A DNA stretch of 52,802 nucleotides, from IMG/VR virus record IMGVR_UViG_3300011114_000970, positions 1 through 52,802 of that record; one strand, 5' to 3'. How positions within the stretch are numbered: position 1 is the stretch's first letter; every line of letters starts with the position of its first letter. Under the pieces are notes generated by a model. The model was not told the DNA's origin. It searched no databases and saw nothing but the letters and a program-made list of their open reading frames with translations. Position numbers and translations under genes: made by a program. The stretch is from a virus. Positions 1 to 52,802 of the stretch are shown here, piece by piece.

Positions 1-1
1 A

Positions 2-814
2 ACAGCAACTAGCGGGTCTGTTAATACTGGTGGAGGTGGAGGTGGAGTTGATAGCCAAGTAGGCACAAATAGTCCAGCTGGCGCTGGCGGTAGCGGTGTT
101 GTAATCATTAGCTATGCTGGTAGCCAACAATTCTCAGGCGGCACAGTAACTACAAGCGGTGGAAATACTATACATTCATTTACTAGCAGTGGAAGTTTAA
201 AAGGCAATGTAACTTATGCTGGAAATTTTAATGGTAGCAATCAATATTTAAGTTTGTCTGCTGGGCCATTAACTTATGGAACGGGTGATTTTACTTTTGA
301 GTGCTGGTTAAACCCAACATCAATTCCAACTTATATGCCTGTAGTTATTACCAATGTAACTGGTGGAATTTTTATTGGTAAAAATGGTTCTAATTTTGTA
401 TTAAGAGCTTATAGTGTTTCCGACTTATTATCTACTGCAAATCAACCAGCAACAGGAGTTTGGACACATATAGCAGTAACTAGGTCTGGAACAACTGCTT
501 ATATTTTTTACAATGGAATATTGCAAGTTAGTGGTACAACTGCTTATAATTTCTTGAGTGGTGCTACTGCTATTGGAACTGATTTAGGAACAGGATATGT
601 TAATGGCGCTATTTCTAATTTAAGGTCTATTGTTGGAACTGCTTTATATACAGCTAACTTTACTCCACCAACAAAACCTTTAACTGCGGTTTCTGGCACA
701 CAATTATTAACATTACAAAACTCAAGTATTGTTGATAACAGCACAAATGCTTACAGCATCACAAACAATAATAGTGTTACTACATCTGTTGTTGCACCAT
801 TTAATTTAAATTAA
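2..814 (+). CDS. Tail fibre C-terminal part: glycine-rich stretch plus LamG-like domain (5' partial)
   Basis: The frame is open from base 2 to a TAA at 812-814, so this is the 3' end of a larger gene. It starts with a Gly-rich stretch (run of six Gly, then GGSGVVIISYAG), typical of glycine-rich domains in phage fibres. A LamG/concanavalin-like fold follows, from about FNGSNQYLSL through DFTFECWLNP and VWTHIAVTRSG to a closing DNSTNAYSI segment. Such domains bind glycans on host surfaces, so a receptor-binding or adhesive role is inferred. The frame is in phase with the unfinished fibre gene at the right end of the window, so the two could be parts of one gene. Domain call is by pattern; exact receptor unknown. 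Confidence 0.8.
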   Translation, partial: TATSGSVNTGGGGGGVDSQVGTNSPAGAGGSGVVIISYAGSQQFSGGTVTTSGGNTIHSFTSSGSLKGNVTYAGNFNGSNQYLSLSAGPLTYGTGDFTFECWLNPTSIPTYMPVVITNVTGGIFIGKNGSNFVLRAYSVSDLLSTANQPATGVWTHIAVTRSGTTAYIFYNGILQVSGTTAYNFLSGATAIGTDLGTGYVNGAISNLRSIVGTALYTANFTPPTKPLTAVSGTQLLTLQNSSIVDNSTNAYSITNNNSVTTSVVAPFNLN

Positions 815-826
815 AGGAGAGCTAAA

Positions 827-1180
827 ATTTCACACTTCGGAAAAGTAGAAAATGGAGTAGTAGTCCAAGTCATTGTTGCTGAACAAGACTTTATTGATAG
901 CGCAGTATTAGGTCATGGTTGGGTTCAGACCAGCTATAACACTAGAGGCGGTGTCCATTATGGCGCTGATGGTCAGCCTGATGGTGGAGTTGCTCTAAAT
1001 AAGAACTATGCTGGAGTTGGCTACACTTATGACGGCACAGGTTTTGCAGCACCTAGTCCTTTTCCTAGCTGGACATTAAACCAAGATAGTTATATCTGGG
1101 AAGCACCAACACCAAAGCCAGAAGGCGCATATGAATGGGATGAAGCAACTCTATCTTGGAAAGAATCTGAGGTCGCATAA
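827..1180 (+). CDS. Small conserved phage tail-region protein with an ATT start
   Basis: A 117-codon frame with no ATG, GTG or TTG near its beginning. AAAGGAG (813-819) sits 7 bases before ATT at 827, which begins (I/M)SHFGKVENGVVVQVIVA and runs to TAA at 1178-1180. This N-terminus, and later NKNYAGVGYTYDG and YEWDEATLSWKE, match a protein common near phage fibre genes that normally begins Met-Ser-His-Phe, which supports ATT as the real start. Function is not known; it is small, soluble, aromatic-rich and probably structural or fibre-associated. The stop overlaps the next start (TAATG). An alternative is a base error in an original ATG. Confidence 0.8.
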   Translation: MSHFGKVENGVVVQVIVAEQDFIDSAVLGHGWVQTSYNTRGGVHYGADGQPDGGVALNKNYAGVGYTYDGTGFAAPSPFPSWTLNQDSYIWEAPTPKPEGAYEWDEATLSWKESEVA

Positions 1181-1332
1181 TGGTTGAAGAAAAAATTAAC
1201 CTTTCCTTCACACTAGAAGACTTGAATGCGCTGTTGACGCTGCTCGGTCAACTGCCTTTTTCTCAATCTGCTCCTGTTATAAATGATATTCATCAGCAAG
1301 CAGTTCCTCAAATGAAAAAAGAAAATAGCTGA
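1180..1332 (+). CDS. 50-aa conserved phage protein of unknown function
   Basis: Starts at an ATG overlapping the previous stop (TAATG) and ends with TGA two bases before the next ATG. The product, beginning MVEEKINLSFTLEDLNALLT, has an N-terminal beta/alpha segment (LEDLNALLTLLGQLPF) typical of tiny proteins between fibre and lysis genes of podovirus-like phages. No catalytic motif, membrane segment or signal peptide is visible. Tight coupling on both sides supports translation. Confidence 0.65.
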   Translation: MVEEKINLSFTLEDLNALLTLLGQLPFSQSAPVINDIHQQAVPQMKKENS

Positions 1333-1333
1333 T

Positions 1334-1567
1334 ATGGATTGGCAAATGTTTATCAATTTAATTGCGGGAGCTTTCCTTAGCATTTTGGGGTGGTTTGCTC
1401 GAGTTATTTATGACTCTGTAGAAACGCTTAAAAATGACGTCAATGCAATACGTATCGACCTGCCCCAAAATTATGTTAGAAAAATCGATTTAGATACAAG
1501 ACTTACCAGAATTGAAGGCGTCTTAGATAAAATTTTTGATAAGTTAGATCAGAAAGCAGACAAATGA
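1334..1567 (+). CDS. Small membrane protein with coiled-coil tail, lysis region
   Basis: 77 aa with one N-terminal membrane segment (about residues 5-25, MFINLIAGAFLSILGWFARV). A charged amphipathic or coiled-coil part follows (LPQNYVRKIDLDTRLTRIEG ... DKIFDKLDQ). This one-TM-plus-coil plan resembles XhlA-like proteins that assist holins. It overlaps the following holin-like gene by four bases, so it belongs to the lysis cassette. A holin accessory role is inferred from position and topology only. Confidence 0.65.
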   Translation: MDWQMFINLIAGAFLSILGWFARVIYDSVETLKNDVNAIRIDLPQNYVRKIDLDTRLTRIEGVLDKIFDKLDQKADK

Positions 1568-1767
1568 CCAAAACGATGCATGGCGCTATACATTCTCGAA
1601 CGATGTGGTTTTCGCTCGCCATGGTCATTCTTGGTTCTTTATATGACAATTTTTCTTACATACAAAATATTATTGATCCAAAATATTACGGATCTATCTT
1701 CATAGTTATAGGAGTTATCTGTGCAGTGCTACGTTTTTATACCACCTTACCATTGGATGAAAAATGA
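1564..1767 (+). CDS. Putative holin (two membrane segments)
   Basis: 67 aa, overlapping its neighbours by four bases on both sides (ATGA type). Two hydrophobic segments are visible: MWFSLAMVILGSLYDNFSYI (about 14-33) and GSIFIVIGVICAVLRFY (about 43-59), with a charged C-terminus ending LDEK. The pattern, including the N-terminal 'hxRTxWF' and C-terminal 'LRxxTTxPL' segments, matches small phage holins often annotated DUF7940. It would form the inner-membrane lesion that lets the endolysin reach the cell wall. Position ahead of spanins and endolysin supports this. Family number is from memory. Confidence 0.7.
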   Translation: MTKTMHGAIHSRTMWFSLAMVILGSLYDNFSYIQNIIDPKYYGSIFIVIGVICAVLRFYTTLPLDEK

Positions 1768-2324
1768 ACAAACTCTTGTATTGGTTTGTACTTGTACCTG
1801 TTAACCTGATTGGTGTTGTGCTGACTTTCCCATTAGCATTCATCATCGGAATCCTGTATTCCTCCCAAATTGGGTGGTGCAATAACGGTACAGTCTGGGA
1901 ATCAGGTCCACGTTTATTCTCATGGCTGTCTTGGTTTCAAACCCCTGATAACAGCTTAGACGGCGATCAAACTTTTAGAGCTGAGCATAACCCTTGCTGG
2001 TGGTCGAAAATACAGTGGCTCTGGCGTAACCCATTCTATGGCTTTGCAGTAAAAACTTTTGACGGTTCTACAGGTATGACTTATCAAGGCAAAATTGATT
2101 GCGGTGCTAATAACGCTGGAACCATTCGAGTGCAAGGTCATGGTTTGTGGCAGTTTAATTCTTATCAATCGCTATTTGGCAAAATGATCTGTTTTAACTT
2201 TGGGCATAACATTCGAGCTTTAGTTGATCCAGCTTTTATTACGCCTGATCAGTGGCACGACAATACAGCTTATATCAAAAACTATCCAGCTACTTTTGCC
2301 TTCACAATTAGAAGTGTAAGTTAA
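1764..2324 (+). CDS. Conserved phage membrane-anchored protein, lysis region
   Basis: 186 aa beginning with a long hydrophobic segment (about residues 5-32, YWFVLVPVNLIGVVLTFPLA), then a Trp/Cys/Asn-rich globular domain. That domain contains TPDNSLDGDQTF and NPCWWSKIQWLWRNPFYGF. This combination is characteristic of a phage protein family (I recall it as DUF7338) usually found near holin and endolysin genes. Function has not been established to my knowledge. The N-terminal anchor suggests the domain is exported or lies at the inner membrane. Starts four bases inside the holin-like gene. Confidence 0.65.
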   Translation: MNKLLYWFVLVPVNLIGVVLTFPLAFIIGILYSSQIGWCNNGTVWESGPRLFSWLSWFQTPDNSLDGDQTFRAEHNPCWWSKIQWLWRNPFYGFAVKTFDGSTGMTYQGKIDCGANNAGTIRVQGHGLWQFNSYQSLFGKMICFNFGHNIRALVDPAFITPDQWHDNTAYIKNYPATFAFTIRSVS

Positions 2325-2326
2325 GT

Positions 2327-2740
2327 ATGTTTCCATTGCCTATCTCCGTTTATATCTACGCTGCTTGCGCCGTGCTTGCAGTAGCAGGATTAGGCTATGG
2401 TCGATACGAATCAGCTAAGTACGATGCATATGTGGCTAAAGCAGAAGCCGCCGCTGCTTTTCAAGAAGCAGAAAATAAATCAAAAGCCAAAGAAGCCACT
2501 CAAGTTAATGAAAAGGTCAAAAATGATTATGAAAACCGCATTGCTCTTATCAAGCGTACTTATGGTGGCGTGCGCTTCCCCAGTACCAGTGAAACAAGCA
2601 CAGTTTCCAAATCCACCAGTAGCATTGATGGCACCCCCTCTGACCCTGCCTTTATTGAAAAGTGTGCAATAACGACTCAACAACTGGTCAGCCTTCAGGG
2701 TTGGCTTAAAGAGCAGATAGGGATTTTCAATGCAAAATAA
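2327..2740 (+). CDS. Rz-like inner-membrane spanin (i-spanin)
   Basis: 137 aa with an N-terminal membrane anchor (PLPISVYIYAACAVLAVAGL, residues 4-23). A periplasmic charged helical stretch follows (YVAKAEAAAAFQEAENKSKA ... NEKVKNDYENRI), then a Cys-containing C-terminal part (EKCAITTQQLVSLQGWL). Single anchor plus coiled coil between holin and endolysin genes is the classical i-spanin plan. The strongest support is the lipoprotein gene embedded in the +1 frame at 2523-2672. Together they would fuse inner and outer membranes at lysis. Confidence 0.8.
   Translation: MFPLPISVYIYAACAVLAVAGLGYGRYESAKYDAYVAKAEAAAAFQEAENKSKAKEATQVNEKVKNDYENRIALIKRTYGGVRFPSTSETSTVSKSTSSIDGTPSDPAFIEKCAITTQQLVSLQGWLKEQIGIFNAK
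2523..2672 (+). CDS. Rz1-like outer-membrane lipoprotein spanin (o-spanin), embedded in the i-spanin gene
   Basis: Entirely inside the i-spanin gene but in another frame. From ATG 2523 (AAAAGG at 2511-2516 as ribosome site) it encodes 49 aa. The signal peptide MIMKTALLLSSVLMVAC ends in a lipobox-like MVAC, and a short Pro-rich mature part follows (FPNPPVALMAPPLTLPLL). Lipobox, tiny mature chain and proline enrichment are hallmarks of Rz1, which is nested in Rz in phage lambda. A start at ATG 2508 would add MKRSK, giving a more basic signal N-terminus. The -3 residue is Met rather than the usual Leu. Function by family: outer-membrane half of the spanin bridge. Confidence 0.78.
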   Translation: MIMKTALLLSSVLMVACASPVPVKQAQFPNPPVALMAPPLTLPLLKSVQ

Positions 2741-3269
2741 ACTTCTTTTAATTGGGTTATTTTTCTGTGGCTCTGTTACAGCTCAGACCTTAGCTATATG
2801 CAATGGCGAATACGCCTTATGCGCTGCTTCTTCCGCTACGCCAACAGGTAAAACGATAACAGTTCAAGGCAAAGAATTTAAAGAAGGTGTGGCTATATGC
2901 CCCGTACTCAGAGGTCAGAGTATTGCTAATTTAGACTTAATGAATGGTAGTTGTGATGCTCCAACAGGTAAAGTTTGGTCATTGTTTGGTAACCCAGCAA
3001 CCTTTCCGCAAGCACCTACATGGGAGAATTCGCCACCTGTTCATCGAATTTTTACAACTACCGCAGGCAACGGAGGAATGAGCAATATGTGGTCATTCCC
3101 TTGCGTTAAAGAGCTTAAGAAAATTAATGGAGTGACCTTGGCTAAATGCTATGGACCATTAAATGAATCTCCTTGGAATGCTACTGCTGTATCTATTGGC
3201 ACAAAGGTTATCACTGATGCACCAGTAGGCGCTACTTATCCTGTTGGTGGACCTGTCAAGGCAAAATGA
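2730..3269 (+). CDS. Secreted Cys-containing protein of unknown function
   Basis: 179 aa, starting 11 bases inside the i-spanin gene. It has a clear signal peptide, MQNKLLLIGLFFCGSVTA, with a likely cut before QTLAICNGEYALCAA. The mature part carries several Cys (AICNGEYALC, AICPVL, GSCDAP, SFPCVK, AKCYGP), compatible with disulfides in the periplasm, and a repeated S/TPTGK motif (TPTGKTITV, APTGKVWSL). No enzyme motif is recognised. Its place between spanin and endolysin suggests a periplasmic role in lysis or envelope modification, but this is inference. Confidence 0.7.
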   Translation: MQNKLLLIGLFFCGSVTAQTLAICNGEYALCAASSATPTGKTITVQGKEFKEGVAICPVLRGQSIANLDLMNGSCDAPTGKVWSLFGNPATFPQAPTWENSPPVHRIFTTTAGNGGMSNMWSFPCVKELKKINGVTLAKCYGPLNESPWNATAVSIGTKVITDAPVGATYPVGGPVKAK

Positions 3270-3799
3270 TCCGTATGCAAAATAACTTTGACCAATCTCT
3301 ACAAGATCTTCTGCAAGATGAAGGTGGATTTGTGAATAATCCAAAAGACCCAGGAGGCATGACGAATCTCGGAGTAACAAAAGCCACTTGGGAAGCTTAC
3401 GTCGGACATCCTGTTTCTGAAAAAGAAATGCAAGAACTTACTCCTGCTATGGTTGCGCCACTATATAAAAAGAGATATTGGGACGCTGTAAGAGCTGATG
3501 AACTTCAAGCAGGGTTAGATTATTGTGTGTTCGACGTGGCAGTTAATTCAGGTTCAGGACGGGCAATCAAACTCTTGCAAACTCAAGTAGGCACAAACCC
3601 TGACGGTGGATTTGGAAGCGTTACGATGGCGGCTGTTGCCCAATTTAGTGGAGAGTCTTTAAAAATGTTAATTAACGATTATTGCAATGCAAGATTAAAT
3701 TTTATGAAAAGTCTTCCTGCTTGGGCAACATTCGGAAATGGTTGGACAAATCGAGTTAACAAGGTCGAAAAAAGAGCCTTAGAAATGGTGATCTTATGA
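3266..3799 (+). CDS. Endolysin, GH108-type N-acetylmuramidase
   Basis: 177 aa. The N-terminal part has the glycosyl hydrolase 108 pattern: LLQDEGGFVNNPKDPGGMTN with catalytic Glu19, then LGVTKATWEAYVG. A C-terminal peptidoglycan-binding-like region of the same family follows (VNSGSGRAIKLLQTQVG, DGGFGSVTMAAVAQF). The family cleaves the glycan backbone of peptidoglycan. Length fits the usual 160-190 aa. No signal peptide or SAR segment is seen, so release depends on the upstream holin. An inner ATG at 3275 is an alternative start. Overlaps the preceding and following genes by four bases. Confidence 0.92.
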   Translation: MIRMQNNFDQSLQDLLQDEGGFVNNPKDPGGMTNLGVTKATWEAYVGHPVSEKEMQELTPAMVAPLYKKRYWDAVRADELQAGLDYCVFDVAVNSGSGRAIKLLQTQVGTNPDGGFGSVTMAAVAQFSGESLKMLINDYCNARLNFMKSLPAWATFGNGWTNRVNKVEKRALEMVIL

Positions 3800-4428
3800 C
3801 AGTTTCATTTGTTTTAACTTACAATTCACTCACCTCCACTGTGCTCCAATATTTAGAGCGTAGCGATACTGCAACTACAGAACAGATTCCAACTTTTATC
3901 ACAATGTGCGAATTTGAAATTGCACAGCAAATAAAAACACTTGGGCAACTGCAAGTGGTCGAAAGCGCAATGCTCACAGGCAACGCTATTATTCAAAAAC
4001 CAGCTCGTTGGCGTAAAACTGTTTCTTTTAATGTTGTTGTTGACGGTTCAAGAACTCCTGTTTATTTGCGTAAATATGAGTATGTAAAATCATATGCTCC
4101 TGATATTTCAGTCACAGGATTACCTCTGTATTATTGTGATTATGATTATGATCATTGGTTAGTTGGTCCAACACCTGATGAGGATTATGATTTTGAAGTA
4201 TTGTTTTATGAAAGAATTGCACCGCTATCTTCTGAGAACCAAACCAATTGGCTAACACAAAATGCACCTAATGCGATGTTGTTTGGAACATTACTCCAAG
4301 CAATGCCATTTTTGAAAAATGATCAGCGAGTAATTTTTCAGCAAAAATATGATCAAGCTATGAGTGCTTTAAAAACAGAAGACATCACTCGAGTTGGCGA
4401 TCGTCAAACAATTGCTATTGAAAGTTAA
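3796..4428 (+). CDS. Head-tail adaptor protein (podovirus / SU10-type adaptor)
   Basis: 210 aa, mostly helical at the N-terminus (VLQYLERSDTATTEQIPTFI, MCEFEIAQQIKTLGQLQ). A beta-rich middle with many Tyr follows (VYLRKYEYVKSY, LYYCDYDYDHWLVGP, FEVLFYERIAPL), then a helical tail (LFGTLLQAMPFLKNDQRVIF). This is the conserved order of adaptor proteins of podovirus-like phages that ring the portal base and receive the nozzle. The nozzle-like gene lies two genes downstream. No membrane or signal segments. A second adaptor-like gene is at 47594-48652. Confidence 0.75.
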   Translation: MTVSFVLTYNSLTSTVLQYLERSDTATTEQIPTFITMCEFEIAQQIKTLGQLQVVESAMLTGNAIIQKPARWRKTVSFNVVVDGSRTPVYLRKYEYVKSYAPDISVTGLPLYYCDYDYDHWLVGPTPDEDYDFEVLFYERIAPLSSENQTNWLTQNAPNAMLFGTLLQAMPFLKNDQRVIFQQKYDQAMSALKTEDITRVGDRQTIAIES

Positions 4429-4430
4429 TT

Positions 4431-5669
4431 ATGCCTAGTTATATAAATCCATTTACAGGTCAAACAATTCAACCAAGTCAAGTTGGTTATGAATTACTGA
4501 CTATTTCCGTTGATACAACACTGCAATGGCCAGTTAATGGCAATACGAATGACGTTGTTGCAAATATTATTGAAGTTGACGCCACAGTTGCTAGTTTAGA
4601 TTTGTATATGCCAGCGGCGACGCAAGTGTCAACTGGACAGAGTGCTTTAATAACGAATGTAGGATCAAATACATTTACTGTTGTTGACAGCTCTGGCAAT
4701 ACGATTGTTTCAATTGCTTCAGGAATAGCTGAATATATCTACATCACAGACAACACTACAGTCGACGGTACATGGTCGACAGTGACGTTTGGCGCTGGAA
4801 CAAGTTCTGCAAACGCAGCTACGCTTGCTGGATATGGCTTAAAAGCAGTAAACACAACGCTAAATCAAGCTTATAACGTAACAACATATTATTCAGATAC
4901 CACTTTAGACGACACGCAACGTGCGCAGTTTGTTGTTTGGGACAGTGGCGTGGGAACAATTACTTTGCCAAATTCTGGTACTGTTGGTAATAATTGGTTT
5001 TGTATGATTCGTAACAATGGTACAGGCATATTAACACTTACGCCTCAAGGTGCAGACACCATTGATGGAAATGCTAGCGCTCAATTGCAATTAACAGAAT
5101 CATTAGTTATTGTTTCAGATGGCTCAACAGGATTTAATACTTTTGGGTATGGTCGGTCTTCTGATTTTTATTACACGATTCTTTCTAGAGCAGTGACAGG
5201 TGGTACTGTTGTTCTTACGAATGCAGAAGCATCAAACATCATTCAAGAGTATATCGGAGTGTTAGTTTCAAACTGCACGGTTATTCTTCCTAGCACAGTG
5301 CAACTTTATTCACTAAACAATTTAACAACAGGTGCTTATACACTTACATTTTCTACAGGCGCAGTAGGTGGATCAACATTAACGCTTCCGCAGAATCAAA
5401 CTGCTATTGCTATTTGTGATGGAACCAATATATACAGTGCGAGTACCGCTGCAATTGGAGTGCTTTCTAGTTTAACGCTTTCTGCAGGTAGTGCGGCTGC
5501 TCCCTCTTTAAACTTTATAAGTAATTTAACTACAGGTTTGTATTTACCTTCTTCAAATCAAATTGGATTCACCGCTGCAGGTGTTAACGCTGCGACAATC
5601 AGTAGCACAGGTCTTTCGGTTGTGAATGCAGTGACTGCGTTAGGTGGAATTTCAGGCGGTGCATTCTAA
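4431..5669 (+). CDS. Beta-rich virion or fibre protein, 412 aa
   Basis: Ser/Thr/Gly/Asn-rich beta sequence with no charged clusters, typical of particle surface proteins. The N-terminus (SYINPFTGQTIQPSQVGYEL) leads into repeated modules such as VTTYYSDTTLDDTQRAQFVV and LPNSGTVGNNWFCMIRNNGT. These resemble the repeated beta-modules of phage head fibres or tail appendages. The C-terminus, AAPSLNFISNLTTGLYLPSS ... ALGGISGGAF, ends almost exactly like the 782-aa fibre at 49623-51971 (AIGGISGGTF). A structural appendage role is inferred; it lies between adaptor and nozzle genes. Confidence 0.7.
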   Translation: MPSYINPFTGQTIQPSQVGYELLTISVDTTLQWPVNGNTNDVVANIIEVDATVASLDLYMPAATQVSTGQSALITNVGSNTFTVVDSSGNTIVSIASGIAEYIYITDNTTVDGTWSTVTFGAGTSSANAATLAGYGLKAVNTTLNQAYNVTTYYSDTTLDDTQRAQFVVWDSGVGTITLPNSGTVGNNWFCMIRNNGTGILTLTPQGADTIDGNASAQLQLTESLVIVSDGSTGFNTFGYGRSSDFYYTILSRAVTGGTVVLTNAEASNIIQEYIGVLVSNCTVILPSTVQLYSLNNLTTGAYTLTFSTGAVGGSTLTLPQNQTAIAICDGTNIYSASTAAIGVLSSLTLSAGSAAAPSLNFISNLTTGLYLPSSNQIGFTAAGVNAATISSTGLSVVNAVTALGGISGGAF

Positions 5670-7505
5670 ATGACCGCAAAAGTCATATCTTTAGATATCA
5701 AGCCTGGAATTCAAAGGGATGGTACGCAATTTGACGCACCTTGTTATGTTGATGGATTATGGTGTCGTTTCCAGCGTGGTCGTCCTCGTAAGATAGGCGG
5801 ATATAGAGGTATATTTTTAAATTCTTCGGGTATTTCTCGTGGAATGATTATGAATTCTCAAGACGGCTTAAACTATGTTTATTCAGGTTACAACAACGGG
5901 CTAGAATATTGGCAAACTGACAACAATGACGGAGTCGGTGCTGGTCCTTTCAATATTGGGTTTGATGGTTCGATTGTTACTCTAGCTTCTTTGGTGGGTG
6001 GTTCTGGTTATGTAAATGCCACGTATACAGGAGTTCCCCTTATCAATGGCGTTGGATCAGGCGCTACAGCGGATATCATTGTTTCAGGCGGTGCTGTTAC
6101 AACAGTTACACTTGTCGCTGCTGGAACTAATTACGCAATCGGAGATGTTTTAACAGCTTCAAGCGCTAATCTTGGTGGGAGCGGTTCGGGATTTGCAATT
6201 ACAGTTACTGCAATTAACACTGATTTTGTTGCTGATCCGAACAATCTTTGGCAGTTTGACATTGGTTACAACTCAGACAATACAACGGAGCAAATTTTAG
6301 CTCATGCTGGGCTTAATTTAACTAATATTGACAACACCATAGATACGCCTGTTTTTGCTGGGACGTTTCCTGGCGGTGCAATGGTTATTTTAGAAGACAC
6401 AAGTGGCTCGACTCCTTCAGGTGATCCTATTGAAGTTTCAGGCGGGTTAGTTATGTTGCATCCCTATTTATTTGTGTATGGAAATAACGGACTAATTAAA
6501 AACTGCTCGGCTGGTAATTTTTTTGATTGGAACAGTGCTGACGCAAATGAAACAAATGTTTCAACAGGAAAAATTGTAAAAGGACTTCCCGTAAGAGGAG
6601 GCACAACCGCACCTTCTGGGTTATTTTGGTCGTTGGATTCTCTAATTCGAGTTAGTTACACTCCTACTACTGTTGGCGCTTCTACCTTATATTGGCGCTA
6701 TGACATTATTAGTAGCCAAAGTTCAATTCTATCTTCAAGCTGTGTTATTGAATATGACGGTCTTTACTTCTGGTGCGGAGTTGATCGATTCTTGATGTAT
6801 AACGGAGTCGTAAATGAGATTCCGAACAACATGAATGTTAATTACTTTTTTGATAATATTAATTACAATCAAAGGCAAAAAGTCTGGGTTAGCAAAGTAC
6901 CACGCTGGGGTGAAATCTGGTGGTTCTATCCTAAAGGTGATGCTGAAGAATGCACTGACGCAATTATTTACAATGTTCGAGATCAAGTTTGGTATGACTC
7001 TGGCGAAGCATTAGGCGCTAGACGCTCTGCTGGAGTATTTACAGAAGTGTTCCGTAGGCCAATTTGGGCTGGTAATGAAGAAAATTCTGCAAACACATAT
7101 ACGCTTTGGCAACATGAAACAGGTTCTGATCTCATTTACACCACGCAACAAAGTGCAATTCAAAGTTATTTCGAGACGAACAATATCGGTTGGGTGACAG
7201 GCGGTCCAGGAGCTAATGACCCAACAGGACCAAACAGATGGATTCGTATTGAGCGAGTTGAACCAGACTTTAATCAAGTTGGCGATATGAATCTCTACGT
7301 AACGGGTAAAGGGTATGCCACGGATGTTTCGGACACTTCTGACCCCTATGTTTTTTCTCCAACAACGCTTAAAATTGATATGCGTGAGCAACGTAGAGAA
7401 ATGCGTTTACGCTTTGAAAGCAATGTTGTAAATGGCAATTACGAAACAGGCAACATATTGCTCTCCGCTGATATGGGCGATGAACGTAGCACGGGGAATC
7501 CATAA
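5670..7505 (+). CDS. Nozzle/stabilisation-type tail protein with an inserted beta-module
   Basis: 611 aa. The start, AKVISLDIKPGIQRDGTQFD then YVDGLWCRFQRGRPRKIGGY, is the signature of a widespread protein in podovirus-like phages placed beside the adaptor and thought to form the tail nozzle that stabilises packaged DNA. Middle and C-terminal beta-propeller-like elements follow (VMLHPYLFVYGNNGLIKNCS, RVSYTPTTVGASTLYWRYDI, WGEIWWFYPKGDAEECTDAI). Residues about 95-190 (VGGSGYVNATYTGV ... LGGSGSGFAITV) look like a mobile Gly/Thr-rich beta-module found in many phage surface proteins and appear inserted. Family-level role is moderately sure; insertion is my reading. Confidence 0.75.
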   Translation: MTAKVISLDIKPGIQRDGTQFDAPCYVDGLWCRFQRGRPRKIGGYRGIFLNSSGISRGMIMNSQDGLNYVYSGYNNGLEYWQTDNNDGVGAGPFNIGFDGSIVTLASLVGGSGYVNATYTGVPLINGVGSGATADIIVSGGAVTTVTLVAAGTNYAIGDVLTASSANLGGSGSGFAITVTAINTDFVADPNNLWQFDIGYNSDNTTEQILAHAGLNLTNIDNTIDTPVFAGTFPGGAMVILEDTSGSTPSGDPIEVSGGLVMLHPYLFVYGNNGLIKNCSAGNFFDWNSADANETNVSTGKIVKGLPVRGGTTAPSGLFWSLDSLIRVSYTPTTVGASTLYWRYDIISSQSSILSSSCVIEYDGLYFWCGVDRFLMYNGVVNEIPNNMNVNYFFDNINYNQRQKVWVSKVPRWGEIWWFYPKGDAEECTDAIIYNVRDQVWYDSGEALGARRSAGVFTEVFRRPIWAGNEENSANTYTLWQHETGSDLIYTTQQSAIQSYFETNNIGWVTGGPGANDPTGPNRWIRIERVEPDFNQVGDMNLYVTGKGYATDVSDTSDPYVFSPTTLKIDMREQRREMRLRFESNVVNGNYETGNILLSADMGDERSTGNP

Positions 7506-7741
7506 TGGTTACTTATGATCCAAGAGGAATGACTTGGGATCAGTATTGTCCTTTGATGGCAGAGTTGTTCGCTGCGCAACAACTTGGAACAGTGCCAGAA
7601 GAACGCTGGAGAGAATGGGTAGCTGGAATGCAAGGTATTGGATATTTTAGTAATTCAAACATACCAGACGCAAGAGGGTTTGCTTCTTGGCAAGATTGGG
7701 CTAAAAGTGTGGTTGGTATCATGTCGATAGGGAATGCATAA
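7505..7741 (+). CDS. Small conserved phage protein (78 aa), unknown function
   Basis: Begins with an ATG overlapping the previous stop (TAATG) and ends in the same way against the next gene, so it is translated as part of the virion operon. The product is Trp-rich and amphipathic (MTWDQYCPLMAELFAAQQLG, EERWREWVAGMQGIGYF, ASWQDWAKSVVGIM). No catalytic motif, signal or membrane segment. Similar small proteins sit between nozzle and ejection-protein genes in related phages; a minor virion role is inferred. Confidence 0.65.
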   Translation: MVTYDPRGMTWDQYCPLMAELFAAQQLGTVPEERWREWVAGMQGIGYFSNSNIPDARGFASWQDWAKSVVGIMSIGNA

Positions 7742-10700
7742 TGGGTTGGGTAGATAGCGGAGATAGTGCAACGTGGGTAGATGATCCTGCTCCTGAGAGC
7801 AGTGTTACTGTCGAAGCTGCGCCTCCAGATCAAGGCGGGGGTGACATTTTTACTGGTGTACCTCAAATATACGACGTAGATAGAGTTCAAAATATTCCTC
7901 CAGATCAAGGCGGTGGCGTTGACATAAACGCCCTCTATCAACAATACTTAGGTCGTGGCGTTGACCCTTCTGGCGCTGCTACTTATTCTGGCTGGTCACC
8001 ACAAGACATTGCTAGTGATTTAATGAAAAGTCAAGAGTATGCATCGTCTCATGGCGCACTTCCGACGAACACCCCTCAAGACGTTAATTCTATTTATCAA
8101 TCACTTTTAGGTCGTGGTGTTGATCCCAGTGGAGCTGCCACTTATGCTGGCTGGGAACCATCAAATATTTGGAACAACATTTTGCAGAGTCAAGAATACA
8201 CTTCGACTCATAATAATCCTATGTTGTCTATGGCTGGAGTCTATCCTAGAGGTGCGCTTCCTAGTATTGATTACACGACAACTTATAATTACGCTCCTGA
8301 TTGGCTAAGTCCTCAAGATTACGCAGCTTCTGGTTTTGATAATCAGGGCAGAAGTGTAGCTAGCATCGTTCCCACTGCTAATTTAAATGCGCCAGAAGGT
8401 GGTCCAAGATTAAATGAATATGGTCGTTTAGATCAATATAACGGTCAAGAAGGAACTGCTACTCAAGGTTATCAAGTTGCTCAAGGTGGTCGGTGGCATG
8501 AAACAGTTGACATGGAAGGCAATCCAAAAATAACTTGGGTTCCATCAACCTTTGATTTAAGCGGTGGAAAACAAGTTAGTGATGATCCAAGTAAGCAAGG
8601 TAGCCCGACGTTTCAAGGTGGCACACGCATGCCTGACGGCACGATTGTTCATTATGACGCAATGACGGATTCTGTAACAGTAGAAGCACCTCTGTCTTCT
8701 TACTCTACAAAAGCTGATGATCAAAGGTTAGGTTATAGAGAACAGCGTTATACGGGTGCTAGTAATTTCGGCGACACGACAAAATTTCAAGGTCAAGACG
8801 TTAGCACTAGCAAGGGTGAATTCCTTGTTGATAAAGAAACAGGCAGGCTTTTTGTTGATAAGAACAACGACCCAATACCTGTTTATCGTAAACCTAGAGA
8901 TCCTGGGTTTGATGATTGGTTAACAGAAAATGGTTGGATGACTATTCCAATGTTGGCTGCAATTGCCTTGAGTGCTGGTAGTGCTACCCCACTTGTTGCT
9001 GGTGAAGTTGGCGCAGCTGGCGCAGCTGGCGCTGGCATAGCTGAAGGTGGAGTAGCAGCGTCAACAGCAGCTTCTACGACTTTTGCTGCTGAAACAGCCG
9101 CCGCTGCCAATGCCGCCGCCGCCGCTGCTAATCCTTTAAGCCCATCGACACTGTTGCCTTATTCAACAACGGGTAGTCAGTTAACAACAGGTTCAAGCCT
9201 AATACCAACCACAGTTGCTCCTTGGTATAGCACAACAATTCCTGCTTTAGACGCAGTCCTTGCAGGGGCTGCTAAGGGTGCTGTCATAGGTGCAGGGACG
9301 TCATATCTAACAAAAGGTGACCCTGTCAAAGGTGCGGTTTACGGCGCTTTGTCAGGAGGTGTAGGGGCAGGGGGCGCTGATTTAGCAGCGAATTATATAT
9401 CGCCTAGTGCTTGGGTTACTGGAGCTGCTGGTGGAGCTGCCGCCGCCGCCGCCAATGCTGCTGTTCGTGGTGGAGACAATATATTAAGAAATACAGCGAT
9501 CGGCGCAATCACTGGCGCAACTTTGCCTGTTGTTACTGATCTAGCAATCTCAGTTATTGGTTCTGATAATCCGCTTGCAGTTGATATTTTCTCTCGTGGA
9601 ATTCTTTCAGCAGGTAGAGCATTAGCTACAGGTGGCGACCCGTTACAAGCTCTCACTTATAGTTCAGTAGCAACAGTGCTTGGGTCTAATTTCAATCCCA
9701 GCACAGGCACTATAACTGACGCATTTGGAAAAGTAGTTTCCGACAACAATATAACTAATAGTCCGCAATATGCTCAATTATCTAGCGATTTGGGTGGCAA
9801 TAATGCAGCTAATGCTTGGATTGATACGCAACTAACAAGCATAACTCAAGACCAAAACTCTTTAACTACTGCAATGGATAACAGTAGCGTTTTAAACAAT
9901 GTTGCTAATAACACTAGTGCTTTTACTCAAGCAGACAACAAGCCAAATATATTTGACATAGTGTTACCTAGTATTAGCCCTGCAGGACTTGAATTTCCTT
10001 CACCAGAAGATTTATCAGGAATGTTTGCTAAAACAGCTGATCAAATGGCTGCAGGAGATACGCTTTATTCTAAAATAAATCCAGATAGCTATGTAATCAA
10101 AAATGAAGACGGAAGCTTAACTGCAGTAGGTCCAAGTGGCGAAAAAATGGCTGTTTCACAAGACCAAGCTAATGATCTTGTTAAAGCAATGAATGATGCA
10201 AATAATTCAATCACAACGGATGATTGGACTGATAAAACAAAAAGCCAAGCTCAAGGTGCTTTATTTTCAGGTGATGCTAAACCAATGCAAGTTCCAAATA
10301 ATTGGCAAGGCTGGACAGGCGATCAACCTTCTGCGTCTGTATTGTCGGACAATTATGAAGGTATGATGCAAAATGTCCAACAAGACGTCACTCAGAAGTT
10401 TATTGATGATTACAAAGATAAACCTACATTAGGTCTTGAAACTGTTAAATCTTCTCCAGAAGATATTCAAAGAATAAATGAGGAAATTCAAAACGAGCAA
10501 AGACAAGATGCGTCAAATTTAAACCAAGCTGGTCAAATGAGTCAGCCAACTGAGAATGAAGAGGCTTTAGCTATTAGCAACAATCCTTTAGTTTTGGCTA
10601 ACGCTACTCCAGAACAAGAAGAAAGAATTAACGAATTAAAAGACATCATTACTTCTCCAAACACAACCCCAGAGCAAAAAGATCAAGCTGCCAAAGAATT

Positions 10701-11751
10701 AACCTCTCTTTCTATCGGAATTGCTACACAAGGTGCAGACGATGGGACAAATCAAGGCGATAAAGACGGGTATAAGTTTGGAAAAGGAACTCAGCCTGGA
10801 ACTGGTGGGGGTTTATATGGCGATGAAGGGAATCCTGGGTTAGATAAAGTTGATATGGCTTCTTTAGAAGATCCTTTTGATGAGCCCATTGAAGAACCCA
10901 TTGAAGAACCAATTGAAGAACCAATTGAAGAACCAATTGACGAGCCTCCTCCTGAAGATCCTGAAGATCCTGAAGACCCTGAAGATCCAACAAAGACTAC
11001 TACTCCGCCAACTAAAACACCTGTTAAGCCGCCATTACCTGTTATCAAGAAACCTGTAATTCAAGCTGAAAGCCAAATACCAGGATATAGCTGGAACGAA
11101 ACTATTACAGGCGCTTTACCTCACAGTTTACAAGCAACATTTTTAGCTGGTGCGCCAGTGACCGAAGGAAGAAATATGCCATCTCAACTTAGACAACTCT
11201 ACCCACAGCTTGCCAATATTGACCCTCGACTATTGCAAATTCTCAGTGGGAAATCAACTCCCTCCAATTTAGGTGGCGATTATGGCAGCACTGACCTGAG
11301 TGCAACAGCGCAAGGTGGTAGACCTTCTGCAGGATACCCAGCTCAAGCTGCAGCGGAATCCTCTGCTGCAAAATTTGCATCGCCTAATCTTCCAGCGAGT
11401 TATAATTCGCTTTATGCAGCGGGTCTTTCTTCTTTAGGTGGCGCTTCTAATCCTTATGGCCTAAAAGAAGGAGGCACACCTCATAGACCTGAGTTTATAA
11501 CAGGCAAAACAGGTCATTTTGTAGAAGGACGTGGAGATGGTCAATCGGACGATATACCTGCTATGTTAGCTGACGGAGAATATGTATTTGACGCAGATAC
11601 TGTTGCTTCCTTAGGGAATGGTTCTTCTAAGGCAGGCGCTGCAGCGTTGGACAAGATGCGTGAGAGCATACGTCAACATAAGCGTTCAGCGCCACACAAT
11701 AAAATTCCTCCCAAGGCTAAATCGCCTTTAGAATATATGAAAGGTCGATAA
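7741..11751 (+). CDS. Very large internal/ejection-type virion protein (1336 aa)
   Basis: The N-terminus holds two DUF4214-like repeats (LYQQYLGRGVDPSGAATYSG near 63; IYQSLLGRGVDPSGAATYAG near 117), preceded by duplicated PPDQGGG. A central Ala/Gly-rich hydrophobic region follows (about 400-640), then a disordered polar region, then an acidic EEPI/EDP tandem repeat (about 1048-1082). The C-terminal domain (REGDG-like HFVEGRGDGQSDDIPAMLAD, then GEYVFDADTVASLG, residues about 1258-1295) is a recognised ending of large internal proteins in podovirus-like phages. Size, low complexity and the three following large helical genes suggest a core protein ejected with the DNA. No lytic transglycosylase motif is visible. 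Confidence 0.72.
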   Translation: MGWVDSGDSATWVDDPAPESSVTVEAAPPDQGGGDIFTGVPQIYDVDRVQNIPPDQGGGVDINALYQQYLGRGVDPSGAATYSGWSPQDIASDLMKSQEYASSHGALPTNTPQDVNSIYQSLLGRGVDPSGAATYAGWEPSNIWNNILQSQEYTSTHNNPMLSMAGVYPRGALPSIDYTTTYNYAPDWLSPQDYAASGFDNQGRSVASIVPTANLNAPEGGPRLNEYGRLDQYNGQEGTATQGYQVAQGGRWHETVDMEGNPKITWVPSTFDLSGGKQVSDDPSKQGSPTFQGGTRMPDGTIVHYDAMTDSVTVEAPLSSYSTKADDQRLGYREQRYTGASNFGDTTKFQGQDVSTSKGEFLVDKETGRLFVDKNNDPIPVYRKPRDPGFDDWLTENGWMTIPMLAAIALSAGSATPLVAGEVGAAGAAGAGIAEGGVAASTAASTTFAAETAAAANAAAAAANPLSPSTLLPYSTTGSQLTTGSSLIPTTVAPWYSTTIPALDAVLAGAAKGAVIGAGTSYLTKGDPVKGAVYGALSGGVGAGGADLAANYISPSAWVTGAAGGAAAAAANAAVRGGDNILRNTAIGAITGATLPVVTDLAISVIGSDNPLAVDIFSRGILSAGRALATGGDPLQALTYSSVATVLGSNFNPSTGTITDAFGKVVSDNNITNSPQYAQLSSDLGGNNAANAWIDTQLTSITQDQNSLTTAMDNSSVLNNVANNTSAFTQADNKPNIFDIVLPSISPAGLEFPSPEDLSGMFAKTADQMAAGDTLYSKINPDSYVIKNEDGSLTAVGPSGEKMAVSQDQANDLVKAMNDANNSITTDDWTDKTKSQAQGALFSGDAKPMQVPNNWQGWTGDQPSASVLSDNYEGMMQNVQQDVTQKFIDDYKDKPTLGLETVKSSPEDIQRINEEIQNEQRQDASNLNQAGQMSQPTENEEALAISNNPLVLANATPEQEERINELKDIITSPNTTPEQKDQAAKELTSLSIGIATQGADDGTNQGDKDGYKFGKGTQPGTGGGLYGDEGNPGLDKVDMASLEDPFDEPIEEPIEEPIEEPIEEPIDEPPPEDPEDPEDPEDPTKTTTPPTKTPVKPPLPVIKKPVIQAESQIPGYSWNETITGALPHSLQATFLAGAPVTEGRNMPSQLRQLYPQLANIDPRLLQILSGKSTPSNLGGDYGSTDLSATAQGGRPSAGYPAQAAAESSAAKFASPNLPASYNSLYAAGLSSLGGASNPYGLKEGGTPHRPEFITGKTGHFVEGRGDGQSDDIPAMLADGEYVFDADTVASLGNGSSKAGAAALDKMRESIRQHKRSAPHNKIPPKAKSPLEYMKGR
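10882..10986 (+). repeat. Tandem coding repeats: five 12-bp units then four 9-bp units
   Basis: Inside the 1336-aa gene, a 12-bp unit coding Glu-Pro-Ile-Glu repeats five times (10882-10941). After a short spacer, a 9-bp unit coding Pro-Glu-Asp repeats four times (10951-10986). The copies differ at few bases, so slippage-driven length change is likely. The encoded acidic linker probably separates two domains of the virion protein. Confidence 0.9.
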
Positions 11752-11753
11752 TC

Positions 11754-12758
11754 ATGGCACTGTCTCAAGGTTCACCATTACCAAATATAACAACTACTCA
11801 GCAGCAGCAGACACAAGCTCCGAGTTGGTACACTGATTATTTAAATAATTTAGCGCAAACAGGTACACAAGCAGGTGCAGGTGCGCAATATGTTGGCGCT
11901 ACAGGTTTGCAAAATCAAGCGTTTAATCAAACGCAACAGAATGTTGGCAATTATCAACCAAGCCTAACAGCTGCGACTAACTTAGCGAATACTGCTGGCA
12001 ACACGAACGTAGCAAGCTCAGTTAATCAGTTTATGAACCCCTACACGCAAAATGTCGTTGATGCTTTGGGTGTTACAGGTCGTCGGAATATTGATCAGTA
12101 TTTAGCTCCTGGGGCGACTTCAGCTGCTGTTGGTTCTGGACAATTTGGTTCAAAGCGTGGAGCTGAAGTGCTTGGCCAAGCGATGAATACAGGTTTACAG
12201 AATTTAAATTTAGCACAATCCCAAGCGCTTCAAACTGGCTATGGGCAATCACTACAAGCAGCGCAGAACCAAGTCTCAAATCAATTAGCAGCGAGTGGTC
12301 AGCTTGGCTCTTTAGCAGGGCAACAGCAACAGTATGGATTGGGCGATGTTAATGCACTTTCAACACTGGGCGCTCAACAGCAACAAATTAGTCAAAATGA
12401 ATCTTTATTCCCCTTACAAACTGCAGCTCAACAAGCAGCGATATTGAGAGGCTATACAATCCCGACTTCTGTGGCTTCTAGTTATACAGGTCCAATTCCT
12501 GGTGCGTACAGCGCTTCTCCTTTACAGCAAATTGCAGGTTTAGGTTCACTGCTAGGTGCATTGAATCAATCTCCTGCTGGAGGTGGAAAAACACCTTCTG
12601 AAAATTTCGCCAGCTTGGTCGGAACAGGATATGACAAAATTAAAAATATATTTTCGAACCCATCTCAAGAAAATGACTACGTACCTATTGACCTTTCAAC
12701 AGGTGCTGAAGGAAATACTTCACTGCCTCCTTGGTGGTGGAATGACTCTTATGATTAA
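11754..12758 (+). CDS. Gln/Ala-rich internal virion protein (334 aa)
   Basis: Starts two bases after the previous stop. The sequence is low in charge and very rich in Gln, Ala, Asn and Gly, with long predicted helices (GLQNQAFNQTQQNVGNYQPS, QSQALQTGYGQSLQAAQNQV, LGAQQQQISQNESLFPLQTA). A conserved middle reads RNIDQYLAPGATSAAVGSGQ. Such proteins accompany the large ejection protein in podovirus-like genomes and are thought to be internal or channel-forming virion proteins. The C-terminal tail is aromatic and acidic (LPPWWWNDSYD). No enzymatic motif. Confidence 0.7.
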   Translation: MALSQGSPLPNITTTQQQQTQAPSWYTDYLNNLAQTGTQAGAGAQYVGATGLQNQAFNQTQQNVGNYQPSLTAATNLANTAGNTNVASSVNQFMNPYTQNVVDALGVTGRRNIDQYLAPGATSAAVGSGQFGSKRGAEVLGQAMNTGLQNLNLAQSQALQTGYGQSLQAAQNQVSNQLAASGQLGSLAGQQQQYGLGDVNALSTLGAQQQQISQNESLFPLQTAAQQAAILRGYTIPTSVASSYTGPIPGAYSASPLQQIAGLGSLLGALNQSPAGGGKTPSENFASLVGTGYDKIKNIFSNPSQENDYVPIDLSTGAEGNTSLPPWWWNDSYD

Positions 12759-12767
12759 GGAATAGTT

Positions 12768-14393
12768 ATGGCACTTCCAATGGCAACAACTCCTCCTCAG
12801 GGATTAGGCATGGACGAAACAGGTCGTCAAGAGTATTTTGACGCTCTGAATAAAACATTGCAAGCGCTTGAAGCAAGGGGCAATGGTAATATTAATTTAT
12901 GGAATGTAGCTGGACAATTTTTCAACCCAGGACGAACAGGGCAATTCAGTGAAGCATTGGGAAACGTAGCTAGCTCAGTAGGCAAAGACATGGAGCGTCA
13001 GCAAGAAGCTGCTATTCCGCTTGCACAAATGCGTGCGACAATTGCTGGGCAGAAATATACAGTTGGAAACGAGACAAAAGCATTAGCATTACTAGCCAAT
13101 GCACTCGACACAACTCCTCAGCAAGCTGGTCAAACTATTGCTTCAGGAGAAATGACTCCTGATATGATTAGCAAAATACCTTCTGGACTTTATGTTTATT
13201 TAAATAAACTCGATCCAAAGCTGGGAGAAGGAATTAAAAATGCATTCACTATGGACGTTGAGCGTCGTAAGCTAGTTAATGAAGATATCAAAAATGGTTT
13301 GAGTGTAACCGACCTCACTGCCAAATATGGCAGAGGAGTTGAGCAATATTTACCAAGTCAATTGCAGAAGAAACCTTCTGCTCCTAGTGCGTCTTCTGAA
13401 ATTCTTGCACCTAAAGATCTTGCTGCGCAAATTGAAACAGATTTTGGAATTAAACTAGGACCAGCAGCATTAACAAGAACAGAAGCTCAACAAAAAGATT
13501 TAGTAGACCGAGCAGCCGCAGGCGAACAAGGAATTTATAAACCTGCGCCTGTTTTAAAAGGTAAAGAGACTTATCATGAAGGTGCAATAGATGTTCCTCG
13601 TACAGTTCCTGAGTCGTATTTGAATGCTCGAGGGTATTATCGCCCAGACAAAAATGATCCTGTTCACGCTGTGCCAATGCCTGCAAGGAAAGCAGAACCA
13701 AGTCCAGCAACAGCCAGCGAACAGGGCTTACCATTAGCAGTTCAAGCAGACGTACAAAAAGAAAGAGCAAAAGCTCAAGACGAGACTTTTAAAACTCAGA
13801 GAACTGAACTTTTTTCTTACACTCCGCAAATGACGGTGAAATCAAATCAACAATTAAAAGAGTTACATGATATTGCTGATAAATATCCTCGTATTTATGG
13901 ATTGATGCAACAACAAGGTACATTAGCAGCCATTCAAGCTGCGGCGCAAGAGGGAGTAACTGCAGGAAGGTTCGGTAATATTAGTTTACCAGTGCAAACA
14001 TTCTTAGAAAAAGTCAAGCTGGCTCCAGAAGAGCAAAGAGTCCTACGTAGAGCGGCGCAGCTTATGGCTGAGCAATTCTTTGAAACAGCAAAAGCAGAAA
14101 AATCAGCCTTGGGTCCACAGATCTCCAATGCAGATGCGCAATTTATGCAACGTCCACTCGTCACAGAAGCAGATGCAGCTTCTACAGTTAAATACTGGTC
14201 AGAGCAACGCATGGTGCTAAATCATCAAAGAGGAGAAATATTTAAATCAGCCACTCAATTCGATAAAAAATATGGCACATCATTACCAGCTGGGCGTTAT
14301 TTTGATTCACCTGACTATTTAAGTATTGTGAAAAAATACGACGATCTACAGACTCAATTGCGTGCTCGTCATCCTGACTTCGGAGCAAAATGA
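12768..14393 (+). CDS. Helical internal virion protein (541 aa)
   Basis: Predominantly helical, with Lys/Gln/Glu-rich segments (ALNKTLQALEARGNGNINLW, VQKERAKAQDETFKTQRTEL, EEQRVLRRAAQLMAEQFFET). No signal peptide, membrane span or catalytic motif. It follows two ejection-type genes, ten bases after the previous stop, and overlaps the next gene by four. In comparable phages such helical proteins are assigned to the internal core or ejectosome; that assignment is by context. Confidence 0.65.
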   Translation: MALPMATTPPQGLGMDETGRQEYFDALNKTLQALEARGNGNINLWNVAGQFFNPGRTGQFSEALGNVASSVGKDMERQQEAAIPLAQMRATIAGQKYTVGNETKALALLANALDTTPQQAGQTIASGEMTPDMISKIPSGLYVYLNKLDPKLGEGIKNAFTMDVERRKLVNEDIKNGLSVTDLTAKYGRGVEQYLPSQLQKKPSAPSASSEILAPKDLAAQIETDFGIKLGPAALTRTEAQQKDLVDRAAAGEQGIYKPAPVLKGKETYHEGAIDVPRTVPESYLNARGYYRPDKNDPVHAVPMPARKAEPSPATASEQGLPLAVQADVQKERAKAQDETFKTQRTELFSYTPQMTVKSNQQLKELHDIADKYPRIYGLMQQQGTLAAIQAAAQEGVTAGRFGNISLPVQTFLEKVKLAPEEQRVLRRAAQLMAEQFFETAKAEKSALGPQISNADAQFMQRPLVTEADAASTVKYWSEQRMVLNHQRGEIFKSATQFDKKYGTSLPAGRYFDSPDYLSIVKKYDDLQTQLRARHPDFGAK

Positions 14394-15553
14394 TGAGCGA
14401 GTTAGACGAAATTCTCGGTAAAAAAGCGCCTGAAGTAAAACCCGTTTCAAAAAGCGAATTCAAACTGGAAGATCTAGACCCTCTTTTTGAAAAACCAATG
14501 GAACCTCCTGCAGAAAAAGAATCTAAACTAATCTCTGCAGAAATGCCTTCTAATGTTGTACCAGCTGCAGCTGTGGGCGCTGCGACAGGATATGTAGCTG
14601 GGAAGTTTATTCCTTCTATAGAAACAAAAGCACCTGCAAATGTAGCGAACAGAACCATAGAAGCAGAGGTGGCTAAAAAAGCTGCAGAGCGTCAAGTTGC
14701 TAATCTAAGTCAAGCAAAAACAGGACACGCAACCAATATTGACTCTGCTTTTCAAGAGCTAAATGTTTTAAAAGCAAAGGCTGATGAAGCCGCTCAAAGA
14801 CTAGCAGCTGTGCGTGAGAGAGCGATGGGTCTGGGTGCAATCCCTGAACCAAAACCTATCGTCCCAACTACAGCTGTTGGAAGTTCTGAAGTTCCTGGAT
14901 CTCTTTCTCAAGGTTCACTCCGTCACTCTGAAAAGATGGGTGAGATAACAGAAGCTAATAAAGTTCGTAAAGGAATTGCAGGTACTGCAAAGGGATTACC
15001 CTTAGAACAACGGATGCCATTGACAGGATTTTCTCAGAATAGCAGAGTTATAGTGCCTGACTATTTAGCACAGGCGCCAATTTATACACAAGAACAATTA
15101 GCAGTGCAAAGAGAATTACAGCAAGCTCAAACTATGTTTGAAAATGCGCAAAAACAAGCAACAGGTGCGCAGGCAAAATGGCAGGGGTTAACAAAATCAG
15201 TCCCAAGGGGAGTAACAACAGCGGAAGTAGGTGCGACACGTGCTACAGAAAAAGCAATGACTGCTGCTGACCGCTTGGCTGAATTGCAAAAATTAAAACC
15301 AAGCATGGTTTCTAAGATGGGCTCGGCTATTAGTAGAATCCCAGGACTTAATATTTTTGCAGGAGGATTAACCGCAGCTGAAGCAATGAATGCCTATGAA
15401 CAAGGATTAACCACAGAAGGTGTTATGTCTGGGCTGGGCGCAACAGGTGGAGCGCTTATGATGGCACCACATCCCGCTGCAAAATTAGTGGGGGGTGCAC
15501 TTTCAATACCCCCACTCGTTTATCAAGGTTATAAAGCATTGAGTAAAGAGTAA
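14390..15553 (+). CDS. Internal virion protein with coiled coil and hydrophobic C-terminus (387 aa)
   Basis: The N-terminal charged part is followed by a small hydrophobic patch (VVPAAAVGAATGYVAGKFI, about 57-75). Coiled-coil segments follow (ELNVLKAKADEAAQRLAAVR; EQLAVQRELQQAQTMFENAQ). The C-terminal region of about 70 residues is Gly/Ala-rich and could insert in membranes (GLNIFAGGLTAAEAMNAYEQ, GLGATGGALMMAPHPAAKLV). Last gene of the left + strand block, ending 24 bases before a strong terminator. A role as ejected membrane-active protein is inferred from composition and neighbours. Confidence 0.65.
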   Translation: MMSELDEILGKKAPEVKPVSKSEFKLEDLDPLFEKPMEPPAEKESKLISAEMPSNVVPAAAVGAATGYVAGKFIPSIETKAPANVANRTIEAEVAKKAAERQVANLSQAKTGHATNIDSAFQELNVLKAKADEAAQRLAAVRERAMGLGAIPEPKPIVPTTAVGSSEVPGSLSQGSLRHSEKMGEITEANKVRKGIAGTAKGLPLEQRMPLTGFSQNSRVIVPDYLAQAPIYTQEQLAVQRELQQAQTMFENAQKQATGAQAKWQGLTKSVPRGVTTAEVGATRATEKAMTAADRLAELQKLKPSMVSKMGSAISRIPGLNIFAGGLTAAEAMNAYEQGLTTEGVMSGLGATGGALMMAPHPAAKLVGGALSIPPLVYQGYKALSKE

Positions 15554-15554
15554 C

Positions 15555-15728
15555 TTCACAGCAGTTCCTTCAATTTACTCCCACTTCGGTGGGAGCTTTT
15601 TTTGAAGTCATCAGTGCAATGGTCCAAGCTTCTAACCAAATGCTGTAAGGGTCTTTCAAAAGATCTTCATTCCCCGTGTGTTTTAGCAACTCGATCCAAT
15701 CATCATATTCTTGTTTTGGGTCAATCAT
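15555..15728 (-). CDS. Small protein at the end of the minus operon (57 aa)
   Basis: Its ATG (15728-15726) overlaps the polymerase stop by eight bases, so it would be translated by coupling. The product starts MIDPKQEYDDWIELLKHTGN and contains DPYSIWLEAWTIALM, an amphipathic Trp-rich pattern seen in small phage proteins of unknown function. The last 17 or so codons read through the antisense of the + strand terminator and are Ser/Lys-rich, so only the first 40 residues look protein-like. Not recognised as a named family. Confidence 0.5.
15578..15603 (+). terminator. Intrinsic terminator ending the left + strand block
   Basis: Perfect 7-bp stem CTCCCAC / GTGGGAG (15578-15584 and 15589-15595) closed by a TTCG tetraloop, then seven T (15597-15603). 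It lies 24 bases after the internal-protein gene and faces the convergent minus operon. The opposite side lacks a T run, so it should act mainly on + strand transcripts. Confidence 0.95.
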
Positions 15729-18447
15729 TTCCAATTACCTTCCATTTTTCAATTTGCATCATTCTTATTCCGTTCCCACCCATTTTCCCTCTTGCGAGGA
15801 TTATAGCGCCAATCGGGACAGATTCTAATATTTCTTTGCCCATTCTTTCGTAATCTTTTCTACGGATTGTAAGAATTGCAAGACCTGTATCGTCTTTTAC
15901 CGTGATGTTAAGCCAATAACGAAATTTACGATCAAAATCAGTTATGACTCCTCCACGTTTCATAACATTACCTGTTTCAAGAGCGTCTCGTAAATTCTTT
16001 TCAGTCATAATTCCAATAACGACTCGTTCAGACGAGTCGGCTTCTAAATCATTACACTTAGTTAACTCCCAGCCTTCTTTGAGACCGTGCTTGCGAGGGT
16101 TTGCATACCAATCTCCAAAGCGAGCTGTGAAAGGATACGGATCTGGCCATTTCAGTTTTGGGTTTTCCATTTTGGAGGTTATACTTGGTGGCAGAACCTT
16201 TCCTGTTACCCGAGAGTCAAGCACCTTCTGCGCCATCTTGGGTCCAATCCCATGCACAGCGATCAATCCACCGTAAATTGCATCACCTTTAGCTGCCCAA
16301 CTGGCTTCAGATTTGTCTTTGTCGAATGCGACGTATTTGAAACCTTCAGCAGTGATTTCTCGAAGCAGTTTCAAAACAGCGTCATCATCAGAAGTATGAC
16401 GCAAAGCGGCTGCGCAAAATTCCAATGGATGGTGATGTTTTAACCAAGCTGTCCAAGCAGAAATAACAGAATATGCCGCTGCATGAGCTTTTACGAATGC
16501 GTATGAGCCTGCATGCATCATTGAATTCCAAACTTCTAAAGCTACTTCTTTTTTGATATCTTGCTGTTCTGCGCCTGCTAAAAATTTATCACGGAATTGG
16601 TCGAAATATTCTTTACCCAAAGACTTTGACATTGCTCTTCTTAGAGCTGTTAATTCTGGCCAGCCTAATTTCCCCATATCTCTTCCAAGGAACAAAATCT
16701 GCTCTTGGTAAACAACAACACCTTCTGTTTGCTCTGTCCATTTTTTATGAATCTCATGATAATAGCTCGGGATCTCTTTGCCGTTACGTACTTCGAGGAA
16801 TTTCTTAGCGCCGCCAGATTGTAATGGTCCAGGACGAGCCAATGAAGTTAAGGCAACGATATCGTTGAAATTCTTGACTTCAAATTGCCTGAGCAATTGC
16901 CTAGCTGCGTCTCCTTCAATTTGAAAAACTCCTGTAATCTTTTGACTGTTCAGCAGCGAATAAACTTCTGGTGCGTGGATGTCGATATCTGTTATCTTTT
17001 TGCCGACTTTGTCTAAGGTCTCTTGCACAATGTCCAGTGTTTTTAGACCCAATGCATCCAGCTTCATCAAATTCAAAGACTCAGCTTGATATTTGTCTAT
17101 CTGTCCAATGCCTTCTGCAGTGACGGAACAGTAGTCTGCTACAGGCGTATTGCAGATGATAACACCAGCAGCGTGTACGCCAGCGTGCGAAGCATGCCCT
17201 TCTAGTGCGCCTGAATTACGGAATCCAGGATGTTTTTCTAATAATTCACGTCCCGCCTTCAATGCTTCCATTGTATCAGTCAAACAAAATGCAGCTCGAG
17301 AATCTCCCGAAGATCGCTCAATCATATTGTCACGAATTTCTGCAGTCTCCCAAACAGGAATTTTCATACGCTTTCCGACTGTTGCCAAGATTGACCTAGG
17401 CTTTAAACGATTCACATTTCCTAGCCTTGCAATACTTTCTGCTCCGTATTTCCCTTTTAGATATTCAAACAATTCGTCTCGGCGATCTCCAGGAAAATCC
17501 ATGTCAATGTCAGGCAAATCGATTCTGGTTATATCTACGAATCGTTCAAACAGCAATCCGTATTCAATCGGGTCAAGTTCAGTTATCCCGAGCAAATAAC
17601 ATATGATTGACCCTGAAGATGAACCTCGTCCAGGACCAACGAGCATACGTTCACGAGCCCAACGAATTAAATCATAAACCATTAAGAAATAAGATTCAAA
17701 CTTCTTTTCTCTGATTACGCCTAATTCACGTTGCAATCGAGCTTCGTATTCCTCACCGAAACCCTTTGGAAAACGCCAGCTGATCCCTTTCCTTGCTTCT
17801 GCTTCTAGATCGCCTTCTACGACCATATTTTCAGCTACAGGAAGCTTTATTGGCTCGAATCGCTCTGCAATTTCTTCCCAAGAGACAGAAAGTGGGTGAA
17901 TTTCATTTATTTCCCGCTGCGACCACCAATGCTGCGAGTGTGCACCCAACCGCACTCCGAGCAATTCTGCATACTTGCGGTCTGTCGGAGCAGGATATCG
18001 CACATCGGAAACAAAGAAAAGTGGTAATTTCTTTTTATATGCCCACGCTTTATTAATCTCATTTTTCAATGGATTTAAAGGCGATAAATCGATTACCATA
18101 TCTGCAGCTTGAATTCTGCTTATATCAGCTGTGTGGGGGAATACCAAAAGATTATCAGAAAATTCAGTATCATAACTAATTCCCGCACTGTGGCGATATA
18201 ATTCTCTAACCCCCTCTTGGTTCTTTGCTAACACTTTGCAGGATCGTTCTTCATCTTTTATTAATAACTCTGCACCGAGGATGGGTTGCAATCCTGCCTT
18301 TTCTGCAGCTTTGAAAAAAGGCACATGCCCCCAAGTTCCTGTGTCACAAATGGCTGGTTGTGTATAGCCTAAATCTATGGCTCGTTTTATGACTTTGTCA
18401 ATTGGACCAAAACAATTACCGAATGAAAATTCTGACCTAGTGAGCAT
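15721..18447 (-). CDS. dnaE: DnaE-like DNA polymerase III alpha subunit
   Basis: Replicative C-family polymerase of 908 aa; bacterial alpha subunits are near 1160. Numbered from ATG 18447, the palm shows GPGRGSSSGSI then PDIDMDF with catalytic Asp313 and Asp315. The third Asp is Asp464 in MKLDALGLKTLDI. Fingers motifs follow (GVFQIEG, SLARPGPLQSGG, VVVYQEQ, LRRAMSKSLGK), a helix-hairpin-helix (AVHGIGPKMAQKVL) and a C-terminal OB-like part. The N-terminal PHP domain is degenerate: SEFSFG replaces the usual His-containing metal motif, so proofreading likely comes from the adjacent DnaQ-like protein. I prefer ATG 18447 (AAGG six bases upstream) over TTG 18468. It overlaps the exonuclease gene by 11 bases. 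Confidence 0.95.
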   Translation of the reverse strand: MLTRSEFSFGNCFGPIDKVIKRAIDLGYTQPAICDTGTWGHVPFFKAAEKAGLQPILGAELLIKDEERSCKVLAKNQEGVRELYRHSAGISYDTEFSDNLLVFPHTADISRIQAADMVIDLSPLNPLKNEINKAWAYKKKLPLFFVSDVRYPAPTDRKYAELLGVRLGAHSQHWWSQREINEIHPLSVSWEEIAERFEPIKLPVAENMVVEGDLEAEARKGISWRFPKGFGEEYEARLQRELGVIREKKFESYFLMVYDLIRWARERMLVGPGRGSSSGSIICYLLGITELDPIEYGLLFERFVDITRIDLPDIDMDFPGDRRDELFEYLKGKYGAESIARLGNVNRLKPRSILATVGKRMKIPVWETAEIRDNMIERSSGDSRAAFCLTDTMEALKAGRELLEKHPGFRNSGALEGHASHAGVHAAGVIICNTPVADYCSVTAEGIGQIDKYQAESLNLMKLDALGLKTLDIVQETLDKVGKKITDIDIHAPEVYSLLNSQKITGVFQIEGDAARQLLRQFEVKNFNDIVALTSLARPGPLQSGGAKKFLEVRNGKEIPSYYHEIHKKWTEQTEGVVVYQEQILFLGRDMGKLGWPELTALRRAMSKSLGKEYFDQFRDKFLAGAEQQDIKKEVALEVWNSMMHAGSYAFVKAHAAAYSVISAWTAWLKHHHPLEFCAAALRHTSDDDAVLKLLREITAEGFKYVAFDKDKSEASWAAKGDAIYGGLIAVHGIGPKMAQKVLDSRVTGKVLPPSITSKMENPKLKWPDPYPFTARFGDWYANPRKHGLKEGWELTKCNDLEADSSERVVIGIMTEKNLRDALETGNVMKRGGVITDFDRKFRYWLNITVKDDTGLAILTIRRKDYERMGKEILESVPIGAIILARGKMGGNGIRMMQIEKWKVIGND

Positions 18448-18964
18448 CGAGCGCCTTATAGCATTCAAACAGAGCTTTTACGTCGTCCAATGCCCTGTGA
18501 GTCTGAGCGAGTGGTTTTCCCTGAGTGTGTTCATAAAGTTCTGTTAATTTCATGCGCCTACCTTTTATGTGCATCGTTGAATCGACGGTACATATCTGAT
18601 TCGGAGGGAAAGGGAATCTCCTCTCCCATCCGCAGCGGAGTAATTCAAAATAGAGTACATCTCTATCGAATGCTAAATTATGCGCTATTAAAGTGTTTGC
18701 ACCTAAAAAGAATTCAGCTAACTCAGGAATTATTTCTTCTATATGACGTTTACCTTTTAACTGCTCTGGCTTTATACCTGTAATTTTTGTTATTTCCGCA
18801 GAAATTTCTTGCTTTGGATCGATCAGCTCACTCAGCTCTGCAACAACATTCATTGACTCCGTTACCTTTATAGCACCGATTTCAATAATTTTTGGTTGCA
18901 GCTCTAAGTCAGAAGAGCTGGGCAGTGTTAAGCCTGTTGTTTCAAAGTCAAGGAGAATTATCAT
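18437..18964 (-). CDS. dnaQ: DnaQ-like 3'-5' exonuclease (epsilon-type proofreader)
   Basis: 175 aa, a complete DEDDh exonuclease. Motif I is LLDFETTGL (Asp6, Glu8), motif II AHNLAFDRDVL (Asp100) and motif III THRALDDVKAL (His156, Asp161). The family removes mismatched 3' nucleotides. The gene directly precedes and overlaps the DnaE-like polymerase, so the pair should act as a phage alpha-epsilon core. A clamp-binding peptide is not obvious. Length matches the catalytic domain of bacterial epsilon without its C-terminal tail. Start ATG 18964 lies 17 bases inside the upstream gene. Confidence 0.93.
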   Translation of the reverse strand: MIILLDFETTGLTLPSSSDLELQPKIIEIGAIKVTESMNVVAELSELIDPKQEISAEITKITGIKPEQLKGKRHIEEIIPELAEFFLGANTLIAHNLAFDRDVLYFELLRCGWERRFPFPPNQICTVDSTMHIKGRRMKLTELYEHTQGKPLAQTHRALDDVKALFECYKALDAH

Positions 18965-19241
18965 TAGTCAGCTCTTCAAGCATAGCGGCATAAACGGAAA
19001 GGTCGTGAGCAGAATCTCTATGACCGCCATGATCTAAATTCTCTGCGTAGCGCATTATCTTGCTAACGCACTGGACAAGAATCCCAAAACGATTATGCGA
19101 TTCAAAAGAATCTAACTCTAACCCTTTGGGGAACATTGCAGCCATAACTTTTCCATACTTTTTGTAATTATCTCCGTAAAGTTTATTACGTTGCTCATAG
19201 GTGTCAGCGCAATCACGTAACAATTCTGGAACAGTTTTCAT
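18948..19241 (-). CDS. MazG/DUF6378-like helical protein, possible NTP pyrophosphohydrolase
   Basis: 97 aa, all-helical. Conserved landmarks are YEQRNKLYGDNYKKYGKVMA, ESHNRFGILVQCVSKIMRY and GHRDSAHDLSVYAAMLEEL. This Y-GDN / H-DS-DL-Y pattern is shared by a phage family usually called DUF6378 or MazG-like, related to all-alpha nucleotide pyrophosphohydrolases that hydrolyse NTPs or dNTPs. Metal-binding acidic residues are plausible (Glu and Asp in the last helix), but activity is not shown. Position between the HAD phosphatase and exonuclease supports a nucleotide-metabolism role. Start overlaps the previous stop (ATGA). Confidence 0.65.
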   Translation of the reverse strand: MKTVPELLRDCADTYEQRNKLYGDNYKKYGKVMAAMFPKGLELDSFESHNRFGILVQCVSKIMRYAENLDHGGHRDSAHDLSVYAAMLEELTNDNSP

Positions 19242-19660
19242 ACTAAAACTCCCTTAACTCCTAGTTCACGATACATCTCAACGATGTCTTGGCGATCGTC
19301 ATATGCTTTTTCAATTTCAAACATTTGTAGTTTTAGCATTTTGATTACATCTCTTTTTAATTCAACAGAGTGGCGATGGTCGTCGTTACCACGCATGATA
19401 AGGACTTTGTAATCGAAGCAATTATCATGCAGCCAGGATTTTGTTTTCTTTCTCATGTATTCTGGTCTGGCTGTAAGGAAAAATACATCAACAGGAGATT
19501 CGTCAACAATATGACGATTTATAACCAAATCACCACCACAATGCAAATGATACTCGTGGTATTTATGATCACCATCTGCAGCTTGAGGATCGATCATCCA
19601 ATGACGCCAGTCATCTTGACTTATGGTGTTGTCTAAATCAACAATACGGATTGTTCTCAT
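19238..19660 (-). CDS. HAD-family phosphatase, polynucleotide 3'-phosphatase-like
   Basis: 140 aa. HAD motif I is IVDLDNTIS (Asp8, Asp10), motif II FFLTARPEYMRKKTK, and motif IV AYDDRQDIVEMY. A compact HAD with motif II 'TARPE' resembles the phosphatase domain of T4-type polynucleotide kinase and related phage enzymes that trim 3' phosphates or dephosphorylate nucleotides. No kinase P-loop is present, so this is phosphatase only. It overlaps ThyX by one base (TAATG) and the MazG-like gene by four. DNA or RNA end repair or dNMP turnover are both possible. Confidence 0.8.
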   Translation of the reverse strand: MRTIRIVDLDNTISQDDWRHWMIDPQAADGDHKYHEYHLHCGGDLVINRHIVDESPVDVFFLTARPEYMRKKTKSWLHDNCFDYKVLIMRGNDDHRHSVELKRDVIKMLKLQMFEIEKAYDDRQDIVEMYRELGVKGVLV

Positions 19661-20397
19661 TATGATTTCCTTATCAAGTCAATAGCCTTTGCAATTTCCC
19701 ACCCCAAACCCTTGCCAGTGGTTATCCCGATTTCTTTTGCAGCTTTTTCTAACATCTCAATGGCAACGTCAATATCGGATTCAAAGAATGGTGCAGTCCA
19801 TGGCCAAACTGCAAGTATAAGTCGTTCCATTTCTCGAACGATTTCTCCATATTCTCCCTGTGCACGTAGCGACTTGCGTGCTTTGATTAGGTCGGTAACG
19901 GAACGGAAATTATATTTACAGATAATATTGCATTCTGTGTTCAAAGGCATAATCCCACGAGCGTCTTCGAGTGCTACGCCAGAATCAACTAGCTCTCTAT
20001 AAAAACTCCTAGCTGTATTAGCAGCATCGCGATAGATATCCAGCTGAACTGTATTCATTTTCCTGCCCTCGACAACAGCCAATTCAGACGCATCCGTTAC
20101 ACGCATCGATTGCATTGCGTAAGAAGCAGTCCTAGTTCTTGTTATTTGCTGCGCTACAGCTCGACTAATTCCACTGAGCAGGAAGGTCACGTCGACAAAC
20201 TCCCACGAGCTCTTGATTGTTTTAGCCATGTAGTCTAGCTCTGCTTTTTTCTTCTCTGGAGACCAGCTTTGTATTTCTTCCATCAATCCAGCAGAAAGAT
20301 TCAAACGAGTCTGTTTTGTAAAGATCATAACATCTGCAGCGTGCCAGACTTGGTCAGGTCTGCCAAGACCTGTATAATTCATTAATTCAATTTCCAT
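19660..20397 (-). CDS. thyX: ThyX-like flavin-dependent thymidylate synthase
   Basis: 245 aa. The ThyX signature appears as RTRTASYAMQSMR (residues 87-99). It matches RHRxxSxxxxSxR at every fixed position except that the middle His is Thr. The C-terminal substrate region is present (CNIICKYNFRSVTDLIKAR, then AQGEYGEIVREM). ThyX makes dTMP from dUMP using FAD, methylene-tetrahydrofolate and NADPH. AAGGAG lies eight bases before ATG 20397. It sits among nucleotide-metabolism genes. The His-to-Thr change touches the FAD/dUMP site, so altered activity cannot be excluded. Confidence 0.9.
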   Translation of the reverse strand: MEIELMNYTGLGRPDQVWHAADVMIFTKQTRLNLSAGLMEEIQSWSPEKKKAELDYMAKTIKSSWEFVDVTFLLSGISRAVAQQITRTRTASYAMQSMRVTDASELAVVEGRKMNTVQLDIYRDAANTARSFYRELVDSGVALEDARGIMPLNTECNIICKYNFRSVTDLIKARKSLRAQGEYGEIVREMERLILAVWPWTAPFFESDIDVAIEMLEKAAKEIGITTGKGLGWEIAKAIDLIRKS

Positions 20398-20549
20398 GGT
20401 GGTACTCCTTCAGTAATAATTCTTTTTTCTAAAACTGCTATAACTTGTAGCAGCTCTTCTTTGGTTATATCTTCTCTTAAAACATACGACTTAATTACTT
20501 CTAACGTGAACTTAACACCTTCATCGAATGCTTCGACTAAAGGACTCAT
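20382..20549 (-). CDS. 55-aa acidic helical protein ahead of thyX
   Basis: ATG at 20549 overlaps the flavoprotein stop (ATGA), and the TAA lies 16 bases inside thyX, so it fills the gap completely. The product, SPLVEAFDEGVKFTLEVIKS then REDITKEELLQVIAVLEKRI, is amphipathic helical with many Glu and Lys. Its 3' end contains the ribosome site of thyX, suggesting coupling. No family recognised; could be a small regulator or scaffold. Confidence 0.6.
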   Translation of the reverse strand: MSPLVEAFDEGVKFTLEVIKSYVLREDITKEELLQVIAVLEKRIITEGVPPWKLN

Positions 20550-21451
20550 TTTAGGCTTTCTAATTTACGAGTGTATGAATCTGCATTAACTAAACGCTTA
20601 ATTACATTAAGATCGTGCAGCACATCGTCCAAAAGAATGTTGCGCCAAGTAGCAAATCTTCCTAAAGAATAAATTTGATGATTGTGCGACAGTATTTCTA
20701 CAATATGCCTTCTTGAAGATTCATCAATAGGAGAAATTTTACCATAGGACTGTTTATGAGTGACGTCAATTACAGAAACGTCATCATAAGTTAGCCCAAA
20801 GGAAAATAAAATTTCATCCAAATCAGCTTCTCCATACAAAGGATCTTCCACTGATTCCATAATAAGCAAGTCGCCAGTTATAGAAGCACGATAAACAGGA
20901 GTTAGTGGAGAGGGGTAGTAAATCGTTTGAAAAACATCTGCATTTTTAACTCTGAATCGTTGCACTCGAATAGGGGAAAATTTAAATTGCAGCTTGTCCA
21001 TTCCCGTGATGCCGCTAAGAGTGATCATCTTGTTCATGGGGATGGTACTTATGATCGGACGATCTAAAGGTAATTCTTTAACAGGAGAGTCCCAGTGCAC
21101 TCGATGACCGACTTGGCTTATCAATTGTAAAAGAAAATCTTCTGGGGCAATATATCGATCAACTGCTTCTATATTCCAAATCGACCGATCGAAATATCCA
21201 CCTGTAACTTTGTAAGAATATAAATTAGACATCTGAATATTAGGCTGGTGAAACGCTCCTTCCATCCAGATGTTTTTATAAACTCGAATCTTGCGGAAAG
21301 GAACACCAACAGCGTCCCCAACAGCAGAAGAGCGGAAGCGCAAAACAGCTCTGTGGGACTGAGCGTCCCGAGAGGCTGCTTCGAATACTGACGCTTGCGG
21401 ATTAACTGCAGCAGCAATTAGCCCTGAGAGACCAGCGCCAAGTATAATCAT
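20546..21451 (-). CDS. FAD-binding protein, UDP-galactopyranose mutase/amine-oxidase-like fold
   Basis: 301 aa from ATG 21451, which overlaps the DUF932 stop (ATGA). An upstream GTG would place eight extra residues before the dinucleotide fold and is less likely. The N-terminus MIILGAGLSGLIAA is a GxGxxG FAD-binding beta-alpha-beta. Family landmarks are HRAVLRFRSSAVGDAVG, VISTIPMNKMITL-like ISTIPM, YRASITGDLLIMESVE and the C-terminal FAD-contact segment SLGRFATWRNILLDD. The last is like the GR-x-W element of UDP-galactopyranose mutase. Proteins of this type occur in phages without a known substrate. The neighbour ThyX also uses FAD. Sugar mutase activity is not established. Confidence 0.75.
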   Translation of the reverse strand: MIILGAGLSGLIAAAVNPQASVFEAASRDAQSHRAVLRFRSSAVGDAVGVPFRKIRVYKNIWMEGAFHQPNIQMSNLYSYKVTGGYFDRSIWNIEAVDRYIAPEDFLLQLISQVGHRVHWDSPVKELPLDRPIISTIPMNKMITLSGITGMDKLQFKFSPIRVQRFRVKNADVFQTIYYPSPLTPVYRASITGDLLIMESVEDPLYGEADLDEILFSFGLTYDDVSVIDVTHKQSYGKISPIDESSRRHIVEILSHNHQIYSLGRFATWRNILLDDVLHDLNVIKRLVNADSYTRKLESLK

Positions 21452-22185
21452 ACGAATGCCTCTGCAATTTCCCACAGCTTCATATTGACCTTGATCGTGT
21501 TGTCCATAGCACGAATGCCGTGCGTACGAGTGGCTCGACCATTACGTGATCGACCGACTACGCCACCTTTGATCATGTTTTCTTGAACCCGATTAAAAAC
21601 ACGCCAAAGATCTTCACCTTTGTCCTCGTCTCTACGAGCTTCGAGTAAAGAATTAGGCATAACACGACCACCCCAAAAAGCAGAGGCTAAAACAGAGAAT
21701 TGAGTGATTTGCGAGGCAGTTAAAATCCGTTTCTTAAACAGTTCAACTCGACGAGCTGCTTCTTGAGCTGCTTTGATAACTTTATTTGCTTCTTCAATAA
21801 CTCTCTCTGCAGTAACGTCAATATGGCGAATGCGCACAGAATCAATCTCGTGCGACTTAACGATCAATCCGTTAGAACAGATCATACGGAACATACCTGC
21901 TTCCATACGTAAAGACGAGCTGCCGTCGTTGGCGTTAATCAAAAGAATTTCAGGCACAGATCCATTGATTTCTTTTAGGTAAGATTCGTGACGCATACGT
22001 ACAAAATGCCGCACAACACGAGGATCACGCTTACGTGGCTTTAGCTGATTTGCTTGCGTAACACGGAAACCTTCCTCACGCATTAGCTCGACAACAGCTC
22101 CTGTGCTGATTAGGTCATATTTAGCAGACAATTTTTCGTATTTAATTCCGTCAATAGCTGCTTCGGGGAGTAATAATTCAGTCAT
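21448..22185 (-). CDS. DUF932 family phage protein
   Basis: 245 aa. The segment SLRMEAGMFRMICSNGLIVK (residues 91-110), together with VRHFVRMRHESYL and the terminal RATRTHGIRAMDNTIKVNMK, matches the DUF932 / plasmid-phage family. Members are found beside replication or recombination genes, but their biochemical role is not settled. AAGGAA lies upstream of ATG 22185. It is between an HTH protein and a flavoprotein in the minus operon, suggesting an early role in replication or takeover. Confidence 0.8.
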   Translation of the reverse strand: MTELLLPEAAIDGIKYEKLSAKYDLISTGAVVELMREEGFRVTQANQLKPRKRDPRVVRHFVRMRHESYLKEINGSVPEILLINANDGSSSLRMEAGMFRMICSNGLIVKSHEIDSVRIRHIDVTAERVIEEANKVIKAAQEAARRVELFKKRILTASQITQFSVLASAFWGGRVMPNSLLEARRDEDKGEDLWRVFNRVQENMIKGGVVGRSRNGRATRTHGIRAMDNTIKVNMKLWEIAEAFV

Positions 22186-22194
22186 GATAATTCC

Positions 22195-22395
22195 TTAGTT
22201 AAAAAAGGTTTTTATTTTCTGCCAAAAAGTCTTTTTGACTTTTGGTTTTACAACAACAGTGGCTTTTTTTAATTGCTTAGCCTTGTGCTTCACTTGATAA
22301 ACGTACTGCTCAGAACAGCCAACACTAGCAGCGATTTGTTTTACACTAACACCTTTCGAATCCATCTCACGGATTAATTGAGCTCTGTTTTTCAT
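22195..22395 (-). CDS. Small helix-turn-helix DNA-binding protein (66 aa)
   Basis: I start at ATG 22395, which has GGAG six bases upstream; a longer upstream frame would read across two other tiny genes. The N-terminal half is a clear HTH: QLIREMDSKGVSVKQIAASV then GCSEQYVYQVKHKAKQ, resembling resolvase/sigma-type HTH. The C-terminal half is very basic (VVVKPKVKKTFWQKIKTFF). Probably a transcriptional regulator or DNA-bound accessory factor of the early operon. Its start overlaps the stop of the preceding membrane peptide (ATGA). Confidence 0.7.
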   Translation of the reverse strand: MKNRAQLIREMDSKGVSVKQIAASVGCSEQYVYQVKHKAKQLKKATVVVKPKVKKTFWQKIKTFFN

Positions 22396-22484
22396 TGTAC
22401 ACTCCATAAAAACATCAAAGAAAATAGGATGGCAGTTAAAATAACCGCCACCCACTCGTACCAAGGTTCTCCTAGGAATTTCAA
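22392..22484 (-). CDS. 30-aa membrane peptide with TTG start
   Basis: The TTG at 22484 overlaps the stop of the preceding mini-gene, and its TGA overlaps the ATG of the HTH gene. GAGG is a few bases upstream. The product (M)KFLGEPWYEWVAVILTAILF then SLMFLWSVQ is one membrane segment with a short acidic, aromatic front. Linked stop-start overlaps on both sides argue for real translation despite the size. Function unknown; could be an antiholin-like or host-membrane-acting peptide. Confidence 0.5.
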   Translation of the reverse strand: MKFLGEPWYEWVAVILTAILFSLMFLWSVQ

Positions 22485-22585
22485 AACAACCTCGAAACAA
22501 CCCAAACAATTGTGGAGTAGATAATTAAATCAGCTACAAAAAAGTAAGGGAAATATTGACGGGAACGAAATTTTAAGACTTTCAT
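22481..22585 (-). CDS. 34-aa membrane peptide
   Basis: ATG 22585 overlaps the preceding stop (ATGA) and has AAGGAG seven bases upstream, an excellent ribosome site. The product starts MKVLKFRSRQYFPYFFVADL and continues IIYSTIVWVVSRLF: a basic N-terminus followed by one membrane-spanning segment. Positive-inside topology would place the N-terminus in the cytoplasm. No family recognised. Confidence 0.55.
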   Translation of the reverse strand: MKVLKFRSRQYFPYFFVADLIIYSTIVWVVSRLF

Positions 22586-23004
22586 TTGCTGGCTCCTTCG
22601 AGGACTTTTGCGTTTAGTTTGGTGATAAAAGAAATAAGCTGATCTGCTGATGTTACTTTTTCAGCATCAAGGCGATCGAAAGCAACCTTGAGTAAACGAT
22701 CAAGTTCGATATTGCGATCGATTGAATCAGCAATCGCTTGCACTAGGACTGCGTATTCGTCTGCACTGAGAGTGTCAGCCATATCACTGTCACAGATTTC
22801 GTCCGACCAAACCATCTCTGCGTCGTGTGCAGAAATAAGCTCGTTGTCGTCGCCTAAATCCAACCAATAACGTACGCCATCAACTTCGGCGTAGTACTGG
22901 TCGCTAACCCAACCACTGTGGGGGTTAGTCCATTGCTCGTAAGAGTTGCGACGCAGGTAGTCACCCTGCTTTTGAGTTAAGTAATACTTCGTATAAGTTT
23001 TCAT
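22582..23004 (-). CDS. Acidic phage protein of unknown function (140 aa)
   Basis: Starts at ATG 23004 behind the leader ACTGGAGAAACTT, which is nearly identical to the leader of the gene upstream. The product has a Tyr/Trp-rich front (YYLTQKQGDYLRRNSYEQW; YYAEVDGVRYWLDLGDDNEL) and a helical acidic back (DIDR-like IADSIDRNIELDRLLKVAFD). Net charge looks strongly negative, as in DNA-mimic or protein-inhibitor proteins, but no family is recognised. The well-placed ribosome site suggests high early expression. Confidence 0.65.
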   Translation of the reverse strand: MKTYTKYYLTQKQGDYLRRNSYEQWTNPHSGWVSDQYYAEVDGVRYWLDLGDDNELISAHDAEMVWSDEICDSDMADTLSADEYAVLVQAIADSIDRNIELDRLLKVAFDRLDAEKVTSADQLISFITKLNAKVLEGASK

Positions 23005-23022
23005 AAGTTTCTCCAGTTTAGA

Positions 23023-23319
23023 TTAAGCAACTACTTGAACACGTTCAGTTTTTACAGTAATCACCGAAGTAATTTTTGTAAACTTCTGAATTAATTCTTC
23101 GGGGGCATTTAACTCCGCTGCAAGACCTTTGCCGTCCAACGTACCACGTTGTGACAATGTAATTTTGCAAACGAAATCATGACCAAGTGTAGCACCTTCA
23201 CCGAACTCGTTTGCGACTGCTGCTTTGAGTTCTTTAGCACGTGCTTCAAGCAATTTGATTTGCTCGTTGATCATTCCAAGTTCGTCTACTACAGAGGTGT
23301 TTTGGTTGTTTGTTTTCAT
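23023..23319 (-). CDS. Small coiled-coil phage protein (98 aa), DUF7173-like
   Basis: I choose ATG 23319 (GGAG six bases upstream) rather than a longer open frame that would read back into the promoter. The product has an N-terminal coiled coil (GMINEQIKLLEARAKELKAA). A beta-alpha part follows (KITLSQRGTLDGKGLAAEL; ITSVITVKTERVQVVA). The coil plus 'SxRxTLD ... TxVxTVRV' layout resembles a family of small phage proteins I recall as DUF7173. Function unknown. First gene after promoter-like element P1. Confidence 0.65.
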   Translation of the reverse strand: MKTNNQNTSVVDELGMINEQIKLLEARAKELKAAVANEFGEGATLGHDFVCKITLSQRGTLDGKGLAAELNAPEELIQKFTKITSVITVKTERVQVVA

Positions 23320-23365
23320 CAGTTTCTCCAGTTTAAACCGCTCGAAAATTTCGATCGGTATAGCA

Positions 23366-23413
23366 ATTATGAGCGAAAAGTTCCACAAAGGCAACAACTT
23401 TCTTCATATTTTT
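23366..23413 (-). promoter_or_regulatory. Promoter-like element P1 (copy 1 of a 48-bp repeat)
   Basis: Read on the minus strand, -35 TTGCCT (23394-23389), a 17-bp spacer and -10 CATAAT (23371-23366), with a shared A/T-rich upstream part AAAAATATGAAGAAAGTTGT. The whole 48-bp block aligns without gaps to 23977-24024. The -10 is 47 bases before ATG 23319. Host sigma70-type recognition is inferred from spacing. Confidence 0.7.
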
Positions 23414-23424
23414 ATAAAATATTT

Positions 23425-23940
23425 TTAGATTTCAGCTAACTCATTGTTTTTATTGGTAATTTTTATCCAATCAGGGCATCCTACAGTACAACGATCCCAT
23501 TTCATCCAGGTATTTTCGTCGGTTTTCTTCTGATAATACTGGCGATAGGCAATAACAGCATCGGGATTCTTGCATTCATCAGGCATAGCCTGAGCAAATG
23601 GGGTCGGGGCTGCGAATAAAAGCGCAGGTGGGGGAGAAACAAGCTCGCCTGTAAAAAACCCATGGCAAGCGTGAAATTTGTCGTATCGTATTTTATATTC
23701 ACGAGCTAATGCTTGCCCTAACGACACTAACCAGAGATAATTCGTTCTTGAAGCAGCTGCCCAGACAACACAAGGGTGTTTTTCATGAGTCGGTTTATAA
23801 GTAACAGCTGCACCGTTACCGTGAATGTGGTGAACTGTAGCTAAAATTTGCGCAGTTTCGAGCACCATTTTTACGACGTGTTTGTCGCTATGAGCCTTGG
23901 CTGCCATGATTGGTATGTGGTGAAGTATAAATATGTTCAT
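23425..23940 (-). CDS. Conserved phage protein of unknown function (171 aa)
   Basis: Start ATG 23940 (MNIFILHHIPIMAAKAHSDK) follows promoter-like element P2. The diagnostic string is SDKHVVKMVLETAQILAT, then THEKHPCVVWAAASRTNYLW and MPDECKNPDAVIAYRQYY. This pattern is found in a protein widespread in T4-like and other phages that lacks an assigned activity. Several His, Lys and Trp are conserved, which could fit a nucleotide or DNA enzyme, but I do not assign one. First gene of the minus operon. Confidence 0.75.
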   Translation of the reverse strand: MNIFILHHIPIMAAKAHSDKHVVKMVLETAQILATVHHIHGNGAAVTYKPTHEKHPCVVWAAASRTNYLWLVSLGQALAREYKIRYDKFHACHGFFTGELVSPPPALLFAAPTPFAQAMPDECKNPDAVIAYRQYYQKKTDENTWMKWDRCTVGCPDWIKITNKNNELAEI

Positions 23941-23976
23941 CTGTTTTTCCTGTTTGTTCGGTTGACTACGAAAGAA

Positions 23977-24024
23977 ATTATGCAACAAAAATTCGCAAAA
24001 GAAAACAACTTTTTTCATATTTTT
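23977..24024 (-). promoter_or_regulatory. Promoter-like element P2 (copy 2 of the 48-bp repeat)
   Basis: On the minus strand, -35 TTTTCT (24005-24000), 17-bp spacer, -10 CATAAT (23982-23977), preceded by AAAAATATGAAAAAAGTTGT. Gap-free match to P1 with identical spacing. The -10 lies 37 bases before ATG 23940. It occupies most of the divergent intergenic region, so it may also influence the + strand gene at 24042. Confidence 0.72.
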
Positions 24025-24041
24025 TGTAAATCTTTGTTTCT

Positions 24042-24503
24042 ATGAGAGAATCTGCGCTTTGGGCGTCCCTAAAAAGCTCAGGTCAACTCCCTTTTTCAGT
24101 CAGAGTGGAGTCACCTGCTTCTCCTGGACTGCCTGATGTTTATTTTGCATTGGGCAACGGCATAACGGGTTGGATTGAATTAAAAGTCGTACCTGATTCG
24201 CACAAAAAAATAATAACCCAAGGAACAGGTGTTGGGCAGCTCAGACCGCTACAGGTTTTATGGGCGCAACAAGCCAGCGAAAAAAATATTTTTACCTGCG
24301 TGTTGCTTTTTGCGCAAAAGCGAGGCATACTTGTCTCAGGTCGAGATGTAAAGGCATTATTGTCTGCACCGCTCGAGCAAGTCTTAACAAAAGCATTGTG
24401 GATTGGCAGCATTAGTCCACGCAAGCGTTGGGACGGATTACTGGAGAAACTGGATAAACATGGAACAATTGAAACTATTCAAATGGCAACAAACTGCACT
24501 TGA
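24042..24503 (+). CDS. VRR-NUC family nuclease (PD-(D/E)XK)
   Basis: 153 aa. Core nuclease residues appear as GLPDVYFALG (Asp32) and GWIELKVV (Glu46, Lys48), preceded by an N-terminal Glu3 helix. The 'PGLPD ... WIELK' layout is that of standalone phage VRR-NUC proteins, structure-specific nucleases thought to process branched DNA. No Shine-Dalgarno precedes ATG 24042 and an in-frame stop is at 24027, so the message may be leaderless or very short-led. The next gene, a helicase, starts 44 bases before its end, matching the common VRR-NUC/SNF2 pair. Confidence 0.88.
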   Translation: MRESALWASLKSSGQLPFSVRVESPASPGLPDVYFALGNGITGWIELKVVPDSHKKIITQGTGVGQLRPLQVLWAQQASEKNIFTCVLLFAQKRGILVSGRDVKALLSAPLEQVLTKALWIGSISPRKRWDGLLEKLDKHGTIETIQMATNCT

Positions 24504-25752
24504 TCGCTCTGTCAATGAGGCTTCTTATGGGCTTTTTGCTGATCCTGGAACAGGTAAAACATACGCAGCGCTAACCATCGCAAAGCATTGGACAAACGCA
24601 GCCATAGTCATCTGTCCGCTTTCTGTGAAGGAACAATGGCACAAGGAAGCAAAGACAGTAAAAATTCCTGTTGTTGTGTTCCACTACGAGCAATTGCGCC
24701 AAAAGAAATTTTTCGACGTCATTTCCACAACACTCAAGAGTAACGAAATAACGTTAATCCTTGACGAAAGTCATCGTATAAAGAGTCCTAGTGCTTTAAC
24801 AACTAAAGCAGCGCTGAAACTTTCTTTCTTAGCGAGCCATAAGTTAGCGCTAACAGGAACACCAACAGCAAACAGTCCTGCCGATTTATATACGCAATTG
24901 AAATTCCTCAAGCCAGAAAAGAAAATGGAAACGTATCGTGACTTCCAAAGTGAATACATAGAAGCATTGCCATTCAACCATCCACTCATGAAACGTATAG
25001 CTGGTAGACCTTTCATCCCTCGCAAAGATAAAAATGGTCGTATGGTTCTGAAGAATATAGAAAATCTAAAAGCTCGTATAACGAGCTACGGATGCACGGT
25101 GAAACTCAATGAGGTGGTGGAGTTACCTGAACGTAGTTTCGTGCAGAAATATTGCGAGCCAAGCAAAGAATTATTAAAAACATATAATGAATTACGTAAG
25201 AATTACACTGCTAAATTTTTAACCAAAGAAGTCACAGCGCAAAATGCCGCCGTGCTTGCTGGTCGTCTTGTCAGACTGACCAGTGGTTATGGGCACGCTG
25301 ACTTTGACGTTTCTTTTCCGAACCCTAAATTGCAAGACCTGCTCGAAGACATAGCCTCTTATGTTGCAGTGGGTAAAGTTATTGTCTGGAGCGTTTGGGT
25401 TGATGAACGCAAAGACGTAATCAAAGAGCTAAAGGAAGCAGGTTACAAGATTGCAATTGAACCCAAAGAATTTATAGAAGGTGACGCACAAATCTTAGTT
25501 GCTTCTCCTAAGATGTTTGGTACTGGCTTAAACTTGCAACTCGCAAAATATCAATTGTGGCTTTCACGCTCGTGGTCATTGCTTGAAAGAGAGCAAGCAT
25601 TAGCGAGGAACTATAGAGCTGGACAAACGGAGAAAACAGTCGTGGTTGATTACCTAACAAAAAATACAATCGACGAGTTTGTGCTCCGTGCATTAGAAAC
25701 AAAAACAGATTTATTAAATCGAATTATGACAACAGGAGCATTTGATGCCTAG
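24460..25752 (+). CDS. SNF2-type DEAD/DEAH helicase
   Basis: 430 aa from ATG 24460; an earlier TTG in frame is less likely. Helicase motifs in order: I ADPGTGKT (residues 27-34), Ia VICPLSVKEQW, II ILDESH (100-105), III ALTGTPT (130-136), V ASPKMFGTGLNLQLA and VI ARNYRAGQ. This is the short SNF2/ERCC-like helicase common in phage replication modules, moving on double-stranded DNA using ATP. It overlaps the VRR-NUC gene by 44 bases, in line with joint action on branched intermediates or replication forks. Confidence 0.92.
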   Translation: MEQLKLFKWQQTALDRSVNEASYGLFADPGTGKTYAALTIAKHWTNAAIVICPLSVKEQWHKEAKTVKIPVVVFHYEQLRQKKFFDVISTTLKSNEITLILDESHRIKSPSALTTKAALKLSFLASHKLALTGTPTANSPADLYTQLKFLKPEKKMETYRDFQSEYIEALPFNHPLMKRIAGRPFIPRKDKNGRMVLKNIENLKARITSYGCTVKLNEVVELPERSFVQKYCEPSKELLKTYNELRKNYTAKFLTKEVTAQNAAVLAGRLVRLTSGYGHADFDVSFPNPKLQDLLEDIASYVAVGKVIVWSVWVDERKDVIKELKEAGYKIAIEPKEFIEGDAQILVASPKMFGTGLNLQLAKYQLWLSRSWSLLEREQALARNYRAGQTEKTVVVDYLTKNTIDEFVLRALETKTDLLNRIMTTGAFDA

Positions 25753-26080
25753 AGTATTTGTAACATCTAACCGCATGCGGAAGGACTCAGTAACAAAAGA
25801 GTTACGACCTATTGTGGATTTACGTCCTGCTGAACAGCATGGTCAACTTGTTTCTATTTTTGACCACGACATGGAGCCAAACAATCAAACTGATATGGCT
25901 GCAGCGAGAGATCGATTAACTGATTTTGATCCATTTGAAGATTTCATTTTGCCGAATGGCTCGCCAGTAGCAACCCTAGCAGCGGGATTAATTCTTGGAG
26001 AAAAACAAATGCCAGAAGTGCAAGTGCTTGTGTGGGACAGAATCTATCTCAAATACATTTTGACTGTGGTTGAACTATGA
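25745..26080 (+). CDS. Hypothetical protein between helicase and DUF2800 genes (111 aa)
   Basis: ATG 25745 has GGAG six bases upstream and lies inside the helicase stop region. The product begins MPRVFVTSNRMRKDSVTKEL, followed by acidic ILDL-like IVDLRPAEQHGQLVSIFDHD and DRLTDFDPFEDFILPNGSPV. A hydrophobic end follows (VLVWDRIYLKYILTVVEL). No family recognised. It overlaps the DUF2800 gene by four bases, so it is part of the replication operon. Confidence 0.6.
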   Translation: MPRVFVTSNRMRKDSVTKELRPIVDLRPAEQHGQLVSIFDHDMEPNNQTDMAAARDRLTDFDPFEDFILPNGSPVATLAAGLILGEKQMPEVQVLVWDRIYLKYILTVVEL

Positions 26081-27045
26081 GCTTGCATGCGAAACTATCT
26101 CCCAGTGGATCAGCAAGGTGGCTGTCTTGTCCTGGATCTGTTTGGTTAGCAGAAGAAGCACCGATTCCAATAAGTACCGCAGCCGCAACAGAAGGCACAG
26201 ATGCGCATGAATGGGCTGCAAAGATTCTGCTTGGCGGTGATGACTTTGATTGCCCTTACACAGGCTTAGACATTTACGTCAATCGAGTACGTGCCTCAGC
26301 AGAGCGCAAAGGTGCGCAGCTCTGGATTGAAGAACGAGTCTACCTGACAGAAGACATTCACGGCACTCCTGATGCTTGTGTTATGTATAAAAAAGAATTA
26401 GAAGTATTCGATTTGAAATATGGATACAACAAAGTCGAAGCGATGGATAATACACAAATGATTATCTATGCTGGCGCAGCGATCAAGACTTATAATCTTA
26501 ACCCCAGCAAGATAATTCTACACATCGTGCAACCTCGTGCAGGTGGCATTCGTTCTTGTGTTATGACTCGTAAATTATTCGAGGCAAGATTAAAAACTAT
26601 CCTTGCAGCGGCGGATGATCTTTTAAAGAATCCTGCAGCTCCACGCCAAGCAGGCGAACACTGTCAGTACTGCGTTGCAGCGACGATCTGTCCAGAGCGT
26701 TCAACAGAAGCAAAACGGATGGCAGAAATTGCATTCCGTACGGTGCAAGAAGTAGACGAAGATATGTTGATCTGGGCTATTGAAAGCAAAAAACGTATTG
26801 TTGAATGGTTTGACACAATGAATACTTACGCACTTGAAAAACCACCAACAGGATACGCAGTGGTGCAAGGTCAAGGCAGAAGAATTTGGCGCACTGACAT
26901 AGAAGTGCCAACAGTTTTGAAAGCGATGACGCTATCAGAAGCAGAAAAAGCAGGTTACCCACTGGATGACTTAACAGTGAAAAAACCTGGACCACTAACG
27001 CTTGTGAAAAAAGAAGTTGACACTGATCAATTTTCTGATTTATGA
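26077..27045 (+). CDS. DUF2800 protein, Cas4/RecB-like nuclease fold
   Basis: 322 aa. The opening LSPSGSARWLSCPGSVWLA and EGTDAHEWAAKIL are typical of DUF2800. Nuclease-type residues lie in HGTPDACV (Asp99) and VFDLKYG (Asp112, Lys114), giving a PD-(D/E)XK arrangement. Cys18 plus the cluster Cys196, Cys199 and Cys205 (GEHCQYCVAATICPE) mirrors the split Cys set of Cas4/AddB proteins that hold an iron-sulfur cluster. An exonuclease role in recombination or end processing is inferred. Starts in overlap with the previous gene; directly precedes the single-strand binding protein. Confidence 0.85.
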   Translation: MSLHAKLSPSGSARWLSCPGSVWLAEEAPIPISTAAATEGTDAHEWAAKILLGGDDFDCPYTGLDIYVNRVRASAERKGAQLWIEERVYLTEDIHGTPDACVMYKKELEVFDLKYGYNKVEAMDNTQMIIYAGAAIKTYNLNPSKIILHIVQPRAGGIRSCVMTRKLFEARLKTILAAADDLLKNPAAPRQAGEHCQYCVAATICPERSTEAKRMAEIAFRTVQEVDEDMLIWAIESKKRIVEWFDTMNTYALEKPPTGYAVVQGQGRRIWRTDIEVPTVLKAMTLSEAEKAGYPLDDLTVKKPGPLTLVKKEVDTDQFSDL

Positions 27046-27051
27046 GTTTTG

Positions 27052-27081
27052 ACACAAGTGCTATGGCTGTAACACTTGTGT
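27052..27081 (+). terminator. Hairpin with partial T tract after the DUF2800 gene
   Basis: Perfect 9-bp stem ACACAAGTG / CACTTGTGT (27052-27060 and 27073-27081) with a 12-base loop, followed by TCCTTTTAT. The T run is broken, so it is probably a weak terminator or a transcript-stabilising hairpin between two operon genes. Confidence 0.55.
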
Positions 27082-27119
27082 TCCTTTTATCCAGCCATTT
27101 GTCTAAGGAGTAATTGAGT

Positions 27120-27674
27120 ATGAGTACTATTTCCCCTATTGGGCGTATTTCCTTCCCCCATTTATTCAAACCACAGCAGAATGATCGTGGCGAGAATGTA
27201 TGGTCGCTGGTTATTGTATTCGATAAAAAAGCGCAAGCTTCTGAAGAATATAAAGCGATGGAAGCAGGTGTTCAAGCTGCAGCTGTAGAGCGTTTTGGTG
27301 CTAAAATGCCAGCTGGTGTAAAGCGTAAATCGTTGGAGCCAAAGTCAGGCTATCCAATCACACTGTGCGAAACAAAGCCAGAGTGGTTTGCTTGGGCTGG
27401 TGAAGGCAGCACGATGATTACTTTTTCCAGTAAATATGCGCCTGTGGTGATTGACCGTAACAAGACGGAAATCTTGGATCAAGCAGAAGTATACGCAGGG
27501 CAGTTTGGTCGTGTGCAGTGGACGACTTATGCCTATGATGCTTCAGGCAATCAGGGTGTTTCTTTCGGGTTGCGTGCTTATCAAAAAGTGAAGGATGGTG
27601 AAGCACTCTCGGGTGGTAAACCAGATCTCGGCGCATTCGGTGAAGTTACAGAAGAAGACGTCGAAGCATTTTAA
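27120..27674 (+). CDS. Single-stranded DNA-binding protein, DUF2815 type
   Basis: 184 aa from ATG 27120 (AAGGAG nine bases upstream); the in-frame TTG at 27114 is too close to that site. The opening GRISFPHLFKPQQND then VWSLVIVFDKKA is typical of DUF2815, with an OB-like beta domain (FGRVQWTTYAYDASGNQGVS). The acidic C-terminal tail, FGEVTEEDVEAF, is the usual protein-contact tip of phage single-strand binding proteins. It would coat single-stranded DNA and recruit replication partners. A strong hairpin follows its stop. Confidence 0.85.
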   Translation: MSTISPIGRISFPHLFKPQQNDRGENVWSLVIVFDKKAQASEEYKAMEAGVQAAAVERFGAKMPAGVKRKSLEPKSGYPITLCETKPEWFAWAGEGSTMITFSSKYAPVVIDRNKTEILDQAEVYAGQFGRVQWTTYAYDASGNQGVSFGLRAYQKVKDGEALSGGKPDLGAFGEVTEEDVEAF

Positions 27675-27680
27675 GTTGTA

Positions 27681-27713
27681 AGAGTGTCCGAGGGCAACCT
27701 CGGCACTCTCTTT
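27681..27713 (+). terminator. Hairpin terminator after the SSB gene
   Basis: Stem AGAGTG-T-CCGAGG / CCTCGG-CACTCT (27681-27693 and 27698-27709) with one bulged T and a GCAA tetraloop, then CTTTC. Strong stem but short T run; likely a partial terminator or attenuator giving more SSB than primase message. Confidence 0.7.
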
Positions 27714-27726
27714 CACTGCAAAGAAT

Positions 27727-29811
27727 ATGAAAATTATAAAATTCGAAAGACAAACAAAAGAGCTGCATCTGCCTGACGATATGTTAGCAGAAAAACGCTG
27801 GTTAGTTTGGAGAGAAGAGGATGGGCGCAAAGTCCCGTACTACCCAACGACGCATCGGCGGCGTAGCGGAACTATGGAAACTGCGCAGGATTTAGCAGCG
27901 ATGGGGAGCCACGCTGACGCAATGGATTCTTTACGTAACCACGTACCTCATTACACAGGTTTGGGTTATGCAATTACGAGTGGTAATATTCTTATTGACT
28001 TGGACGACGTACTCGGAGAAAGCGGCAAGTTCATAGACAAATGGGCAGAGCTATTTGTTTACAAGGCTGTAGCTGCTGGAGCATTTGTGGAAGTTTCTCA
28101 ATCTGGTACGGGAATTCACGTCATTGGGCGTGGCCATGCGAGGAAAGCAGGGTCAAAAAATATCAATATCGAAGTCTATCCTGATAAGCGCTTTGTCGCC
28201 ATCACTGGTGAATTGTTACCCAATGCAGATTGCCCTGACGACTTAACGGACGTTTCTGAATTCGCTGAAGAAGCTTTATTAGAGTATCAAAAGCGTTGCG
28301 AAGAAAAAGGATTGAATTCTTTATCTTCTGCATTAGCTTCAGAAGACGAAATCGCCTACCTCAAGGGTCAAGTCGAAGGTGACGTTCTTACGCAGATCCG
28401 TACATTGTTAGGTGTTTTTTCTCCTGACGAACGCGACCAGTGGTTTAAGGTTGGATTAGCATTGGGCAGGTCATACCCCAACGACCAGATGGTATTCGAA
28501 GAGTATGCAAAGTGGTCACGTGCTTCACCAAACTACTCAGCGCCAAGAGATGAAAAGACCATGCAAGATCTTTTCTTCCGTCAAGCATTGCAACCAACAA
28601 AGTCGAAATATACCCTCGACACCATGATAATGCAAGCGCAACAAGTCGGCGTACAGCTGAAACTTTTTGCGCAAGCGTTTGACGATTTACCCCTCAGTGA
28701 AGAAGAAGTAAAAATAAAGCGCATGTTCGGCTGGGAAAATAATAAGCACGACGCTAATCATCTTTTTTTGCATCCCCCACCGCCAATGGAATTCATCATT
28801 GAAGATATTCTACCAAAACACCGCACGACCTTTGCAGCTCCAGGAGGAACAGGTAAGACTCAGCTGACTCTTTGGATGGCTCTACACGTGGCAGCAGGGA
28901 GAAAGTTGTTCGGTCGTTACGAAGTCAAACGTCCTGGAAAAGTCCTCGTAATGAATGCCGAAGACCCAAAGCAACAACTGCAACGTAGGTTGATAACCCT
29001 TGCCAACAGTATGGAATGGGACAGCGAAGCAGAGAAATATGCAGCGTTTGAGAATGTAGCATTCGTAGATTTCGAAACTGACACCATCGCACTTTCTGCG
29101 CAGGTGCAAAGAACGAATCATTACGATATAACTAAGACAGTGCAAGAGATAATTAAATCTTACAAAGAAACAGGTCTGTCTTGGGTTATTTTTGACCCGA
29201 TGACGCTTTTCGGCTTTGACGAGGCAGGCGGCAATGACTCTGCTTCCGCAATGATGAAAGCGTCAGGAATTCTTGCTGATCAGTTGAACTGCGCAGTCAC
29301 TTATGTAACCCACACCACCAAAGCAGGCGCAAGAGCTGGCGAAGCAGACATGCATACAACTCGAGGTGCGGCGGCTTTTGGAGATTTGACGAGGGCGCAT
29401 TGGAATCTTATCAATCACAGACCTTATGATCCGCTTTCCAGAACTCGATACTTGCAACTTTCATTCGACAAAGCATCCTACGCACCGCCGCAATCGAGCG
29501 TATTTCTTATGTCTGTGGAGAACAATCGGTTCATCAGTTATGACCCTGAAGACAGCAATGAAGGATTCGAAGATGAACTTTGGGAAGGCATAAAACGTGC
29601 AATCGTCACGCTCCGTAAAAACGGCGAGGGGTGTTCTGTGGAGACAGTTTCTACGTATGGTTATGAAATCCAGAACCAAAGTGTCGGCAAAACAAGAGTC
29701 AAACCGAAGATTAGGGAGTGGTTGGAAGCAGGGAGATTAGAAACTTTTACAGAAGGCAAACGCAAGCAACAACTGCGAGTTAATAAACAATGGGAAGAGG
29801 AGAATTTTTAA
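27727..29811 (+). CDS. Primase-helicase: prim-pol N-terminus plus RepA/DnaB-like AAA ATPase
   Basis: 694 aa. The N-terminal primase-polymerase part has ILIDLDDV (Asp91, Asp93), EVSQSGTGIHVIGRG (His131) and EVYPDKRFVAITG. A PriCT-2-like linker follows (FSPDERDQWFKVGLALGRSY, about 231-250). The C-terminal RecA-fold ATPase has Walker A AAPGGTGKT (370-378), MNAEDPKQQLQRRL and Walker B SWVIFDP (Asp490). The end TYVTHTTKAG ... GDLTRAHW is typical of RepA-like helicases. It would unwind and prime DNA for the DnaE-like polymerase. Preceded by the SSB gene and a hairpin. Confidence 0.88.
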   Translation: MKIIKFERQTKELHLPDDMLAEKRWLVWREEDGRKVPYYPTTHRRRSGTMETAQDLAAMGSHADAMDSLRNHVPHYTGLGYAITSGNILIDLDDVLGESGKFIDKWAELFVYKAVAAGAFVEVSQSGTGIHVIGRGHARKAGSKNINIEVYPDKRFVAITGELLPNADCPDDLTDVSEFAEEALLEYQKRCEEKGLNSLSSALASEDEIAYLKGQVEGDVLTQIRTLLGVFSPDERDQWFKVGLALGRSYPNDQMVFEEYAKWSRASPNYSAPRDEKTMQDLFFRQALQPTKSKYTLDTMIMQAQQVGVQLKLFAQAFDDLPLSEEEVKIKRMFGWENNKHDANHLFLHPPPPMEFIIEDILPKHRTTFAAPGGTGKTQLTLWMALHVAAGRKLFGRYEVKRPGKVLVMNAEDPKQQLQRRLITLANSMEWDSEAEKYAAFENVAFVDFETDTIALSAQVQRTNHYDITKTVQEIIKSYKETGLSWVIFDPMTLFGFDEAGGNDSASAMMKASGILADQLNCAVTYVTHTTKAGARAGEADMHTTRGAAAFGDLTRAHWNLINHRPYDPLSRTRYLQLSFDKASYAPPQSSVFLMSVENNRFISYDPEDSNEGFEDELWEGIKRAIVTLRKNGEGCSVETVSTYGYEIQNQSVGKTRVKPKIREWLEAGRLETFTEGKRKQQLRVNKQWEEENF

Positions 29812-30036
29812 ATGAATAAAAATGATAAAGGTCTTATGAAGCAGATGATCGAAGCTGGAAGATTTAATTACGGGATTTATGAATTGCTCGTCGAACAAAA
29901 TGCAGAAAATGCAAAACAAGCAGTCAAAAGGATGGGAGATAAATGGTGCTGTCACCCGAGTAATCAGGTTAAGCGCTTAGAAATACCATTGCCAATTTTG
30001 TCTGATGCAAAGATAAAGGTGCTAAAAAAGAAATGA
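29812..30036 (+). CDS. Small basic protein after the primase-helicase (74 aa)
   Basis: Starts directly after the previous stop. The product (KNDKGLMKQMIEAGRFNYGI, EQNAENAKQAVKRMGDKWC, then KVLKKK) is basic and helical with a Cys pair in DKWCCHPSNQV. No family recognised. Its stop overlaps the next start (ATGA), so it belongs to the same operon. Confidence 0.6.
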   Translation: MNKNDKGLMKQMIEAGRFNYGIYELLVEQNAENAKQAVKRMGDKWCCHPSNQVKRLEIPLPILSDAKIKVLKKK

Positions 30037-30197
30037 GGCTGAGAATAAGAAGGGAGAAAAATCGTTTAGCGACGCAACGCAGAAGCAGTCGATTTATGCG
30101 AGGCATACGCAATCGCTTTGAATCTTTTAAGTTACGTATGGCTTTTGGCAGAAGGGCAGTTATTCATTGGTGGGATAAAAAACGAGGAAAGGATTAG
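30033..30197 (+). CDS. Very basic 54-aa protein
   Basis: ATG 30033 overlaps the previous stop (ATGA), and TAG 30195-30197 ends one base before the next ATG. The product is rich in Arg and Lys (MRLRIRREKNRLATQRRSSR, RGIRNRFESFKLRM, AFGRRAVIHWWDKKRGKD). It fills a gap that would otherwise be 160 bases. Charge suggests nucleic-acid or ribosome binding; not recognised. Confidence 0.55.
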   Translation: MRLRIRREKNRLATQRRSSRFMRGIRNRFESFKLRMAFGRRAVIHWWDKKRGKD

Positions 30198-30198
30198 C

Positions 30199-30408
30199 AT
30201 GACCACTTTTACTACAGAGGATAGGATTGCATCAGCGGCTGGACCAGACGTAATCCGTCGAGGGTTTACTTCACTAACCGCAGCACGAGGATTCCGTCAG
30301 AATTTAAAGAACCCAGAAGCGTATTACATCGTCGAAATTCAAGAGCATTGGCCGAATCCAGGACCAAATCTTGGGTTTTATATTATTAATAAAAAGGAGG
30401 AATTATGA
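30199..30408 (+). CDS. Small hypothetical protein (69 aa)
   Basis: ATG 30199 follows GGAAAGG. The product (TTFTTEDRIASAAGPDVIRR, GFTSLTAARGFRQNLKNPEA, YYIVEIQEHWPNPGPNLGFY) looks like a compact alpha/beta domain. No catalytic motif seen. It overlaps the next gene by four bases. Confidence 0.6.
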   Translation: MTTFTTEDRIASAAGPDVIRRGFTSLTAARGFRQNLKNPEAYYIVEIQEHWPNPGPNLGFYIINKKEEL

Positions 30409-30704
30409 AAGATCTAATCGTTGGAACAATTTTATTTTTTGTCGGATTTAGCTTTGGGGTTGTTAATTGCAAAGCACAGACGATCTACTACACAGGGAGT
30501 TATGGGCAACTCATGGGAGTGGCGAACACAATAGGGAATCAAACCTATTATTCAAACAACTATGGGCAACTCATGGGGGTGGCTAGTGTTGCGCCAGCCA
30601 CAGTAACGCAGCCACTTATGCAAAATGAAATCACAAAACCCGCCATGCCGACTTCCCAGAACATTGTGCCACTTATGCCACTTATGCCAATTTATACAAG
30701 ATAG
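30405..30704 (+). CDS. Secreted repeat-containing protein (99 aa)
   Basis: The N-terminal signal or anchor is DLIVGTILFFVGFSFGVVNC, with possible cleavage near KAQ. The mature part has two copies of a repeat ending YGQLMGVA (YYTGSYGQLMGVANTIGNQT; YYSNNYGQLMGVASVAP), then a Pro/Met-rich tail. This resembles small exported proteins with YxxxxGQxxGxA repeats found in bacteria and phages. GGAGG sits just upstream of ATG 30405. Possible envelope role; unassigned. Confidence 0.65.
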   Translation: MKDLIVGTILFFVGFSFGVVNCKAQTIYYTGSYGQLMGVANTIGNQTYYSNNYGQLMGVASVAPATVTQPLMQNEITKPAMPTSQNIVPLMPLMPIYTR

Positions 30705-30715
30705 GAGTATTTATT

Positions 30716-31012
30716 ATGAAAAAGTTAATTTTAAGTTCTGCAGTATTTTTGTTAGTCGCTTGTAGTGGTCCAAAAGCTCCAGGAGGTGTTCAGTACAACA
30801 GCAATGCGCCACCCCAAACTTTAATTATTGATCCAGCAGTTCAAGCGTTAAGCCGTCAAGAAACAATCCAAGCTAGCCATGAGTGTTTAGCAGGTGGAAT
30901 GCAACCACTAATTATCTACGGCAAGCGTCGGATTGGTAACTCAGCAATGGCGACTGATATTCCTGTGGAAGTTTTGTGTACAACAAAGTGGGATCTTATA
31001 AAGAGGATGTAA
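30716..31012 (+). CDS. Predicted lipoprotein (98 aa)
   Basis: Signal peptide MKKLILSSAVFLLVACSG with a good lipobox (LVAC, Cys16), so the mature protein would be lipid-anchored on the envelope. The mature part has two Cys (ASHECLAGG, VEVLCTTKW) and no catalytic motif. ATAGGAG precedes ATG 30716. Lipoproteins expressed outside the lysis cassette in phages sometimes block superinfection, but nothing here proves it. Confidence 0.72.
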   Translation: MKKLILSSAVFLLVACSGPKAPGGVQYNSNAPPQTLIIDPAVQALSRQETIQASHECLAGGMQPLIIYGKRRIGNSAMATDIPVEVLCTTKWDLIKRM

Positions 31013-31089
31013 TGACAGCATTTGAAGATCAGGTTATTAAGCTGCTTAAAAAGATTTTGGCAATACTAAGAAAGGCACAGGAGAAATGA
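31012..31089 (+). CDS. 25-aa amphipathic peptide
   Basis: TAATG overlap with the lipoprotein stop, GAGG five bases upstream, and ATGA overlap with the next gene. The product TAFEDQVIKLLKKILAILRK is a basic amphipathic helix. Size makes the call tentative; coupling on both sides is the main support. Confidence 0.45.
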   Translation: MTAFEDQVIKLLKKILAILRKAQEK

Positions 31090-31241
31090 TTGAAGAAGAT
31101 AAAAACCATCTAAGAGATCTGTTTGCTGCTTTGGCTATGCACTCCTTAGTTGGGAAGAGTAAAACACTCCCTAGTGCTGAATTAGCTGCTAAGGCTTATG
31201 AATTGGCAGACTGTATGATTAGAGCTAAAAGTGAATACTGA
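31086..31241 (+). CDS. 51-aa conserved-looking phage protein
   Basis: Begins in ATGA overlap with the previous stop. The product (DLRD-like HLRDLFAALAMHSLVG ... SAELAAKAYELADCMIRA) matches a recurring small phage pattern: 'LRDxFA..A' followed by 'A..AYxxADxMxxAR'. This pattern occurs in many unrelated phages beside replication genes. Function unknown. Confidence 0.62.
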   Translation: MIEEDKNHLRDLFAALAMHSLVGKSKTLPSAELAAKAYELADCMIRAKSEY

Positions 31242-31317
31242 AAGAATCTTTTTTGCAATGGGGCTACTTTTGTTCATTGCCGTGTGCTTGATCGTCCGAG
31301 AGTACTGCGGGATATGA
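31231..31317 (+). CDS. 28-aa membrane peptide, GTG start
   Basis: GTG 31231 lies inside the end of the previous gene, with AGAG just upstream. The product (M)NTERIFFAMGLLLFIAVCLI then VREYCGI is one membrane segment. An internal ATG at 31258 would give a shorter version. It ends two bases before the repeat-rich non-coding block. Tentative because of size. Confidence 0.4.
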   Translation: MNTERIFFAMGLLLFIAVCLIVREYCGI

Positions 31318-31354
31318 CTGGCGGAACATCGGCGGAACTCAGGCGGAACTCGAA

Positions 31355-31391
31355 ACCATACAGGGCATGGGTTAGCGGATATGTTCCGCCA
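31355..31391 (+). repeat. Longer direct repeat, copy 1 (ACCATACAGG ... TTCCGCCA)
   Basis: ACCATACAGGGCATGGG followed by GCGGATATGTTCCGCCA. The same order of blocks recurs at 31531-31561 with a short deletion in between. It ends in an inverted 11-bp site and contains a GCGGA/TCCGC inverted repeat. Confidence 0.8.
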
Positions 31392-31431
31392 CACTCCGCT
31401 TTTTGTTTTATCAGCATGGGAATCAAGCGTA

Positions 31432-31470
31432 GGGGGTGGGAGAGGAGCGTAAGCGAACTCCTCTCCCCCC
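31432..31470 (+). other. Long GC-rich hairpin inside the site array
   Basis: Perfect 10-bp stem GGGAGAGGAG / CTCCTCTCCC (31438-31447 and 31458-31467), extended by GGG/CCC past one bulged T. The loop holds a small CG/CG mini-stem. No T run follows, so it is not a simple terminator. It sits between inverted sites 1 and 2. Confidence 0.8.
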
Positions 31471-31530
31471 GAGTTCCGCCAGTGTCCTCTTCTCTTAGGG
31501 GGTCGGCGGAGCGGCGGATCAAGTGTTTTG

Positions 31531-31561
31531 ACCATACAGGATATGGGATTATGTTCCGCCA
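31531..31561 (+). repeat. Longer direct repeat, copy 2
   Basis: ACCATACAGGATATGGG then ATTATGTTCCGCCA, matching 31355-31391 at both ends. It indicates that part of the array arose by duplication of about 176 bp. Confidence 0.78.
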
Positions 31562-31767
31562 GTGGGGTCAAAAAATGGGGAGTGTGCTGGCGGATCTTAA
31601 CCCCACGAAATGTATGGGTGTCGTTTTTTGCGAAAATTTGTCCCTTGTATCCATTGGGCTCGAGTTCCGCCAGCTGATGAGGTGTGTGCGGGGTATGGGA
31701 TGTAGGTGAGGCTTTTTATTTTTTTATTTTAGAGAGAGAATTCATATTTGACAAAAAGGAGAAAAAT

Positions 31768-31944
31768 ATGAATGTTTCGAAAACAAAAAATAAAGTTCTG
31801 GTTAATGGAGTTAAATATCATAGCGTGTGTGAGGCTTTTTTGAAACTTGAATTGCCTTTAGCAAAGCACCAATTGTTTAGGAAAAAATTAAAAATTGAGA
31901 AAAAAGCGACATATGCAGGCTATGAATTTGAAGTGGTTGAGTGA
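31768..31944 (+). CDS. Small NUMOD1-like DNA-binding protein (58 aa)
   Basis: ATG 31768 is preceded by AAAGGAG with good spacing. The product VNGVKYHSVCEAFLKLELPL ... HQLFRKKLKIEKKATYAGYE has the 'GxxYxSvxeAfxxL...fRxxLK' pattern of short helix-turn-helix modules used by homing-type proteins and phage DNA-binding factors. It is basic. Located between the site array and the terminase genes, it is a candidate to bind that array. Family call is pattern-based. Confidence 0.58.
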   Translation: MNVSKTKNKVLVNGVKYHSVCEAFLKLELPLAKHQLFRKKLKIEKKATYAGYEFEVVE

Positions 31945-31962
31945 ACAACTTTTGTGGGGGGA

Positions 31963-31991
31963 TTTTCTTTTCTTAAATTCCAAGGCATAAT
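31963..31991 (+). promoter_or_regulatory. Promoter-like element P3 ahead of the terminase operon
   Basis: -35 TTTTCT (31963-31968), 17-bp spacer, -10 CATAAT (31986-31991). The hexamers and spacing equal P2 and the -10 equals P1. The -10 is 33 bases before ATG 32024. The A/T-rich upstream part of P1/P2 is not conserved here. Confidence 0.62.
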
Positions 31992-32023
31992 TCATTTATT
32001 CCAACTTTTTTTTGGACCAAATA

Positions 32024-32443
32024 ATGGAGACATCAACAGTTGTAACAGCACCTAAACGCAGGGGCGGGAGGGTGAAAGGTGGGACAGCAGTCAAGCGAGA
32101 CATGCGTGAGCGCTTACTCGGACGACTCGACATGATGACTGTGACACCTTTGGAGGTGATGTATTTGACCATGAAAGATTTTTGGGACAAGGACGAAAAG
32201 ATTGCAGCTTGCGCAATTGCTCGAGACTTAGCGCCTTACATTCATCCAAAGCTAACAGCGATTCAACAACAGATTATAACAGATGACTCGAAAAAAGTGG
32301 CGGATGAGCGCTCCTTTGATAAAATTTTGAATGCATTGGAGCTTGGTGTAGAAATGCGCAAAGATTTGGCGGCTGGTCGAACTTCCAAGGTTATTGCTGA
32401 GCAAACAACAATAATTGAAACAATCGATGACGCTCCTGATTAA
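32024..32443 (+). CDS. terS: Putative small terminase subunit
   Basis: 139 aa from ATG 32024 (GGA seven bases upstream); a TTG at 32012 is an alternative. The N-terminus is basic (PKRRGGRVKGGTAVKRDMRE), the middle helical (MYLTMKDFWDKDEKIAACAI), followed by ARDLAPYIHPKLTAIQQQ. The 'APYxHPKLxAI' segment is a recognised feature of small proteins encoded just before phage large terminases. It would recognise phage DNA and regulate the large subunit. It overlaps the large subunit gene by 17 bases. The fold is not certain. Confidence 0.75.
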   Translation: METSTVVTAPKRRGGRVKGGTAVKRDMRERLLGRLDMMTVTPLEVMYLTMKDFWDKDEKIAACAIARDLAPYIHPKLTAIQQQIITDDSKKVADERSFDKILNALELGVEMRKDLAAGRTSKVIAEQTTIIETIDDAPD

Positions 32444-33842
32444 TGAAATAAAATTAGCGCAGGAAAATTTTCCCCTATTGAGCGATGAAAAGCAGGCTGC
32501 ATTCCTTGCACGAGTGGCTTGGCTCAGTACTGCAAAAGCGCATCAATTACCACCCAAAGATGAATGGTGGTCGATTTGGTTATTGCTCGCTGGACGTGGT
32601 GCAGGGAAAACCCGTGCAGCTGCAGAGTGGACTTGGTGGGAAGGCTGGAAGAACGAAGGCATCCGCTTACTCGTTTCTGCGCCGACTGCGGCTGACATTC
32701 GTGACGTGTGCTTTGAAGGCGACTCGGGGATTATGAATGTTGTGCCGATTGAAATCGTGCAAGACTACAAAAGTTCACTCAATGAACTAACGTTGAAGAA
32801 TGGTTCGATCATAAAGGGCATCCCTGCGTCAGAGCCAACCCGCTTCCGTGGACCCCAATTCCATGGTGGGTGGTTAGATGAGTTGGCTGCTTGGGATTAC
32901 TTAGACGAGTCGTGGGACATGATTCAATTCGGCATGCGACTCGGCCAGCACCCGAAACTTCTTTGCACTTCCACGCCAAAACCCAAGCCGCTGATTGTTG
33001 ATTTGGTCGACAGAGACGGCGAGGATGTGGCGTATACGCAAGCCAGCACGTACGACAATATTGACAATCTTGCTCCAAATTTCAAAAATCAGATCTTGCA
33101 GTATGAAGGTACCAAGATCGGTCGGCAGGAAATCTACGCAGAGATAATCGACCCAGAGGAAAGTGGCATCGTCAAGCGTGACTGGTTCCGCTTATGGGGA
33201 GCTGATAAAACCTTACCGCAGTTTCAGTACATCGTGCAAAGTTACGACTGCGCCACAAGCGACAAGACCAAGAACGACCCGACTGCGTGCACTGTGTGGG
33301 GTGTGTTCAAGCCGAACGAAGATAAAGCCACGTCAGTTATGCTTATTGACTGCTGGACTGAATACTTGCAATACCCAGAGCTTCGCCCACGAGTCGTCGA
33401 GGAATATGATTCAATCTATGGCGATGAGAATGAATTCGGTAATGGCAAAAAAGTCGATATGATCCTCATAGAAGATAAGTCTGCAGGGATTAGTTTGATT
33501 CAGGACTTACAACGTGCGGGTCTGCCTGTGCGCTCTTACAATCCTGGACAAGCAGACAAGATGATGCGTTTGAATATTATTTCCCCCATTATTCAAAAAG
33601 GCAGAGTATACTTGCCTGAGTCGAGTAAAAATGCAGGGTGTGCGAGGGATTGGTGCGAGCCTTTCATCAATCAAATCTGTTCGTTCCCTGAGGTACGGCA
33701 TGATGATTTGGTAGACTCCACGACGCAAGCGTTGCGGATTTTACGAGATCTTGGGTTCTTGGTTATTGATTACATTGAAGACAATAGCGATATGTACGTT
33801 GACGAAACAAAACCTCGTAGAGTAAATCCCTATGCCGTATGA
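32427..33842 (+). CDS. terL: Large terminase subunit
   Basis: 471 aa from ATG 32427. ATPase motifs: Walker A LLAGRGAGKT (53-62), Walker B GGWLDE (Asp151, Glu152), coupling motif CTSTPKP. RNase H-like nuclease residues: SYDCATSD (Asp274), LIEDKSAG (Glu349, Asp350) and RHDDLVDS (Asp426, Asp427). It packages DNA into proheads and cuts it. No strong ribosome site precedes the start, so translation probably depends on coupling to the small subunit. An upstream in-frame TTG at 32415 is less likely. It overlaps the next gene by 11 bases. Confidence 0.95.
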   Translation: MTLLINEIKLAQENFPLLSDEKQAAFLARVAWLSTAKAHQLPPKDEWWSIWLLLAGRGAGKTRAAAEWTWWEGWKNEGIRLLVSAPTAADIRDVCFEGDSGIMNVVPIEIVQDYKSSLNELTLKNGSIIKGIPASEPTRFRGPQFHGGWLDELAAWDYLDESWDMIQFGMRLGQHPKLLCTSTPKPKPLIVDLVDRDGEDVAYTQASTYDNIDNLAPNFKNQILQYEGTKIGRQEIYAEIIDPEESGIVKRDWFRLWGADKTLPQFQYIVQSYDCATSDKTKNDPTACTVWGVFKPNEDKATSVMLIDCWTEYLQYPELRPRVVEEYDSIYGDENEFGNGKKVDMILIEDKSAGISLIQDLQRAGLPVRSYNPGQADKMMRLNIISPIIQKGRVYLPESSKNAGCARDWCEPFINQICSFPEVRHDDLVDSTTQALRILRDLGFLVIDYIEDNSDMYVDETKPRRVNPYAV

Positions 33843-36800
33843 CGAGTTAGGCAACTACATTTCTGAAAGCGTCGCACTCGACGCAATGCGTTACGAGCTG
33901 GCTAAGAGAGGTAGCATGCCTGTTCGTCCTGGTGGTTCAGACGTTCCTTACGTTGCATCAGAAGTCCCGCAACATTACGTAGCTCAACCCCCACCACGTC
34001 CAAGTAGCACCGCTACAAACATTCCGCAAGCGCTGGCTGACCGACTCGGACTGAGCGCTATTCCGCAAGCTGCCTTGGCGATGGCTTCTGGCTTCCCAGC
34101 TGCAGTCGCAAAAAGCATGGGCTATGAAGGTGCAGGTCAGGCGATGCAATATGAGCCGACTTCGCTCGGTGGTAAGGAAATTGCGGAAGGTGTAGCGAGG
34201 TTGCCTGAAAAAATCACAGGCTCAACGATGGGTTTCGGCGCAGTTCCTGAGCTTTGGAACATGAGGGCAAGAGGCATCACCCCTAACGACGTGCGTGTCA
34301 TGGGAGCCAACATGCGACGCATCGGCAATGAGATTGTGGAAATTCCCCCAGACTTCCGTAATGCGCAATCAGGAGGACCAAAACGGCAAAATGCATTCGG
34401 CGAGCCAACTCTCGGCGTCAAGGCTGAAGCGGTCGCTTCCGACATCGGTGATGTGCTGGCTCGGCGCTCAGCAGCTGGCAAAAGCACTGTGCCGTATGTT
34501 AGCGACTTTCTGCCTGAAACAAATATGTACGCAGTGCGTAACACTGGCGAAGGTCAATTGTTAACACCCATAGATCTTCCTGGGGTGAATACTCGTGACC
34601 TCACGAACTATGGGCAGATGTCTCAAGTGAATGAAAGCGCACTCAGGTTCAATGCACAAACATTCCGTGATCAACCGATCGAGCAGTTCAACCGCTACAT
34701 GGATGAGTTCATCAATCCTGAATCTGTGCCAGACCCAATCCGTAAAGGCTGGTCGAAATATTTTGCAGAGCGGGTGCAAGGGCTGTTCCCCACAGCAACA
34801 GAAAAAAGTGAATCGAACGAAGCATGGTCACAGCTCATCCCTCCTGAGGAAAAGAACAAGTATAAGATGCAGTTCCTTGAGGATTTTGTCGCTAAACCAG
34901 AGAACAAAGAGATCGCCAAAGCATCTGGTAAAGACTTACCTTCTGTCGGAGAATACAAAGCTCGAGTTGAAGCAGCTGATAAGTGGCTCAAGGGTCCATT
35001 TACAAATTACGTGCAGAAGTTCGTAGGCACAAAGGAAGACCCGCTGCTCCAATTAGCTGAGAAAGGTTTGACACCTTCCTCGCCTGAGATGCTGCTGCAA
35101 GAAATTGAACATGACTTCTCATCGAGTAGGCGCAGCGCTCTTGAAACTCGTCGCACTCAAGCTGGCTTCCCTGAAAAAGGATTGTATTCTGAAAAAGTAA
35201 CAGCTGCTGAATGGAAACTCGACAGTGCAAAAGGTCAAGAGCGTGAATTGTCGACGCAACAAAACGCTATTGCTCGCCGACTCAACGAAACAAATCCAGG
35301 AGAAGATCCCGCTGTTCTCTCGCCTGAGTTCGCTCGACTGTCCAACCAAGTCACCGCAAAGGTGAATGAAGTTGAAAAGCTAGAAAAGCAACTTGAGAAT
35401 TTACAACTAGCTTCTGCTTATGAAACAATGTCAGATTACTCCATCATGCCGACAACCGCTGGCGAGCTAAAAGGGGAAATGACGTTTGTGGAGTCTCAAC
35501 TGTTCCCGAAATTAGCCAAGACACCTGACGAAGCAAAAATGATTGATCTCTCTCGTACAGGTACGTCGGGCGCTGGAATTGAAGAGGCTGCTAGGGAATA
35601 CGTCCATGACATCATAACAGGTGCGCTACCCATCAATCAAATTAGCAACATGTCGTTTGAAAAGCACGTGGGTCAGAAAGCTGGCGTCCGTGCGCAAGTA
35701 CAAGAAGCTAAGAGAATCGCTGCGAAGGAAAAGATCAATAAGCTAAATGCTTATTCGCAGGAGCGGGTGAATAGCACGCCAGAGTATCTCCGATTCGGTA
35801 ATGCGAATGTTGTGGAGTTTAATAAGACAACTCCGCTGGAAGAAATACGTAGGGGGTTGTCCTTTGAAACAGAAATGTTAGACCACTGCATAGGTTCAGG
35901 CGGAGGTGGTGCAGGGCGTAAGCACTTTATCACTGGTGAAAACCGTGGTCATACTCCTATCATCGACCCAATCACTGGCGAAATTCCAACAGGTTCATCA
36001 GGGAATGACAGAGGTTACGTGGACAGCGTACGTAAAGGCTCGACTCAAATTGCTTCAGTCCGTGACGCAACGACAGGTTACCCAGCGGTGACGATTGAAT
36101 TCAAGAAAAAAAGTGACAATAAATTTGACTTAGGCTACGTCTCGGGTTATAAAAACAAAACCCCAGAATCTATTTATCGCAATGCCACAAGGGATTACCT
36201 AAACAGCCGAGCAGATGAGATTCAAGGTACAGGTTCAGAGTTGACTGGCTATGATCTTTATGATCAGAAGAATTTAACCAATAGAACATTAGCGAGAATG
36301 ACCGACAAAACAGAGCATGAAGTTTCAATGACTCAGCTTGCCGAACTTCCTCGCTTTTTGACGATGAGCGATTTGAAGCAAGCAGTCAACGGCGAGATTG
36401 TAGACATTCCACCTTTGCCAGCTCGCCCAAGTCGTGAAATGTTGCCAGCTGTCATACCTGATCAACAGATTCGTGAATATCGTAGTTGGATAAATGATCG
36501 TTACCCAGACCTCCAAGATCGAATCAATCAAGTCACAGAAGATCTATCTGATATTGACAATGGACGAGTCACTGCGAGTCAATTTGGCTTAGAAGAAGAT
36601 CAAGTCGAAGCGTTCTACAATGCATTGGCGAATGAGCGCAGAGCATTGAGCGAGCAAAGCCGTGCTGAACGACTAGCCCAAGGTCGTGAGATGGGTAACA
36701 ATGATTTAGAAACAACACTCAACGACCCTATTCAAGCAGACTTAGACCAAGCCTATAATATTGTTAGTGAATCGGTTCGTATTCGTCATCCAAGTATAGT

Positions 36801-37983
36801 TGATACAATTAATAGATCTCCAGACACAAGAGATAATCTTGCTTATGTCATTAGAGCTGATCCCCCAAGATATGGTTTACAAAACTACTCTCCTGATGTA
36901 GTTAATTTGATTGCAGAAAGAATAATTGCAGAAGGATTGGCTAATAATCAGGCTCCAAATGCCCGTCTACTGCAGGAATTCGCGCCACGTGGTAATGACC
37001 CCGCTGCATATCGAGATTATTACACAACAGAACACTCAGGTGCAAACCAAGCATTTGATCAAGTTATACAAGCAGAGCGCATGACTCCTGGAGCAATCCA
37101 AGTAGCAATCGCAAGAACAGATGGGGCAAGGAATAACCAAGAGGTTAGGCAGTTTTATAATTTAAATTCTCCTGCTGGTGTTGAGCAATTGAACCACGCA
37201 TTGCGTCGATACGTTGAAGGTCGTGAAGCTGGACCGCCTGATATATTTGCAGAGACGAATCTCCTCCCTGCACTAGCTCCGAGAGATATTGCTGACGAGA
37301 TCGTACCTGTGACTCTTCCTGGTCGTAATGGATTAGTCGGTAGATTAACAAATCTTCTAACTGAAGAAATAAGAAATCTACCTGTAGGAAGAACGGCGCT
37401 CACTCGCTATATCGAAACGCTAAATGAAAATCCCAATGATTTAAATCCTGATATAATAAATATCACAAGGACTTATGACGAAGCTCAAAGATTAGTAAAT
37501 TATTTAACTCAGATAGCGCAGAGTCGTCTTGATAATCTACCCGCAGATGTTCACCAGGAAGTAACCGCCCGTCTACCAGCTACCACGAACGACACACTTC
37601 CAGCGATTCGTCAACGACCCATGGGAGTAAACTTCCTATCAGATGCAATTGACACTATGCCTGTAGACGAGCATATAAATCACCTGCAAGAAATGTATGG
37701 ATCAATCGGTGACCAAATCGAAGATTTATCTAACCGCATGGATCAGCAACAGATTTTACGTTTGATTCGCGAATATGCAGATCAAACTGAAGCAATGGGC
37801 AATCAGTCAGCTGCAAATTCTGTTAATCAAGTTGGTGATACTTTCCGTGACATGATCATTGAAGCTTCTCGTCCAGAAGGTCATGCAACAGGTGGATTAA
37901 TTCAATCTTTTAAATCTGGCGGTGGAGTATCATTCGCAGATAACTATGACGCAATGCGTTACGAATTACTAAGGAATCAATAA
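33832..37983 (+). CDS. Giant polyvalent-type virion protein with PcfJ-like domain (1383 aa)
   Basis: Located between terminase and portal. Residues about 663-790 hold a PcfJ-like pattern: TPLEEIRRGLSFETEMLDHC (His685, Cys686), RGYVDSVRKGSTQIASVRD and YPAVTIEFKKK. Upstream lie coiled-coil segments (NQVTAKVNEVEKLEKQLENL); downstream are long helical repeats without known motifs. The C-terminus reads GGLIQSFKSGGGVSFADNYD then AMRYELLRNQ, and AMRYEL also occurs at residue 18. The size, multi-domain plan and place among head genes suggest a 'polyvalent protein' packaged and injected with DNA to act early; this is inference. Starts in overlap with terL and ends in overlap with the portal gene. Confidence 0.72.
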   Translation: MPYDELGNYISESVALDAMRYELAKRGSMPVRPGGSDVPYVASEVPQHYVAQPPPRPSSTATNIPQALADRLGLSAIPQAALAMASGFPAAVAKSMGYEGAGQAMQYEPTSLGGKEIAEGVARLPEKITGSTMGFGAVPELWNMRARGITPNDVRVMGANMRRIGNEIVEIPPDFRNAQSGGPKRQNAFGEPTLGVKAEAVASDIGDVLARRSAAGKSTVPYVSDFLPETNMYAVRNTGEGQLLTPIDLPGVNTRDLTNYGQMSQVNESALRFNAQTFRDQPIEQFNRYMDEFINPESVPDPIRKGWSKYFAERVQGLFPTATEKSESNEAWSQLIPPEEKNKYKMQFLEDFVAKPENKEIAKASGKDLPSVGEYKARVEAADKWLKGPFTNYVQKFVGTKEDPLLQLAEKGLTPSSPEMLLQEIEHDFSSSRRSALETRRTQAGFPEKGLYSEKVTAAEWKLDSAKGQERELSTQQNAIARRLNETNPGEDPAVLSPEFARLSNQVTAKVNEVEKLEKQLENLQLASAYETMSDYSIMPTTAGELKGEMTFVESQLFPKLAKTPDEAKMIDLSRTGTSGAGIEEAAREYVHDIITGALPINQISNMSFEKHVGQKAGVRAQVQEAKRIAAKEKINKLNAYSQERVNSTPEYLRFGNANVVEFNKTTPLEEIRRGLSFETEMLDHCIGSGGGGAGRKHFITGENRGHTPIIDPITGEIPTGSSGNDRGYVDSVRKGSTQIASVRDATTGYPAVTIEFKKKSDNKFDLGYVSGYKNKTPESIYRNATRDYLNSRADEIQGTGSELTGYDLYDQKNLTNRTLARMTDKTEHEVSMTQLAELPRFLTMSDLKQAVNGEIVDIPPLPARPSREMLPAVIPDQQIREYRSWINDRYPDLQDRINQVTEDLSDIDNGRVTASQFGLEEDQVEAFYNALANERRALSEQSRAERLAQGREMGNNDLETTLNDPIQADLDQAYNIVSESVRIRHPSIVDTINRSPDTRDNLAYVIRADPPRYGLQNYSPDVVNLIAERIIAEGLANNQAPNARLLQEFAPRGNDPAAYRDYYTTEHSGANQAFDQVIQAERMTPGAIQVAIARTDGARNNQEVRQFYNLNSPAGVEQLNHALRRYVEGREAGPPDIFAETNLLPALAPRDIADEIVPVTLPGRNGLVGRLTNLLTEEIRNLPVGRTALTRYIETLNENPNDLNPDIINITRTYDEAQRLVNYLTQIAQSRLDNLPADVHQEVTARLPATTNDTLPAIRQRPMGVNFLSDAIDTMPVDEHINHLQEMYGSIGDQIEDLSNRMDQQQILRLIREYADQTEAMGNQSAANSVNQVGDTFRDMIIEASRPEGHATGGLIQSFKSGGGVSFADNYDAMRYELLRNQ

Positions 37984-40529
37984 TGCCAGAAATGCCAATT
38001 CCGCAGGACTATAATCGTTTTATCGAAGGTGAAGAAAACGAAAGTGAACTCGAAGGCGAAGAGTCTGTTTTTGAATTGTTCGACAACGATGACGAAGTCG
38101 AAGAACTCCCTGATGGTTCAGCTATTGTACGTATGGACGAAGGTAAAGGTCCAGACGAGTCTCCTGATTTTTATGCAAACCTAGCCGACGAACTCGACAG
38201 CTGGGACTTAGACAAGGTCGCATTGAAGTATCTTGACCTCATCGAAAAAGATAAAGAAGCAAGAGAAGAACGAGACAAGCAATATGAAGAAGGTCTTCGA
38301 CGCACAGGTCTTGGCCATGACGCTCCTGGTGGGGCGCAGTTCATGGGTGCTTCCAAGGTGGTGCATCCTGTCATGGCGGAAGCTTGTGTGGACTTTGCAG
38401 CTCGGGCGATCAAAGAATTGTTCCCCGCTGACGGACCAGTAAAAACCAAGATAATCGGCGAAGTGACAGAAGAAAAAGTCAGCAAAGCGGAACGTAAACG
38501 CGACTACATGAACTGGCAGCTCACAGAGCAGATTGAAGAATATCGCGATGAAGAAGAGCAAATGTTAACTCAGTTGCCGCTCGGTGGATCGCAATATATG
38601 AAGATGTGGTACGACGATTATAAAAAGCGCCCATGCGCTGAGTTCGTGCCTATCGACAATGTTTATTTACCCTTTGCAGCAGCTAATTTTTACACTGCTG
38701 AGCGAGTCACAGAAGTCCAAGATATAACCCAAGAGCAATACGATATCCGTGTCAGCTCCGAGCTTTATATAGATTTAGAAGTTTACCGTAGCTCAGAAGA
38801 GCCAAACCAAACAAAAGCTGAAAAAGCCAACGACAAAATCGAAGGTAAAAAAGAGAATAGCTCGAATGTCGACGGCATCCGTCGAGTGTTCCATATATTC
38901 ACATGGCTCGAATTGGAAGACGATAAACTTTCTAAAGGCGAGCGAGCACCTTACATCTTGATGATTGACCAAAATGAACGAGCAGTGGTTGGTTTATACA
39001 GGAATTGGGAAGATGGCGATGACACCTATACAAAGCTGGATTGGCTCATTGAATTCAAGTTCATTCCTTGGCGTGGGGCTTATGCTATCGGTCTTCCTCA
39101 TCTCATTGGTGGTCTTTCTGCTGCTCTTACTGGTGCATTGCGTGCTCTATTGGATTCTGCTCATATTAATACAGCCCCCACGATGCTCAAGCTTAAAGGA
39201 GCAAAGATCAGTGGACAAAGCGTCACGATTGAACCCACCCAAATAACAGAAATTGAGGGTGCTCCTGGTGTTGACGACGTACGGAAAATTGCAATGCCCT
39301 TGCCGTTCAATCAGCCTTCGCCTGTGCTTATGGAGCTACTTGGCTGGCTAACTAACGCAGCTAAGGGGGTTGTTACCACTAGCGAAGAGAAGATCGCAGA
39401 CATAACAAGCAACGCACCCGTCGGCACGACGCAAGCATTAATTGAACAAGGCGCTGCAGTCTTTAGTTCAATTCACAGTCGTTTGCACGACTCTCAACGC
39501 AGGGTTTTCCGTATTCTCACAAGGCTCAATCGGTGGTACCTTGACGAACAACGTAAGGCTGAAGCGGTAGAAGATCTACCCATTTCTCAGGATGATTTCA
39601 GATCCAATGCGGATGTGATTCCTGTTTCTGACCCGCATATTTTTGCAGAATCTCAACGCTATGCGCAAATTCAGACTTTAGCTGCGAGGGCTCAAGCTAA
39701 CCCAGACCTTTATAACCGACTTGCTGTTGAAAAACGGATTCTCAAACAAATCAAGTTACCCGATATAAACGAGGTATTGCCTGACCCACAAGACGTAAAA
39801 GAGATGAATCCTGCATTGGAAAATGTAGCGATGACTTTAGGAAAACCCGTCGGTGCATTCCCTATGCAAGACCATTTAGCGCATCTGTTGTCCCATACGC
39901 AATATGCTGCTAATCCTGTGTTTGGATCTAACCCGATTTTGGCGCCTACCTTTACGCCAGCTTGTTTAGAGCATATAAAGCAACACTTAACACTTTGGTA
40001 TTTGAACCAAGTCGACACCTATGCTAGTGTTTCTTTGGGTAGACCTTTTAATGTTCTTAAAGTTGAACCCATCATGCGGGAAGCTCAAAAGCTCGTCGCT
40101 GCCGCAGACCAACACACGCAATTGGACGCTCAACAGCAACTCGGTCAGATGGTTATGCCTGTTATTCAGCAGATGTTGCAAACACTGCAACAAATGAAGG
40201 GTTCTCAGCAAAATATGGATCCTAGTGTTCAAGCCATTGTGCAAACTCAAATGGCAGAAACTCAGCGTAAAGCTACCAAAGATCAAGCTGATGTTCAGCT
40301 CGATGCGCAAAAGCTACTCGCTGATAGCAAAAAAGCGGAAGATAGAATCATTGCCGATGAGCAGATAAAGGCAGCTGAACTAACTCATGATATCAATACG
40401 CTGACCTTAGAAAGACAATTCGAAGCGCAACAAAATGCAGCTGAAGCGCAAAGAGCAGAGCAAGAAGCAGCACGGCAACAGCAAGAACAGTTACAAACAG
40501 CCGCAGCAATGCAGCAAGTTCAACCATAG
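37983..40529 (+). CDS. Portal protein (podovirus type)
   Basis: 848 aa, large as in podovirus portals. An acidic N-terminus is followed by conserved elements: GGAQFMGASKVVHPVMAEAC, LPLGGSQYMKMWYDD, FVPIDNVYLPFAA and WRGAYAIGLPHLIGGLSAAL. Then come TGALRALLDSAHINTAPTML and a helical C-terminal barrel rich in Gln and Ala (KAAELTHDINTLTLERQFEA). The dodecameric portal is the DNA gate and terminase docking site. It overlaps the preceding gene by one base and is followed ten bases later by a small GG-motif protein. Confidence 0.92.
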   Translation: MPEMPIPQDYNRFIEGEENESELEGEESVFELFDNDDEVEELPDGSAIVRMDEGKGPDESPDFYANLADELDSWDLDKVALKYLDLIEKDKEAREERDKQYEEGLRRTGLGHDAPGGAQFMGASKVVHPVMAEACVDFAARAIKELFPADGPVKTKIIGEVTEEKVSKAERKRDYMNWQLTEQIEEYRDEEEQMLTQLPLGGSQYMKMWYDDYKKRPCAEFVPIDNVYLPFAAANFYTAERVTEVQDITQEQYDIRVSSELYIDLEVYRSSEEPNQTKAEKANDKIEGKKENSSNVDGIRRVFHIFTWLELEDDKLSKGERAPYILMIDQNERAVVGLYRNWEDGDDTYTKLDWLIEFKFIPWRGAYAIGLPHLIGGLSAALTGALRALLDSAHINTAPTMLKLKGAKISGQSVTIEPTQITEIEGAPGVDDVRKIAMPLPFNQPSPVLMELLGWLTNAAKGVVTTSEEKIADITSNAPVGTTQALIEQGAAVFSSIHSRLHDSQRRVFRILTRLNRWYLDEQRKAEAVEDLPISQDDFRSNADVIPVSDPHIFAESQRYAQIQTLAARAQANPDLYNRLAVEKRILKQIKLPDINEVLPDPQDVKEMNPALENVAMTLGKPVGAFPMQDHLAHLLSHTQYAANPVFGSNPILAPTFTPACLEHIKQHLTLWYLNQVDTYASVSLGRPFNVLKVEPIMREAQKLVAAADQHTQLDAQQQLGQMVMPVIQQMLQTLQQMKGSQQNMDPSVQAIVQTQMAETQRKATKDQADVQLDAQKLLADSKKAEDRIIADEQIKAAELTHDINTLTLERQFEAQQNAAEAQRAEQEAARQQQEQLQTAAAMQQVQP

Positions 40530-40539
40530 GAGAAATGAA

Positions 40540-40818
40540 ATGACTGAAGCAATTAATGCCCACAAAAAGATGGCAATGGGTATGACAGAAGGCAACGTAA
40601 TGAAAAAAGGTGGTGGTGTAAAGCGCTATGCTTCAGGCGGTGCTGTTTCAAATTCCGCAGCATCAAATTTACCAGCAATGGGCGACAAAAAGAATGCAGG
40701 TGTCGACTTTAACGCAGGTAAGGCAAAAATCGCTAGTTTGAAAAAAGGCGGTCGTCCAAAAGGCGTAACAATTGCTATCGTCATGCCAATGCGGAAAAGT
40801 GCAGGTCGGGGTCGCTAA
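40540..40818 (+). CDS. Small basic head-region protein with KKGG motifs (92 aa)
   Basis: ATG 40540 with AGGAG seven bases upstream. The product contains NVMKKGGGVKRYASGGAV and KIASLKKGGRPKGVTIAIVM, ending in SAGRGR. Lys/Gly-Gly patches of this type recur in at least three other proteins of this genome (33832-37983, 45655-46440, 46909-47592). Strongly basic; possibly bound to DNA or scaffold inside the head. Function not known. Confidence 0.65.
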   Translation: MTEAINAHKKMAMGMTEGNVMKKGGGVKRYASGGAVSNSAASNLPAMGDKKNAGVDFNAGKAKIASLKKGGRPKGVTIAIVMPMRKSAGRGR

Positions 40819-41007
40819 TTGAACCTAATCAGCGAGCTAATTGGTCGAATCAAAGAAAAACGTCAGGAGATTTCTGACGCTATGATAAATGGAAATTGTA
40901 TCAATTTCGAAAGTTATCAGCGTTTGGTCGGTCAAAGTATTGGGTTGCAAGAAGCTTTGCAAATTGTAGAATTACTAATTGAGGAGCAAAACAAGAATGT
41001 CGAATGA
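40819..41007 (+). CDS. Small conserved helical protein, TTG start (62 aa)
   Basis: TTG 40819 directly follows the previous TAA; there is no earlier ATG in frame. The product, NLISELIGRIKEKRQEISDA ... CINFESYQRLVGQSIGLQEA then LQIVELLIEEQ, has the 'INxxSYQRLVGxxxGLxEAL' signature of a small protein placed between portal and capsid genes in many phages. That conservation supports the TTG start. Likely a two-helix coiled structure; role unknown. It overlaps the co-chaperonin gene by 11 bases. Confidence 0.7.
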   Translation: MNLISELIGRIKEKRQEISDAMINGNCINFESYQRLVGQSIGLQEALQIVELLIEEQNKNVE

Positions 41008-41419
41008 CATGGAGCAAACGCTTGCAGAAGCGTTCCCTACTTTAGATCCTTTGATGGCACCGTATGGTGCTCGAGTTCTGGTGCAATTAAGAGCTGTGAA
41101 AGAAAAAGTAACTAGTGCTGGAATTTATATTCCAGAAGAAACAAAAGAAACAGAGAAGTGGAATACCATGGTTGGAAAGGTAATTGCTATTGGACCACTC
41201 GCTTTTAAGATGCGTGAGACGATGCAACCTTGGCCAGAAGGTGCTTGGGCTAGTGTTGGAGATTTTGTCCGAGTCCCGAAGTGGGGTGGAGATCGTTGGG
41301 AAGTCGATTTTACAGATGAACAAGGGGCAAAAGGAAGCGCATTGTTTACTTTCTTCAATGACCATGAGCTAATCGGTAAAATTACAGGTGACCCTCGTGA
41401 TATCAAAGCATTCATTTAA
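40997..41419 (+). CDS. GroES-like co-chaperonin
   Basis: 140 aa from ATG 40997, GAGGAG ten bases upstream. The core reads YGARVLVQLRAVKEKVTSAG, IYIPEETKETEKWNTMVGKV and IAIGPLAFK. These match the first strand, mobile loop and second conserved strand of GroES ('D/xRVLV ... GxIxIPE ... GxVxAxG'). VGDFVRVPKWGG corresponds to the GroES 'vGDxVxf..' strand. It would pair with host GroEL, as T4 gp31 does, to fold the capsid protein; the capsid gene is 1.7 kb downstream. The insertion around METMQPWPEGAW makes it longer than bacterial GroES (about 97 aa). Confidence 0.82.
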   Translation: MSNDMEQTLAEAFPTLDPLMAPYGARVLVQLRAVKEKVTSAGIYIPEETKETEKWNTMVGKVIAIGPLAFKMRETMQPWPEGAWASVGDFVRVPKWGGDRWEVDFTDEQGAKGSALFTFFNDHELIGKITGDPRDIKAFI

Positions 41420-41439
41420 GTTTTGAAAGGAAAACTGTC

Positions 41440-42432
41440 ATGAATTCAACAGAAAAGATGGAAATGCAAGTGGATGAAGAGCAAGACGGCGGCGCTACAG
41501 TATTGCTGCCTGAAAATGAAGAGAATCCACAAGCTGAAAATGATGATTCTAACGAAAATTCGTCTAAAAATGACGAAAATGAGGAAGAAAAATTAGAAAC
41601 AAGTAAAAACGAAGACGTAGATGAAGATCGAGAAGCCATCCGTGCTGCTCGTCGCGAAGAACGTAGGCTTAAAAAGCAGATTCATCGTGAAAAAACATCA
41701 GAATCTAAGTATTTAATCACTGCACTCAAGAAACAAAACGAAGAATTAGCAGGTCGTTTGGCTTCTGTAGAGCGTAAAACTAGCGGTGCTGAGTTGGCTC
41801 GAGTTGATAAAGCCATTGAAGACGCTGGCGTGCAAGTTGAATACGCAAAGATGAAGATGAAAGAGTCTGTTTCTGGTAGTGACGGAGAAGGTCTAGCAAG
41901 AGCGCAGGAAATGTGGTATGAATCCAAGCGTAAGTTAGAGTCTCTCGAAGCAATCAAACAGCATGCGACACGGCAGATGACTCAGCCAAAACAGAATATT
42001 AACGTGCCAGACCCTCAAGTCCAGCGGTTAGCTTCTGATTGGATGGAGGACAATGCATGGTATGACCCGAATGGTCGTAATGAAGATTCTCAAATCGCTC
42101 AGATGGTGGATAAAAAGCTAACTGAAGAGGGATTTGACCCAACTTCTGAAGATTATTGGGACGAACTTGATACAAGATTAAAAAAGTACTTGCCGCAACA
42201 TTATAATACCAGTTATAATAATCCCAGTACCAAAAATCAAAGACCAAGGTCGGTAATGACGAGTTCAGGCAGAGAGACGATGGCAACAACCAAGTCCAAT
42301 GAGTTCAGGCTTAGCCCTGACCGTGTCAAAGCCATGAAAGAAGCAGGATTGTGGGACAATTCTGAATTACGTCAAAAAGCCATTCGCAAGTATGCCGAAT
42401 GGGATCGTTCTAATAAAAATCGAGGTCAATGA
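41440..42432 (+). CDS. Putative scaffolding protein
   Basis: 330 aa. A very acidic disordered N-terminus (VDEEQDGGATVLLPENEENP onward, rich in Asp, Glu, Asn) is followed by a basic then coiled-coil section (REAIRAARREERRLKKQIHR; LITALKKQNEELAGRLASVE). The C-terminal helical end is SPDRVKAMKEAGLWDNSEL. Acidic front plus coiled coil between portal and capsid genes is the standard scaffold plan. The internal scaffold guides prohead assembly and leaves before packaging. AAAGGA precedes ATG 41440. Confidence 0.8.
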   Translation: MNSTEKMEMQVDEEQDGGATVLLPENEENPQAENDDSNENSSKNDENEEEKLETSKNEDVDEDREAIRAARREERRLKKQIHREKTSESKYLITALKKQNEELAGRLASVERKTSGAELARVDKAIEDAGVQVEYAKMKMKESVSGSDGEGLARAQEMWYESKRKLESLEAIKQHATRQMTQPKQNINVPDPQVQRLASDWMEDNAWYDPNGRNEDSQIAQMVDKKLTEEGFDPTSEDYWDELDTRLKKYLPQHYNTSYNNPSTKNQRPRSVMTSSGRETMATTKSNEFRLSPDRVKAMKEAGLWDNSELRQKAIRKYAEWDRSNKNRGQ

Positions 42433-42965
42433 TGGATAATCGTTTAAAGAAAAACAACAATGCAGGTCGTGAAAATCGTGCAATAGATGACTCATCACGA
42501 GCTGCTCCTGAAGAAAAAATGGTTTCATCTGAAGAGCGTCGCAGGATGTTTCGCTCGGAGTGGATGCAAGAAGCATTGCCCACTCCCCCTCCTATTGAGG
42601 GTTTTCATTTGTGCTGGCTTTCTTCGAACAGTCAATACGATCCAATCCACAAACGTATTCGCATGGGTTATGTTCCTGTAAAAGCTGAAGAACTTCCTGG
42701 CTTTGAACACATGAAGATGAAAGCAGGCGAACACGAGGGGTTTGTTGCTTGTAATGAGATGCTGCTTTACAAGCTTCCTATGGAAATTTATCAAGAGATC
42801 ATGGCAGAAATGCACCATAATGCTCCGATGGATGAACAGGAAAAGATCAAGGTTCAGCAAGATCAGCTACTCAACGCTAAAGACAGTAATGGTAAGCGTT
42901 TGGGTCAAGTTGAAGGTGATGGGATGAATTTCGATTTATCTAAGCAAGCACCAATATTTGAATAA
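42429..42965 (+). CDS. Head-region protein of unknown function (178 aa)
   Basis: Starts at tandem ATGs (42429 or 42432) overlapping the scaffold stop. A conserved middle is GFHLCWLSSNSQYDPIHKRI then RMGYVPVKAEELPGFEHMKM, followed by a helical end (YQEIMAEMHHNAPMDEQEKI). The 'HLCWLS.....DPI..R...GY.PVK..E' pattern is widely conserved beside scaffold genes in podovirus-like phages, so it is likely an assembly or head-completion protein. No enzyme motif. A strong inverted repeat follows its stop. Confidence 0.68.
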   Translation: MMDNRLKKNNNAGRENRAIDDSSRAAPEEKMVSSEERRRMFRSEWMQEALPTPPPIEGFHLCWLSSNSQYDPIHKRIRMGYVPVKAEELPGFEHMKMKAGEHEGFVACNEMLLYKLPMEIYQEIMAEMHHNAPMDEQEKIKVQQDQLLNAKDSNGKRLGQVEGDGMNFDLSKQAPIFE

Positions 42966-42971
42966 AAATAA

Positions 42972-42995
42972 TAAGCGCTAGAAATTTAGCGCTTA
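42972..42995 (+). other. Inverted repeat hairpin ahead of the capsid genes
   Basis: Perfect 9-bp stem TAAGCGCTA / TAGCGCTTA with a 6-base loop and no T run afterwards. A second inverted repeat, AGCTTTG/CAAAGCT, follows at 43052-43067. The 141-base gap 42966-43106 holds no gene; the hairpins could protect or process the capsid message. Confidence 0.7.
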
Positions 42996-43106
42996 GAACA
43001 GTTATACTTTCAGTAAGCCTTAAAATCGCGATATGGTGATTTTGCAAATGCAGCTTTGAACAAAGCTAATATCAAAATTTTCATTAACCTTTTTAAGGAG
43101 TTAACA

Positions 43107-43673
43107 ATGTCTGCAACATCTGCTCCATTTGGCATGCGACCTTCTTTCCACCCTTCAGGGCTGGATCGTGCTGTCGTCCTTGCTGATGGAATCACGTCAG
43201 GCTATGCTTCGAACATACTAAAAGGTCAGCCAGTCGCTTTAAACACATCAGGAGTGATTATTATCGCTACTGCAGGTAGCGCCTACCAAGGTGCATTTGC
43301 AGGTGTTGAGTTTACGGATACTACTGGTCGTCGTCGTGTGTCGAATTATTGGCCAGCATCAACAACTGGTACAAGCATTACAGCGTACTACTACTCTGAC
43401 CCAAATATTGTTTATGATATTCAGGCAGATGGTTCATTAGCCCAAACATCGATTGGTGATCAAGCAAACTTTACAAACATCGCAGCTGGTTCTACGACCA
43501 CTGGTTTGTCAGCTTGCACGATTTCCACTTCTTTGGCGGGAACAAGCGCCGTCGGTGATATGCGTATCATCGGCTTATATAACGCAGTTGACAACGCATG
43601 GGGCGACGCTTACACGATAGTGCAAGTACAAGTCTCACGTAGTCAATACGTTGCAACCATTAACGCCATTTAA
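43107..43673 (+). CDS. Virion structural protein next to the capsid gene (188 aa)
   Basis: ATG 43107 has AAGGAG seven bases upstream. The product starts SATSAPFGMRPSFHPSGLDR and contains FAGVEFTDTTGRRRVSNYWP, IQADGSLAQTSIGDQANFTN and WGDAYTIVQVQVSRSQYV. This is a beta-rich protein recurrent just before or after the capsid gene of podovirus-like phages, probably a decoration or cement protein. No signal or membrane segments. Fourteen bases separate it from the capsid gene. Confidence 0.75.
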   Translation: MSATSAPFGMRPSFHPSGLDRAVVLADGITSGYASNILKGQPVALNTSGVIIIATAGSAYQGAFAGVEFTDTTGRRRVSNYWPASTTGTSITAYYYSDPNIVYDIQADGSLAQTSIGDQANFTNIAAGSTTTGLSACTISTSLAGTSAVGDMRIIGLYNAVDNAWGDAYTIVQVQVSRSQYVATINAI

Positions 43674-43687
43674 GGAGGGATTGAACC

Positions 43688-44602
43688 ATGGCAGCTCCGA
43701 TGAGAAGTACGGATTTCCGTTCAATCGTTGAACCGATCCTAAATGAAGCATTTGATGGCGTATACGACCAACGTGCTGACGAGTGGAGTACAGTTTTCCG
43801 TGAGCAATCGGGTATTCCACGTAACTACCACGAAGAACCTGTGTTGTATGGTTTTGGTGCAGCCCCTCAGTTACCTGATGGCAGCCCTGTAACCTATCAA
43901 CAAGGTGGCGTGCTGTTCTTACAACGCTATGTTTACCAAGTATTTGGTTTGGCATTTGCTTTGACTAAAGTTCTAGTCGAAGACGGTGACCACATCCGTA
44001 TTGGTCAAGTATATGCGAAGCACTTAGCTCAATCTTTGGTGGAAACCAAAGAACTGTTATGCGCTAACGTATTGAATCGTGCGTTTAACTCTTCTTACAC
44101 TGGCGGTGACGGTGTTGCTTTAAACAGCGCATCACATCCGATTGTTAGCGGTACATTTAGCAATTTGTTAAATACTGCAGCTAACTTGTCACAGACCTCA
44201 CTCGAACAGATGTTGATTCAAGTGCGTCAAGCTGTTGACAACAATGGCAAGAAAATCCGTTTGCAACCAACTAAATTAGTTGTTGCTCCTGGAAATGTAT
44301 TCCAAGCAGAAGTTCTGTTGAAATCCGTACTACGTACTGGTACTGCTAACAATGACATCAACCCAATTAAATCAATTGGATTGTTGCCTGAAGGCGCATC
44401 AGTTATTAGTCGTTTGACTTCAGCTACTAACTGGTGGGTCGAAACTGACGCTCCAGAAGGTATGAAACTGCTCATGCGTCGTGCTTTAGAAAAGACCATG
44501 GAAGGTGACTTCGAAACTGATAGTATGCGTTACAAAGCTACCGAGCGTTATCAGGTAGGTTGGACTGATCCTCGTGCTATGTTTGGTACGCCAGGAGTTT
44601 AA
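43688..44602 (+). CDS. Major capsid protein (HK97-like)
   Basis: 304 aa with AAGGAGGG upstream of ATG 43688. Conserved landmarks: DFRSIVEPILNEAFDGVYDQ, FREQSGIPRNYHEEPVLYGF, AFALTKVLVEDGDHIRIGQV and ALNSASHPIVSGTFSNLLNT. The end is LQPTKLVVAPGNVFQAEVLL and WWVETDAPEGMKLLMRRALE, typical of the HK97/Mu-gpT-like capsid group. It assembles the icosahedral shell, probably after folding by GroEL with the phage GroES-like protein. A strong terminator follows at 44612, as expected for the most expressed gene. Confidence 0.9.
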   Translation: MAAPMRSTDFRSIVEPILNEAFDGVYDQRADEWSTVFREQSGIPRNYHEEPVLYGFGAAPQLPDGSPVTYQQGGVLFLQRYVYQVFGLAFALTKVLVEDGDHIRIGQVYAKHLAQSLVETKELLCANVLNRAFNSSYTGGDGVALNSASHPIVSGTFSNLLNTAANLSQTSLEQMLIQVRQAVDNNGKKIRLQPTKLVVAPGNVFQAEVLLKSVLRTGTANNDINPIKSIGLLPEGASVISRLTSATNWWVETDAPEGMKLLMRRALEKTMEGDFETDSMRYKATERYQVGWTDPRAMFGTPGV

Positions 44603-44611
44603 TGTTGTGCA

Positions 44612-44642
44612 AGAGGTCGAGTCAAAAGCTCGATCTCTTTTT
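44612..44642 (+). terminator. Terminator after the major capsid gene
   Basis: 10-bp stem AGAGGTCGAG / CTCGATCTCT (44612-44621 and 44629-44638, one G-T pair) with a 7-base loop and a T run reaching 44642. Ends the capsid message or reduces read-through. Confidence 0.9.
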
Positions 44643-44678
44643 AATTAACTATGTCTAAGCTTTTCAAGGAGAAAGACA

Positions 44679-45644
44679 ATGCCTCAATTTTCAGATGACT
44701 TATTTCTAGGTTCAGCGCAAGGGTTTCAAGGTACAGGAGTCTATCCTAATTCCACCACATTTACTGGATCTATCGCTACAACAACTCTTACTGTAACAGC
44801 TATGCTTTCAGGCGACCCAATTACAGTTGGAATGTATTTATCAGGAGCTCAAGTAGCCACAGCAAATGCCTATATAACAGCTTTTGCTACTGGTTCTGGC
44901 GGCACTGGTACATACACCATTAGTGCTTCACAAACGTCTTCAAGTGCAACAATTGTCGGTGCAGGCAATGCCTATCTTAATGATCCTACGAGCATGGATC
45001 TGGGCGTTGGACCCATGGGCAGATTCTATTTATTTGATGTTGTTCCACAAACACTAAACACAAGCAATGTTTGCGCTTCACAAACTGCAACTGCATCTGG
45101 TGCTTTAGTTCTAACTGCTGGTACAAATGCTAAATCTGTTATAAATGCAGCTGGTACAACAGTGATTCAATTAGATTGTCCTCGCGCATTGAAAGTAAAT
45201 TGTTCCACCACCGCTCGTGCATTTACTGTTAGTGGTTTTGACATTTACGGACAAGCAATGAGTGAAATAATTACTGTCGCTATCGCCGCTACTGCTGTAG
45301 CTGGACTAAAAGCGTTTTATCAAATCTCTGGAGTAACAATTGCGGGTTCTGCTACAGCTTGCGTAGTTGGAACAACTGATGCAATTGGTCTACCTGTTCG
45401 TTGTATTGATGCAGGTTATATTGCTCGTGCAGGTTGGAACAATACGCTTGCTGAAAACGCTGGAACTTTCGTAGCCGCCGCAACCGCAACCGCTACAACT
45501 ACTACAGGCGATGTTCGTGGAACTTATACTCCGTCTAGTGCTACTGATGGAATTAAGCGTCTTGTAATGGCAATCGGTTTACCTGGAATTGCTTCAGGTC
45601 CAAATGCAACCCGTACTGGCGCTTTTGGCGTCACACAAGCTTAA
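44679..45644 (+). CDS. Virion protein with beta-module insertion (321 aa)
   Basis: ATG 44679 after AAGGAG. Residues about 27-95 ([20 protein letters not shown] ... [20 protein letters not shown]) form a Thr/Ser/Gly-rich module common in phage surface proteins. The rest has [40 protein letters not shown] and [20 protein letters not shown]. The non-module part is a conserved head-associated protein in related genomes. Probably a head decoration or outer-surface protein with a mobile adhesion module. Confidence 0.72.
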
Positions 45645-45654
45645 GGAGAAGACC

Positions 45655-46440
45655 ATGGGACAATTTAAACCAATGCCTAAAATGGAAACAACTGAGCCAT
45701 CTGTTGAGCTAAAACTCAAAAAAGGTGGCAAAGTAAAAATGCAAATGGGCGGTGTTGCGCCTATGATGGAAGCTCCTGCTCGTCGCGGAATGCCTATGGC
45801 GATGCCTACTCGTCGTGGTATGGCTATGCCTGATCGTCGTGGCGCACCTATGCTTGATCGTCGTAATGTACCTCCCGCTGCTTTACTCCGTAAAAAGGGT
45901 GGAGAAGTAGAAACAAAAGACGAGATGCGTGATGAAAAAGACGAGATCAAACGTGTTGAAAAAGAGCTCAAACGTCACGAGGGAATGAAAGCTAGTAAAG
46001 GTCATAAAGGTCTTAAATCTGGCGGTCGTGCTATGTCTCCCAAAGCAGGTCCAGACATGGTTGGTGGATTAGCTGGTGGATTAAATGCCACCCGTGCGAA
46101 TTCAAAAATGACTACAGGCGCTGTTCGCAATAGCAATGCTGGTGGATACAAAAATGGCGGTGCTGCTAAGTTCTTAGCAAATATGTCTAATGGTGCAAAT
46201 CCTAAACAATTGTCTAAATCAACAGGCGCTGTTAAGAATGGTAAGCCAGCAGGCTATAAAGATGGTGGAGCTGCTAAATTTATCTCCAATATTTCTTGTG
46301 GCGAAAACCCTAAACAACTCCCTAAATCAACAGGAGATGTTAAGAACGGCAAACCAGCTGGTTATAAAGATGGTGGTTTTTCAGGTATGTCTACCAGTTC
46401 TTATGGTCATAAGGCTGGCGGAAAAATGATTAAGTGCTAA
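45655..46440 (+). CDS. Basic repeat-rich virion-region protein (261 aa)
   Basis: ATG 45655 with AAGGAG six bases upstream. It has four parts: KKGG motifs (ELKLKKGGKVKMQMGGV); Arg-Arg-Gly repeats (RRGMPMAMPTRRGMAMPDRR); a charged coil (DEMRDEKDEIKRVEKELKRH); and almost three 36-residue repeats containing AGYKDGGAAKF. Strong positive charge and low complexity suggest nucleic-acid or polyanion binding in the particle. It is not a family with known function. It ends LKC-like KAGGKMIKC. Confidence 0.7.
   Translation: MGQFKPMPKMETTEPSVELKLKKGGKVKMQMGGVAPMMEAPARRGMPMAMPTRRGMAMPDRRGAPMLDRRNVPPAALLRKKGGEVETKDEMRDEKDEIKRVEKELKRHEGMKASKGHKGLKSGGRAMSPKAGPDMVGGLAGGLNATRANSKMTTGAVRNSNAGGYKNGGAAKFLANMSNGANPKQLSKSTGAVKNGKPAGYKDGGAAKFISNISCGENPKQLPKSTGDVKNGKPAGYKDGGFSGMSTSSYGHKAGGKMIKC
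46111..46380 (+). repeat. 108-bp in-frame tandem repeat (2.5 copies)
   Basis: Units start at 46111, 46219 and 46327, exactly 108 bp apart; the third is partial. Each encodes (S/T)TG(A/D)V(R/K)N ... GGYK(N/D)GG followed by a NPKQL ending. Copies 2 and 3 are the closest, pointing to recent expansion. Confidence 0.88.
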
Positions 46441-46444
46441 ATTG

Positions 46445-46470
46445 GATAGGAGCTTCGGCTCCTGTCTTTT
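46445..46470 (+). terminator. UUCG-loop terminator
   Basis: 9-bp stem GATAGGAGC / GCTCCTGTC (46445-46453 and 46458-46466) closed by TTCG, followed by TTTT. Falls between the repeat-rich protein gene and the next virion gene. Confidence 0.9.
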
Positions 46471-46484
46471 AATTGGAGAATTAA

Positions 46485-46904
46485 ATGACTATTACAGCTA
46501 CATCACAAACACTGTTTGATGGCGAGCGAATTGCTATTATGAAGTTTTATGCATCAATGAGTACTACAGAAAATGAAAGTGCCGTTGCAAAGGTAACACC
46601 TTCAGCTTTAACAGCTTCTAGTGCTGGTGGCGCTTGTGATGCTGTAAGTATTCTTAAGGTAACTTCATTGACACATGGTTTAGAAGTGCAAATGAATTGG
46701 AATGCAACTACAAATGTTGTTATTCAAACAATTCCTCAAAATACACAATACACGCAAGATTTTTCTGGGTTTGGTGGTTTGACCAACAATGCAGGTGCAG
46801 GGAAAACTGGAGTTGTCTCTTTTACTACTTTGGACGGAAGCGCTGGGGATTCTTACACAGTGATTCTAGAAATGCAAAAGCATTATGTTAATCCTCTAGG
46901 CTGA
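46485..46904 (+). CDS. Small beta-rich virion protein (139 aa)
   Basis: GGAG lies upstream of ATG 46485. The product (SQTLFDGERIAIMKFYASMS, KVTSLTHGLEVQMNWNATTN, GDSYTVILEMQKHYV) is a short beta-sandwich-like protein without catalytic residues. Comparable proteins of this length and 'DGxrxavmk' start occur among head and neck genes of related phages. Structural role inferred from position. Confidence 0.68.
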   Translation: MTITATSQTLFDGERIAIMKFYASMSTTENESAVAKVTPSALTASSAGGACDAVSILKVTSLTHGLEVQMNWNATTNVVIQTIPQNTQYTQDFSGFGGLTNNAGAGKTGVVSFTTLDGSAGDSYTVILEMQKHYVNPLG

Positions 46905-46908
46905 TTTC

Positions 46909-47592
46909 ATGCCTAGCAAATCCAAAGCTCAGCACAATCTTATGGAAGCGGTGGCTCACAACCCTGCTTTTGCTAAGAAAGTTGGCATTCCCACAAAGGT
47001 CGGAAAAGATTTTGCACGGGCAGATAAAAGAATGAATGCGGGTGGAATAGTTAAATCTTTGAAACAGTCTGGTTTTTATGATTCAGGTAAAACTAAACCA
47101 GAAAGAGAAAAGATTGTTAGCAAAGTAACAACAAAACCCCAACGAATAGCAATGGTTGAGAAGTTATTTTCAGATAAAAAAATGGCTTCTGGTGGACTGT
47201 ATGCCAACATTCATGCAAAGCAAGAACGCATTAAGGCTGGTTCTGGTGAAAGAATGCGTAAGGTTGGTTCTGAGGGTGCGCCGACTAAAAAAGCGTTTAT
47301 CGAATCAGCTAAGACTGTCAAAGTAAAAGATGGTGGCGTACAATTATCAGTAGGACGTGGAGAAAAACTACCCACAAGTCAAGGCGCAGGATTAACTGCA
47401 AAGGGTAGAGCAAAAGCGAACAGAGCGACGGGAAGTCATTTACAAGCGCCAGCTCCTCATCCTAAAACCGCAAAGGAAGAAGGTCGTAAAAAGTCATTCT
47501 GCGCAAGAATGAGCGGTGTTGTTAACAATGCCAAAGGAGATGCACCGAGAGCTAAAGCTTCTTTAAAACGATGGAATTGTTCAGGGTGGTGA
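46909..47592 (+). CDS. Basic virion-region protein with DUF6321-like C-terminus (227 aa)
   Basis: The N-terminal module reads PSKSKAQHNLMEAVAHNPAF then AKKVGIPTKVGKDFARADKR, a basic motif seen in small phage and bacterial proteins. Middle GG motifs follow (RMNAGGIVKS, KKMASGGLYAN). The C-terminal module, LSVGRGEKLPTSQGAGLTAK ... FCARMSGVVNNAKGDAPRAK ending ALKRWNCSGW, resembles DUF6321. Very Lys/Arg-rich; probably DNA- or capsid-binding. Family number from memory. Confidence 0.7.
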   Translation: MPSKSKAQHNLMEAVAHNPAFAKKVGIPTKVGKDFARADKRMNAGGIVKSLKQSGFYDSGKTKPEREKIVSKVTTKPQRIAMVEKLFSDKKMASGGLYANIHAKQERIKAGSGERMRKVGSEGAPTKKAFIESAKTVKVKDGGVQLSVGRGEKLPTSQGAGLTAKGRAKANRATGSHLQAPAPHPKTAKEEGRKKSFCARMSGVVNNAKGDAPRAKASLKRWNCSGW

Positions 47593-47593
47593 A

Positions 47594-48652
47594 ATGAGCA
47601 CAAGTGGCACAGTCGGACAAACAGTTATCACTGTACAGAACTTAATTGATTCTGGGGCAAGACGTGCAGGTAAATTGGCTGAAGAGTTAACAGTTGAGCA
47701 AGTCGCTGCCTCTAAACAAAGCCTGTACTACCTTTTGTCCAATCTGGCAAACAGAGGAATTCAGTACTGGTGCATAAACAAAGTTATTGTTGGGTTGATT
47801 CCTGACAAAAATTTCTACTATTTGCCTGTCGGCACAGTTGACGTTCTTAATGCAAATTACCGTACGCTAACTGCAATTAGCACAGGGTATAACAGCTCTT
47901 CAGGGGTTACTGCTAATGCGTTTGACGGTGTTGGTGAGGATATCTGTCAGCTATCTACAAACACAGGTTACATTGGCATCAATAACGGCTCAGGTAACGG
48001 AGTTTATATAACGACTGTTGGTATTTTGCCAGCTGTTAGCGGTTCTGTTACGATTCAAATTCAATACTCTGAAGATGGTTCAACGTGGGTTACTTTGGAA
48101 AGTGTTGCAGCGACCACTTGGGTTGCAAGTACTTGGATTTATTATGATTTAGAAACCTCAGCTACACAGCCCTATTGGAGAATTCTTCAAACTGCTGGTG
48201 TAAATATGGGTTTCTATCAGGTTGTATTCGGAACCATGCCAATGGCAATTAACATGGCTCGTATGAATCGTGATGATTATTCTAGCTTACCTAACCGAAG
48301 TTTTCAGGCTTTACGCCCATTGCAGTACTGGTTTAACCGAACAATTCCGCAACCAAACATGGAGCTGTGGCCTGTGCCGAACTCCATACAACCTCAGCTT
48401 GAACTTTGGTTGCATCGGCAAATAGAAGATGTAGGGGCATTAAGCGGTGAAATAGAAATCCCACAGCGCTGGTATCTAGCCATTCAGAACATGCTTGCTC
48501 ATCAAATGTCAATGGAATTACCTAGTGTAGAAGCAACTCGAATTGCTTATTGTGAAGCTCAAGCTGAAAAGTATTGGTCACAAGCAGAGCAAGAAGAAAG
48601 AGACAAATCTCCGATTTATTTTGCTCCAAATATTTCCTACTATACAAGATGA
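47594..48652 (+). CDS. Adaptor/P22 gp4-like neck protein with carbohydrate-binding-like insertion (352 aa)
   Basis: The N-terminal helical part (VQNLIDSGARRAGKLAEELT, EQVAASKQSLYYLLSNLANR, GIQYWCINKV) and C-terminal part (MNRDDYSSLPNRSFQALRPL, QPNMELWPVP, IEIPQRWYLAIQNMLAHQMS) match neck or tail accessory factors placed below the portal. Residues about 97-215 interrupt them with a discoidin/F5-8-like beta-sandwich (AFDGVGEDICQ, VTIQIQYSEDGSTWVTLES, YWRILQTAGVNMGFYQV). That insertion could bind sugars on the host surface. Split-family reading is mine; structural role is solid. Confidence 0.7.
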   Translation: MSTSGTVGQTVITVQNLIDSGARRAGKLAEELTVEQVAASKQSLYYLLSNLANRGIQYWCINKVIVGLIPDKNFYYLPVGTVDVLNANYRTLTAISTGYNSSSGVTANAFDGVGEDICQLSTNTGYIGINNGSGNGVYITTVGILPAVSGSVTIQIQYSEDGSTWVTLESVAATTWVASTWIYYDLETSATQPYWRILQTAGVNMGFYQVVFGTMPMAINMARMNRDDYSSLPNRSFQALRPLQYWFNRTIPQPNMELWPVPNSIQPQLELWLHRQIEDVGALSGEIEIPQRWYLAIQNMLAHQMSMELPSVEATRIAYCEAQAEKYWSQAEQEERDKSPIYFAPNISYYTR

Positions 48653-48653
48653 C

Positions 48654-49025
48654 ATGCCATTATTCCTTAACACTCTCGGAAACAGCGTACTTAGCATCGC
48701 GATTTGTGATCGATGCAAACGAAAGATCGCCTATTCAGACATTCGCCCAGACGGGAATATCCCCGCAATACGAGTATGCGGTGACGGGTGCTCAGATCAG
48801 TTTGACCCCTATAGGTTGCCAGCAAGGCAATCTGAGAAGATTAGCATCCGTTTTCCTAGACCTGACGCAGATGTTGCTGAGAATCAAGATGCAATTACGA
48901 CAGACCCGAATATCGTTAACGATCCCAATCAATCTATTCCTCCTAACACTGAAGGCGAATCAGGAATCGCTCCTGAAACGTCAGAAGATGATTTGGATGG
49001 AAACTTAGACTCTTTATCTCCATGA
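48654..49025 (+). CDS. Small protein with a Cys4 zinc-ribbon-like motif (123 aa)
   Basis: Of two open frames here I choose the one with a conserved pattern. ATG 48654 begins PLFLNTLGNSVLSIAICDRC, with CDRCKRKIAYSDIRPDGN and RVCGDGC giving a CxxC ... CxxxC knuckle. An acidic Pro/Asn/Asp-rich tail follows. Proteins with this start and knuckle are found beside the gp4-like gene in related phages. Probably a minor structural or assembly factor. Its stop overlaps the homing endonuclease start (ATGA). Confidence 0.68.
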   Translation: MPLFLNTLGNSVLSIAICDRCKRKIAYSDIRPDGNIPAIRVCGDGCSDQFDPYRLPARQSEKISIRFPRPDADVAENQDAITTDPNIVNDPNQSIPPNTEGESGIAPETSEDDLDGNLDSLSP

Positions 49026-49621
49026 ACAATTCTTTCGTTTACTGCTGGTCTGATAAGACAACTTCAAAAGTATATGTTGGAGTTCATAAAGGTCATGAAG
49101 AAGATGGGTATATTTGCTCTTCTAAACACATGAAAAAAGCATATGAAGAAAGACCTAATGATTTTTCTCGTAAAATAATTACAAAGGGATTTTTTAAAGA
49201 TTGTGCAGAATTAGAGATTCGAATAAACAGAGAACTTCTGAAAAATTTAAACACTTGTTACAATAGATGCGCTGGGAAGGCTATCATTAATGATGAAGCC
49301 ACTAGAAAGCTAATTGGAAGAAAAGTATCAGAAAGAAGCAAAGGGAGAATTGTTCCTCCTGAAGTCGGAAGAGCTATTTCAAAAGCTAAAAAAGGTGTAA
49401 AATTTTCAGAAGAGCATAAGATTGCGCTTAGCAAAGCTCAAACAGGAAGAAAAGATTCTCCTGAAAGAGTAGCTGTAAGAGCTCTTTCTTTAAAAGGTAT
49501 TAACAAAAAACCAAAAACAGAAGAGCATAAGGCTAAAATAAAAGAAAATATACGTTTGCTTTGGAGAACTCAAAAATACAGAGAAATGATGCTAGCTGCA
49601 AGAATGAAGAAAGCTAATTAA
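49022..49621 (+). CDS. GIY-YIG homing endonuclease with NUMOD3 motifs
   Basis: 199 aa, AT-richer and more Lys-rich than neighbours. The N-terminal catalytic core reads SFVYCWSDKTTSKVYVGVHK (GIY ... YVG), DGYICSSKHM and FSRKIITKGFFKDCAELEI. The C-terminal part has repeated NUMOD3-like DNA-contact motifs (GRKVSERSKGRIVPPEV; GVKFSEEHKIALSKAQTGRK). It is a free-standing mobile nuclease that cuts and spreads into related genomes, and it splits the virion operon before the fibre gene. Tight ATGA coupling indicates precise insertion without polar damage. Confidence 0.85.
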   Translation: MNNSFVYCWSDKTTSKVYVGVHKGHEEDGYICSSKHMKKAYEERPNDFSRKIITKGFFKDCAELEIRINRELLKNLNTCYNRCAGKAIINDEATRKLIGRKVSERSKGRIVPPEVGRAISKAKKGVKFSEEHKIALSKAQTGRKDSPERVAVRALSLKGINKKPKTEEHKAKIKENIRLLWRTQKYREMMLAARMKKAN

Positions 49622-49622
49622 T

Positions 49623-51971
49623 ATGTCGAATGTAAGAATTTCTCAACTCCCCTCGGCTCCGACTTCCATCACAGGAACAGAGCTAGTACCGATTGTTCAA
49701 AATGGACAGACAGTACAAACAACTGTTAGTGCTCTTACAAGTAGCCCAAGCTTAACGCAAACATTTTTAACTGTTAATAACGAAACAACTCTGGCAAATA
49801 GTCGATATCTAGGAGCTACGAACGGGTTAGCAATTTCTGACGGTGGCGCTCAAAGCGTATTAAACGTAACTTCTACAGGTGCATTACTGTCTTTAGTTAA
49901 CTCTGGTAATGGTTTTCAAGTTAAAACCTCTTCGACAGTTATCACAAATCGAACAATTACGATATCAGGTAATGGCTTAGCAATCACAAATGGTGATGGT
50001 GTATCGGGTGACCCTGTTATTGCTTTATCTGGTCAAGTTTTAAATTTTGCTAATGCAAGTTTTAATGGTCTTGTGGTTCTTTCCACTGGGGGTGCTATCA
50101 CTTCAGCGACCATAACAGGTACAGCAAGTCAGATTGATGTAGCTAATGGTACGGGTATAGGTGGAAACCCAACTCTTTCAATTTCGAGTGACCCTACTCT
50201 TCCTGGTACTGGCGGTGTAGCACTTCCTTCTGGAACAACTTTACAGCGTTCTGGCTCTCCAACGAATGGAGTGTTACGTTACAACACAACTACAGGTCTG
50301 TTAGAAGCGTATTTAAACAGTGTATGGACGTCTTTAGCTTCTGGCTCAGGAGTTACTTCAGTCGCTACGGGGACAGGTCTAACAGGCGGTCCAATTACTT
50401 CTACAGGAACTATAAGTATTGACGTGACAGGAGTTAGCGCCGCTACCTATGGTTCTTCTTTAGTCGTTCCTGTAATTGCAGTAAATGCGCAAGGTCAAAT
50501 CACTAGTGCAACAAATACTACAATTAACGCAATAACGCTAACAACAGGCACAATTAGCACTACTCCTTCTGCAAGCACCGATATTGCAAATAAGACTTAC
50601 GTTGACACAGTTGCACAAGGATTAGACACAAAAGCTTCCGTAGTTGCAGCGACAACAGTAAATATTACCTTGAGTGGTACTCAAACAATTGACGGAATTG
50701 CATTAGTTGCAGCTGATCGTTGTTTAGTTAAAAATCAAACACTATCACAAAACAATGGAATTTATGACGTTGCCGCAGGTGCTTGGACTCGCTCGAGTGA
50801 CATGAACACATGGGCGCAAGTTCCTGGTGCTTATGTTTTTGTCGAACAAGGAACAACCCAAGCTGACACTGGTTGGGTATGTACGAGTGATGCGGGTGGT
50901 ACTTTGGGGACAACAGCAATCACTTGGGCTCAGTTTTCAGGTGCTGGTTCTGGTGTTAGTTCGATTACTTTTGGTACAACTGGATTAACTCCAGCTACGG
51001 CAACCACAGGAGCGGTGACTGTTGCGGGGACGTTGGCTGTTGCTAATGGCGGAACAAACATTACTTCTTACGCAATTGGCGACCTTATCTACGCAAGCAC
51101 CACGGGCATATTGTCAAAGTTAGCTGATGTTGCAACAGGTAATGCTCTTATTTCTGGTGGTGTTGGTGTAGCTCCTAGTTATGGAAAAATTGCACTTACA
51201 ACCCATGTATCAGGTACTTTACCTGTCGCTAATGGTGGCACAGGCTTAACTGCAGGTACTAGTGGTGGAATATTAGCTTATACAGCGACAGGAACTTTAG
51301 CTTCTTCTGCGTTGTTAACTCAATACGGAATTGTTTACGGAGGAGGTGCAGGTGCAGTTCCTGTATCAACTGCCGCAGGTACTACAGGTCAAGTTCTTCA
51401 AGCAACGACTTCTGGCGCTCCTGTCTGGGGTACGACTTATGCAGGTACTGTTACTTCTGTAAGTTTTACAGGTGGAATTGTTTCTGTAGCAACAGCAACA
51501 ACAACTCCTGCTTTGACGGTTGCAGGAACTTCAGGCGGTATCCCTTATTTCTCAAGTGGTACAACATGGGCTACATCAGCTCTGTTAACAGCGAATGCAT
51601 TAATGATTGGTGGAGGGGCTGGTGTTGCTCCTAGTACAACAACAACAGGCACTGGAATTTTAACCTTCCTTGGTACTCCTTCTAGTGCTAACCTTGCGGC
51701 TGCGGTAACTGACGAGACAGGTTCTGGATCTTTAGTGTTCGGAACGTCTCCAGCGTTTACAACAAGTATAACTACTGCTTCTACTACATTTACTGCGTTT
51801 GCAGGAGCTACAACATTATTAACAATAGGTGGTACGGGAGCAACTGCAGTAGTTGCACATCCTGGAACACTTGAACAAACAGGAACTACAGGCGCACTAA
51901 CTGTTGCTGGTGGTGTTTATGTCGCCAAAATATTAACCGCAATCGGTGGTATTTCTGGAGGTACTTTCTAA
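49623..51971 (+). CDS. Tail fibre protein (782 aa)
   Basis: The N-terminal virion-attachment pattern is NVRISQLPSAPTSITGTELV then PIVQNGQTVQTTVSAL. A long Thr/Ser/Gly beta-repeat shaft follows. Residues about 324-443 hold a known fibre module (TTVNITLSGTQTIDGIALVA, DRCLVKNQTLSQNNGIYDVA, AYVFVEQGTTQADTGWV). It ends with many VANGGT / GVAPS-type repeats and AIGGISGGTF. No catalytic residues, so a fibre rather than an enzymatic spike. Part of the shaft (ITFGTTGLTP ... GAVTVAGTLA) is shared with the next fibre gene. Stop at 51969-51971. Confidence 0.8.
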   Translation: MSNVRISQLPSAPTSITGTELVPIVQNGQTVQTTVSALTSSPSLTQTFLTVNNETTLANSRYLGATNGLAISDGGAQSVLNVTSTGALLSLVNSGNGFQVKTSSTVITNRTITISGNGLAITNGDGVSGDPVIALSGQVLNFANASFNGLVVLSTGGAITSATITGTASQIDVANGTGIGGNPTLSISSDPTLPGTGGVALPSGTTLQRSGSPTNGVLRYNTTTGLLEAYLNSVWTSLASGSGVTSVATGTGLTGGPITSTGTISIDVTGVSAATYGSSLVVPVIAVNAQGQITSATNTTINAITLTTGTISTTPSASTDIANKTYVDTVAQGLDTKASVVAATTVNITLSGTQTIDGIALVAADRCLVKNQTLSQNNGIYDVAAGAWTRSSDMNTWAQVPGAYVFVEQGTTQADTGWVCTSDAGGTLGTTAITWAQFSGAGSGVSSITFGTTGLTPATATTGAVTVAGTLAVANGGTNITSYAIGDLIYASTTGILSKLADVATGNALISGGVGVAPSYGKIALTTHVSGTLPVANGGTGLTAGTSGGILAYTATGTLASSALLTQYGIVYGGGAGAVPVSTAAGTTGQVLQATTSGAPVWGTTYAGTVTSVSFTGGIVSVATATTTPALTVAGTSGGIPYFSSGTTWATSALLTANALMIGGGAGVAPSTTTTGTGILTFLGTPSSANLAAAVTDETGSGSLVFGTSPAFTTSITTASTTFTAFAGATTLLTIGGTGATAVVAHPGTLEQTGTTGALTVAGGVYVAKILTAIGGISGGTF

Positions 51972-52008
51972 TGTTTTCAGCTTATAATTATTCAAAAGGA
52001 TTTTAATC

Positions 52009-52802
52009 ATGGCAGCTTCAGGCTACACACCCATTTCGTTATATTACAGCGCAACAGGTGCGGCAGTGCCTTTGGCTGCGAATCTTGTTGCTGGTGAGCT
52101 GGCTCTTAACACCAACGACGGAAAACTTTATTATAAAAATAGTGCAGGAGCTGTTACACTTTTAGCTGGTGTTGGAGCGGCGGTTAGTACTATCACTTTT
52201 GGCACGACAGGACTAACACCAAGTTCGGCAACTAGTGGCGCTGTTACTGTGGCTGGAACACTAGCTACCGCTAATGGCGGTACTAACTTAACTACTTTTA
52301 CTGCCGCTAATAACGCAATATATTCGACGTCAAGTTCTGTGTTGGTTGCTGGTACTTTACCCGTGGCAGCTGGCGGTACAGGCGCAGCAACTCTTACAGG
52401 TGTTATTAAAGGTAATGGCACTTCTGCTATTACTGCTGCTACTGCTGGCACAGATTATGTAGCTCCTGCTACTGCTACAACCTTTACAGCCTTACAGACA
52501 TTTAATGGTACTTCTGCCCTTGGTGCGCTAAAGACAGTTAATATCAATGAGCCTGCCACAATCTCAGCAACAGCTTCTACAGGCACTATTAACTTTGATG
52601 TTACCACTCAATCGGTACTGTATTACACAACCAATGCAAGCGGTAACTTTACCCTTAACTTTAGAGCTTCTAGCGGTACATCGCTTAATACTTTGTTAGC
52701 TACTGGTGACTCAATCTGTGTATCTTTCTTATGCACTAATGGTGCTACTGCTTACTATAACTCTGCTGTACAAGTAGATGGAAGTTCAGTAACTCCTAAG
52801 TA
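52009..52802 (+). CDS. Second tail fibre protein, N-terminal part (3' partial)
   Basis: Starts MAASGYTPISLYYSATGAAV then ANLVAGELALNTNDGKLYYK, a well-known N-terminus of phage fibres. It continues through VSTITFGTTGLTPSSATSGA and repeats such as TLPVAAGGTG to FTLNFRASSGTSLNTLLATG and NSAVQVDGSSVTPK, where the window ends in an incomplete codon 'TA'. In similar fibres the next residue is aromatic, which TAT/TAC would supply, so the gene likely continues beyond the window. The left-end fragment at 2-814 could be its C-terminus. Confidence 0.8.
   Translation, partial: MAASGYTPISLYYSATGAAVPLAANLVAGELALNTNDGKLYYKNSAGAVTLLAGVGAAVSTITFGTTGLTPSSATSGAVTVAGTLATANGGTNLTTFTAANNAIYSTSSSVLVAGTLPVAAGGTGAATLTGVIKGNGTSAITAATAGTDYVAPATATTFTALQTFNGTSALGALKTVNINEPATISATASTGTINFDVTTQSVLYYTTNASGNFTLNFRASSGTSLNTLLATGDSICVSFLCTNGATAYYNSAVQVDGSSVTPK

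Follow-up and report, generated by a model that had tools for sequence, protein, structure and literature searches.

Repeated sites between the replication and packaging genes

The window, i.e. the whole 52,802-nucleotide stretch of virus record IMGVR_UViG_3300011114_000970, carries a non-coding block of short repeated sites downstream of a primase-helicase gene and upstream of the putative terminase genes. The features of this region are listed below, with the sites named as iterons in keeping with the reading developed later.

27727..29811, + strand: primase-helicase of 694 aa, the proposed initiator, with a PrimPol-type primase, PriCT_2, an RSF1010 RepA-like helicase (AAA_25) and a C-terminal domain
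29512..29808, + strand: C-terminal ~100 aa of the primase-helicase, a proposed iteron-binding winged-helix-like domain with a weak profile match to relatives
31320..31351, + strand: three direct iterons, GGCGGAACAT / GGCGGAACTC / GGCGGAACTC, 11 bp start to start
31381..31390, − strand: inverted iteron GGCGGAACAT, exact match
31435..31470, no strand assigned: central hairpin GGTGGGAGAGGAGCG-TAAG-CGAACTCCTCTCCCCCC, 36 nt, the best-conserved stretch of the block
31471..31480, − strand: inverted iteron GGCGGAACTC, directly 3' of the hairpin, exact match, kept in relatives
31490..31500, + strand: TTCTCTTAGGG element, CTCTWAGRG-like, with an inverted site on one side and a direct site on the other, recurring in most hairpin-type arrays
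31505..31522, + strand: overlapping pair of degenerate direct iterons, GGCGGAGC (31505) and GGCGGATCAA (31513)
31551..31560, − strand: inverted iteron GGCGGAACAT, exact match
31589..31598, + strand: direct iteron GGCGGATCTT, one mismatch
31662..31671, − strand: inverted iteron GGCGGAACTC, exact match, the final site of the array
31706..31765, no strand assigned: AT-rich stretch past the final site, a candidate DNA unwinding element

The earlier note on this DNA had described seven NGGCGGAACWY sites, three of them direct at 11 bp and four inverted, and this was borne out by a script count: GGCGGAACWY occurs exactly on the + strand at 31320, 31331 and 31342 and on the − strand at 31381, 31471, 31551 and 31662 (n=7), against an expectation of 0.18 for the whole window, and seven copies were reached in none of 100 shuffles. 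The genome-wide search that the note had proposed placed all seven exact copies of NGGCGGAACWY within 31,320–31,671 and none elsewhere in the window, where five copies with one mismatch were found. The degenerate copies that it had also claimed were recovered by script at 31589 (one mismatch) and 31513 (two mismatches), and by eye at 31505. A second repeat, ACCATACAGGRYATGGG, is present at 31355–31371 and 31531–31547 (88 % identical), ahead of two of the inverted sites; it was not seen in the alignment of relatives.

The G+C content of the block is 51 % in 31201–31600, compared with ~42 % around it, and 35.5 % in 31601–32000. The GC skew, which had been put forward as a check, did not switch at the array; its sign change at ~23.6 kb tracks gene direction and is of no help to an origin reading. 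The block looks non-coding, as had been described, in that the longest + strand ORF (31284–31709) showed no coding signal when compared with four relatives. Substitutions in its frame were spread evenly across codon positions, indels in the block were mostly not multiples of 3, and stops were present in every frame of the block in the four relatives; a protein-coding reading was rejected on these grounds. Searches of the block for tRNAs and for Rfam families gave no match, and DNA similarity to named phages did not exceed 22-base chance matches. The hairpin, which the earlier note had lacked, is part of the conserved unit and is a possible single-strand priming or cruciform element. When 2.9 million viral contigs were scanned, its core was found in six, in all of them at the equivalent position; no copy was found in a genome collection of 84,980 species.

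The primase-helicase matched the PrimPol of phage NrS-1, primase entry 7ola from a SaPI (N-terminus) and the RSF1010 RepA helicase, and the Pfam families identified in it were PriCT_2 and AAA_25. The AlphaFold model of the C-terminus of the window protein was of low confidence (pLDDT 48), and its profile matched the C-termini of related phages weakly (probability 59 %). The C-terminus of the relative L110, modelled from an alignment of 14, comprised helices plus a wing (pLDDT 78). Winged-helix domains were the best matches to it in the PDB (probability up to 1.0, with weak E-values, E 0.03), and it is predicted to be a winged helix.

Two genes follow the array. The 58-aa HTH-like protein (31768–31944) has the pattern Y.SV..AF..L.LP..KHQ.FRKKLK and is 47–61 % identical in most close relatives, being absent in L066; nothing beyond a weak PHROG match was obtained for its family. 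The gene at 32024 (32024–32443), which had been called terS, keeps this assignment by position and conservation, whereas support from its family was not obtained, the only match being to a PHROG of unknown function, with no Pfam family. Its product hardly varies over a central stretch (MTVTPLEVMYLTMKDFWDKDEKIAACAIARDLAPYIHPKLTAIQQQ), and no homologue was found in named phages (50,697 phage records).

Arrays in related phages

TerL and TerS searches, together with the hairpin scan, yielded some dozen contigs that belong to the group of the window. In every close relative covering the region, the block sits between small genes and TerS. The alignment of related phages that had been called for showed that the kind, orientation and phase of the sites are conserved, including the 11-bp step, as are the hairpin and the CTCTWAGG element after it. 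The 11-bp tandem pair or triplet lies at 45030/45041/45052 in G001, 21820/21831 in G002 and 25561/25572 in G003, and in four relatives the array contains all or most copies of the motif (11/11, 8/10, 8/9 and 6/6). The site letters shift in concert, from GGCGGAAC in the window to GACGGAAC in L142 and L151–L154, GACGGATC with GACGGAGC in L144/L150, and GACGGAGC in L066, which is the pattern that would be expected of many sites under one reader protein. The case named in the earlier note as fatal to its proposal, sites that vary while an encoded protein is conserved, does not apply: no protein is conserved there.

The array is separated from the helicase gene by 1.5 kb and several small genes in the window, and by ~14 kb in G001 (the contig of L144/L150), where the helicase gene lies in an inverted block and the array remains beside terS. 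Compared with window positions 15700–31700, the replication block of G001 (polymerase to primase-helicase, C1:25009–45400) differs in gene order and strands, as would result if a large segment had been inverted, with one breakpoint among the small genes that precede the array. Four independent contigs (L155, L156, L148 and L066) end, at position 1, inside the array, each at a different base, and L155 begins within the right arm of the hairpin; these ends are probably assembly breaks at inverted repeats. No direct terminal repeat was found in the record.

More distant relatives (TerL 73–78 % identical) have TerS proteins of other families, but an array is present at the corresponding position in most of them. 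There the array starts directly after the stop codon of the primase-helicase gene, ahead of terS, and in some relatives another gene separates it from terS. The sites of these arrays are unrelated and fall into about a dozen motif classes: GAAGTTGCT, AACCGATAG, CAAACCG, AACCGTCT, AAACCAGA, CAGGCGAG, GGAACCAACGG-like, AGTAACAG, AGGTTACA, AATTACAA and AGTATCAA. Across 33 dereplicated loci, the window group included, arrays were significant against shuffles at p≤0.05 in 30 and at p≤0.01 in 21; the weakest, those of L141, L085 and L138, fell short of p 0.05. L078, L103, L108 and L135 had arrays of a second type, in which an AT-rich TATATA centre takes the place of the G-rich hairpin between clusters of sites.

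Named phages whose helicase or TerL is related (MW202545, Caulobacter GB2A, Curvibacter PCA1, Acinetobacter Acjo_20, Vibrio 1.123.O, Pseudomonas PSV3 and Microbacterium Byron23) showed no comparable array beside the helicase gene, so that no cultured test system was found. The absence of such an array next to the distant helicases of isolated phages was counted against the origin reading.

Site identity and the candidate reader proteins

Plain correlations of motif similarity were high with every protein (Spearman 0.46–0.52) and hardly discriminated between them, so that discordant pairs and partial tests were needed. TerS is 97–99 % and TerL 96–99 % identical among L098, L110 and L085, each of which has a helicase C-terminus of its own and a site unrelated to those of the other two. 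Likewise, L129 and L102 are 92 % identical in TerS and 95 % in TerL, and differ in their sites and in the C-terminus (28 % identity). The converse was also found: L102 shares the site AACCGATAG with L073 (C-termini 43 % identical, TerS only 55 %), and both site and C-terminus (83–85 %) are shared by L070/L067 and L071/L076/L068, with TerS about 52 % identical. All nine pairs with TerS at least 70 % and C-terminus less than 45 % identical had a motif similarity of 0, compared with a mean of 0.61 for pairs alike in both (n=39). In partial Mantel tests the motif correlated with the C-terminus given TerS at 0.31 (p 0.0005), and with TerS given the C-terminus at 0.18 (p 0.001); weaker partial correlations with TerS, TerL and the helicase core persist and were counted against the origin reading.

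DNA comparisons placed the boundaries of these differences. Between L123 and L102, a pair with helicase cores 91 % identical, DNA identity is 72–93 % in the core, drops to about 15–48 % in the stretch that begins some 300 bp before the helicase stop and ends some 230 bp after it, and then recovers. L110 and L085 are mostly 95–100 % identical through TerS, with unlike C-termini and arrays. Since the drop in identity is limited to the C-terminus and the array, the two travel together: in the relatives, the C-terminal domain of the helicase moves with its array as a single cassette. Site identity follows this domain and not TerS, TerL or the helicase core. Several pairs with C-termini 42–58 % identical have no motif in common, and specificity is thus not readable simply from overall identity; such differences could be expected if few residues change specificity. 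In the window group, small concerted changes in the C-terminus and in the site were seen together; TerS and site are inseparable within this group, and the test of TerS rests on the relatives.

These comparisons bear on what else the block might be. A pac or cos site, at which the small terminase subunit encoded just downstream would bind the phased sites and start packaging, is improbable. Although the array immediately precedes terS-terL in every close relative, stays there in G001 despite the inverted replication block, and contains the ends of four contigs, site specificity does not follow TerS in the relatives: near-identical TerS proteins occur with unrelated sites (L098/L110/L085 and L129/L102), one site occurs with differing TerS proteins (L102/L073), and the nine pairs matched in TerS and unmatched in the C-terminus had no common motif. 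Moreover, another gene intervenes before terS in some relatives, and the contig ends are scattered in the manner of assembly breaks at repeats. We consider it very unlikely that the block is an operator, bound cooperatively by the 58-aa protein or another repressor that controls its own gene and the packaging genes. In L066 the array directly precedes TerS and the gene for the 58-aa protein is missing, which makes this protein an unlikely common reader even though its gene comes after the array in most close relatives; a tblastn search of the other clades with arrays found no homologue of this protein. The spread of the sites over 350 bp around the hairpin, and the tracking of the helicase C-terminus by the site sequence in relatives, also argue against an operator.

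Equally little weight is given to a structured RNA or single-stranded DNA, in which the copies would matter by pairing and the concerted changes would keep base pairs rather than protein contacts. It would account for the 13/13 complementarity of 31317–31329 and 31551–31563 (the 31551 site plus flanks), and has a precedent in pRN1, where the stem-loop that forms the origin lies 3' of the primase-helicase gene (PMC4234260). Compared with shuffles, either strand folds much better (z −5.1 and −7.5), but these scores were not counted as evidence of structure because inverted sites yield them whatever their function; the 11-bp tandem direct copies fit protein binding better, and Rfam offered no match. 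Since pairing may add to the working of an origin in the form of a cruciform, this alternative is partly compatible with the origin reading.

A probable replication origin and its relation to known systems

Of the three options that the earlier note had left side by side, origin iterons gained support, recognition by TerS was contradicted in the relatives and an operator of the small HTH-like protein became unlikely. We regard it as probable that the block is a replication origin whose sites are iterons read by the C-terminus of the phage's own primase-helicase. Several short repeated sites lie in one non-coding block and are nearly unique to it in the genome, and in the related clades the sites covary with a cognate initiator of the same replicon. 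An initiator that combines primase and helicase with a DNA-binding end, phased iterons specific for that end and a conserved hairpin together make a replication origin the simplest reading. AT-rich stretches, after the final site in the window and at the array centre in the L078/L103 type, are candidates for an unwinding element. The C-terminal domain would bind the phased sites, several initiator molecules would assemble on them into an initiation complex, and DNA would melt at the hairpin or in the nearby AT-rich stretch; the helicase ring would then assemble and synthesis be primed, perhaps at the hairpin. We infer the binding, the start of replication at the block and the role of the hairpin from sequence comparison, and the coupling of C-terminus and site is extended from the relatives to the window, where the 1.5 kb between the helicase gene and the array is the main gap between the two; origins can act at a distance.

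Initiator–iteron specificity is familiar from lambda O and the iterons of its ori, although the lambda initiator is not a helicase, and from oriV of RSF1010, with RepC at iterons, the RepA helicase and the RepB' primase at hairpins. The window helicase is related in sequence to that of RSF1010 (RepA), and RSF1010 uses separate proteins for jobs that one chain would do in the window phage.

Origins of PICIs (SaPI and Gram-negative) lie just 3' of the initiator gene and have a central region flanked on either side by sets of iterons (PMC6092414). The window resembles them in its order of primase/initiator gene, non-coding block of short repeats and, further on, terS; it differs in being a ~53-kb phage with a RepA-like helicase (AAA_25) and in having a GC-rich hairpin, not an AT-rich region, at the centre of the array. 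An array immediately 3' of the initiator gene is found in the distant relatives but not in the window or G001, and two sets of sites flanking an AT-rich region are found in the L078/L103 arrays but not in the window. For the PrimQH primases (AEP – PriCT – RepA/DnaB helicase – winged helix), passages of PMC5862659 suggest a C-terminal winged helix for origin recognition. The window protein has the first three of these domains in the same order, and the winged helix is weak in its own C-terminus and supported by the model of the relative's; the likeness is one of domain order. A cognate origin is proposed here, unlike in those passages, which describe none.

In the PLE satellites of Vibrio cholerae, the binding domain of RepA covaries with the iterons and is swapped together with them, the rest of the initiator being conserved (PMC8263062). 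The joint exchange of DNA-binding domain and array is similar, whereas PLE has an N-terminal RepA_N domain and ~30-bp iterons and is a satellite, not a phage. In pRN1, which encodes the primase-helicase-winged helix protein ORF904, the origin is 3' of the gene and its structure is conserved more than its sequence (PMC4234260); it differs from the block in having an SF3 helicase, one large stem-loop and no iterons. Domain shuffling in phage replication initiators has also been reported (PMC10684548).

The principle is already known from these systems: a C-terminal winged helix has been proposed for origin recognition (PMC5862659), origins lie 3' of the initiator (PMC6092414, PMC4234260), and a binding domain is exchanged with its origin as a cassette (PMC8263062). 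What appears to be new is an origin in this phage group, the version with a RepA helicase and how many unrelated site types occur in phages whose terminases are otherwise similar; a literature search found no description of such an origin in this group, which does not prove its absence. A probable origin and the part of the protein that would read it were thereby located from sequence alone in an uncultured phage group, and the matched pairs of domain and site form a natural series for learning rules of winged-helix recognition.

The comparisons suggest a much quicker turnover of origin specificity than of the packaging and helicase genes. Tentatively, the origin address may be under strong diversifying selection, the cassette of initiator domain and array being traded between phages with up to ~95–99 % identical terminases. 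About a dozen origin types, none compatible with another, would be the outcome, and the driving force may be origin-targeting parasites, rival phages or defence nucleases; the PLE swaps have been linked to a phage origin-directed nuclease (PMC8263062). If selection does drive this turnover, the phages themselves would provide a second case of conflict at the level of the origin, the first being that of the Vibrio PLE satellites.
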